A stretch of 64,000 bases of DNA, from contig OX453280.1 of the NCBI GenBank assembly GCA_949710005.1, positions 12,400,105 through 12,464,104 on the forward strand. Direction: 5' to 3'. Positions 1 to 64,000 of this stretch are shown here, piece by piece. The position numbers and the translations under genes were made by a program. Under the pieces are notes generated by a model. That model was given only the letters and a program-made list of their open reading frames with translations. It ran no database searches and had not been told where the DNA came from. This DNA comes from Ricordea florida (Eukaryota > Cnidaria > Anthozoa > Corallimorpharia > Ricordeidae). Numbering within the stretch: the first letter of the stretch is position 1; each line of letters starts with the position of its first letter.

Positions 1-11105: not shown

Positions 11106-13157
11106 AATATATATATATATTAAAGGTGTCCGTTCGCAGGCCAGGTTACCTGACATTACTTCATATGAATTTCCGCCATTACGAATTCCGTGAATGATGT
11201 TTTGAAAATAATGTGAATTTTGCGGAAACCGATTTTTCTAATCGTGGAAATACTTCCTAGCAAGAAGATCTCCGAAATGCACAAGTAAGAGTGGCGAGAG
11301 ATCGTCGACGAGTAAGTTTGAATGCCGAAAAAATCAGCACACGGGAAGCGGTTCCCTGCTAGCAGAGGCTCTTTTCCTGGTGTTGGAAAAGAGCCTCTGC
11401 TAGCAGGGAAGGGAAGCGGCGACTCAAAACAGAGATTGAGAAACGACGGTTAAGGGACGATAATACAATAAGCGGCATCGCAGCAAAGACAACAACTGCT
11501 CGCTCAAAAAAGGCAAAGGAAACAGCAAGGAAAACGACCAGGAATACAATCAAGTTAGATTGGAAATTGAATTTGTTATCGATAGAAACAAAGACTCGTT
11601 TTAGCTATACAGCATTCAGAATTTAAGGAAAATTATGGTAACAGCATACAGACAGAATCAGAAGACGAACGACAAAACAGATTGCCATATCGTCGTGAAA
11701 AAAGTGCCAGGAAATGGGAAACAGAAACCAACCGCAAAGAAATGAAATATCACAGTCACGTAGTCTTAATACAGCAATGAGAATGCAAGTAGGTATTTTT
11801 CGTACTAAAACGATAGCTATCCATTTTGAAGAAATTCCCAATACAGAGACTGCAGTTGTGATAGCAATTATTTATAATTATGTGATCTGATATCATTGCA
11901 ACAGTGAAAATATATTGTAGATTTGTCTGTTGTAGCAGTCATGTTCAGCATTTTCAACAGAAAAGATACTTAACAATTAGTGACTGGTTCTGCAATATTA
12001 CAAGTGATCAATGCAGCTCTTTGAAAATAAAGCAGATGGTATTTATTACTGGTTTCTGAGTTGTATTTCTCTTTGCTATATATCTTTGCTACATATACGT
12101 ATTAAGTAATTAAAAGGTTTTGTTGGGACTGACAAGTTCCATAGCCTTTTGTAAATGGATTTTTACCTTTGAGTTCCAGGTATCCCTGGGAATTACTCTC
12201 TTAGCCCCCACACTTTCCCCACAAATGAAAAATTCATTTAAGGCCTACTTTGCAAAAATAGGCGTAACATCTTAACCTTTTTCCTCAATGCTGTTTAATT
12301 CATTTTTATGATGCCAAATAAAAAATTTTTAACAACAACTGCAATATACAGTTGACCTTTTACATTGGGAAGACTAAAGTTTGTAATGCCAAAATTTTTG
12401 CAATCTTTCTTATGTATTCATTCCAAGGTTGATGTATATAATAACAAGTCTTTGAAGTTCCCTAAAAGCCCTGTGCTTTCAATCATGATTTTCCACACTA
12501 ACTGTATGGATGATGCATGACTGCTACAGGTCAGGAAATGGTCAGGGAAAAAATTCTTCAAGCAAGGGAAAAGTCAGGGAATTTAATTTCGAGTAAGGGA
12601 AAGTTTAAGTCTTTGAGAGAAATCAGGGAAAAGTGAAATGTAAGAGTTCTAATTTATTTATTGCCAATTCAGCTATGGTTTGGTGTAATTAAGAATGTGA
12701 CATGAAATGTGTTGGAGTGGTAGAATTAAATGACAAGCTGATTTTGGATTGCCTAGAAAATCAATCCTTTTCCATGACTTTGTTACCTTAAGAAACTATC
12801 AATCCATATGCACTGTATGTGACTTTCTGAAAGCATATTAAATAAATGGTTGGAGAGGTTGGTTGTGAGGTGAGGTTGGAGGCCTTTACCAGGACCAATT
12901 TGTGAGTTTTCTTATTTAGTTGGTAAGGGAAATTTCACATGTGTCAGGGAAAAGTAAGGGAATTTCAAGATCCTGTGGCTGTGGCAACCATGACTAGATT
13001 CTAAGCCGAAAAGAAGAAATTTTATTGTTCAGAGATGAGTAACTTTGACCACAACTGATACAAACCCTATTCAGAAGAAAACTGTATTGCTTGTAGTAGT
13101 AGAGGAACAATACCTTTACCCAGATTAGGACATACACCCCCAACCCATAAAAAATAA
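11106..13157 (+). mobile_element. Short Hel-A copy, left part (interrupted by autonomous Hel-A)
   Basis: Starts in the (TA)n tract after the foldback element, carries the AAAGGTGTCCGTTCGCAGG block and a more decayed Rep-helicase N-terminal remnant (about 11,225-11,800, with a local inverted repeat GCTAGCAGAGGCTCTTTTCC at 11,356-11,405). It runs to CCCATAAAAAATAA at 13,157, where the autonomous element enters, and continues at 26,525. It differs from the other copies more than they differ from each other, so it is older. Confidence 0.75.
12525..12990. mobile_element. Insert with GTCAGGGAAAAGTCAGGGAA-type repeats
   Basis: Sister Hel-A copies read straight from ATGACTGCAC to TAGATTCTAAGC, while this copy has about 465 extra bases between. 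The insert has several GTCAGGGAAA motifs near both ends, a pattern common in animal hAT-like non-autonomous elements. Ends and duplication are not exact enough to classify it. Confidence 0.5.
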
Positions 13158-13217
13158 CTAGAAATACGACTCCCGCAAAACCTCGCGAAGCTAGTTTTTG
13201 AAGAAGTCACAACGGTT
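13158..13217 (-). other. Hel-A 3' terminus
   Basis: On the minus strand: CTTCAAAAACTAGCTTCGCG then AGG, T-run, GCGGGAGTCGTATTTCTAG. The final CTAG fits the CTRR end of Helitrons, and the next base is host T. GCTTCGCGAGG here is the complement of the 5' terminal CCTCGCGAAGC. Confidence 0.8.
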
Positions 13218-14855
13218 TTAGCTATCAGCCTAATCCCCATTATTTTATTTGTTATTTCATGTTTGGTACTCAATTAGTGACACCTTGTGCACATTACATG
13301 ATTAGTATACCGCTGAACACAGTGGTTATAAATTTGCCTTCACTTAGCTCTGTTACTGCCACTGAGAGTGCACCAGAGAGAATAGAATTAAAATTATTTA
13401 TTGTCCTTACCTGGAATACAGAGTCGATGAAGTATCACAATAAGATTCACTAACCAGAAATTGAAAATGATTGTAAATCTTTTGCAGGTGATGTCTTGAA
13501 GAATTTATATGAATTCTTGTGTTTACCACAGTGTAAAAACCTGTGTTTTTTTTTATTTTCTTAGTCTCTATTGCTTTGTCTGCTTTGTTGTACATCACTT
13601 TTAAACGCAATAGGTTCTAATTACACCGAGGATGAGTTGAATGCTCCTATTGTTTTTTGTTTATATTCTATTGTTATCACTGCGCATGAGATTCACTGTA
13701 AGAAGAATCTTCTGATTAGGTATTTTGTCTACTGCAGTCATTATTTAATTCATTCCTAGGAAACCAGAATTGAGAACATAATGAATAGTGCATGTACTCT
13801 CTTTAGTTACATTGGTGCCCCCCTGTGGTAGATAGAAAATTCCTCTCTCCCCAAAAGAGATGCCATATCAACAGAAGTGTGAGATCCAATGTCATAACAT
13901 TAAAAAAAAAATTGGAGGGGGGGTGGGGGTGGGAGGAAAGAATTGAATTGTACAAAGACTGAATAAAGGTTTGGTAATAGTGAGTGCCGACTATATAGTA
14001 GGTTGTTGTGCTATTTTTAGAACATATCATAAAAACAGTGTAAGAAAGAGTTATTTAAATGCTCATATGCTGAAAAAGATGGCTGGACTACATATTGCTT
14101 TAAAAAAATTAATGTGAAATCAACATCAAGTAGTCAACAGTATACACCAGAGGAAAGTTTAATTGTGCTGTTACAGAAATAGTCAAAATATCCCTACCCA
14201 ACCAGAGAATAGTATATGATTTTGAATATAAGAAAATTTCAATTCTAAAAACTGCAGAAGACAAATTTAATAGAAGTATGGTTTTTCATAAAAACAGTCA
14301 TTGCAGCTCGAGTTATTAAAGTTGTCATGACAAACTATAATGCCAAAATGTCAATTGCGCAAAACGCAGCTGTAACCAATGATATACAGTAACGATCAGA
14401 AGCACTACTCAGATTTTTGTAACAAGAAATGCTTTATTTTCCAATAAATGAAACTACTATTAACAGTATTATACAAACAGTGCTTGTAAAATTTGCAATG
14501 TGTTCATTGCCAACTCTACACTGGAAATCTCTTCATAATGGAAATATAATGTATTTATTATCTGAAAAATATCAATTTGGTATTTTTTTATAATATCAAT
14601 ATACTTAAGATCAAATTGGCCAATTTCAATGTAGCTCGTAATTCTGCCAACTGACTTAAAAACAAATTGATTTGAAGAGAAGAACTGCTCATTTATAGGA
14701 AGTGAGAGAGTTTACAATATACCTGTTATCCAAATTTGTTGTGATTTTTTTTTTAACACACTGTACTACTTTTAATAGATTCCAACTTACCTGGATGCAT
14801 GATTACATGTAACAGCTGTCTTTACTGCTTGAAAATGAATAAGTTCATTAAAAAA

Positions 14856-17405
14856 TTAAAAGTGTTGGTAAATCCTGGAAGTGTTGTCTGCTAAGTCAAG
14901 TAGTCTTTGTTCTTCTGTCAGTCGTTCTTGCAAACGCTTACACTTACCTATGCCCTGAAGTCTTTGGAATGGCATTGGCTGAATTACAGCATGCTGTAAA
15001 GACCGAACTCTTGATGTTGCAACAAAGGTACATCCAGCTGCTCTTTCTGATTTTCCAATGTCTATGACTACTTTATTTAGTGTTTGTCCTTGTGACTTGT
15101 GAATAGTCATTGCATAGCTTAATCGAAGTGGCAATTGAAGACGAGAAAGTTTCTTGTTGTCATCTTCCCATTCAAACCGTTGAGGTGGTACAGGTATAGA
15201 AAGGGGGTCATCATCTATAAAGGCTGGACCTCTGTAGTGGGGAAAGTGTACAAGTACAGCTATGGGTAAGCATGGTGGTGGTTTATCTGAGTGAAACAGG
15301 AGTTCCTGAACTGTGCCAACTGTCCCATTGCACAGTCCAACTTCTTGCCAAAGGTTAGAAGTGAGCATGACAGTTGCACCTCGAGAAAGGAACACTTCAG
15401 ACTGCAGTCCTCCTGCATTATCAGACTTTGCAGCACTGGCTCCTATACCTGAGTGAACTGCTGATATTCTTGCAATAGGATTACCAAGTCTGCACAGCTT
15501 CTCATAGTTGTACCTTGCAACATTTTCCTTATCGTAGAACAGTCGTACCGCATCTTTGAAATCTTCCATGTTTACATTTTGTGGTGCTCTTTCTTGAAGT
15601 TTGTGCCAGTCTTCTTCTGTTACTATTCCATCTCTCATCCTCAATAGTAGTTCTCTAAATTCCTCTGCTTCAGGGTTATTTCCATTCTGTCGAACATTCT
15701 CATTCAATACAACCACATTTTCAAACAGTGTATAAACTGAATAGCCCTGTTGTGCTAACATAGTAGCTGGTGGTGATGAATAAAGTGGTCTATCTCCTAC
15801 AGGTGGTAACTGTGCAAAGTCACCAAAAAGGATTACTGAGTATCCTCCTAAAGGTGTGTTGAGTTTTCCTGAGGCTTGACGTAGACGCTTGTCAATCCAT
15901 GCCAAAGTTCTCTGTCCAAGCATTGAGAATTCATCTATAATGAGATAATGTTTACCCTGTAATCTGAGTTGTAGACGTTGTAAGGCTGCTCCTTGCAAAT
16001 CTGTTTTGTTTAGAGTGCGTACTGGTAGTTGTAAGGTAGAGTGAAGAGTGCTTCCAGCAATGTTGAAACCTGCAATTCCAGTTGTTCCTGTTAGAATACA
16101 CTGATCTCCCAGAAGATGAGCCAATGCATTAATTAGAAATGACTTTCCTGTTCCAGCAGTTCCTGTGATAATCATGTGTAGAGGTTCTGTAGGTACGTTT
16201 TCATTTAGGCGTCTTTTGTGTTGCTGAACAATGCTGTATGCAATATTTTGTCTGTGGTTCAGTGCTGTTAAATCCACAGGTTGCCTTTCCATTTCTTGTA
16301 TGTTTGCAGCTTCTCTCACTTCATTTCGTTGTTTTGCTATCCACTTCTCTGATTCCCGAAGGAGGTCCGGAGGCATATTTCTTGAGGCAGATGTCCAGTC
16401 AAAATCAGGTGCATCATCATTAGCTGTGCTATTACTGAAGTCTTGGTTAAACCTACAAAGCAGCATCCATTCTTCAACTTCCTCTTGCTGTTGGTGCATC
16501 ATATTCTCATCATCCTCACCATCGTTTTCATCCCCATCATTTTCACTGTTCCCATTGTGCACCATTGCTTGTTCAAGCTCCTGAGCAAATGTTGGTATAC
16601 ACTGCTGTCCAGTCTCAGAATTTAGGAAGTTCTTATAGCATTCAATGAACACTTCATCACTTTCCTCAAGTCCATCCCAGGCAGAGTCTACTGATTGATG
16701 CCATGGCTTGTACTTTACCAGCTGAAATTTACAGTACTTACCATAATTCTTACCAGAAGGATTAGGAGAAAACACTGGAAAGCTTCTGATTATCACCTCC
16801 TGTTTACGTTTTCTTATGTCTCCCTTTGTAATATAAAAATCTGATGCAAACTGGAGTAGATTTAGCCGCATAATTCCAGGAACTTGTTCTCGCCACTGAA
16901 CCCTTGATGCATAATGATCACACAATGATGGATCCAAAGCACTGTCACCGTGGGTTACTTCTTCACCTTGTCCTCCACGTACTCTTTGGCTTCCATCCAG
17001 AGAAATGCAGAGAAAGCTGTAAGTACAACTGTACAAAGGTTTTCCAAGAAGCATATGGGCTGTTTCCTGAGATCCAATGTCACGTTCTCCTGCAACTTGA
17101 ATCATGGCTCGGCGTAAAGCAGATGATGCACTGTCTGTATGGCGTAACTTACTGATGGCAGATTGGAGAATCTCTGTTGCCTGTTGAGATCTTGGCTCAC
17201 CTTTGGTTGCATACTTGGCCATATAGCGAATGCATTGGTCAGTGTCAACAATTGCTTGCAAATCCACATTTGCTCTCCAGTTCTGAAGCATTAAGCGATT
17301 GTGTGAGTTGATGCGGTCATCATTCCTCTTGGTGATAAGTGAAGCTCTTACTCTTGCCTCAGTTATCTGCTGCACTGTCAGTTCATCGTGTTCACCATTA
17401 TCTCC
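14856..17405 (-). CDS. Hel-A Rep-helicase, C-terminal part (Rep tyrosines and PIF1 helicase)
   Basis: Second part of the split Helitron transposase: 849 codons from the LTR insertion site to the stop. The open frame runs on upstream into LTR sequence to an ATG at 17,516; those 37 codons are not original. It begins with the end of the Rep domain, including YMAKYATKG, the paired-tyrosine YxxKYxxK motif that breaks and joins DNA. A linker rich in acid residues follows. The PIF1-like helicase has GTAGTGKS (Walker A), LIIDEFSML (Walker B), ILFGDFAQLPPVGD and AMTIHKSQGQTL, ending with TSRVRS. All helicase motifs look intact and there are no internal stops. Removing the LTR element and one 5-bp duplication would leave this frame in phase with the N-terminal part. 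Confidence 0.92.
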   Translation of the reverse strand, partial: GDNGEHDELTVQQITEARVRASLITKRNDDRINSHNRLMLQNWRANVDLQAIVDTDQCIRYMAKYATKGEPRSQQATEILQSAISKLRHTDSASSALRRAMIQVAGERDIGSQETAHMLLGKPLYSCTYSFLCISLDGSQRVRGGQGEEVTHGDSALDPSLCDHYASRVQWREQVPGIMRLNLLQFASDFYITKGDIRKRKQEVIIRSFPVFSPNPSGKNYGKYCKFQLVKYKPWHQSVDSAWDGLEESDEVFIECYKNFLNSETGQQCIPTFAQELEQAMVHNGNSENDGDENDGEDDENMMHQQQEEVEEWMLLCRFNQDFSNSTANDDAPDFDWTSASRNMPPDLLRESEKWIAKQRNEVREAANIQEMERQPVDLTALNHRQNIAYSIVQQHKRRLNENVPTEPLHMIITGTAGTGKSFLINALAHLLGDQCILTGTTGIAGFNIAGSTLHSTLQLPVRTLNKTDLQGAALQRLQLRLQGKHYLIIDEFSMLGQRTLAWIDKRLRQASGKLNTPLGGYSVILFGDFAQLPPVGDRPLYSSPPATMLAQQGYSVYTLFENVVVLNENVRQNGNNPEAEEFRELLLRMRDGIVTEEDWHKLQERAPQNVNMEDFKDAVRLFYDKENVARYNYEKLCRLGNPIARISAVHSGIGASAAKSDNAGGLQSEVFLSRGATVMLTSNLWQEVGLCNGTVGTVQELLFHSDKPPPCLPIAVLVHFPHYRGPAFIDDDPLSIPVPPQRFEWEDDNKKLSRLQLPLRLSYAMTIHKSQGQTLNKVVIDIGKSERAAGCTFVATSRVRSLQHAVIQPMPFQRLQGIGKCKRLQERLTEEQRLLDLADNTSRIYQHF

Positions 17406-17557
17406 TGTGGTGTTTCGGGCCCAAGTAGAATAAAAGATTCCGGCACTTAAACAACGATAACAATTTTTATTTCTCTCCTCCGAGCACATGCTCCCGTTCT
17501 GCATCCCATAATGCACTAGGGATCATGTGACTCACACGTCACAATAGAAACACTACA
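17406..17557 (-). repeat. 3' LTR
   Basis: 152 bp, TG...CA ends on the plus strand, identical to the LTR at 21,841-21,992. Followed on the plus strand by the polypurine tract complement TCTCCCCCT. Confidence 0.95.
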
Positions 17558-17686
17558 TCTCCCCCTAAGTTATTACAAATGTTAGTACTAGAGAAAAACT
17601 AAATGAAAGGCATTACGAACCTAATTGAAGTCTTTAAAACAAACATACAGTCTCTCTCTTAATGTCTCTTGCACAATCTAAAACAA

Positions 17687-20600
17687 CTAAGTGCATACGT
17701 AGTCTTTCAAATAGGTGGGTGGTTGTCTAGAGCGCGCAGGCCGCAAAACAACTGAATCACCTGGCAAAGGGTTGGGTGGAGTCTCTTGCACCTCTGCTGC
17801 TGGCTGGCTTGCGACTGTCATTGGATGCGCTTGTTTCACTTGGTCTGGTTCTTGGGGTTGTTGTGTTGGCTGTACTTGGTCTTCCTTTCCAGTGGTTTCA
17901 GGTGCAACAAATTTCTTCATGTGGGCTATGTTTCGCATTTTATTGTTTCCATTTGTATCTTCCAGTATGACAGCATTTCCATCCTTGTGAATAACTTTGT
18001 ATGGCTCAGGTTCATAATTGGGTGAAAGTTTGTTCTCTCGAGCCTGTTTCAGTAGGACTTGATCACCCTCTTCAATGTCGCTGAATTTGGCAGCGCGTGT
18101 TCTGTCTGCATACTCCTTCTGTCTAAGTTTAGCACGAGCATCCCTGTCTTTTAAGAGCAGTTGCCATTGTGCTTCAGTGGCTCGATCCTTGGGGATTTGA
18201 ACTTTTGGAAGTTTGTCACGCAGCTTCCTCCCCATCAGTAGTTCTGCAGGTGATATCCCGGTAACAGTGTGAGGGGTAACTCTGTACTGGAAGAGAAAGT
18301 CTGCAAGTGCTTTTCGCCAATCTTTACCCTCTAGACGTGCGATTCTCACGATTTTCAGTAAGGTCTCATTGCAACGCTCTACTTCGCCATTGCTTTGGGG
18401 CCAAAAGGGCACGCCCTTTTTGTGCTCGATTGCTAGATATTCTAGGAATCCCTCAAATTCCTTGGATGCAAATGGAGGTCCGTTGTCACTACGGACAGTC
18501 TCTGGTAGACCATGTGTTCTAAAAATAGCCTCCATGGACTTGATTACATGTTTTGCATCTGTTGTCTTGAGAAGGACAGCTTCGATCCAGCGAGAATAGT
18601 AGTCTACAACTACCAGGAGGTGATCTCCACCTGTAATCTCTAGAAGATCAACCGAGATTTCTTGCCATGGGGAGTCTGGTAGTCTGGTTGATCTCACTGG
18701 CTCTGGTTTGGATCGGGGTCCGACAAGCTGGCAGGGGTGACATGTTCGTACTACTTGCTCTACTTGCTTGTCCATTCGCGGCCACCATACTTTTTCTCGT
18801 AACCTGGCTTTAGTTCGGACCATACCTTGGTGTCCTTCGTGAGCCAGCATTATGGTGCGCTTTTGAAGGTTCTGTGGGATGATGATGCGGCTTCCTCTCA
18901 TCACCACCTGCCCTATCACCCACAGTTCATCTTTAACTGCTTTGTAAGTTGTGCCTTGTAACTGGCTCCAATCATCTGTCATTACAGCCTGACGTAGCTT
19001 CTTTAGTGTTGGGTCTTTTTCAGAAGCGATTTCAACTTCCTTTGGTACCAACGCAGCTGGTACAGCCTCACTTACTACGCTGTACGCAAACTCTTCTGTA
19101 GCTTGAGTTTCGTGATCATGGGTAGAACCAACTGGTAGGCGGCTGAGGACATCTGCAGCATTGTCCTTGCCCCGGATATGTGTCAGCTTGTATTGGAACT
19201 GCTGTAAATAGAGAAGCCATCTTTCTATTCTTGCAGATGGGGGCTTTGACTTTGCTCCGAGTACGATGAGAAGAGGCTTGTGATCAGTGCAGATTTCAAA
19301 GCTAATGCCATAGAGGTACAAGTAGAATTTTTCACAAGCCCACCTTACAGCTAGGGCTTCTCTTTCAAATTGGGAGTACCTCATTTCAACCTTACTCAGC
19401 TTCCTGCTGGCATAATATATTGGCCTGTAGCTTCCATCTTCTTGCTCCTGTTCCAGAATCGCCCCAACTCCCACGGGTGAAGCGTCAGTTGTCAGACGAG
19501 TTTCTGCGCCCTGTCTGAAATATGCCATCACTGGTGCATGAGTCAACCGGTCTTTTATCTCTTGGAATGACTTTGCTTCCTTTACGCCCCACTTCCACTT
19601 TCCGTGTTTCGTAGTGAGGTCCCACAATGGACTCGATATTGTTGCAAAGTTGGGAATGAACTTTGAACAGAACTGCACGGAGCCAAGAAAACTTCTTACT
19701 TCTGATGGGTTTTGGGGTGCTGGTGCTTCAACAATAGCTTTCACACGTTCGCTAGACACTTTCAGCCCTTCCCCAGAGAGCACGTCACCCATGTAGATCA
19801 TGCTGCCGACACCAATTTCACATTTTTCATAGTTAAGTGTAAGCCCACTTTCGTTAAGCTTGCGCATGACCCTCTGTAAGTTTTTATCATGCTCTTCATC
19901 ATTTGTGCCAACAACTCGCAGGTCATCATGGAGGTTGTATGCCCCTGGGCAGTCTTGGATGATCTGCCACACAATTTGCTGGAATTTTTCCGTGGCCATG
20001 TTTACACCGAAAAGCAGGCGCTTGTATCTGTAAAGGCCATTAGGGGCAGCAAAGGTTGTAATGTCCCTTGAGTCTGGGTGTAACTCAATTTGATGGAAAG
20101 CCATATTTAAATCTAATTTAGAGAAAACTTTGGCATTTGAGACTTCTTGGAGTGTTTCTTCTACGGTGGGGACTGGGTGTTTCTCCCGCACAATGGCCTG
20201 GTTCGCTTGTCTCATATCCAGACAGATTCTAATGTCCCCGTTAGGTTTCTCGACCACTACCAAGGGGTTGACCCAGCTGGTAGGTCCCTCTACTTTCTCG
20301 ATAACATCAAGCTTCAGTAACTCCTCCAATTTCTCTGTGACTTTCTTTCGTCTACAAAAAGGAATTCTGCGTGGGGGTTGAGCAACTGGCTGCACCTTTT
20401 CGTCAATGTGTAACTTGAGTTGGTATCCTTTGAGCTTCCCCAGGCCTTGGAAGACTTTGGGAAACTTTGCCCTTAGGGAGGCCTTTCTATCTGCTTGTTT
20501 TGGATTGTTACTAGCACCATCAGATTCAACATCACAGCTGTTAACAGGGATACCAACCCTTAAAACACCAAGCAATTCAGATGCATCGCGGCCTAATAGC

Positions 20601-21766
20601 GTGGCAGCTTTACTATGCGTAACATAAAACTCAACGCTCAGGGACTTTTGGGTTTGCGGTACACGTACATCAAGATTACATTTTCCTTTGATTTGGAGTG
20701 GCTCTTCAGATGCATAAGCAAAAACTCTTTTGTTGCACTCCAACAATTTAACATTACCCCCCGTTACAAGGTTAAATACTTCCTCGGACATCAAATTACA
20801 ACTAGCACCAGAGTCTATAATGACATTAATAGTCTTATCTGCAATCTCCAGCTTTAGAGTGTTCCTGTCATCTGTCTCCCCAGTGTAAAACACGTAGAAA
20901 TCATCCTTTCTTGCAGAGTTCCCAGCAGTCTCGTCCTCAGTTACTTGGCGTACATCACGTTGGAACTGTGAACTTCCTCCACGACTTTGTTTTCTGCCAG
21001 AGTTTCCACGACCGCGACTCGAACTCCGACAAGAATCTCGCCCTTTACTCTGTTTGGAGTGACAGCACACTTCGAAATGACCCACGTTGCCACATTTCCC
21101 GCATTTGTGGTCACGTGAACGAAAGCATTCCCTCGCGAAGTGTCCCGCTTTATCGCACCGCCAACATTTTCCCCCTTTTTTGACGCTTGGAGATATGTTA
21201 TTTACTTGGCCATTACGGTTAAGAACGAGTGCTTCTTTGTCATGGTATTGGCTAACGATTTCAATTAGTTTGCTCAATGTTAATGTTTCTTCGCGATACA
21301 ACTTGGCCTTGAGGTTTTTGTCTTGAATGAAAGAAATCGCACGATCTCTCACCTGGTTATCCCTTTCACCTTCGTATTCACAATGTTTGGCTAATTTCTG
21401 CAAGCGTGTGATGAAATTGTTAATGGTTTCTCCAGCGGTTGGTTGAGCTGCGAGAAACGCCTGTCTTGCCATCGGCGCGTTTTTTCTTGGTTTGAAATGT
21501 TCGGATAGGCTGTCCATAGCTTTCTTGTAATCCTTCGCTTCGCCTCGTTTGTCGGCAGGAATTGAGTTATTAAAAACGTCTCTAACTTGGGGCCCTGCGA
21601 GGTGAAGTAGAAGCGCCCTCTTCTGTGTTGGGTCGCTGATTCCCGAGGCAGTCACGTACAATTCGAATTCGTCTTTCCAAGTTAACCATCGTTGTGCGAG
21701 TGTAGCTGGCTCGCCCACAGCGTCGAACGCTTGTAAACCTGGCAGTCCGCTCAAGGATACGGCCAT
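17687..21766 (-). CDS. Ty3/Gypsy Gag-Pol polyprotein, 1,359 codons
   Basis: A single open frame with all expected parts in order. The Gag-like start is followed near residue 200 by two CCHC knuckles (CWRCDKAGHFAREC and CGKCGNVGHFEVCC) that bind RNA. Next comes an aspartic protease with DSGAS near residue 317. The reverse transcriptase has CLDMRQAN and the catalytic LHDD box in place of the usual YxDD, then RNase H has TTDASPVGVG. The integrase has an HHCC zinc finger (HEGHQG...CHPCQ) and D,D,E residues (SVDLLE, RSDNGPPF, NGEVERCN). No chromodomain is seen. Gag and Pol are in one frame, so no frameshift is needed. No break is visible, so it may be active. The clade within Ty3/Gypsy was not determined. 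Confidence 0.95.
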   Translation of the reverse strand: MAVSLSGLPGLQAFDAVGEPATLAQRWLTWKDEFELYVTASGISDPTQKRALLLHLAGPQVRDVFNNSIPADKRGEAKDYKKAMDSLSEHFKPRKNAPMARQAFLAAQPTAGETINNFITRLQKLAKHCEYEGERDNQVRDRAISFIQDKNLKAKLYREETLTLSKLIEIVSQYHDKEALVLNRNGQVNNISPSVKKGGKCWRCDKAGHFARECFRSRDHKCGKCGNVGHFEVCCHSKQSKGRDSCRSSSRGRGNSGRKQSRGGSSQFQRDVRQVTEDETAGNSARKDDFYVFYTGETDDRNTLKLEIADKTINVIIDSGASCNLMSEEVFNLVTGGNVKLLECNKRVFAYASEEPLQIKGKCNLDVRVPQTQKSLSVEFYVTHSKAATLLGRDASELLGVLRVGIPVNSCDVESDGASNNPKQADRKASLRAKFPKVFQGLGKLKGYQLKLHIDEKVQPVAQPPRRIPFCRRKKVTEKLEELLKLDVIEKVEGPTSWVNPLVVVEKPNGDIRICLDMRQANQAIVREKHPVPTVEETLQEVSNAKVFSKLDLNMAFHQIELHPDSRDITTFAAPNGLYRYKRLLFGVNMATEKFQQIVWQIIQDCPGAYNLHDDLRVVGTNDEEHDKNLQRVMRKLNESGLTLNYEKCEIGVGSMIYMGDVLSGEGLKVSSERVKAIVEAPAPQNPSEVRSFLGSVQFCSKFIPNFATISSPLWDLTTKHGKWKWGVKEAKSFQEIKDRLTHAPVMAYFRQGAETRLTTDASPVGVGAILEQEQEDGSYRPIYYASRKLSKVEMRYSQFEREALAVRWACEKFYLYLYGISFEICTDHKPLLIVLGAKSKPPSARIERWLLYLQQFQYKLTHIRGKDNAADVLSRLPVGSTHDHETQATEEFAYSVVSEAVPAALVPKEVEIASEKDPTLKKLRQAVMTDDWSQLQGTTYKAVKDELWVIGQVVMRGSRIIIPQNLQKRTIMLAHEGHQGMVRTKARLREKVWWPRMDKQVEQVVRTCHPCQLVGPRSKPEPVRSTRLPDSPWQEISVDLLEITGGDHLLVVVDYYSRWIEAVLLKTTDAKHVIKSMEAIFRTHGLPETVRSDNGPPFASKEFEGFLEYLAIEHKKGVPFWPQSNGEVERCNETLLKIVRIARLEGKDWRKALADFLFQYRVTPHTVTGISPAELLMGRKLRDKLPKVQIPKDRATEAQWQLLLKDRDARAKLRQKEYADRTRAAKFSDIEEGDQVLLKQARENKLSPNYEPEPYKVIHKDGNAVILEDTNGNNKMRNIAHMKKFVAPETTGKEDQVQPTQQPQEPDQVKQAHPMTVASQPAAEVQETPPNPLPGDSVVLRPARSRQPPTYLKDYVCT

Positions 21767-21821
21767 CTGTGCGAGTTTTCCACCGTTTAAACTCGTTAAC
21801 CACTTTTTATCCGCTTTTCGT

Positions 21822-21838
21822 CTTTATCCTCGTCGCCA
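21822..21838 (-). other. tRNA primer-binding site
   Basis: TGGCGACGAGGAT... on the minus strand, two bases inside the 5' LTR. The TGG start fits pairing with a tRNA CCA end. The tRNA was not identified. Confidence 0.65.
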
Positions 21839-21840
21839 AA

Positions 21841-21992
21841 TGTGGTGTTTCGGGCCCAAGTAGAATAAAAGATTCCGGCACTTAAACAACGATAACAATT
21901 TTTATTTCTCTCCTCCGAGCACATGCTCCCGTTCTGCATCCCATAATGCACTAGGGATCATGTGACTCACACGTCACAATAGAAACACTACA
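21841..21992 (-). repeat. 5' LTR
   Basis: 152 bp, identical to 17,406-17,557. Its outer end abuts the TCTCC duplication at 21,993-21,997. Confidence 0.95.
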
Positions 21993-21997
21993 TCTCC

Positions 21998-24900
21998 CTT
22001 AACAATTAGCTCAAAGTCAATGCTTGTCTGTTCAGTGCAATCCTTTGGGTAATTGAATCGGCATTGTGGTTGTTGTCCATGTTTGCTACGTAAACAATAT
22101 GCTGTACTGCACCTGGTGTGACGTTCCACTGAATTAACCAGAGAGTGGTAGTCATCATTTTCATTTCCAGTCTCCTGAATGGGTACAGCAGAAGGATGTG
22201 GGTTTGGTACTGCCCAATTTCCATCTGGAAGAGCCTCGTTCATGGTGGTGAGAAGCCAGTCTGCATATTGAATAACTCTTGCTTTGGCTTCAATTCCTGC
22301 TTCTATCGCTGGTGTAAAGTCATTTACCATGTCTTGATAGTTGGATTCTTCATGTTGCCTGTCCAATATTTGCTTAAGCTTCCACCCTTGAGCAGCTTTC
22401 TTTACAAGTTCACAGAGTCCTGGGTCATTCTTGAGCTTTGCACAACCATGTGCATGAATACTTCCTCGAGCTTGCCATTCATAACGAAGCCATTTCCATT
22501 CAGCATACAAAACTTGATCCAACCAGTGTTTATTGAATTCTTCAAGTCTTGCTACGAAGTGGGAGTCTGTGATATGTTGATGGTTTATTACAGCTTTTAT
22601 CCGTATAGCAGGTGTTGCATTGTTTGGTTCCTCCAGCAGTCTATGAAGATCAGGCCAGTAATTGTCAGCTGCACTAAATGTGAAGAAAAATGTTGGTGCC
22701 CCCTTCTGTTCAATAAGAGCTTTAAGTTCCAAGTAGCGTTGATACCAGTATTGTCTTGTTCCTTGAATCTTTGCCACATAACGCTGAACTCTGTTCATGA
22801 GTTGCTGTGCAGACATCTGTCGAACCATTTCTTGTAGTTCTTCTGTGGTAAGGTTAGCATCTTGAGGGTTCTGAGTGAGGTAAACCCTAGCTTGTGACAG
22901 CAACTGATGTCTCTGCTTCATGTTCAGTGCCCAGTAGGGAAACCTTGGATGGGATGCAAACCTCCATACAAAGTGCCCTGTTGAGAAATGTTCTGCATAC
23001 CTGATAAAGTGTTTAAAACCCTCTGTTAATGTTACCTCCCTTAATCTTCTCTTGTTTGTGGGGTCTCCTCTTCCATGTGGAAACAGTGTGGGAAAGGCCA
23101 TTGTAGCCAGTCCTTCTGTCTGAAATTCATTGATGGGATCTCCTTCATTGGATGGCCAGTCCAGTGGGTCTTCACCATTAATAAAGGCACGAATAGCGTC
23201 TTGTTCCTGTTGTTGAACCTGTTGAAAAGGAAGGTAAGAACTGCTTTCCTGTTCACTACTATTTGCTTCATTCTGGTAAGGTACCTGTTCACATATTTCT
23301 TGTATCTGCTGTTCTTCGTCTGTCTCTTGGACATGAACTGTAGGCAAATTTGTTGGAACTCCATCACGTGGAAGGCACTCAATAGCTTCATGGTTGATTT
23401 CAATGTCTGAGTAGTAGGGATTGTTGTCCTTTAGCCATGCCAGTGCTTGCATCACCTTGTGTCTTCGAACTCTGCAGTCCCTGCTGCTGTTGTCTGCACC
23501 ATGTCGCCTTATCACAAGGAAGGGGAGTTCTTCTACATTGAGTGGCAGTCTTGTGATGAATCCTTGAATGTCTTGAGGAAGGTTCAACACATGTCCTTTG
23601 TAGCCATGCTGTCCTCCATGCTTACGATAAATACACATTATTGGGCAAGCTCTAGCGATAAGCATCTCCTCTACATCTGTAAGGCTCTGTAGTTCATCTG
23701 GTACTGTTCCTGGATCCATGTCATTCTCTGCTGAAAACAGTTTTGTAGTTTCTTTATCCCTCTTACATCTTAGGCACTGGTATATCTGAAGAGTAAGTCC
23801 TTGCACAGTTGGCCATGTTTCTTTACATGTTACACACTGTCTGTGTTCCAAGCTGTTGATGTTGTTGTGGAAAGCTGCCATGCTACTTTGAACCCATTGC
23901 TGCTGGTGCAGTCGCTGTTCCGAATTCATCCATCCATGTGTAAGATATTCCTCTCTAGTCTGTTCCTCGTGTTGTCTGTTTAATTGTACTTCCTGCCTAC
24001 GAGCAGCGCTGCATTGTCGCGACGTCTCGAGCCTCGAAGATCTTTGCTCGTCGGTTTCCATCTCTAAAGCACGATTGGTGTTTAATCTAAGATTATGTAA
24101 TCTACTGTTACGTTCACTCTGTGTTTCTACTTGTAATGTCATTTCGCTATAAGTACGAAGTGACTGTAATCTTTCAAGTCGTACATGGTCTGTTTCTGTT
24201 CCCCTTGTCCTGGCAGTATTTTGACGTAAAATCGTTAATCTGTTTTGCCGTTCGTCTTCTGATTCTGCCTGAATTCTAGTAGCAGTATTTGCACGTACAA
24301 TCCTTAATCTGTTATGTCGTTCCTCCTCTGATTCTGTCTGTATTCTGTTAGCAGTATTTTCGCGTAAAATCCTTAATCTGTATTGCCGTTCCTCCTCTGA
24401 TTCTGTCTGTATTCTGTTAGCAGTATTTTCGCGTAAAATTCTTAATCTGTTTTCCCGTTCCTCCTCTGATTCTGTCTGTAATCTGTTAGCAGTATTTTCG
24501 CGTAAAATCCTTAACCTGTTCTGGCGTTCGTCTTCCGATTCTGTTTGTAGTCTGTTAGAAATATTTCCCCGCAATCTCTCCAATCGTTGAAATCGTTCGT
24601 ATTCAGTTTCTGTCCTAAGTCGTTCTGCTGAATTTTGTCTCAGTATTTGTAGTCGCTGTTGTCGCTGTTCGTTAGTTTCGTTATGCAATCGTTCTGTCAC
24701 GTTTTGTCTAGCTAAAGCAAGTCTTCGTTGTCTATCAATAACACATTCAGTTTCAAACATACCTTGGTTGTATTGCCTGTGGTAATCCAGTCTCCTGCTC
24801 CTTTCTTCCGCTGATTCCTGCTGTCTCCTTTGCCTTCTTTGAGCAAGCAGTTGTTGTCTTTGCTCCGATGTCTGTTGTTGTCTTCGCTGCCGTGTCCTCT

Positions 24901-25192
24901 CTCTCTCTGCTTCGAGTCGCGCTTGTCGTTGTGCTGATGTTTCGGCACTCAAACGCGCTTGGCGACGATCTCTCGCTGCTTGGTTTATTCTCTGTCGCCG
25001 TTCCTCTTGTTGAGATGTACTTGCAGGACGAGTGAAATCGGTTTCAGCAAAATTTTGCATAATTTTCAAGAGAGTAATCAGGTACACTCCGGTCCTCAAT
25101 AAGTGAATATTGATATACGCCATAACGAGGCACGTAACCATTATATATAACCTCTGGTATGAAACCGGTTCTGACCGGTTCAAGCCGGTCAA
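21998..25192 (-). CDS. Hel-A Rep-helicase, N-terminal part (coiled repeats and HUH Rep)
   Basis: First part of the split transposase, about 1,065 codons to the LTR insertion; the open frame then runs into LTR sequence. The ATG at 25,060 (MQNFAETDFTRP) is the more likely start because homology with the short copies begins there; the upstream ATG at 25,192 adds 44 residues not seen elsewhere. Residues to about 400 are Arg/Glu-rich repeats (RILRENTANRLQTESEEER), likely coiled coil. A CxxC pair region follows (CVTCKETWPTV, CLRCKRD), then the Helitron-like N domain (ATMAFPTLFPHGRGDP, FVWRFASHPRFPYWALNM, FFFTFSAADNYWPDLH) and RGSIHAHG, the HUH histidine pair of a Rep nuclease. The tyrosine motif lies in the other part. 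Confidence 0.92.
24110..24700. repeat. 69-bp tandem coding repeats in Hel-A transposase
   Basis: A run of imperfect 69-bp units (23 residues, NRLRILRENTANRxQTESEEERx). Three central units are nearly identical in DNA, while outer units diverge, which points to recent unit duplication. Confidence 0.85.
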
Positions 25193-25434
25193 AAATGCGT
25201 CTTGTTGCTAGGTAACCAACAATATCAGTTGCTGTGCGCAAGCGCGATAATCATGTTGCCAGGTTACCAGTAAACAGAGACACGTGACCGCGAACGGACA
25301 CCTTTAAAATATAGATATATATATATATATAAATATAAAGTGTAAAAGTTGATTAATCGTAAAACAGTGCTCAATACGTGAACGTAGAGCGAAGTAGTTG
25401 TTGCGGGAGAAAAAACACAAACAAACTACAGGTT

Positions 25435-25479
25435 TATCCCTACAAGCCTGTTTCGTGGTTGCCCACTCATCAGGGGATA
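25435..25479 (-). ncRNA. Hammerhead ribozyme motif (copy 2)
   Basis: On the minus strand: stem I TATCCC/GGGATA (six pairs), core CTGATGA, stem II GTGG-GCAA-CCAC, GAAA, stem III ACA-GGCT-TGT, cleavage predicted after the A at 25,441. Identical to copy 3 over the whole motif. Confidence 0.88.
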
Positions 25480-25553
25480 TGGTGGGAATGTCCTTTACCA
25501 TCGCTTATATACAAAGTAGTTAAATTTACATAGAAAATAGAGATCGTTAAGTT

Positions 25554-25820
25554 TCAGGTATTGCGTAAGAGGGTTTTGTTTCTGTGGCGGCAAGAAGACA
25601 CAAGCTCATTACGTTTGTTTAGCGTGGATAGTTCGGGTCGGCAGATGATTAGGAATTTTTCTTTGAGGCAGAGGTTACATCTTTTGCTTGAGCTGTTATA
25701 TGGCGAGTGCGAAGACAGGATCCGCCAGGAAATAAAGTGTTCAATGTTGTTGTCTTTAAGGGTCCATATGTGTTTGCTGAGCTCGGTGGAGTTTCTGTGT
25801 TTAGCGTGGCGGAAAGATTG
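25554..25820 (-). pseudogene. GIY-YIG fragment, left arm of Penelope-like pair
   Basis: Encodes only the later part of the GIY-YIG domain from RHAKHRNSTELSKH through SKRCNLCLKEKFLI to the stop. The VIY and YIG motifs are missing, so no nuclease activity is expected. Nearly identical in sequence to the C-terminus at 5,270-5,542. Confidence 0.85.
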
Positions 25821-26238
25821 CCGACAAAAGAACAATTGCCCACTCAACGGAAACTACCTACAACCATCGGTAATCTACCAAGCCACCGTTACGCGTAAAG
25901 ACAACAACACGTGCCAAACCTACATCGGACTTACGGAAAACGACTTCAAAACAAGATACAGAAACCACACCGCATCTTTCCGCCACGCTAAACACAGAAA
26001 CTCCACCGAGCTCAGCAAACACATATGGACCCTTAAAGACAACAACATTGAACACTTTATTTCCTGGCGGATCCTGTCTTCGCACTCGCCATATAACAGC
26101 TCAAGCAAAAGATGTAACCTCTGCCTCAAAGAAAAATTCCTAATCATCTGCCGACCCGAACTATCCACGCTAAACAAACGTAATGAGCTTGTGTCTTCTT
26201 GCCGCCACAGAAACAAAACCCTCTTACGCAATACCTGA
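25821..26238 (+). pseudogene. GIY-YIG fragment, right arm of Penelope-like pair
   Basis: Carries the Cys knuckle end (NCPLNGNYLQ), VIYQATV, TYIGLTENDFKTRYRNH and the C-terminus to the stop. An open frame that runs on upstream to 25,561 is only the antisense of the left arm. The RT region is absent. It differs from the 5,012-5,542 copy at few positions. Confidence 0.85.
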
Positions 26239-26311
26239 CACTTAACGATCTCTATTATTATGTAAATTTAAGTACTTTGTATATAAGCGATGGTAAAGGA
26301 CATTCCCACCA

Positions 26312-26356
26312 TATCCCCTGATGAGTGGGCAACCACGAAACAGGCTTGTAGGGATA
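26312..26356 (+). ncRNA. Hammerhead ribozyme motif (copy 3)
   Basis: Stem I TATCCC (26,312-26,317) with GGGATA (26,351-26,356), CTGATGA (26,318-26,324), stem II to 26,336, GAAA (26,337-26,340), stem III to 26,349, cleavage predicted after 26,350. All core bases of the hammerhead are present. Confidence 0.88.
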
Positions 26357-26394
26357 AACCTGTAGTTTGTTTGTGTTTTTTCTCCCCCAACAAC

Positions 26395-26524
26395 TATATA
26401 TAAATATACATATATAAAAACTCTCGGCTCGATTTACTCGGGCTTGCGAGACACGAGGTGTGACCGGAACCGACACGATTAGTAACCTCGCTACGCTCGG
26501 CCTTCGGCCTCGCTTCGCGAGGAA
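26395..26524 (-). other. Hel-A 5' terminus of the autonomous copy
   Basis: On the minus strand: TTCCTCGCGAAGCGAGG, a second hairpin GCCGAAGGCC, then ACTAATCGTGTCGGTTCCGG, GGGCTTGCGAG complement, TCGAGCCGAGAG, then (TA)n. The same 130 bases start the full-length short copies at 34,798 and 39,466. Confidence 0.85.
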
Positions 26525-26748
26525 CAATAACAATAATATCAATAACAGCAATAATAATAATAATAATAATAATAATGGTAATAATACACTAATCATGATA
26601 ATAATTACAAGAACTGAGAAAGTAAAAAAGTGATAATGATATAACAATATGTAAATACATAAATTAGGGCTCTATCCCTCATGAGAAAAACCATCATGAG
26701 TTCTTTAAAAACTAGCTTCGCGAGGTTTTGCGGGAGTCGTATTTCCAG
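26525..26748 (+). mobile_element. Short Hel-A copy, right part
   Basis: Continues the copy broken at 13,157: (AAT)n tract as in sister copies, a large internal deletion, then the 3' terminus GCTTCGCGAGGTTTTGCGGG...TTTCCAG, with C in place of T in the last CTAG. Confidence 0.75.
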
Positions 26749-27894
26749 TCTAGGTTTGATATATATTTCAAGGATGGAGATGCTGAAACGTTATTATGGC
26801 AAACACTATGCTAAACTCTTCAAATTTTTTAAACGCCTGTCCCAAAATGCTGCACCATTACCAGCAAGCAAGGTAGTAGATTGTATGCTAGCACACTAGG
26901 CTTCCTTAAGTCAACAGCCCACTTTCACAATCCGTGCTTCCAGAGAGAGATAAAACTGGTCTTCTTTATCTGGGAGTACGCGTGCAGCACAGCCTCTACA
27001 AAAAGCGTGGCAGAATAAACTCACCTGAGAGCAAGGAGGCGACAGCTGTTTGGAAAGGTGGGAAAATGAAGGATGGCTTGTGTCAAGTCTCAGTCGCAGA
27101 GGTCTATGTCACATTAATAGGCCAGCAAAACACATTTTTAGCAAGATAGAATCTTATTTCAGGCAGTTCACCTCCAAAGCCAATGTACAAAATGTGATAT
27201 TGAGGGTATCATTCATAAATCAATTACTGACTGTGAGGTGCTATCAATACAATATCAGAGCTGGTACCAGGTGCGTGTGTCTTCACAGATATTTTGCATG
27301 AAATAATGACCTGGTTCTTAATGGGTCTGCTATTTTCTCTGGCCTGTGATTTTATTCAGAAATACAGGGTAAAAAATAGGCGCTCAAAAAGGGGTTGCGC
27401 GCACGGAACTCAAACGAATTTGTGACAAGCACATTTATAGACAGACTTAATCTGACCCTTTTGCTACTTTTAAGATTTGGGAATTAATGTTATGGTCTTA
27501 TGGTCAGAGCAGGTGTCGTCAGCATAAGCCAAAAGGTAATGATAACTCTCACATATATTGCAAAACCCAATCCAATAAATTGTTTCATCATAATGGTTTT
27601 TGTACACTGTCTGCAGAAACAACATAAAGTTTAACACACATTGAACCAAATTAAAACTTTTCCTAGATTCTTACTGAAGACTATGAAAGAAAAGTCCAGT
27701 TGGCTAAGAGAAAAACTTTGTTTCGATAATTTTGAAGGGGTGTTGACAATCAAGATAGAAAATAAAAAAACAAGATATGACTCTTGCCTGGGAACTGCAA
27801 ATTGGAAAACGTTTGCAACACATGTCCAGCAACGAAACAGTCCATGAAAACACAAAGAAAACGACTAACATTGGTTTGGCCGTGTTTTAAGGTA
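26749..27894. other. No gene or known repeat recognised
   Basis: Only short frames without recognisable motifs. It may be single-copy intergenic DNA or old repeats beyond recognition. Confidence 0.4.
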
Positions 27895-28345
27895 ATGGTT
27901 TATGCTATTAACCCGGAGTTTATCGATAAGAACCAACGTGCAAATTAATCTTGCTAACCAAATTTAATGTCACTTGTTCACTTGGGAAGCAAAGTTGAAT
28001 TATATTTTTTACAAAATGGTTTCAAACATAGGAAGAGTTTGCAACTCCATTTGAAGAAATGTCGCCACTAGAACTAAACAAACGTCTTCAGAATGTTTTT
28101 CTGTCAGCGAGAAAACGAGACGTACGGCGATCCGAGCCGCGTTGGATTGCCACCTGCGAAGTCCCCCGTTTTCCAAGCCATTTTCTTTTTGTGGTGTACA
28201 TTATCTCACTGTTTTAGTATATACTTAAACAACTATTCACCTCAGTGTCGGTGGTTAGCGGTGGATATTTACATCGCCGTTTCGCGGCTCGGTAAATATC
28301 CACTACTAGCCGCCTCCACTTCGGTGAATAGTTGTTAACTAGCTC
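27895..28345. repeat. Direct repeat, left copy, ending in a palindrome
   Basis: Matches 29,460-30,128 in the same orientation (shared blocks TACAAAATGGTTTCAAA, GCAACTCCATTTGAAGAAATG, GATCCGAGCCGCGTTGGAT, GCCATTTTCTTTTTGTGGTG). It ends in a long foldback, 28,230-28,337: CAACTATTCACCTCAGTGTC and its complement around GTTTCGCGGC. Confidence 0.8.
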
Positions 28346-28429
28346 AGTATATACTAAGACAGTGGATAGCGTTCAAGGTGCGCTCTGATTGGCTATTCAA
28401 ACTCCAAATAACCTTTGCTATTCTGGCTT

Positions 28430-29288
28430 GCGGCGGTGATTATGGCAAAAAAAAAGGGAGAATCAGGTCTCATCATTACTTCAGGTCGGTGGCTCTTGAA
28501 AGACTTGTAGTATTTCACCGGACAGCACTCATTGTGTGTTGCTTGAGTTGTTGGATTGAAAGCCCTTGAGGTATTTCCATGCCTGGTCTTAGAGCCTCTC
28601 TCGCCGGCCCAAACAAAGAAACAATTTCCTGTAATTCCATCTGTTATGAGAGAAATATCTCCCCACTTCAGCTTACGACTCTCGTCACAAGCTCAAAATC
28701 CAAACTGAAGTGAGAGAAGCCACCACACTGTCCTTTGAAGAGCCTCTGGATTGTGGTCACCAAACTTGCCAATTGTAAACAGGAGATCCTCTTCTTCATC
28801 AGTAAGCTCTTGAGCAGCTCGAGGACGATTTCCCTTTGCAGTGTCTTGAACAAGTTGCTTTTTCTTCGCCAAAAAGACCTCTCTAGATTTGGAAAAGTCT
28901 TGGTCTTTCAGTTTGTTAAGTTTGGAGCCTTTTTTTTATCGTTCAGAGATCTCAGAGATCTCTGCAAACTTCTCTGAAACGACGTCAGAGTAGAGGGTTC
29001 GTATGCACCGCCATCGTTTTTCTTTGCGTCCATGAAAAACCGACAGATGAGGATGTTTAGCTCCTTGGCAGGTTAGGACTCAATTTCGCTTTCTTCGTTA
29101 AGGTTCTTTAGGTACCTCTTGCAAGTATTAACGTCGTACTGGGTTTTCTTAACGGTGTTTTCGGGTCGCTGGCCCACGATGAAATTTTGTACGTCAGTCA
29201 TCGTAAAATTCGTCTGGTTTTCTTTACTGTTTTCCTTGTTTATGTTCCCACATAATTCTTCTTCGTGGTAAAATTCGTCGGAGTCCAT
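28430..29288 (-). pseudogene. Crypton/DUF3504-type recombinase-like protein (KIAA1958/ZMYM-like)
   Basis: An ATG at 29,288 opens a 71-codon frame (MTDVQNFIVGQRPENTVKKT, YDVNTCKRYLKNL) ending at an early stop. The next bases continue the same family in other frames: RKELNILICRFFMDAKKND, YEPSTLTSFQRSL, then NPEALQRTVWWLLSLQFGF, KLKWGDISLITDG, CCPVKYYKSFKSHRPEVM and RPDSPFFFA. This order is that of DUF3504 proteins, domesticated relatives of Crypton tyrosine recombinases that are abundant in cnidarian genomes. At least two frame changes and stops make it dead. It lies between two direct repeats, so it may have belonged to a mobile unit. Confidence 0.7.
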
Positions 29289-29745
29289 ATTTGACGTTAA
29301 CTTTTGTTTTGAGAAATAATTTGTAACTTTGTTTTGGTTACACTGGTTTAGATACTGTGACCGTGGTCAAGAGACAGGGGAATACCGCCCGCTCCCGGAA
29401 CCAATCAGATTGTAGGATTTTCAAAATTCCGCCCGCTCACAGGCTAAGGAAGAAAATTAAATGGTTTATGTTTTTAACCTGGAGCTTACCGATAAAAACG
29501 AACGAGAAAGGTTTTATTTACAAATGCAAATTAATCTTGCATAACCAAATTTGATGTAACTTGTTTATTTGAGAGCCAGAATTTGTATTTTTTTTTTTAC
29601 AAAATGGTTTCAAAATACAGAGACTTTGCAACTCCATTTGAAGAAATGTAGCCACCAGAACTAAACAAATGCCTTCAGAAATTTTCAAGTATTTTTCCGC
29701 GATCCGAGCCGCGTTGGATCGTCACTTGATAAGTCCTCCATTTTC

Positions 29746-29849
29746 GGTAGGTACGTGGTGTAAGCATCGTGTATGGCTATGGAGAGCAATGTATGCCATA
29801 TATTCACTAACGAGGAACCACTATATGATGCTTACACCACGTACCTACC
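29746..29849. mobile_element. 104-bp MITE, perfect 23-bp ends, 8-bp duplication
   Basis: Terminal inverted repeats begin GGTAGGTACGTGGTGTAAGC and are perfect over 23 bp. The flanks repeat CCATTTTC (29,738-29,745 and 29,850-29,857). The other direct-repeat copy is uninterrupted. An 8-bp duplication fits the hAT or P superfamilies. Confidence 0.9.
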
Positions 29850-29882
29850 CCATTTTCGAAGCCATTTTCTTTTTGTGGTGTA

Positions 29883-30011
29883 TGTTGTAGTTCAATTTTA
29901 TCCTTGGTTTAAATTTTATTTTCCTTTGTTTCAAACTCATTATCATACATTACCATACCGGAAAACAAAGGAAAATAACATCTGAACCAAGGAAAAAATT
30001 GAAGGACAACA
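29883..30011. mobile_element. 129-bp MITE with TGTA duplication
   Basis: Imperfect inverted ends (TGTTGTAGTTCAATTTTATC against TGTTGTCCTTCAATTTTTTC) and TGTA on both flanks (29,879-29,882 and 30,012-30,015). The left direct-repeat copy reads straight through GTGGTGTACATTATC. Confidence 0.75.
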
Positions 30012-30128
30012 TGTACATTATCTCACTACCTTTAGTTTATACTAAAACAACTATTCACCTCAGTGTCGGTGGCTAGCGGTGGATATTTATATTCACCGCT
30101 AGCCACCTTCACTTCGGTGAATAGTTGT

Positions 30129-32078
30129 TAATTAGTCGGTGGGATAAAAACAGAAAGTGTATCACTTTTCATGAATAAGCAAGGCAGCTAAAAATAAGAT
30201 TTTAAAATGGATTAAGTGATATATTGGCTAAAAAAAACTGTCAAGAGGCGCCGTTTGATTGCTATATTAATGAGTCAAATTTGGAAACTACTGATATTGG
30301 CTGTTAAGATAAATGTATGTATTTCCTTTTTTAAAAAATTAGTAAGGCTGCAGCCACAAAAGGAAACATAATTATCACTGTTAGCCTTCTAAAATCCCCT
30401 TTAATTAGTTGATCTTGCAGTGTTTACTCGGTGATATTAAAGCCGACGTCCAAAGTTACAGTGCTAGATGTAAGCACGTTGTTCCGTACAAGTGAAAAGA
30501 AAATGCAGCAAATTTCCATTCTGTCGTCCACGGCGGGAAGCGAAAATGGCGCTTTTCAAACTTTCCTGGATTTCGAAAAAAATAAGGCACCTCAGGATTT
30601 TTGAAAAGTATTTTCGAAAATAACTCACCATAGGGGTTATCTGGGCAAGATATCGAGGAATCGAAATTTTCGCGACTGACTTCGGATTCTCGATATTTGC
30701 AGACATCGGCTCTTAAATAACAGTTGAGTAGCTTGACAGGATGTCAAAATTTAGAATTTTTTTTTGGTGAAAACATTGATTAAAGAACAATGGTAGGCAT
30801 GTGTCACGCTAAAATAGCAAAATAAAATAACAAAGATAACATAATAAAATGACGAGGAATTGCAGGACAAGCTACCTGGAGGCATTTCCATCGCAAACAC
30901 GAGTTTGTCTTCTATAAATAAGCTATTTAGTTCCGAGTCAGAAATTTTTTGTGAAAAATTCAGAGCTCCGGATTATTCCTGCAATTTAGTGCATGCAGAA
31001 AACGTGGCTCTTACCCTAATATGTTTTCAATTGTCTTTTTCTTTTGACGAGGCCAAGCGTTCTATCATGTCACTGTATTTCCAAGAATGGATTAAATTAT
31101 GAAGTTTTGAGTTTTTTTTGGAGAAAAATACTGGATATTCACCAATGGGACATTCTGCACACTATGCAGCTGAGTAAATTCATGCAAGGACACTTGATAA
31201 TCAAGTTACCAATACTAGTACTAAGGAAAATCAATTTAAGAATTTTAACTTGTAACTGTTGTTTCTACAGTCTACAAGCACCCCTTCTAATATAAAAAGC
31301 CTTCAGTCATAATTCGGTCGAGTAAGACCGTCTGTAGAAAAAGTGCTTCGCTCTAACGAAGGGCTAATGCTCGAAACGCCACCTCACCTGAAACGGTGAT
31401 AACACTTGCTTTATCAACTCGTTTTGGTAAACCATTTTCTTTGTGTTTCAATTTCTCACCGACGCAACACCGGTTTTCTCCTTTATAAATGCAAAAAAAA
31501 AAGACCTGAATACTTCACATCTGAAGAAACGTTACGAACGAAAATCGATTTGCAACAGCGCATGAATTGAATAAAGTGAAGACTGGGGGCAACGCAAATT
31601 TAAGAGTCATCATTACCATTACTAAAAATAACCTCGAGCTGTAGAATATAGGAAGGCACTTTCATGTTACCAATCACCGGACAGGAAAATTGGCTTTGTA
31701 AGTCCAAACATAATAACGCGAAAATCCATCTGGTGGGCTCAATTTTAAGACTGCTTTTTCCTAACAACGCAACGTAAAAGAATGCAGATGTAAGTTAACG
31801 AGAACGCCGTGGTGTTAGGCAGCTAAAACGTCCAGTGAAATTCTGGGGATTAAATCAATACAAGCCACAGTTCAAACTAATAAAATAAAAAAAAACAACA
31901 ACAACCCTGACAACAAAAGTAATTACTTTAGCTACGACCAATGCAACCATAGCGGTTATAAACCGTAGAATTACACCACAGAGCAAAATAACGTTAAAGA
32001 GAAAATTTCTTCCGAAATGCATTACTTTTGGAGTCGATCTATTCGAATTTTAGAAGGGTGTTGCGTTTCTAGACTTAC
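30129..32078. other. Intergenic or intronic DNA, one possible small exon
   Basis: No repeat was firmly identified. A 36-bp minus-strand piece at 30,876-30,911 (EDKLVFAMEMPPG) has AG and GT borders and the right phase to follow the signal-peptide exon at 32,079. Bases 31,315-31,480 resemble a retroelement tail (GAAGGGCTAATGCTCGAAAC). Both readings are weak. Confidence 0.3.
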
Positions 32079-32130
32079 CGACTGAGACTATACCCAACAG
32101 CACCGTAAGTGTGCGGAAAAGGACCTTCAT
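32079..32130 (-). CDS. Candidate first exon encoding a signal peptide
   Basis: ATG at 32,130 gives MKVLFRTLTVLLGIVSVG, with a basic start and a hydrophobic core as in a secretory signal, ending at a consensus donor TCG|GTAAGT in phase 1. The in-frame sequence beyond the donor has no further hydrophobic or domain signal. A phase-compatible candidate second exon lies at 30,876-30,911. The gene is not recognised, and a chance match is possible. Confidence 0.35.
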
Positions 32131-33128
32131 GATGAAAGCTTTCCGAATATTTGAAACTGAACAGCTCAACACCCTCGCTTTGCCAGGGCCCAGCTGCACA
32201 AAAACCGATTGATCTAGTTTGAGTTTTTGTTGCCGCAAGAGGTAAATATTGGTCTCGTTCCTGTCAGCATTTTGACTTGGTTATCAAATTGCATAATGCA
32301 AAGTGCGTTCAATTTCTTGTTAACCTGGGCGCTGTCCAAAGGGACACAACCAGATTGGTTAAAAAGGTTCTTTCTTTTCCGTTTTCTATTTCCTTGCTGA
32401 TAACAAATGACGGTTTAAAATGTTTCTCTTCTTGCAAGTGGAACAATGGAACAACGAGCGATGGGCTTTGTTTCACTGACGAAAACCCAGGGAGATTAAC
32501 AAGTTCTCTATCCATCAGGTAGTCGAGAGAAAAAATTGCGCATCTCGTTCACAACTAAAATTTCCAACGCGAACAAAACGATCATTATTGTTATATTTCC
32601 AATGAAATATTGATTACTCCTTAGTTAAGCGTAATAAAGCACAACTTCAAACGAAGTTTCTATTTTTGGGAACGGTAAGTCGTAGTCGGACCACATTATC
32701 TGCAGAAAGTAATTTTCGGCTGGACTTTAGCAGTGAGAAGTATAGTTAGTCCACTAGCGTTATGCACGTAGAAAAAAGCATTATCAAGCATTACTAAAGC
32801 GAAAAGAACGGAAATCTGAGGCTCTCGAGATGCATGCAATCTTTGTAAGAAATGCTGAAACCCGATACAGAACAACTGGCGAACACCTTTGTGATCTTAA
32901 TGCAATAACAGAAACAATAAGCTTAAGAGCACTCACCAGAGCGCGAGGGCAATTCAAGCATATACTCAAACGATAGCAGCAACACATAAGATTGGCCGAA
33001 GAGATGCACGGTTAAGAACATTTCAAGCCTATGTTAAATACAATCCGGCGCAATGGTGGTGAATTTTGATCGATGCGTCACTAAGTATTAGATGAGTAAT
33101 AATTTGCAGTGTTAACCAGAGAATCTTA
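32131..33128. other. No gene or known repeat recognised
   Basis: Scattered short frames only. It forms the left flank of the nested Hel-A block and ends GAGAATCTTA at the insertion point. Confidence 0.4.
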
Positions 33129-34797
33129 CTAGAAATACGACTCTCGCAAAAACCTCGCGAAGCTAGTTTTTGAATAAGTCACAATACTGTTATATTTTAT
33201 TTTATTTTATATTTTATTTTTTATATCAGCGTAATCCCCATTAATTAATTTGTTATGCTGTGTTTGGTACACAATTAGTGACACCTGGTGCAAATTACAT
33301 GACCGGTATACCGCTCAGCACAGGGCTTAAAATTGACCTTCATTTAGCTCTTTCACTGCCACTGAGAGGGAATAGAAGCAAAATTATTTGTTTTCTTTAC
33401 AGGGAATACAGAGTCAATGAAGTATCACAAATTGAAAATTATTGTAAATCCTTTGAAGGTGAAATCTTGAAGAGTTGATATGAATGCTTGTGTTTACCAC
33501 AGTGCAAAAACCTGGTTTCTTTTTGGAGTTGTATTTTCTTAGTCTCTACTGCTTTGTCTTCTTTGTTGTACATCACTTTTAAACACAATATGCTCTTACA
33601 CCGAGGATGAGTTGAATGCTCCAATTATTTTTTGTTTATGTTTTTTTCTAATAATTGCATGAGATTCATTGTAAGAAGAATCTTCTGATTAGATATTTTA
33701 TTGTCTACTGCAGTCATTATTTCATTCCTAGGTAACCACAAATGAGAGCATTATGAATAGTGCATGTTTCAATTTGTGTACTCTCTTCAGTTGCAATGGT
33801 ACCCCTAGTGGTAGATAGAAAAATTCCTCTTCCCTCAAAAGAGATGCTATGTCAACAGAAGTGTGAGATACAATGTCATTACATAAATGGGGGTAAAACA
33901 GTTGGATTCTACAAAAAACTTTGAATAAAGGTTTGGTAATAATGAGTGCCAACTGTATCGTATGTGGTTGTGCTATTTTTAGGTCATATCATAAAAACAA
34001 TACATGTAAGAAAGAGTTATTGAAATCTCAACATGTTGAAAAAGATTGCTGCACTATGTACTCCTGTAAGAATATAATGTGAAATCAACATCAATCAGTC
34101 ACAAGTATATACCACATGAAAGTTTAATTGTGCTGTTACAGAAACATGCAAAATATCCATACCCAACCAGAGAATAGTACATTATTTTGAATATATGAAA
34201 ATTTCTATTATAAAAACTGCAGAAGAAAGATTTAATATAAGGATGGTATTTCATCGAAAAAGTCAAGGCAGCCAGAGGTATTGAACTTGTAACCAATGAC
34301 ATATAGTAACGAGAAGAACTATCATTATATTATTATCATTATTATTATTACTATTATTATTATTACTGGTATTGATATTATTATTATTATTATTATTGTT
34401 ATATTTTTTATGTTAAACATTATATATTTTTATGGGGTGGGATGCATGTGCTAATCTTGGTAAAGGTATTGTTACTCTACTACTACAAGCAATACAAAAA
34501 TCTTCTTAATAGGCTTTCCATCAGAGGTGGTAGTAATCAAAACAGCTCCAAACAATACCATTTCTTCTTTAATGCTTAGAATCTAGTGCAGTCATTTGTC
34601 TATAAAGTTTGTGTGGAAAATCATTATTGAAAGCATACTTTAGGGCATTTAGGAAACTTGAAACACTTGTTACTACATACAGCACACTTGCAATGAATAT
34701 ATGAGAAAGATTATAAACATTTTGGCATTACAAAATTAATTTTCTTCCTTATAAAGTTTTTTCAATGTAAAAGGTTAACTGCATGTTGTGGTTGTTA

Positions 34798-34907
34798 TTC
34801 CTCGCGAAGCGAGGCCGAAGGCCGAGCGTAGCGAGGTTACTAATCGTGTCGGTTCCGGTCAGACCACGTGGCTCGCAAGCCCGAGTAAATCGAGCCGAGA
34901 GTTTTTA

Positions 34908-34949
<42 letters not shown>

Positions 34950-37900
34950 AAATAACTCAGATACTACGTGCGCGCTGATTGGTTGAAAACCTATGGGTTT
35001 TTGTGCCGGTAAACCCATAGAAAAAGGCATCCGGACCACGGGCCATAAACAAAACCCGCTATTGATCTGCAAACAACGATTTTAGAAAGGCTAAAAGACA
35101 GAACAAGTTACTTACCCAGCCCTTCTTAATCTTAAAAGCGTCACAAGGGTCACAATTCGCGACTGCCATAGCTTTAGAAGTTATAAAGTACAAAGCTGGA
35201 AAGCAGTTTACATTTCACGACGATGCCAAATCGCAGAGAAAGACAACAACTGTGTGAATTTCTGGTGTAGAAAGTCTCTAGGAAAACTTAACCAAGTGCC
35301 AACCAGCAACAAAACGGATAGTTTTAGCATTCTTGATTTATTTTATGTCAAAATTAAATTCCTTAATGAAAGAAATTGTTCCAAAAAGAGATCTCTGATC
35401 AAGATATGGTTCAAAATCGGCCGCTGTAGGTTGTAAACAAGCTGCCAACGATGATGAAAGATATCAGAGTTTCGGGCTGGTTTTTTTCCAACAATTGCAC
35501 AAATTATTCCGTGATATTGATGCCATAACCTACCTCAAACCACCTGACTTCACAAATCGACAAATATTAACGCCAATATGTGGCTACGGCAAAGAAACCT
35601 TTCTTCGGCATATTTCCATCGGTCGCTGTACGAGCATGTAAAGTTACATGCGACAACTTCGCAAATGCAGCCACGTCGTTACCGCATCATTTCTGGATCA
35701 CAATAAAGTCCAGAAAACAGATCTTAAACCACTGCGGCTTGTTAAAAGTGAATGAAGTCCTCCATTACAATAGCTGCCAGTTCCGTCTGTAAGCACGAAA
35801 TTCTTACGGATCGACTCAACAAAATACAGCTGCGAGGTACAATTAATTTCTACTTCTGTAGTAAACAAACCACGAACGTATTCTTTCATTGTACGTTCGC
35901 ATGAATATGTGTTGACTTTTCCTGTAAAACAGCTTTCATAAGTTATCATGAAATGAGTGCAAAAACTCGTGTTTTGAAGTGCTGCTGTTTGTTGTTTGAC
36001 TGAACTGAGTTTTGAGAAAGTTCAGCGCTATTAAATCGTGAGTCATGATTGGCTTATGATGACTTTAGAGAGAAGACATGACTTGATCACGGTACTAAAA
36101 GCATGCTTTTTACCTCATGCTTTTTACTCCATTCTACTAAAAGTTATTTTATAAAAGCAATAGATCACACTTTCTATGGGTTTACCGGCGTGATAACCCA
36201 CTTGGGATGTTGGGAGAACACTCGAAAAGCTTGTAAATCACTCGCCTTCGGCTCGTGATTTACAAGCTCTTCTGGTGTTCTCCCAACATCCCGCGTGGGT
36301 TATCACGCCGGTAAACCCATAGAAAGTGTGATCTATTGCTTAAATATTTTAAAGGTGTCCGTTCGCAGGCCAGGTTACCTGGCAATAGTAGCGCACTTCA
36401 GAACTGCTGAATTTCCGCCATTGAGAATTCGGTGATGCCTTTTTGAAAGTAATGTAAATTTTGTGGAAACCGATTTCACTCGTCCTGGAAATACATCCCA
36501 GCAAGATGATCTCCGAGATATTCCAGAAAGGTTAGCCCGAAATCGTCGCCGAGTAAGTTCGAATACCGTGAAAATAAACACAAGGAAAGCACGACTCAAA
36601 GGAGGGATAGAGAAACGACAGCAGGGAGAATAACAACAGAAATCGCAACAAAGACAACAACCGCTCGCTCCAGAAAAAAGGCAAACGAAACAGCATGGAA
36701 AAGGACAAGGAGTTCAACCAAGTTAGTGTTGAATTTGAAGGTTTTATTGATAGAAATACAGGACATGAGTGAACGATTACATAACGAAATATATTGGCGT
36801 ACTAAATTTAGCAAAACGACTTAGAAGGGAAACCGAGTAGGAACGAGATCAACGATTGAAGATGTCTCTGGAAAATAATTCTATTAGTCTAAAAACGGAA
36901 TCGGAAGACGACAAACAGATTACAAGAGAATGTAAGTTGGTATTTGTCATAATAAAACGATAGCGTTTCCATTTTGAAGAAATTCCCAACACAGAGAGTT
37001 GCAGTTGTTATAGCAATCATTTATGACGATGTGATCTGATATCATTGCAACAGTGAAAATATTGTAAATTTTCTTGATCTAGGAGTTATGTTTAGCATTT
37101 TCAACAGAACATATACCCAGTGTCACTATAAAGTACTGGTTGTGCAATATTATCAGTGATCAATGCCATCATTTGAAAATAAAGCAAATGTTATTACTTA
37201 CTTCTGAGTAGTATTTCTCTTTGCTATATATATATATATGTATGTATTCTCTGATTGAAAGGTTTCAATAATATTGCATAGAGACGACAAGTTTCATAGC
37301 CTTTTCACAATGGGTAAGTTTTACCTTAGAGTTCAATGACTATTGCTATCTAGAACCCTTGCCCTTTTCCCACAAATGAAATGCTAATTAAAGCCTTAAT
37401 TTGTAAAGTTAGACATAACATGTTAACATTGTTACTTTCTGCTGTTTACTTCATTTTTATGATGTCAAATATCAATCTTTAATAACAACCACAACATACA
37501 GTTAACCTTTTACATTGGAAAAACTCTATAAAGAAGAAAATAAATTTTGTAATGCCAAAATGTTTATAATCTTTCTCATATATTCATTGCAAGTGTGCTG
37601 TATGTAGTAACAAGTGTTTCAAGTTTCCTAAATGCCTTAAAGTATGCTTTCAATAATGATTTTCCACACAAACTTTATAGACAAATGACTGCACTAGATT
37701 CTAAGCATTAAAGAAGAAATGGTATTGTTTGGAGCTGGTTTGATTACTACCACCTCTGTTGGAAAGCCTATTAAGAAGATTTTTGTATTGCTTGTAGTAG
37801 TAGAGTAACAATACCTTTACCAAGATTAGGACATGCATCCCACCCCATAAAAATGTATTATGTTTAACGTAAAAAATATAACAATAATAATAATAATATC

Positions 37901-39155
37901 AATACCAGTAATAATAATAATAGTAATGATAATAATAATGATAATAATATAATGATAGTTCATCTCGTTACTATATGTCATTGGTTACAAGTTCAATACC
38001 TCTGGCTGCCATGACTTTTTCGATGAAATACCATCCTTATATTAAATCTTTCTTCTGCAGTTTTTATAATAGAAATTTTCATATATTCAAAATAATATAC
38101 TATTCTCTGGTTGGGTATGGATATTTTGCATGTTTCGGTAACAGCACAATTAAACTTTCATGTGGTATATACTTGTGACTTATTATTCATGTTGATTTCA
38201 CATTATTTTCTTACAGGAGTACGTAGTGCAGCAATCTTTTTCAACATATTAAGATTTCAATAACTTTTTCTTACATGTATTGTTTTTATGATATGACCTA
38301 AAAATAGCACAACCACATACTATACAGTCGGCACTCATTATTACCAAACCTTTATTCAAAGTTTTTGTAGAATCCAACTGTTTTACCCCCATTTTTTATG
38401 TAATGACATTGTATCTCACACTTCTGTTGATATGGCATCTCTTTTGAGGAAAGAGGAATTTTTCTATCTACCACTAGGGGTACCATTGCAACTGAAGAGA
38501 GTACACAAATTGAAACATGCACTATTCATAATGCTCTCAATTGCGGTTACCTAGGAATGAAATAATGACTGCAGTAGACAATAAAATATCTAATCAGAAG
38601 ATTCTTCTTACAATGAATCTCATGCAATTATTAGAAAAAAACATAAACAAAAAATAATTGGAGCATTCAACTCATCCTCGGTGTAAGAACATATTGTGTT
38701 TAAAAGTGACTTACAACAAAGAAGGAAAACCAGTAGAGACTAAGAAAATACAACTCAAAAAAAAAAAAAGTTTTTACACCATGGTAAACACAAGCATTCA
38801 TATCAACTCTTCAAGATTTCACCCTCAAAATATTTACAATAATTTTCAATTTGTGTTAACTGAATATTATTGTGATACTTCATTGACTCTGTATTCCCTG
38901 TAAAGAAAACAAATAATTTTACTTCTATTCCCTCTCGTGCAATCTCAGTGGCAGTGAAAGAGCTAAATGAAGGTCAATTTTTAAGCCCTGTGCTGAGCGG
39001 TATTTGCACCAGGTGTCACTAACTGTGTACCAAACACAGCATAACAAATTAAATAATGGGGATTACGCTGATATAAAAAATAAAATATAAAATAAAGTAT
39101 TGTGACTTATTCAAAAACTAGCTTCGCGAGGTTTTTGCGAGAGTCGTATTTCTAG
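34798..39155 (+). mobile_element. Short Hel-A copy nested in the minus-strand copy
   Basis: Starts TTCCTCGCGAAGCGAGG and ends TTTCTAG. A foldback element of about 1.4 kb sits in its (TA)n tract. It carries the Rep-helicase N-terminal remnant (about 36,470-36,930). The remnant ends in GAATGTAAGT, a good splice-donor string; a splice-acceptor-like TTTTCTTACAG lies at about 38,206-38,216. Confidence 0.9.
34945..36343. mobile_element. Foldback element of about 1.4 kb
   Basis: Left end AACTCAGATACTACGTGCGC, with CGCGCTGATTGG and CTATGGGTTT. The right end is a long palindrome (36,180-36,327) with arms TATGGGTTTACCGGCGTGAT and complement around TCGCCTTCGGCTCG. No recognisable transposase in any frame. 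Remnants of the same family lie at 49,735-49,925, and the layout resembles 10,464-11,105. Confidence 0.6.
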
Positions 39156-39401
39156 TTAAAGATTGATATTTGACATCATAAAAATGAAGTAAACAGCAGA
39201 AAGTAACAAGGTTAACATGTTATGTCTAACTTTGCAAATTTAGGCTTGAATTAGCATTTCATTTGTGGGAAAAGGGCAAGGGTTCTACATAGCAATATTA
39301 TCAGGGGGGTTATTGAACTCCAAGGTGAAACTTACCCATTGTGAAAAGGCCATGAAACCTGTTGTCTCTATGCAATATTATTGAAACCTTTCAATCAGAG
39401 A

Positions 39402-39434
<33 letters not shown>

Positions 39435-39465
39435 GCAAAGAGAAATACTACTCAGAAGTAAGTAA

Positions 39466-40492
39466 TTCCTCGCGAAGCGAGGCCGAAGGCCGAGCGTAGC
39501 GAGGTTACTAATCGTGTCGGTTCCGGTCAGACCACGTGGCTCGCAAGCCCGAGTAAATCGAGCCGAGAGTTTTTATATATGTATATATATATATTTATAT
39601 ATATGTTTATATATATCTATATTTTAAAGGTGTCCGTTCGCAGGCCAGGTTACCTGGCAATAGTAACGCACTTGAGAACGCTGAATTTCCGCCATTATTC
39701 GGTGATGCCTTTTTGAAAGTAATGTAAATTTTGTGGAAACCGATTTCACTCGTCCTGGAAGTACATCCCAGCAAGGTGATCTCCAAGATATTCAAGAAAT
39801 ATTAGCACGACATCGTCGCCGAGTAAGTTCGAATACCGTGAAAATCAACACGAGGAAAGCACGACTCAAAGCAGGGATAGAGAAACGACAGCAGGGAGAA
39901 TAACAACAGAAATCGCAGCCAAGACAACAACTGCTCGCTCCAGAAAAAGGCAAACGAAACAGCAGGGAAAAGGACCAGGAATTCAATCAAGTTAGTTTTG
40001 AATTTGAATGTGTTATTGATAGAAATACAGGACATGAGTGAACGATTACATAACGAAATATATTGGTGTACTACATTTAGCAAAACGACTTAGAAGGGAC
40101 ACCGAGTAAGAACGACTTCAACGATTGGAGATGTCTCTGGAAAATAATTCTATTAGTCTAAAACCGGAATCGGAAGACGACCAACAGATTACAAGAGAAT
40201 GTAAATAGGTATTTTTCATAATAAAACGATAGCGTTTCCAGTTTGAAGTAATTTCCAACACAGAGAGTTGCAGTTGTTATAGCAATCGTTTATAACGATG
40301 TGATCTGATATCATTGCAACAGTGAAAATATTGTAAATTTTCTTGATCTAGCAGTTATGTTAAACATTTTCAACAGAATGTATACCCTGTGTCACTATAA
40401 AGTACTGGTTCTGCAATATTATCAGTGATCAATGTGATCATTTTAAAATAAAGCAAATGTGATTACTGATTTCTGAGTAGTATTTCTCTTTG

Positions 40493-40542
<50 letters not shown>

Positions 40543-42461
40543 TCTCTGATTGAAAGGTTTCAATAATATTGTGTAGAGACAAGTTTCATAGCCTTTTCAC
40601 AATGGGTCAGTTTTACCTTAGAGTGCAATGACCACCCCCCCCCCCCTGATAATATTGCTATCTAGAACCCCTGCCCTTTTTTCACAAATGAAATGTTAAT
40701 TCAAGCCTTAATTTGCAAAGTTAGACATAACATATTAACTTTGTTACTTTCTGCCGTTTACTTTATTTTTATGTCAAATATCAATATTTCATAACAACCA
40801 CAACATGCAATTAACCTTTTACATAGGAAAAACTTTATAAAGAAGAAAATAAATTTTGTAATGCCAAAATGTTTATGATCTTTCTCATATATTCATTGCA
40901 AGTGTGCTGTATGTAGTAACAAGTGTTTGAAGTTTCCTAAATGCCCTATGCTTTCAATAATGATTTTCCACACAAACTTTCTAGACAAATGACTGCACTA
41001 GATTCTAAGCCTTTTAGAAGAAATGGTATTGTTTGGAGCTGTTTTGATTACTACCACCTCTGATGGAAAGCCTATTAAGAAGATTTTTGTATTGCTTTTA
41101 GTAGTAGAGTAACAATAACTTTACCAAGATTAAGACATGAATCCCACCCCATAAAAATATATTATGTTTAACATAAAAAATATAACAATAATAATATCAA
41201 TACCAGTAATAATAATAGTAATGATAATAATAATGATAATAATATAATGATAGTTCTTCTCGTTACTATATGTCATTGGTTACAGTTCAATACCTCTGGC
41301 TGCCATGACTTTTTCGATGAAATACCGTCCTTATATTAAATCTTTCTTCTGCAGTTTTTATAATAGAAATTTTCATATATTCAAAATAATGTACTATTCT
41401 ATGGTTGGGTATGGATATTTTGCCTGTTTCTGTAACAGCACAATTAAACTTTCATGTGGTATATACTTTTGACTGATTGATGTTGATTTCACATTATTTT
41501 TTTACAGGAGTACGTAGTGCAGCAATCTTTTTGAACATATTAAGATTTCAATAACTCTTTCTTACATGTATTGTTTTTATGATATGACCTAAAAATAGCA
41601 CAACCACATACTATACAGTGGGCACTCACTATTACCAAACCTTTATTCAAAGCTTTTGTAGAATCCAATTGTTTTACCCCCAATTTGTTGATATGGCATC
41701 TCTTTTGAGGGAAGAGGAATTTTTCTATCTACCACTGGGGGTACCATTGCAACTGGAAAGAGTACACACATTAAAACATGCACTATTCATAATGCTCTCA
41801 ATTGTGGTTACCCGGGAATGAAATAATGACTGCAGTAGACAATAAAATATCTAATCAGAAGATTCTTCTTACAATGAATCTCATGCAATTATAACCAAAA
41901 AAACATAAACAAAAAATAATTGGAGCGTTCAGCTCATCCTCTGTGTAAGAACATATTGTGTTCAAAAGTGATGTACAACAAAGAAGACAAAGCAGTAGAG
42001 ACTAAGAAAATAAAACTAAAGAAAAAAAACACAGGTTTTTACACCGTGGTAAACACAAGCATTCATATCAACTCTTCAAGATTTCACCTGCAAAAGATTT
42101 ACAATCATTTTCAATTTGTGTTAAGTGAATATTATTGTGATACTTCATCGACTCTGTATTCCCTGTCAAGATAATAAATCATTTTACTTCTATTCCCTCT
42201 GGTGCAATCTCAGTGGCAGTGAAAGAGCTAAATGAAGGTCAATTTTTAAGCACTGTGTTGAGCGGTATACTGATCATGTAATTTGCACCAGGTGTCACTA
42301 ATTGTGTACCAAACACAGCATAAGAAATAAAATAATGGGGATTACGCTAATATAAAAAATAAAATATATAATATAAAAAAAAATAAAGAATAAAATATGA
42401 AAGCATTGTGACTTCTTCAAAAACTAGCTTCGCGAGGTTTTTGCGGGAGTCGTATTTCTAG
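39466..42461 (+). mobile_element. Short Hel-A copy, cleanest full-length example
   Basis: 2,996 bp with both termini and no nested insert. Order: terminal hairpins, (TA)n, AAAGGTGTCCGTTCGCAGG block, Rep-helicase N-terminal remnant (39,730-40,200), a (TA)n tract at 40,495-40,535, poly-C run, (AAT)n tract, an 84-codon frame (41,920-42,174), 3' terminus. Good reference copy for the family. Confidence 0.92.
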
Positions 42462-43420
42462 TAACATTTGCTTTATTTTCAAATGATGGCATTGATCACT
42501 GATAAAATTGTAGAACCAGTACTTTATAGTGACACTGGGTATATATTCTGTTGAAAATTCTAAACACAACTGCTAGATCAAGAAAATTTACAATATTTTC
42601 ACTATTGCAATGATATCAGATCACATCGTTATAAATGATTGCTATAACAACTGCAACTCTCTGTGTTGGGAATTTCTTCAAAATGGAAACGCTATCGTTT
42701 TATTATGAAAAATACCAACTTAAATTCTTTTGTAATCTTTTGGTCGTCTTCCGATTCCGTTTTTAGACTAATAGAATTATTCTCCAGAGACATCTTCAAT
42801 CGTTGAAGTCGTTCCTACTCGGTTTCCCTTCTAAGTCGTTTTGCTAAATTTAGTACGCCAATATATTTCGTTATGTAATCGTTCACTCATGTTCTGTACT
42901 TCTATCAATAACACATTCAAATTCAAATCTAACTTGGTTGAATTCCTGGTCCTTTTCCCCGCTGTTTCGTTTGCCTTTTCCTGGAGCGAGCGGTTGTTGT
43001 CTTTGCTGCGATTTCTGTTGTTATTCTCCCTGCTGTCGTTTCTCTATCCCTGCTTTGAGTCGTGCTTTCCTTGTGTTGATTTTCACGGTATTCGAACTTA
43101 CTCGGCGACGATCTCGGACTAACCTTTCTTGAATATCTCGGAGATCATCTTGCTGGGATGTATTTCCAGGACGAGTGAAATCGGTTTCCACAAAATTTAC
43201 ATTACCTTCAAAAAGGCATCACCAAATTCTCAATGGCGGAAATTCAGCAGTTCTCAAGTGCGCTACTATTGCCAGGTAACCTGGCCTGCGAACGGACACC
43301 TTTAAAATATATATATATATATATATACATATATAAAAATTCTCGGCTCGATTTACTCGGGCTTGCGAGCCCGTGGTCTGACCGGAACCGACACGATTAG
43401 TAACCTCGCTTCGCGAGGAA

Positions 43421-43631
43421 TTAATTTCGTGGCCACTCCCAGCTAGCAGAATAAATATATGTTATTGACGAAGCACGCGGTCAAGATATATGCGTTATTG
43501 AACAAGCGTGAGGTCAAGTTCGCTGCATACTGGCCGAGTTCATTTTTGCGTTTTTATTGACCGAGACGTCAAAACGAACGAGACCATTATCCAGCCATCT
43601 TGACCGAACAGCTTGGTCACTAAAGTATTTA
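43421..43631. repeat. Host repeat, left part (interrupted by Hel-A)
   Basis: Continues at 46,765. Contains CCATTATCCAGCCATCTTGA and GAACAGCTTGGTCA, and resembles 61,540-61,860, which is uninterrupted. It is therefore a dispersed repeat older than the Hel-A copy inside it. Confidence 0.7.
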
Positions 43632-46600
43632 CTAGAAATACGACTCCCGCAAAAACCTCGCGAAGCTAGTTTTTGAAGAAGTCACAATGCTTTCATATTT
43701 TATTCTTTTTTTTTTATATTATATATATTTTTTTTTTTATATCAGCGTAATCCCCATTATTTTATTTCTTATGCTGTGTTTGGTACACAATTAGTGACAC
43801 CTGGTGCAAATTACATGATCAGTATACCGCTCAACACAGTGCTTAAAAATTGACCTTCATTTAGCTCTTTCACTGCCACTGAGATTGCACCAGAGGGAAT
43901 AGAAGTAAAATTATTTATTATCTTGACAGGGAATACAGAGTCGATGAAGTATCACAATAATATTCACTTAACACAAATTGAAAATGATTGTAAATCTTTT
44001 GCAGGTGAAATCTTGAAGAGTTGATATGAATGCTTGTGTTTACCACAGTGTAAAAACCTGTGTTTTTTTTCTTTAGTTTTATTTTCTTAGTCTCTACTGC
44101 TTTGTCTTCTTTGTTGTACATCACTTTTGAACACAATATGTTCTTACACAGAGGATGAGTTGAATGCTCCAATTATTTTTTGTTTATGTTTTTTGGTTAT
44201 AATTGCATGAGATTCATTGTAAGAAGAATCTTCTGATTAGATATGTTATTGTCTACTGCAGTCATTATTTCATTCCCGGGTAACCACAATTGAGAGCATT
44301 ATGAATAGTGCATGTTTTAATGTGTGTAACTCTTTTCAGTTGCAATGGTACCCCCAGTGGTAGATAGAAAAATTCCTCTTCCCTCAAAAGAGGCTCATCT
44401 CCGGTGTAATATAATTTATTCCTTTTCTTTGTTAGTTAGGGTTAGGTACATTGTTAAGAATGCTTTGTGTCCTTTGTATTACGTCAGTTGTGTGAATAAA
44501 TTATATTACACCGGAGATGAGCCTCAAAAGAGATGCCATATCAACAAATTGGGGGTAAAACAATTGGATTCTACAAAAGCTTTGAATAAAGGTTTGGTAA
44601 TAGTGAGTGCCGACTGTATAGTATGTGGTTGTGCTATTTTTAGGTCATATCATAAAAACAATACATGTAAGAAAGAGTTATTGAAATCTTAATATGTTCA
44701 AAAAGATTGCTGCACTACGTACTCCTGTAAGAAAATAATGTGAAATCAACATCAATCAGTCAAAAGTATATACCACATGAAAGTTTAATTGTGCTGTTAC
44801 AGAAACAGGCAAAATATCCATACCCAACCATAGAATAGTACATTATTTTGAATATATGAAAATTTCTATTATAAAAACTGCAGAAGAAAGATTTAATATA
44901 AGGACGGTATTTCATCGAAAAAGTCATGGCAGCCAGAGGTATTGAACTGTAACCAATGACATATAGTAACGAGATGAACTATCATTATATTATTATCATT
45001 ATTATTATCATTACAATTATTATTACTGGTATTGATATTATTATTGTTATATTTTTTATGTTAAACATAATATATTTTTATGGGGTGGGATTCATGTCTT
45101 AATCTTGGTAAAGTTATTGTTACTCTACTACTAAAAGCAATACAAAAATCTTCTTAATAGGCTTTCCATCAGAGGTGGTAGTAATCAAAACAGCTCCAAA
45201 CAATACCATTTCTTCTTAAAGGCTTAGAATCTAGTGCAGTCATTTGTCTAGAAAGTTTGAGTGGAAAATCATTATTGAAAGCATAGGGCATTTAGGAAAC
45301 TTGAAACACTTGTTACTACATACAGCACACTTGCAATGAATATATGAGAAAGATCATAAACATTTTGACATTACAAAATTTATTTTCTTCTTTATAAAGT
45401 TTTTCCAATGTAAAAGGTTAATTGCATGTTGTGGTTGTTATGAAATATTGATATTTGACATCATAAAAATAAAGTAAACGGCAGAAAGTAACAAAGTTAA
45501 TATGTTATGTCTAACTTTGCAAATTAAGGCTTGAATTAAGGCTTGAATCATTTGTGAAAAAAGGGCAGGGGTTCTAGATAGCAATATGATCAGGGGAGGG
45601 GGGGGGGTCATTGCACTCTAAGGTAAAACTGACCCATTGTGAAAAGGCTATGAAACTTGTTGTCTCTACGCAATATTATTGAAACCTTTCAATCAGAGAA
45701 TACATACATATATATATATATATATATAGCAAAGAGAAATACTACTCAGAATTCAGTAATCACATTTGCTTTATTTTAAAATGATCGCATTGGTCACTGA
45801 TAATATTGCAGAACCAGTACTTTATAGTGACACAGGGTATATATTCTGTTGAAAATGTTTAACATAACTGCTAGATCAAGAAAATTTACAATATTTTCAC
45901 TGTTGCAATGATATCAGATCACATCGTTATAAACGATTGCTATAACAACTGCAACTTTCTGTGTTGGGAATTACTTCAAACTGGAAACGCTATCGTGTTA
46001 TTATGAAATATACCTATTTACATTCTATTGTAATCTGTTGGTCGTCTTCCGATTCCGTTTTTAGACTAATAGAATTATTTTCCAGAGACATCTCCAATCG
46101 CTGAAGTCGTTCCTACTCGGCTTCCCTTCTAAGTCATTTTGCTAAATGTAGTACACCAATATATTTCGTTATGTAATCGTTCACTCATGTCCTGTATTTC
46201 TATCAATAACACATTAAAATTCCAAACTAACTTGATTGAATTCCTGGTCCTTTTCCCTGCTGTTTCGTTTGCCTTTTTCTGGAGCGAGCAGTTGTTGTCT
46301 TGGCTGCGATTTCTGTTGTTATTCTCCCTGCTGTCGTTTCTCTATCCCTGCTTTGAGTCGTGCTTTCCTCGTGTTGATTTTCACGGGATTCGAACTTACT
46401 CGGCGACGATCTCGTGCTAATATTTCTTGAATATCTCGGAGATCACCTTGCTGGGATGTACTTCCAGGACGAGTGAAATCGGTTTCCACAAAATTTACAT
46501 TACTTTCAAAAAGGCATCACCGAATAATGGCGGAAATTCAGCGTTCTCAAGTGCGTTACTATTGCCAGGTAACCTGGCCTGCGAACGGACACCTTTAAAA

Positions 46601-46764
46601 TATAGATATATATATATAAACATATATATAAATATATATATATATATACATATATAAAAACTCTCGGCTCGATTTACTCGGGCTTGCGAGCCACGTGGTC
46701 TGACCGGAACCGACACGATTAGTAACCTCGCTACGCTCGGCCTTCGGCCTCGCTTCGCGAGGAA
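43632..46764 (-). mobile_element. Short Hel-A copy with nested MITE
   Basis: Minus-strand full-length copy, 3' CTAG at 43,632 and 5' GGAA at 46,764. Inserted in a dispersed repeat between AAAGTATTTA and TTATATGGCC; the related repeat at 61,700 lacks it. Contains the 132-bp MITE at 44,392. Confidence 0.9.
44392..44523. mobile_element. 132-bp MITE, 27-bp perfect ends, 8-bp duplication
   Basis: Ends GGCTCATCTCCGGTGTAATA... are perfect inverted repeats over 27 bp. TCAAAAGA is on both sides (44,384-44,391 and 44,524-44,531). Sister Hel-A copies read CCCTCAAAAGAGATGC without it. An hAT- or P-type duplication. A diverged relative lies in an HSF2BP intron at 59,441-59,559. Confidence 0.9.
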
Positions 46765-46915
46765 TTATATGGCCATTTTGATTTGTTTTGCTTCGCGGGA
46801 CAACGTAGGAAATCTCGGGCGGGCAAGAAAGACTCATCTTACCCGCTCGGGTAGCCAATCAGAACCCATGATTTGCCTCATCTAGCCAGCTCACGGAACC
46901 AGCCATATAATAATC
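46765..46915. repeat. Host repeat, right part
   Basis: Follows the Hel-A copy with TTATATGGCCATTTTGATTTG and GTAGCCAATCAGAAC, matching 61,725-61,850. Confidence 0.7.
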
Positions 46916-47084
46916 ATTCTTATTCACAAAGCGACTCAAGCAAAACCCTCCAATGAGAACAATGAGAAATCGTCATGGTAACAACATTGACGTCATCCAT
47001 GACACTACAAAGCCATTTCAATCACGCATATGATTGAGGATAAAATAATCATAAGGTAGGGAAACGAAACGTATAAATATAATA

Positions 47085-48720
47085 CAATTCAATACAATAC
47101 AATAATCTTTATTTTACCTCGAATTTAAAGTAGCAAAAATGCTAATATCTTCGAAAAAAAAATGAATAAATAAAATATAGTAGGAAAAGAATAATAAAAT
47201 AGGTATATAAAATCACAATATATACAATTCTTTAGTTAATGCAGTACCATCAAACAGTTTACAGGGTTCGTGCTGGGGGTGAGTAAACAGAATTTAAAGA
47301 CTTTTTAAGGAGCTTTTAAGGACCAAAATACAATTTTTAAGGAGTATTTTGTTTGTTTGTTTCTTTGAAAAAAAAAGGGCATATGTGAAATTTGGAGGGC
47401 AGAGAAATTACGGTATATTTGAAAATGGTAGGATAAATGGCTTCAAAAATAAATCCATAGCTGTGATGTTTGGACATGAACTCATTGATTCCATAAATAC
47501 TTAGACGAGCAGTAAAATTAAGACCATATTGGGATTGTTCAGGTCTAGGCAAATCATTAGCAATGTTAATAAAACATTAATTGAAGATGTTGGCCATACG
47601 TTTCTTATCAGTAATATACTCATCATTCTCCAGTAAAACAATATCGTTAGCCTGTCCACGTTTGGAGTGAAATAACGCTCCAAATACCTTCCAGAAGTCC
47701 TTAGGTTTGGTAGAGATACTCTCAGCTTTGTGATGATAGTGACTGATGATGGCTTTTCTTCTCAATGTTGTACAACAATTTCTTTGTCTCTTATATGTAT
47801 TCCAATTGATGGTATTCAGAACAAATTTATATTTTTCCATAATATGTATCCGCGGCGTATGGCACGTCGCTACTGGGGTGTCATGAGTGGTACGTGTTCG
47901 CCTCTAACATGGAAATGTTTTACTGGGGCATGGATATCAATGACATCCGCAAGAGCCCAGGTTTGGTCATCCACATCATCAAAGATAGAAGCAACGAAGC
48001 AACGTGAAAAGAGGTTACAGCTAAATCGTTGGCAAATTCATCGTTGCTGTAATACTTGAGACCTCTGCACAGGATTTTCCTGGATCTCAGAGGCGGGGCA
48101 GATGTTCTCATTACCGCATATACTTAAGAGTGGTCGCTGAGGTGTGGCTCAAGTACTCCTGATGATAAAAATCTCCTTTTATTGTTAGTTAGAATGATAT
48201 CGATTAGTGTTTGCGAAGACTGACTCACACGAGCTGACTTGTCAATAGGACAGTCGACGTTATAAATATATCACAGATGACGTTTCTGCCGTCACCGCCA
48301 TTTGCATTAGGATTCAATAAATTCCAGTTCAGGTCACCGAGCAACAGCGCGTCCTCACATTGACTAGATGCAGAGTCGAGCAGTTTAAACAATTCATCCT
48401 TCCAGATGAGTGCTCTGACACTTGGCACTCTATATGCTCCAGTTACTATTAGCCACCTCCTGCCAATTTTGAATTTGATCATTACAGCTTCAAGGACACC
48501 AAGCTTAGGCGTATTCGTAATATGATGAAAGATCATGTCAGATCTCCAATGGATCATAACGCCTCCACCATTAATTGTTCTGTCCAGTCTTAAAAATCTG
48601 TAGCCATCAACTGCGAATTGAGATTTAGGTAAGTTTTTATCAAGTTTGGTCTCTCTGTCAGTACCAAAAATCCAAAATAGCCAGTACAACCACCAAACCA
48701 AAATGACAAAATGACAGTGA
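47085..48720 (-). pseudogene. Non-LTR retrotransposon remnant with endonuclease region only
   Basis: Minus strand. The first frame (48,225-48,701) reads SQFAVDGYRFLRLDR, GGGVMIHWRSD, VLEAVMIKFKIGRRWL and LLGDLNWNLLNP, the pattern of an APE-type endonuclease of CR1/L2-like elements. Later frames (KDFWKVFGALFHSKRG, DKKRMANIFN) match the linker before the reverse transcriptase. The RT domain itself is absent, and the sequence passes to a tail with ATTGTATTGTATTGAATTGT at 47,085-47,110. Frame changes and the missing RT show it is dead. Confidence 0.75.
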
Positions 48721-49730
48721 CAATTCTTATACTATTGTATTGCATTCTTTTTGTTTTAACGTTCATCAACAAACATGCATTTTGGAATGTACAATTGTGT
48801 TACAACAACGCTGTATTTTCAAAAATGCAGCACCAGAAATTAATTTAGGCCGTGATTGTTATACGAATCAAACTTCAAGTTTGCGGTGTCAGTGAATGCT
48901 GTTTGAATCGTGAAACTTTACAGGTACAATTATTTTGCAAAAAAGCTCTCACCAACAACCGTAAAGGCGAGAAAAATGAAAAGAATAATGTTTCCTTCGT
49001 GCATCGCAGGTACCTTGCTTTACCCTTGTCGGCCAATTCTAATATTTCAGCAAATCTGAATACTTCTCAAGTTCATATCGAGCACCTTGCGCGTGTTTCC
49101 ATTAATGAATTAGCCTTTAAAAGAGGAAGAGAGAGAGCGGAAATATGCGATATTAACGAACGCCTACTTTTCCTTTAAATCAACAAGAAAGCAACACGTG
49201 TAAGTACTGTAGCTAAGTAGATTTGCTTTGCGTAAAAAAAGGCACTGACGTTTTTTCAAATTAATTTTACTTTCTAATGTAATTTTATTGATTTAAATGG
49301 TTTGTTAGCTTGCTTTAGCCCTTCTAAGAGGAAAGAGAAATACGACCCAAAATTCGCGTGAAATAAAAAGGCGATTTTCGCCTACCAAAATGTGGTTCCC
49401 GTGGTCAAACGGATAAGTCTTGCGTCAAACAGTGACTCATACATTGAAGGGAATGGCATTTTGTCTTTCACTAAGTGCACAGTACAAAACAATTCTTTAC
49501 AAGTCAAAGCCCAACATAATTTTCCCAAAAAAAAAAACAAAAAATAAAAAAACTTGCAATTTGTGGCTTGTTTTCTTCGCGACATGTTATGTCATCGTTT
49601 TTATCTAATTTAAACTTTGATGACTGGCAATTGAGCCCTTGATATATCCAAGCTATTTTTATTCAGTTCTCAATTATTTATGTATACCAAATGGGGTGCG
49701 GGGAGGCGCACGTTGCGAAATATTCTTCAG
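48721..49730. other. No recognised gene
   Basis: Includes a 108-codon plus-strand frame at 48,852-49,178 with no motif I know. Nothing else stands out. Confidence 0.4.
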
Positions 49731-49734
49731 TTTC

Positions 49735-49925
49735 TATGGGTTTAATAAACCACGCGGGATTTTGGGATAATACAAGAAACGACTGTAAATCACAAGCTGC
49801 TGGCGAGTAATTTTCAAGCCCTTCCAGTGTTTCTTATAAACTGTTTCTCTTTTCTATGGGTTTATTGGCACAATAACCCACAGGTTTACGACCAATCAGC
49901 GCGCGTAATATCCGAGTTATCTCAA
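49735..49925. repeat. Remnant of the 1.4-kb foldback family
   Basis: TTTCTATGGGTTTAATAAAC, CACAATAACCCACAGG and ACCAATCAGCGCGCGTAATA match the ends of 34,945-36,343, with arms decayed. Confidence 0.65.
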
Positions 49926-50117
49926 AACATTGAATAGATAATGACAGCAAAGTCGCTAGCTCACATACTGCAATTAAAATTTCCAAAGAAATCCTGCCTC
50001 TCTTCGTTATGAGAAACCAAGTGCAATGCAATTTGGAGGAGACTAGGTTCGCAAGCGCTTCTGATCCGTGTCTTCAGCAGCCTGGGAACTGGCAGAGATA
50101 GTAAGCATATCAAGATT

Positions 50118-50278
50118 GGAGTATCGAGTAGCGAGTATCGAGAATCGAGAATCGAGATTCCAGTACCGAGAATCGAGCATCGGGAATAGAATATCAAGAA
50201 TCGGGTATCGAAAATCGGGTTAGGGAATCGAGTATCGGGTGATAGGAGACGAGTATCAAGTACCGAGACTCGAGTGTC
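50118..50278. repeat. Degenerate minisatellite of TATCGAGA-like units
   Basis: About twenty short units of 7-8 bp (GTATCGAG, GAATCGAG, GAGTATCGGG). Confidence 0.85.
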
Positions 50279-51196
50279 ACGCTAATTAAGTTGGAGTGCT
50301 TTCAAGTTCAAAGTTCAAACCTCACCATGCGGGTTCGTCAGTGGACAATGCTGATACCTTAGCGATTCAAGATAAACACTAGTTTAAGTTTTAACGTTTA
50401 AAATGCAGTTCCATCTTATAGCTATTACGCACTCACCTTACAACACTAAACCATTCACGGAAAACAGAGTTCCAAAATTTGAAGAATTTATTGCTAACGC
50501 GACCATTTGCATTATCGACAAACGTAATAGGCAGCGTATTAATGTTTAAAGTAACACAAATGAAGGACGAAGAGGGAAAAAAACGAGAAAATGCTCGAAA
50601 ATATCTACAATAAAAGGGGGCAAATGAGAGGTGCGAAAGTTGTGAAGCAGACTCAAAAACACAAGGATTTTAACCAATACCGTGATTTGGAAATCACCAC
50701 AAAACACCGGCCTTTGTTCCTCTGATTTTCCATTTTTCTTTTTTTTCTTCAATAAATAGGCCCCATCGAATAAAATGTAGAAACACTCTTAAAACTGCGA
50801 CAAAGGTATCATGTGACTTCGATGTAAAATGAATATACAAATGCATCATTATAAGAGATTTGGAGAGACTTTGAGTTTTAACTAAACCACTGACAGAAGA
50901 CTTACTATGAGAGAACTTAACAGATGACACTTTTAAGTTGACTAATAAAAGATTTAGAAGCGCACGAGATTTCAAAAGTGTAAAAAAATTTCACGGACAA
51001 ATTAACAAGTTTTGGAAGCTTGCATAGTTCCACAAAAAAGTGTTCTTTATAAATAAATAGATAAGTAAACAAAGAAAGCCAACTCAACGACATCCGTCGG
51101 GTTTCCAGCGAAAACGAAACTGTTTGGGGCATGCACGGCTTTCTTCGACTTTTTCCTCCATTAGAAAACATCCCACTTGCAACTCTAATGCCGTCT
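50279..51196. other. 3' flank of HSF2BP, no feature recognised
   Basis: AT-rich sequence beyond the HSF2BP stop on the minus strand. No clear polyadenylation signal was assigned. Confidence 0.4.
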
Positions 51197-54100
51197 TTAG
51201 TCACGTTCCGTCCACGACTGCAGGTCAGAAAGCACTTCAAACAAAATATCTCGCAACTGAAATGGAACAAAAATTCCAACTATAACTAACTCTCTCCAAG
51301 TAGAAAGCCCATGGAACCAGGACGGTACCGTACAGTAAGGCGCTGTTTACTTGATGCCGAGGAGACTTTCACTCCGGTGCGAGTTCACTGCGCTTCCCTC
51401 TTCTGGTTCAATATCCGTTTATATTATATCACCAGAAAAAACCAAGACGGAGAGAGTCATACCGGAGCGCGTTGAACCCGGTTTCTATGCCGAAGCGAAA
51501 ATCTCGTTCCGGGACGTAAATTCGCACCGGTGTCGCGTAAGAAAAGAACAACCACTCGATTCGGTATGAAATCAGCATTTCTACTTAGTTCTCATTTGTA
51601 GTCAAAAGTCATCATGTCAACACGATACAAAATCAAGTAGTCATCCCGGTATATGAAACTCGCGCAGGGGCGACCTTTCTTATGTAAACACTCCACTAAG
51701 TAATGCCAATTCACAAAGACCAGTTGGGTCTAAGTACAGCCCGAGATCAACAATGATGAAATAGGCCTTGAGTGGGTCAGAAACAGTGGTTCTTCTAGGA
51801 ACCCTAACGGCAGAAATTGCAGATTTGGTAGATAAGGAAATCAGCTTTACTAAGGGTCCATTGGAGCATGGCAGATTTGGCAGAAATGACAGATTTGCCA
51901 GAATCTTGCCAAGCGTTTTAGCAGAATTGGCAGATCAGTAAAATCAGCTTTAGGAGGGGTCCATGGAAGTATGGCAGATTAGACAAAAGGCGGATTTGGC
52001 ATAGACCGCGAGCAGAATGTCTTTTTACCTCAGATACTCTGCCGGACGTTAGCAAAAGTGAATTTGTTAAAAAACACGTCTCTCGGCTTCGCCACTCGCC
52101 GCTCATGCCGTGATAGTTTGTCCATCGCATTCCGCGCACAAGAAATCAGGAGAAAAAAAGAGACTGCTTGCGGTCTAGATTTGGCAGAAATGGTAGATTT
52201 GGCGAAATCTCCCTTTCCCGCCATTGGGTGCACTTCAGGCTATACGTGAGAAATTTATGGTAAGGGAATTTAAATACAGCCCCTAACATGCTAACACTCG
52301 GATATCCCGTCACGAATAGCTTCACAATAAGTATCTAGGGCTATGCAAGCACAGGTAACGGACTCACCTCTCCTTTGGATGTCCGAGCAAGGTTCTGAAG
52401 TGCCGGAAAAGATATCTAGAGGAACACAGTGCAAACGATTACGGTCTTCGATAAACATCGAGATTCACATGCATCCGACTCTGATGTAACTTCTTCAAGA
52501 AGTTACATTGGAGTCAAGTGAAAATTTAACATGGGGCCTCTGTTATTGCAAAGCCAGACAGAGCTCACCTAGACCATTTCCAGGGCGCACTATTAACTGC
52601 GCTGACTAGATAGGAAAATACTGCAAAAAATTTGGATATGTCAATTTTCAATGCTTATAGCTGTTATAGGAATATGCCCAGAATCTTCAACTGTACAGTA
52701 CTGCAAATAAGGCCAAAGGGCTTAATATTTCCATGACACTGATACAGTTTTCAACAACTCCATATTTGCATGGTATCTCTACTGTAATACAGCGTAAGCA
52801 AATCGGCGTAAGCCTTACCGACTGAAAGGCCTCATGAGGTAAAGTGTTTGGTTCCATAACGACCGATTGAAATAACCTAAAAAATAACGGAATACCATGA
52901 ACTGAAAGAAAATTCCTAGAATTGAATACCCGCGTTTCATAGGATTTTACTGATGTTTGTGTTGCATGGTGTTGTTATCGTTTTGCATAGGCCCCTTACA
53001 GGCCCAAATTAATATGCAAAGTGGAAAAAGATCCGTTTTTGTTGTCTTAGGGCTATGGCTTAGCGGATCCATGGTAATTTCATGGAGTGACTTACAAACA
53101 TTTATGTACCTGCAACGTCTGAAATGGTGGCGTCACGAAGATATGTTAAAATATTAAAATATGTTCCAAATAAATTGATACTTCTCAAACTTTCGCTATA
53201 CTAGCAACAACTAAGACGCAAACTGCAACTGCAAAAATACAAATTGATCATCACAGAATATTATTTAACAAATAAAGAAGCCTAAACCGTGTATTACACT
53301 GTGATAAAACACGAGACCACGAGTGCAATGTAAAAAACACGAGCCTCAGGCGAGTGTTTTCTACATTTCTCGAGTGTTCTCAAATGCCCGGAGTGTTTTA
53401 ATCACAGTGTAATACACGGCTTAGGCTTCTTTATTCGCTTTATGATATAGATTTTACATGTCGCGAGTACAAACAACAAAGCATACAGATCGACAAACTG
53501 ACGCCATTTTAACACCATTTTATTAATCTCAGCTTCAAAACTTTCTGCTGCTTCGCAGAGAACTTCATCATGAATTTCTTCAAAGAAAATGTTTTTCGCC
53601 GACTCTTACAGAATTGACAAGCAGAGGTAATGTGGCGAAAAACAATAAAAAACGCTTTTTGTATGTTTTATACTCTGATAAAACATGGGTTTTTTGACCA
53701 ATCAATGCGCTCGTAAGGAGCTTTTTTTAAAGAACAGCAAACTTTAATTATACTCACTTACCTTGCAGCGTTCAGTCGCAGTTCTGAGTCACTTTCACCT
53801 AGTAAAAAAAACTAGAGGGATCAGAGCAAGGTATTCGTATCACCCCATACTTCATTATGCATGCTGTAGCCGTGTTGTTTCGTCGTTCGAAAACAACAAA
53901 TTTCTGGTCGTGCATTATCCTAGACAATACAGCTACAACTTGCATAATGAAGTATGGGGTAATACGGAAATCTAGCTTATCAACCATTACAAATCCCTCT
54001 AACAAAAATCTTGATAGTTAAGGCATTCATCATGGGATCTCTGGAAAGCCGGTTGAAGCTCACCTCATCTAAAAGAAACAAGCATATGCAAACAAACAAA

Positions 54101-57100
54101 AGAATTCTTGAAATTTAATGCAGTCAAGTTGATCTTGGGATTTCTTGTGGTAAATCCACCCTAGCGATCGAGAGGAGACAAACTTAATCGGAGACCATTG
54201 AACCAAGCATTGGTGTCCTTTCAGAACAGTTCAATAATGCATCCAAAACAACATTTGTTTCTATACCGTGAATTATCTTCATAAGGATGTCCATCATGCC
54301 TTGCTTCTTCATGATGTGCTGCAGTCCGCTCAAGTTGATACTATACGGAAATTAAGGCATAAAACAATGGCTATTACTATCAGTAATAAGAAGGACATTC
54401 TACAGACGACGTAAGAAACAAGAATGGGTAGGTATCCTTTGAAACAAAAAAAGATGCCTTGGATTAGGAATACCCACAAAGCTCTTTAAAACCTTCACCT
54501 GCTTTCGACCCTCAACATGTATCCACTAAAAATGGGACTTACTTTGGTCGATGTGGAGTAAAGATGTTCTCATTCCGGTGTAAACCCAATTTCATCTGTT
54601 CTTTTGGGCCTAAGGTTACACAACTCCTAATTCACCTTAAAAACGAGAACATGTTTAACCTGTAACATATTCCAATCTTCCTAATAATAGCCAAATCGTT
54701 TGTTCTCGAGCCTAGAAGTATTTTTGTGATGTTTGCCTATGTGTCGTCTTTTGCTTTGTTAATTAATAATATGGAAAGTTATCAGAGGTGAGTACTACCC
54801 CGCAGAATATTCCTATTTCTGAAAAAATATTTTCCGGGAGGGAACTTCTTATGGGAAAAACTGTGCCCGAGGTCTTAAATACGTATTCAAGACCAAGGGC
54901 ACAGTTTTTTTCCTATACCGACTGACCTAGCTTAGTAAATAACTTATTTATTTAATTTTTTTGGATGTCTTCTTTTTAAAGTAAAAGAATCCGGTCCGTG
55001 AGCCGTATCGTATAAAGCTGGATCGGTCATGTGCGCAACATTAGCCAATTAAATTCGAGGACTTAGGATTCCGGCCCGCTCAAATGCTTGAAAGAAAAAC
55101 AATAAGAAGGAACAAGAACATCCCCGTAGGAGCCTTTACTTTTCCCACACTAAATAGTAATTGCTAAAAAATGCGTCAATATTGCGAGTTACCTGATGTT
55201 GTACAAGGCCATAAGTATCAGGTTTCTGATCTTGACATTATTTCCTATTCCACATACTCCAAGGACTGTCATAAAGCTGTGAATAAAAGTACGTCCACTT
55301 TCTTTTGACACCAGAAAGTCTCTACCTTCTGCTGCGGCCGCCATGTTGGTGACTGTGCCGATAAGTGCGAGCACAAACTGAAATTCGTCTGATTTCTCCT
55401 TCTCATTATCGTCGCTGTAGGTTTCAAAATAACTCTCAATCGTCCTTGATGTAAGCTGAAGGAAATCTTCTGCTTTGTTCTGTATAGCGATAAAAGAAAA
55501 CAAATCAGATTAGCAACACTGGAATTTTGAGATATCTGATTAGTGTCCTATCTCGCATTATAGTTCCCCACCACATTTTCTCCGATTCTTATTGGTTAAA
55601 AACGATCACGTAACGCGATAGTGTTCATCCGTGGAGACACTATTTAAACAATAGAGTGTTTCTGTCGAGGAACTATCGGCTGATAGGTGCCCCGCGGAAA
55701 TTTGATGTTCTTAAAACAAATATTTGCCCGAGTTATGGAGTTCAAAAGTACGAGTTTCTGACCATGCCTTGAGTAGGTGGTAACGCAACAAAAGAGAAAG
55801 TGCTGTAACTTGCGTGTTATTGCTAGGTTACATTTTGGTACATAACAACTTATTATGTCAGTTAAAAGTAATATCTACAAGTTGATCACAAATACATAAA
55901 CATATTGAGTTGTGCAAGTTGCTTATTGAATTTAAACTTAGTTAACTACTGTGTTAGTAACGACTAGGCGCCTGCGCGACGCGTGTGAGTTCGTGCACTA
56001 CCCATAATGCTTTACGGTGAACAAGTCAAAGGGTGTGTGAGTGAGGTTTAAAGTATTCAACGTGGTCAGTTTGTCAAGGTTGTAACGTTATCAAAGGACA
56101 CAGACTTAAGTAAAATCATGACGTCTGTATTCTTTCCGTTTTCTTGTTTGTTTCTCGTATCTTTCCGTCTGTTTGTCTTTCAGTGCTGTCAGTAAGACCC
56201 GGCATCCACCGGAGCTCCAGCGGGTGTTCTCTTCCAAATCGCTGCATATATTTCTTGCGTTAATGTGCTTATGAACACATAACTTTAGTCAACTCTGCCG
56301 GGTGCTGACATCACGTACCCACCTGCTTCAAATCTTATTGTAAGCACTGTCTTTACATGTAGTTTACAACCATACTTATTGTATTAGGATTTACACATGC
56401 ATTGATCATTTGTAGCCACGTGCACGTCTGCAAGCCTGTGAAATTGGGTTCAATAAACATTGTTGGGCCCTCACATACTGTTTAACACAGTATGACCTTT
56501 TTTTCCAAATTTGCTCTACTATTTATTTTGGCCGTCACCATTGTATTAAGTCCATTACCAAGATGTTGAGCTGTTAAACCATGCTGTGGTGTTTAACTTT
56601 GCAACTGGTTTATGACACTGCCTGAAAGCACCTCACAAGTCCCACTTTCCCTAAATATTTCTGTGATATCAGTAGAATGAACCATATTGTTTTACTAGAG
56701 ACTGGACGCACTTTACTAATCCGTGATTACTACCAGTTATAGTTTATTGACAGTAGTACAATGAGTAGTAGCAACATACCCCTGCTAACAAAGATGTCAC
56801 AGACTCCTGCTGACGAGACACACTCCATAACAAAGTACACACAGCAGCTCCCATTGATGAGCAATACTCTGACTGGTCGCACAGCTGCTGTATGCTTTCC
56901 GACAACTGACACTAGAAAATCAACACCAATATTTCACTGTATCAGATTTTCAACTAATCTGCCACAGGCTGTGTTCTAATAGACTTCATAATATGTCCAA
57001 CCTCAACCGAGCTGACAAATCAGTGTTGAGAAAAAGTTAACCTAACTTGGAACTTTATTAACCTGTAGCAGGAAATCGGGAAGGAGAAAGAAATCTATTG

Positions 57101-60100
57101 CAAGGAGTAAAAAGAAAGGTAGTCACTTCAACCCTTTCACTCCAATGATCTGAGCAGCAATTCTCTTTAGTGACTGTCGTTATTTTCTTTATGTGATACC
57201 TAAGTTTGGAGAATTTGGTATTTTACCAATTCAATACTCTCACAATGATCATTTTCTCAATTCTCCCCATGTATCTGCCTGTTACTGTATATTAGAATTC
57301 TAAACAGTTACACATTGGTCACTTCTGGGAGTCGAGGGTTCATTTTTATGTTGCATCAGTATTTCAATCTACAGCTCTCATAAATACTTTATGAAGACGA
57401 AGGTATTGCTCCACTTGTTTAAGCAACATGGATGCATATAAAGGATATTTGCCAAGCACTACTCTATTTGGAAATACCACCATGCGATTCTAGGTCCACA
57501 ACATGACAGTCAAAACTCTAAATAATTTCTAAAATTACCCTGCATTAGGCAAGTGCATGGCTTTCTTCACTGCATATGGCTAGAAAAGCACTAAATGGTA
57601 AAAATTTGGCAGATTTGGCGCAATTTTGAAAAGAGCCATTTAGAAACAGATTTCGCAGATACGCAAATCAGCATTAGTGAGAGTTCGTGGAAGCATGGCA
57701 GATTTGACAGAAATGGAAGATTTGGCCATTCTGCCATTTTTGTCGTTGGGTACATTTCTGGTGATAAGTGTCGAGGTTCAGAGATCAGCCTTACCTTGAG
57801 GTCATACTTCTCCTGCAAAATGACACAAATTTATGATCAGTTCACATTTATTAGGCAAAGCAGTTTTCAATTATAGCTGTTCTCATATTTCTATGAGTAT
57901 CATTGGTCACAAGTATTTCACTACAAATTTAACTTGAAAAAAGAGGAATCAAGTTATATAAATATATATATCCAGTAAGACTACTAACAGGGGCAGAAGA
58001 TGCACTTACGCTATACCATATACAAAGCATATATCGCTTTGAAAATTATCGCCTTACTGTTCTTGTGAAGGGGGGGATGTGAATTAACCATGAGAGAGGT
58101 TAAAAAGCACAGCTGAAGGGTCTTTGCATTTAAACTAAGTTTCAATTCTATGCTGCACAACACCATTTAACCATTTAATTAATAATGCCACAGCACACTG
58201 GGAGGGAGGCAACTGTAAGAAAAATAATGACGGGGGTGCTCATCAGAAATTTTCTTAATAAAACACCCAAGATGTTGGAAGACGAAGGTACCAAGATCAT
58301 GTTTGATGGGCTGCAAGCGGCCAACCTACCTCCTTGTGTTTCTCACAATCACCAAGTAGATTATTGTTCCTTTCCCTCAATAAGTGTAAGTCCACATCAT
58401 GCTTCATTCTCAACTGATCCAGTTCCATTTTGAGTTTCTGCTTTTTTTCTTGACATGCCTCTAGTTCTTAAACAATTCCAGAATATATTATATCAGCATT
58501 ACAGGACATGCATGGCCATTACAAATTTATATAATCTGCTCTGTTTTCTCATAAAAGGAGAATAAATAGTGAATAGTGGCAGAATATTTACCAAGCTGCA
58601 ACAGCAAGGTAAATATTTCTAAAGCCACTATTCAGAGAGATTGAAGAGAATTTAATTGTTTTAGTATATATAGTAATGAAGCAACCTCAGTCACACAGCT
58701 CAGACACAGCTGTAAAGTGAGAATTGACGCCAGCAACTTTTTTAACCAAAATTCACTTGCCAAAGGATGTCTACGAAGCTGCAACAATTATATTCACTGC
58801 CTAAGAAGCTAACTGGTGTTGAATATTCCAAGATAATGCATTAACCAATCAGATAACTCAAAATGGCGGGGTTACTGAGTTGGTAATTACCTCATATCAA
58901 TTGTTTCTTCGTAAGCCGCATAACACCTACTGCGTAGTACACTGACATGTGCATAGTTCTTAAAAAGTGTCAGAACAGATATCAGAACTACAGTAAATAC
59001 ACCAAGTACTGCAAGTTAATATGCTCTTTTTGTTGTCCAATGTCACTTTTTAATAGTATGTAAGCCAGCTAGCACCTTCAGTGCAACATAGAAGAGAACC
59101 CCAATTTTACCCTAAATTTTGTTTGAAACACCATAAAGAAATCGCTGTTAGTAAAATCAGTCATAATGAGAATAATTGTGGATAGTTTCTGGATGAAATT
59201 TTTGCACTTAAAAGTAAGCAATGACATCATCGTTTTGTTTTCATGTCAACACCATTTACCACTACCTTAACTTGTCCTCAAAACATCATAGTTTTATAAA
59301 ACAGAACATGGTTTGTCGTCTGTTATGAAAAATATTGCTTAAGAAAGAGTACATACTAGATCCTCTTTGCCTGTATTTCAACAAAAAATATACAATGAGA
59401 GAAGATTATATAATAAGCAACAAAGGATGACTGGAAGCAAGGTTCATCTCTAGTGAATTATAATTTATTCACACAACTGGCATCAAAAACAAAGAACACA
59501 AAGCAACAAACCCTTACTAACAAAGAAAATGAGTAAATTATATTACACTGGGCATGACCTGGAAGTATTAAACGGAATGCCGTTGGCAGTCAAAGGTTCA
59601 TTACGGTGCAAGGCTGTAAAATCTCATTTAGCCATCTCACATTTACCTTTCTCACATACATCCAGCCTGTTATATACATTAAGAAGTTCTGCAGAGTTTA
59701 AGACCTGAAGAATTTAAGACACATTGAATAAGTGCTTTAGGTTAATTTTCTCCAGCATCAATGTTAAAAAATGAAACCATCATTTTTGTGTAGTTCTAAA
59801 AGTGTGTGTACAGGGCTTTCAATAAGACCTTTAATAGCAGGAGAATTGTGTAAAGTAACCAGAGAATATTCTGAAAGCACTCCACATCTAAATTTAAAAC
59901 TAATTCAGGCCATCTAAATTTGGCCGGAGAATTCTTTGTAGTAGCTAGAGAATTCTTTGTAATAGTCAGAGAATTCTTCATACTAGCTGGAGAATCCTCC
60001 GGTCTCCAATACCTAATGAACACCCTGTGTGTAATGTCCTCTAGCTACCACAGTTCAGAGCTCAAGACAGCATGTTAGTTAATAGTCATGATTCATGATA

Positions 60101-61037
60101 TATGTAAACATCTCAGTGCAAGGTTTTAGGAAACAGATATGTAAATTTGAGCTCAGTATAAATTCATTACATTATTATTTTACAATGTAAGAAGCAACTA
60201 GTGAAAAGAGAGATTCAGCCCTTAAATACACCAGCAAAAACATAAATACAATCACCTTTGGAAGAAATTCCTTAACTTGCATGATCTCAGTAACCAGCTT
60301 GTCAATCTCTGCTTTAGACACTTTGACAAGAGGCACACATTGTTGCATTTCCAACTGGAAAACAGATGGCAATACTGATTATGAAAAGACATGCAAGTAA
60401 ATTTCAAAAAAGTCTGATTTGCTGTATAAAAACAAACTTTAGTTTTCTTAGTCCTGTTTCAACCATTTTGCCTTACATAACTAAAGTCAACTTAATGCAA
60501 ATGAAATGTGGTGTTTACTGTATTTCAGAAAGTGACTCTTTCTCTTTCTTCACAATACAACCAATTCTGCCAATTTTCTTTCCAAACGTAACCATTGCAA
60601 TGCAACAGAGTGAAAACTGTTAAAAACGTTGTATCTTCTAAAAGTTCATTCTCTACAACCAGTACTGTTTGTCTCGTGAATTTATGCACACCAGGTATCT
60701 TATAGGTTCACTTCCTAACACTATAAGAGGCAAATTCTAATTCTACTAATTAAAAAAAAAATAACAAATTTCCATATGCGGGACATCATCGCTCCTTAGC
60801 TTAATACATTATGTTTTACCGACATTACCGACACAAGTTTGCAATAACATGTAACAAAATAAGATAGCAAAATTAAAGTTAGTCTCGTTACACATACATT
60901 TTGCTATTTTCATATCAAGCACGAATTCTTTTATAAGGGTGGAATTAATACACTTCGATAGTCCATAAATAAAAACAAAACTAAAAGGAACATACCAAGT
61001 TTCTTTCTTCGCCAAACGTTCCAACAGTTGCCGCCAT
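51197..61037 (-). CDS. HSF2BP: HSF2BP (MEILB2) homologue, ten coding exons
   Basis: HSF2BP binds BRCA2 and helps load recombinases at meiotic breaks. Exons on the minus strand: 61,037-60,996 (ATG, MAATVGTFGEERNL), 60,354-60,256 (VKVSKAEIDKLVTEIMQVKE), 59,704-59,647 (VLNSAELLNVYNRLDVCEK), 58,460-58,330 (coiled coil), 57,812-57,795 (EKYDLK, 18 bp), 56,911-56,780 (SEYCSSMGAAVCTLLWSVS), 55,479-55,193 (FVLALIGTVTNMAAAAEGRD, KIRNLILMALYNIS), 54,340-54,196 (INLSGLQHIMKKQG), 52,415-52,368 (ISFPALQNLARTSKGE), 51,256-51,197 (LRDILFEVLSDLQSWTERD, stop). Phases agree at every junction and the total is 1,020 bp, 339 residues, close to the length I know for the human protein (about 334). The donor of exon 8 (ATG|GTCTCC) is weak; without it the frame stops at 54,184. 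The N-terminal half is coiled coil, the C-terminal half armadillo-like helices. Confidence 0.88.
51830..52225. repeat. Repeats of GGCAGATTTGGCAGAAATG type in the HSF2BP last intron
   Basis: Several short blocks (GGCAGATTTGGCAGAAATGA, GATCAGTAAAATCAGCTTTA, GGTCCATGGAAGTATGGCAG) recur here and in diverged form at 57,595-57,735, so this is a dispersed repeat of unknown class. Confidence 0.55.
53262..53720. mobile_element. Foldback element in HSF2BP intron
   Basis: Reverse-orientation relative of 10,464-11,105. Palindrome at 53,280-53,435 with arms AGCCTAAACCGTGTATTACA and complement, then the decayed coding-like stretch (TTCATCATGAATTTCTTCAA) and TTTTTTGACCAATCAATGCG. Confidence 0.65.
53815..53999. 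mobile_element. 185-bp MITE with TA duplication in HSF2BP intron
   Basis: Ends GAGGGAT...ATCCCTC flanked by TA. Long imperfect arms share ACCCCATACTTCATTATGCA and its complement. The same end style as the MITE at 3,146 suggests a Tc1/mariner-type source. Confidence 0.7.
54850..54916. repeat. Inverted repeat (hairpin) in HSF2BP intron
   Basis: GGGAAAAACTGTGCCCGAGG... pairs with CAAGGGCACAGTTTTTTTCC over about 25 bp. Small MITE or foldback remnant. Confidence 0.6.
55504..56730. other. HSF2BP intron, no coding sequence seen
   Basis: Intron between exons 6 and 7. Bases 55,960-56,460 look like a dispersed element (pyrimidine-rich run, then CCGGCATCCACCGGAGCTCC) but no ends or duplication were found. 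Confidence 0.4.
57595..57735. repeat. Diverged copy of the GGCAGATTTGG repeat
   Basis: TTTGGCAGATTTGGCGCAAT, GTTCGTGGAAGCATGGCAGA and TTTGACAGAAATGGAAGATT echo 51,830-52,225. It lies just before the 18-bp HSF2BP exon. Confidence 0.5.
58565..58640. repeat. Short foldback in HSF2BP intron
   Basis: GAATAGTGGCAGAATATTTACC pairs with GGTAAATATTTCTAAAGCCA and CTATTC. Similar in style to the palindromes ending the direct repeats at 28,230 and 30,042. Confidence 0.55.
59441..59559. mobile_element. Diverged copy of the 132-bp MITE in HSF2BP intron 3
   Basis: Matches the complement of 44,392-44,523 along its length (TAATTTATTCACACAACTG, ACAAAGAACACAAAGCA, TAAATTATATTACACTGG). Flanks TGGAAGCA and TGGAAGTA may be a worn 8-bp duplication. 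Confidence 0.7.
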
Positions 61038-61539
61038 ATTTGTCGATCGGGGAATTCCCCATCCCTACCCGCGAAAGGGTCAAACAAATGCTCTTACCAC
61101 AATACATTGCAAACTTTGCAAGTTCGAAGGGGGCGAAGGCTAGCTTTACAAAATATATCTTAAATCGACTCTTAAATCCCTCATTTTGGTTCCTATAAAA
61201 TTTTTATTAATAGGAAGCAGTCATTTGAAAATAATAACAAATAATTAATAAGGGATTGTCGAGCGAGAGGTCTCCGGTTTTGCACCTCATGTCCGGTCTC
61301 ATCACGCAAAGCTCTCTCCTCCGCGTGTCGAGCAACACAACGGCGGCGAAAGGAGATAAGAGGGTGTTGGGTAAAACTGTAAGAATAATTCAGCGTCTGC
61401 CTTATGAGCATAAAATGAAGAAGGACTGTTAGAATTTTTTCAATAGGTACAATATCATCATAACAAGACAAAGGTTGCAGTACCAACCAAAACACCTAAT
61501 CATTCAATTCCGCTTACAGCTAAAGGATATTGTCAATTT

Positions 61540-61860
61540 TTTCTGATGGGTTTTCCTTAAAATTGATTTTAAAAAGAATTATAAATGCATTATTGACCAA
61601 CCGTGAGGTTAAAATGACTGCATTTTGGCCAACTACTACGTCTCGGCCAATAAGAACGCATAAATGAACGAGACCAATATCCAGCCATCTTAAACCGAAC
61701 AAGCTTGGTCAATAAAGGATTATTACATGGCCATTTTACTTTGTTTTGTTTTTCGTGGCAACGGAACGAGGCAACGAGCAGGCAAGCAAGGCCTCTGGCC
61801 TGCACGCTTCAGTAGCCAATCAGAACTCTGGATTAGCTTCATCTTTGAAAATAGTAAAAA
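61540..61860. repeat. Uninterrupted copy of the dispersed host repeat
   Basis: Shares ATATCCAGCCATCTTAAACC, AAGCTTGGTCAATAAAGGAT and TTACATGGCCATTTTACTTT with 43,421-43,631 plus 46,765-46,915. Confidence 0.65.
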
Positions 61861-62029
61861 TTACAAAATTTAAGTCCTGCCAAAATAAGTAATAATAATG
61901 TAATTGAAAGCGTTCAGACCGAATTTTAAAACGGTACTTCTTCAAATTTGTCGTATACAATGAAAAAATGGTAAACGTGCAAAATCCACCTACTATTCTT
62001 CCGTCATCACAGCCAATACATCCAATTAG

Positions 62030-63890
62030 AACATACGTTTCAACACGGTTTACAAGCTATTACACCGGAGACCTGAGAAACGTTACCCCACAGCGTCTTC
62101 AACTGTGGAGCTGGCTAACAACTTTGCCAAAATCTTCCATGATAAGATTGTATCTATCAAAGACGCTTTATCTTGTGGGCCATCTATCCGATCATCTAGT
62201 CTATCTAGCAGAAGAACAGTCATCATGCGAACTCAAAGTCTTCAAAAGAGTGTCTGTATAGGTAGTTTAGCATCTCATTGATGACAGGCTTAATTCTTGT
62301 GATCTTGACTCAGTACCGGCGCCTATTTGAAAGGCTGTAAGTCGATTCTCCTACCGACGCTTACTAGCATCGTCAGTCTGTCACTCCAGTCTGCGTGCGT
62401 GCCTGCGCAGCTGAAAGAAGCTATGGATAGACCTAACCTCAGAAGGAGTCACTTGATTTCCAGGAGTACTCCAATTTCCGGCCCATTTTTAATTTGAAAT
62501 TTGTGAGATAGATCATCGAGAAGGCCGTTGCAGCTCAAGTGAAGAAATGTATAGCTGACAACAGGCTAGATGAATCACCCCAGTAAGCATACAAACACCT
62601 AAAAAGTGCTGAGACAGCTTTACTGAAAGTACTGAACGATACCCTTTGTGCAATTGTTGATGACAAGTGTGTTGAGCTGCTTCTGTTGGACATGTCCAAC
62701 ATGCATTTGACACCGTTGATCACAGATTTCTCTTGGATAGACTGTACAATCGCTTTGGTTTTAGAGGACAGGTCTAGGAATGGTTTGAATCCTACCAACA
62801 TAACAGAAAGCATTTTGTTCTGATGTACAATCTGATGTCAGTGATCTTCAATTTGGTGTTCTACAGAGACCGGTCCTCAGGCGATATTGTAAGACACCAT
62901 AGACTAGAGTTTCACCTGTACGCCGACGACACCCAACTTTGCTTTCGGGCCCATTAAAGCCGAGCACCAGTCACCTATAGCGCGTATAGAAGCATGTATG
63001 AGTCATGTCGATTCATGGTTGGTCCGAAATAAATTGAGGCTATAAACAGGGGAAAAACCGAGCTACTTATTCTAAATGCCAGCCATCGCCCACGCCCGCC
63101 TATTGAGCCCATCCATGAATCCAGTGAACGATATTGCCTGTGAGTTCCGCTAGAAACATCAGAGTGATCTTCGATCATGAAATGACTCCGGCCGAACACG
63201 TCACTGCCATATGAAAAACTTGTTTTCTTCATCTTACGAATATAGCTAAAGTAAGAGACAGTCTCTCACAAAAAGAGCTCAATTTTTTCATCTTTTTTTG
63301 GTAGTAACAGGGTTTAATCCCTTCTACCACTGTCGCCTTAGTGCGCATATGTGTGGCTTCAACTTACCCTTATTACATTTTGACGTTCTCACAAAAAAAA
63401 CACTGAAATCTTAGTTCATGCTTTTTTCCCTCTTTTTTAGATAGCTGTAATTCATTGCTCTATGGCCTTCCTCAATCTCTGATTGATCGCCTACAAGCTG
63501 TCCAAAACTGTGTTGCACGCCTTGTAACTCGTTCCAGAAAACATGATCCGGCACATCACGCCAATACTCAAACAGTTACACTGGCTTCTCGTGTACAGCC
63601 GTGTCAAATGCAAGATACTTCTGTAAACAATTAAAACAGGTTAGCACCTTCCTATATAACAGAAATGTTGCCAACTTAAAACCATCAAGAAGCTTAAGAT
63701 CTTCTTCTAAGAGGCTCCTGACAGTACCACTAACAAAACTGAAGAAATATGGCTGCAGATCGTTCTCTTTTGACACACGTACAATTTTGAACTCACTGCT
63801 GGAACCCACATGTAATCATGATGACTTCCCAAAATTTAAAACTTCTATAAAGACTTTCTTATTCAAAGAACATTTTTATTAAAGTTCTGT
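62030..63890 (+). pseudogene. Decayed CR1/L2-like non-LTR reverse transcriptase
   Basis: Pieces in shifting plus-strand frames follow the order of a CR1/L2-type RT: IIEKAVAAQVKKCIADNRLD, ETALLKVLNDTLC, VELLLLDMSN, DTVDHRFLLDRLYNRFGF, then CNSLLYGLPQSLIDRLQAVQ, VARLVTRSRKHDPA, and the C-terminal block SLRSSSKRLLTVPLTKLKKY with FKTSIKTFLFKEHFY just before a stop at 63,882. The catalytic YADD box reads only as LYADDTQL-like remains near 62,922. Many stops and an insert near 63,290-63,420 make it dead. The 3' tail runs AT-rich to the window end. Confidence 0.82.
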
Positions 63891-64000
63891 TAGAATAATT
63901 TACATAATATAAATATTTCTATAAGTATTTTAATTAATTGTAATTTCTAATCTTTATTTTAAATTTTCATTTTAAATTTTAGATAAAACATTTTTAGCTT

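Follow-up and report, generated by a model that had tools for sequence, protein, structure and literature searches.

Introduction

Helitron2 elements (Bao and Jurka 2013, PMC3627910; here and below, statements on published systems refer to the excerpted parts of the papers cited) carry a RepHel gene, asymmetric inverted repeats of 8-15 bp with the 3′ copy 20-30 bp from the end and a 5′ hairpin, have a T at the 5′ end and a T-rich target, and include non-autonomous elements sharing ends with autonomous ones. The locus described here resembles this group in these respects, with a candidate 5′ hairpin. It differs in its target, which is TNRT instead of TTTT, in its 3′ end CTAG(T) and in the STPR repeats and DUF6570 located before Rep. 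Within the published group, CRe-1,2,3 share their ends (5′ 200 bp about 90%, 3′ 50 bp about 70%). FoHeli1 and FoHeli2 of Fusarium oxysporum (excerpts of PMC5148889) are also similar, with a TC start, a 5′ hairpin with GAA loop, an inverted repeat, nested copies, repeated 5′ termini and insertion after TNAT; they end in ATTTT, whereas the end found here may fit the target motif. Helentrons and HINE/DINE-1 elements, as far as described in the excerpts of Thomas et al. 2014 (PMC4067079), share with the present locus the RGS at Rep motif 2, the higher abundance of non-autonomous copies, microsatellites, near-identical subterminal repeats with less than 70% identity otherwise, and the counting of Ts within the element. 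HINEs are reported there to be 84-99.9% identical to their partner; the short lineage studied here is more diverged. Finally, Helraiser and canonical Helitron1 elements (excerpts of PMC4778049 and PMC5876387) likewise show TC...CTAG ends and a two-tyrosine Rep with helicase, and have a 3′ hairpin, of which the present element has a candidate. They form circles with joined ends, but, unlike the present element, insert between A and T, and their circles join CTAG directly to TC.

The window analysed is a stretch of 64,000 nt of Ricordea florida (contig OX453280.1), within the first 47 kb of which a Rep-helicase element, here named element A, and eight short copies (a-h) are located. Coexisting autonomous and parasitic Helitron2 elements can be distinguished here by ends, bodies and copy numbers. 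The element is of a known kind, and the added point is a testable idea on tandem arrays. Overall, we regard it as probable that the locus holds a recently broken Helitron2 element together with an old non-autonomous sister lineage that likely uses the transposase of the autonomous family, with targeting to TNRT.

Structure and classification of element A

The features of element A were assigned as follows.

13158..26523, minus strand: full-length Helitron2-type element A, from terminal motifs and domains (5′ end 26523, 3′ end 13158)
26508..26523, minus strand: 5′ terminus TCCTCGCGAAGCGAGG, a 6-bp palindromic stem around GAA and 5′ partner of the asymmetric inverted repeat
25311..26394, no strand assigned: foldback insert within (TA)n of the 5′ leader, where partial copies of a repeat having a 234-aa frame are arranged in inverted orientation
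25290..25305, minus strand: conserved block AAAGGTGTCCGTTCGC, the final 5′-side stretch near-identical to the short copies
21993..25207, minus strand: first part of the RepHel frame with STPR repeats, DUF6570 and Helitron_like_N with motif RGSIHAHG
17406..21992, minus strand: LTR retroelement splitting the RepHel gene (LTRs 17406-17557 and 21841-21992)
14856..17405, minus strand: second part of the RepHel frame with YMAKYATK and PIF1-like helicase
13181..13190, minus strand: 3′ subterminal CTTCGCGAGG, inverted-repeat partner and reverse complement of CCTCGCGAAG, 23 nt from the 3′ end

The termini are TCCTCGCGAAGCGAGG at 26523 and GTATTTCTAG at 13158, and the asymmetric terminal inverted repeat CCTCGCGAAG / CTTCGCGAGG measures 10 bp, its length and the distance of its 3′ copy from the end lying in the range of Helitron2. 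As in that group, Rep and PIF1 belong to one frame (Pfam matches to Helitron_like_N and PIF1 in the two halves of the gene), and relatives of element A possess uninterrupted frames around Rep. The mechanically determined frame of the first part continues to 21974, into the LTR. YMAKYATK is taken by us to be the two-tyrosine motif of the HUH-type Rep. At E 0.001 neither RepHel half gave a Pfam match to an endonuclease domain; the second half had no OTU match and element A no RPA match. Helentrons in the excerpts of PMC4067079 differ with respect to endonuclease and RPA, and a Helentron sensu stricto was rejected because no match to an endonuclease domain behind the helicase was obtained. The RGS signature agrees with the description in that paper, as compared by eye only. 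Canonical Helitron1, inserting between A and T, was rejected since a T precedes the 5′ end in 42 of 42 non-junction flanks. The 6-bp stem of the 5′ palindrome is present in the sequence, but the predicted fold pairs the palindrome with a 22-bp unit; the 3′ stem contains G-T pairs, and folding of the ends is not outstanding (5′ end, z = -1.20; two 3′ ends, z = -1.23 and -1.36). Judged by its sequence features, the long element is classified as Helitron2 type and not as canonical, with a predicted STPR-DUF6570-Rep-PIF1 protein, an asymmetric inverted repeat and a palindromic 5′ end. No paper combining STPR and Helitron was found in the literature collection searched.

The sequence-only reading had called this element autonomous and had not remarked on its breakage. 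For the window copy the term does not hold: the gene is split by the retroelement, which we take to be of the Ty3/gypsy type, and the leader carries the foldback repeat. The two LTRs are identical, with 152 bp each, and are flanked by the target duplication GGAGA. The 234-aa frame of the leader repeat, presumably Penelope-like, had no Pfam match. Both inserts are later than element A itself; the window copy is no longer autonomous and was recently broken by the retroelement. Element A in turn sits inside short copy d, which resumes on both sides (11101-13157 and 26524-26748).

Short copies in the window

586..3615, plus strand: short copy a, both ends present, 232-bp insert at 3145-3376
1..583, plus strand: short copy b, 3′ end only, running off the window, head-to-tail with a through TT
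5703..10463, plus strand: short copy c, without 5′ terminus, interrupted at 7166-9177
11101..13157 (left) and 26524-26748 (right), plus strand: short copy d, diverged subfamily, split by element A
33130..43419, minus strand: short copy e, whose three pieces (43419-42462, 39466-39158, 34798-33130) enclose f and g
34799..39155, plus strand: short copy f, inserted in e, interrupted at 34950-36340
39467..42461, plus strand: short copy g, inserted in e
43632..46763, minus strand: short copy h, with a dispersed repeat in its flank

The joint occurrence of a Rep-helicase element and eight short copies, noted in the sequence-only reading, was borne out by Rep and PIF1 coding parts and by the terminal motifs. 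The common block was recovered as well: AAAGGTGTCCGTTCGCAGG is exact in seven short copies and occurs with 2 mismatches in element A; 100 shuffles gave no match. The shared segments had been ascribed to all copies, which is true of a part of them. The 5′ terminal ~130 bp are found in five of eight (a, e, f, g, h), being absent in c and d, and b starts outside the window; the 3′ 1.2 kb are found in six (a, c, e, f, g, h; in h with an insert), with 583 bp in b and the last 62 bp only in d; the N-terminal coding remnant is present in seven of the eight and broken in all seven. Identity to element A amounts to 92-97% at the 5′ end, 66-73% in the N-terminal stretch of a, c and e-h (d in pieces, 68-84%) and 78-85% at the 3′ end (d 90% over 62 bp). 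A mid-part of ~1.07 kb has only a weak match in element A (159 positions, E 9e-6).

Two lineages in the genome

Counting of both forms, as the sequence-only reading had proposed, gave 2978 5′ blocks genome-wide, 2886 of the short type and 57 of the exact autonomous type. With ~2,900 block-bearing copies, the short lineage is some tens of times as abundant as the full-length family. Among the matches listed, close relatives of element A number dozens, many with open frames, and the longest stop-free frame among the 84 matches listed has 2,406 aa. Of 10 autonomous relatives sampled, 4 have the 5′ terminal motif, 8 the block and 7 the 3′ motif; for the others, the stretch fetched did not contain the motif concerned.

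Separate trees, also proposed earlier, were built for the N-terminal stretch and the 3′ end, and the short copies fall apart from the autonomous ones in both. In the N-terminal tree, for which 29 of 61 loci with a match were left out because the match was too short, a 100/100 branch separates 13 autonomous rows (12 distinct places; L021, a second copy of the window element, was left out of later figures) from 27 short rows; the 12 distinct N-termini compared leave out the most diverged relatives among the matches listed (82-87%). In the 3′ tree, 8 autonomous and 9 short rows stand apart with moderate support (90/86). Allowing one substitution, 23 of 27 short rows keep the stop-codon context, and 20 have exact TAA under a stricter pattern; at this position CAA occurs in all 12 autonomous rows. 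By these sequence comparisons, the short copies constitute a single old lineage that is the sister group of the autonomous copies sampled, and most short copies share an apparently inherited stop. The longest open stretch is 61-104 aa in the 27 short rows versus 126-186 aa in the 12 autonomous ones; an intact N-terminal DNA-binding protein in short copies, as a possible repressor, was rejected on these broken remnants.

The 5′ cassette and the proposed mobilisation of the short copies

The short lineage would have diverged from the ancestor of the autonomous family sampled, with loss of most of the gene. Because nearly the same two ends were kept, the short copies most likely spread by means of the autonomous family's transposase. 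Such cross-mobilisation is the best reading and fits the sequences; it presupposes that one protein recognises both kinds of 3′ end, which diverge by 16% overall. Mean differences between versus within lineages are 3.5% versus 3.0% in the ~84-bp 5′ cassette (6 of 44 rows, including window copy f, were left out because their type was unclear), 27.8% versus 5.7% in the N-terminal stretch and 16.0% versus 6.4% in the 3′ 1.2 kb; d was left out of the 3′ figures, as the deletion of its 3′ part leaves only a chance alignment. The last 60 nt of the 3′ end differ by 6% between lineages (identity of 94.0% between groups and of 96.1 and 95.9% within them). As in HINE-like elements, the short copies have no coding capacity and share their terminal 60 bp with the autonomous element. 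This contrast points to the portions that a parasite would have to retain, namely the 5′ side up to the block (~180 bp) and ~60 bp at the 3′ side, and to those that would be dispensable.

Whether the near-identity of the cassette reflects exchange between lineages, by gene conversion or chimeric transposition, beyond constraint alone, is evenly balanced in our judgement. Variation among autonomous copies is similar in the cassette and the N-terminal stretch (3.1 and 2.8%; 3′ end 5.0%), while between groups the cassette differs by only 3.5%, as against 28% and 16% elsewhere; moreover, 2 of 21 80-nt haplotypes are common to both groups, and the 22-bp unit is variably present or absent in both. 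Constraint, on the other hand, predicts the lower variation of the cassette in the short group (2.9% versus 8.7 and 7.7% elsewhere), and most cassette variants sort by group (KST 0.16, reached in 0 of 1000 permutations; N-terminal 0.79, 0 of 1000; 3′ 0.60, 1 of 1000). The case for exchange is drawn from ~84 bp only.

Target sites and head-to-tail junctions

TNRT precedes the 5′ end in 40 of 42 non-junction flanks, compared with 4.2% of window positions and 13.6% of those ending in T, and the 3′ flanking base is T in 23 of 23; the target is T-rich and a long target duplication is absent, as in Helitron2. Copies would enter TNRT sites with one T added. Two paralogous empty sites, both in one host copy, show one extra T per copy, and therefore the element may end in TAGT.

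Close junctions of copies are head-to-tail in 79 cases, with 0 head-to-head and 0 tail-to-tail. Every junction spacer starts and ends with T (0 of 79 without T), 36 of 79 junctions read CTAG-T-TCC, and 34 of 37 spacers of at least 4 bp end in TNRT. Same-orientation neighbours are also reported for maize and bat Helitrons, which the excerpts of PMC2267711 interpret as tandem repeats in bat and as successive insertions in maize; unlike there, 79 close junctions with T-flanked spacers were found here in one genome, and the excerpts of PMC5148889 mention few tandem cases for FoHeli1/FoHeli2.

Tentatively, and with somewhat less than even confidence, we propose that the element carries a terminal T and so ends in TAGT, its own TNRT motif, and that copies stack head-to-tail without a rolling-circle concatemer. 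A finished copy would offer a target to the next copy of the same orientation, its 3′ edge bringing a directional landing site; the target left of the 5′ edge would stay intact too, so that successive copies stack head-to-tail. Such a rule would explain both the 79 / 0 / 0 polarity and the T at every joint.

Tandem Helitron arrays are often taken as traces of rolling-circle concatemers, and an origin of the pairs from one such event, rather than from separate insertions, appears unlikely here but deserves weight. CTAG-T-TCC is the circle joint expected if the element carries one T, and polarity is strict. In addition, identity within three single-T pairs is 97.7-98.7% over 75-133 bp, the median for upstream copies of different loci being 95.2% (88.7-99.4%, n=28); 8 of the 36 single-T junctions were fetched for this comparison, of which 3 were compared, a fourth of 114 nt was left out and 4 had no comparable downstream 3′ end. 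Against a single event, copies b and a of the window show 88.9% identity and fall into different subfamilies, another pair differs in a subfamily base, and most of the longer spacers end in TNRT. The polar junctions offer a way to test whether tandem arrays can instead arise by repeated insertion.

Source of the short lineage

It seems improbable that an extinct or unsampled sister family of autonomous elements produced and mobilised the short copies, the present family sharing ends by descent only. The sister relation in both trees would agree with it, and so would the autonomous protein identities, which among the matches listed are 84-100% and 44-52% with nothing between. Some short copies are very alike, however (g and h 98.3%), indicating that amplification continued late, and the 5′ cassette remains very close to that of the living family. 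Borrowing from the autonomous family is preferred. A relic of an autonomous source more closely related to the short copies may persist. A better-matching autonomous element, which would have spoken against the earlier derivation, was looked for in part and not encountered: five loci of more distant autonomous families (2.6 kb upstream of all five and one 3.2-kb 3′-side stretch of two, with ends unlocated) gave no nucleotide match to short copies, and such a family was rejected for these five.

Recent deletion from element A or its living family is very improbable, since common ends and a common N-terminal remnant in the same order are opposed by 0 of 27 short rows (N-terminus) and 0 of 9 (3′ end) nested among autonomous ones, the stop inherited by most short rows and the ~1 kb hardly matched in element A. 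A single clean deletion between element positions 940 and 6309 was not upheld, given weak matches on the right-hand side and an identity of only ~50-58% in the stretch. The earlier claim of a directly readable simple deletion is not supported; what stands of the deletion-derivative origin is that a relative of element A lost most of its gene, with the ends in common.

The long element and its inserts

The Rep-helicase transposon and its parts were located in the window as follows:

13158-26523, minus strand: long transposon, from 26523 (5′, TCCTCGCGAAGCGAGG) to 13158 (3′, GTATTTCTAG), by terminal motifs
21974-25207, minus strand: open frame 1 with STPR repeats, DUF6570 and Helitron_like_N, by domain matches
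14856-17522, minus strand: open frame 2 with PIF1-like helicase, by domain matches
25311-26394: second insert, in the leader (TA)n, inverted copies of one repeat, by self-comparison

The label "autonomous", given to this element in the sequence-only reading, does not hold today, as the RepHel gene is split by an LTR retroelement, which lies between the two frames and gave domain matches to reverse transcriptase, RNase H and integrase. Its LTRs (152 bp each) are identical, GGAGA stands on the flanks and the Helitron reading frame, read together with the end motifs, is unchanged across the insert; the insertion is therefore recent. The retroelement parts what we take to be the HUH portion of Rep from the two-tyrosine portion. 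At the RepHel N-terminus, 69-bp tandem repeats (24167-24614) encode the 23-aa STPR repeats, and a match to this region also stands ahead of DUF6570 in three sampled loci of other families (L112, L113 and L115). The leader repeat lies at 5123-5815 beside short copy c and at 25290-26396 in the long element, where it forms a perfect foldback of 283 bp; both sites, in two different Helitron copies, lie beside or within (TA)n. Its 234-aa frame had no Pfam match.

Short copies in the window

The eight short copies reported beside the element (a to h) were recovered by self-comparison and end motifs. Copies f and g are nested within e and the long element within d, while b and a are joined via TT. 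Identity to the long element was 92-97% over the first 101-129 bp, 66-73% in the N-terminal pieces of a, c and e-h (by other alignments of this stretch 74-77%, or 72% as group mean) and 78-85% in the 3′ pieces. A profile built from seven copies (b left out) matched the element in the order 5′ end, N-terminal stretch (element positions 386-940), 3′ untranslated part (6403-6564, weak, E 9e-6) and 3′ end (6561-7730); in the short copies, a stretch of about 1.07 kb (profile positions 705-1777) had no other match in the element. Copy a holds a MITE-like insert of 232 bp (3145-3376) with inverted ends GAGAGGTTTAGATCCACG, and a 57-bp tandem repeat (8162-8617) lies within the 2-kb insert splitting copy c. 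The host DNA flanking h (43452-43631 and 46764-46943) is itself a dispersed repeat; dozens of related sequences were seen, mostly at 74-82%, many of which span the empty site.

Genome-wide abundance

Genome-wide counts cover all 48 contigs of the assembly (538 Mb), in which the window is G000:C9:12400105-12464104 and which its transposons mark as eukaryotic. Of 573 candidates for the 534-aa Rep query 81 were scored, so the 84 matches obtained are a lower bound; most have 90-99% identity, and many lie in long stop-free frames. With the 149-aa DUF6570-region query at least 93 rows were obtained at 84-100%, some being fragments of the same locus, and the other matches listed lay at 44-52% (hand count). 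At five loci of more distant autonomous families nothing aligned with the short copies at the nucleotide level; the long element matched two of these loci, over 77 bp at 70%. A better fit to another autonomous family, named in the sequence-only reading as what would refute the kinship with this element, was thus not seen in this sample, which was compared by stretches around the loci, not by mapped ends.

The conserved 16-bp block closing the shared 5′ part, AAAGGTGTCCGTTCGC, was counted 2978 times genome-wide and never when read backwards; in 2886 cases AGG follows, as in the short copies. The longer pattern of the long-element type was counted 57 times, below the approximately 90 rows of the DUF6570 query, and the ratio of short to autonomous copies is therefore put at some tens to one. 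For 43 of the first 100 blocks of contig C1 the next block lay within 8 kb, versus 5 expected at random (31 pairs on the same strand, 12 on opposite strands). A short-type 5′ cassette, the 5′ end through (TA)n to the block, was seen in three of ten stretches near autonomous-family 3′ ends (L056, L058 and L070), so the clustering includes long elements too.

Lineage of the short copies

The N-terminal tree places 27 short rows and 13 autonomous ones (from 12 distinct places, as the window element is present twice) on opposite sides of a branch supported at 100/100; the short side is deeper and contains a sub-clade of d, L058 and L096. The 3′ tree sets 8 autonomous and 9 short rows apart with moderate support (90/86), d standing on a long, unsure branch. 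The stop context GAATAACAACAGA (at most one substitution) was found in 23 of the 27 short rows, with TAA by a stricter pattern in 20, and is absent from L102 and from d, L058 and L096, the members of the deep sub-clade; the autonomous rows carry CAA at this position (12/12). By the trees and the shared stop context, the short copies are thus a single lineage, mostly amplified after the stop arose, and its diversity exceeds that of the autonomous copies sampled.

Shared 5′ cassette

The cassette is nearly alike in both groups, and similarity falls directly after the block (five autonomous and five short rows). Over 84 nt from TTACTAATCG, 16 autonomous and 22 short rows (six others, whose type was unclear, were set aside) gave a mean difference of 3.5% between groups versus 3.0% within, compared with 27.8% versus 5.7% in the N-terminal stretch (12 and 27 rows) and 16.0% versus 6.4% at the 3′ end (8 and 8 rows); in the final 60 nt the groups differ by 6%. 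Constraint certainly contributes to this likeness. Exchange of cassettes between the lineages is possible to likely: two of 21 80-nt haplotypes are common to both groups, and a 22-bp unit is present in some members and absent from others in both. It is graded no higher because sorting by group still holds for most variants (KST 0.16, a value that 0 of 1000 permutations reached). Families with nearly the same subterminal repeats but diverged elsewhere were reported earlier (PMC4067079).

Target site and junctions

All of the 42 distinct 5′ flanks outside junctions end in T, and 40 of them fit TNRT (TAAT 20, TTAT 10). By comparison, TNRT fits 4.2% of all positions in the window, or 13.6% when only positions that end in T are counted. 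Directly past the 3′ end, T stood in 23 of 23 cases. Copy f, the closest relative of e (96.4%), shows the empty sites for f and g in e; each filled site has one T more, and the T is therefore either duplicated or carried by the element. If carried, it would give the element a TAGT end, in agreement with TNRT.

Genome-wide, 79 cases of a 3′ end followed by a 5′ end within 10 bp were counted, with none when read backwards and well under one expected by chance (hand estimate from TNRT density). All 79 spacers start and end with T; 36 of them consist of one T only, and no joint lacks a spacer. Tandem Helitrons have been described before, with both concatemers and successive insertions as interpretations (PMC2267711, PMC5876387). 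The single-T joints fit both alike; 34 of the 37 spacers of at least 4 bp end in TNRT, which speaks for separate insertions. Head-to-head and tail-to-tail joints were absent genome-wide, counts that unstable or badly assembled inverted pairs could depress.

Proposed mechanism

The observed basis comprises near-identical ends, separate lineages, the copy ratio, the target motif and the polarity of the joints. The family protein would nick at the shared 5′ end, unwind, stop at the 3′ end and join the strand to TNRT sites; the same protein would serve the short copies, and the TAGT of a finished copy may become the next target. Placed by structure and behaviour, not by a RepHel tree, the family falls within Helitron2, being alike in both to the descriptions in PMC3627910 and PMC5148889; the latter gives insertion after TNAT for FoHeli1/2, like the TNRT use here. 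An element end reproducing the target motif was not met in the portion of the Helitron literature covered by a limited search.

Arrays

Helitron_like_N was matched five times at G000:C14:20358020-20486657, each time with an open frame of 2307 aa, the first four approximately 28 kb apart and the fifth 44 kb beyond; a large repeat here carries a RepHel gene. A head-to-tail array at G000:C4:20465448-20487403, in which joints recur at intervals of ~3,093 bp and TTAT spacers are repeated, is possibly a later tandem duplication.
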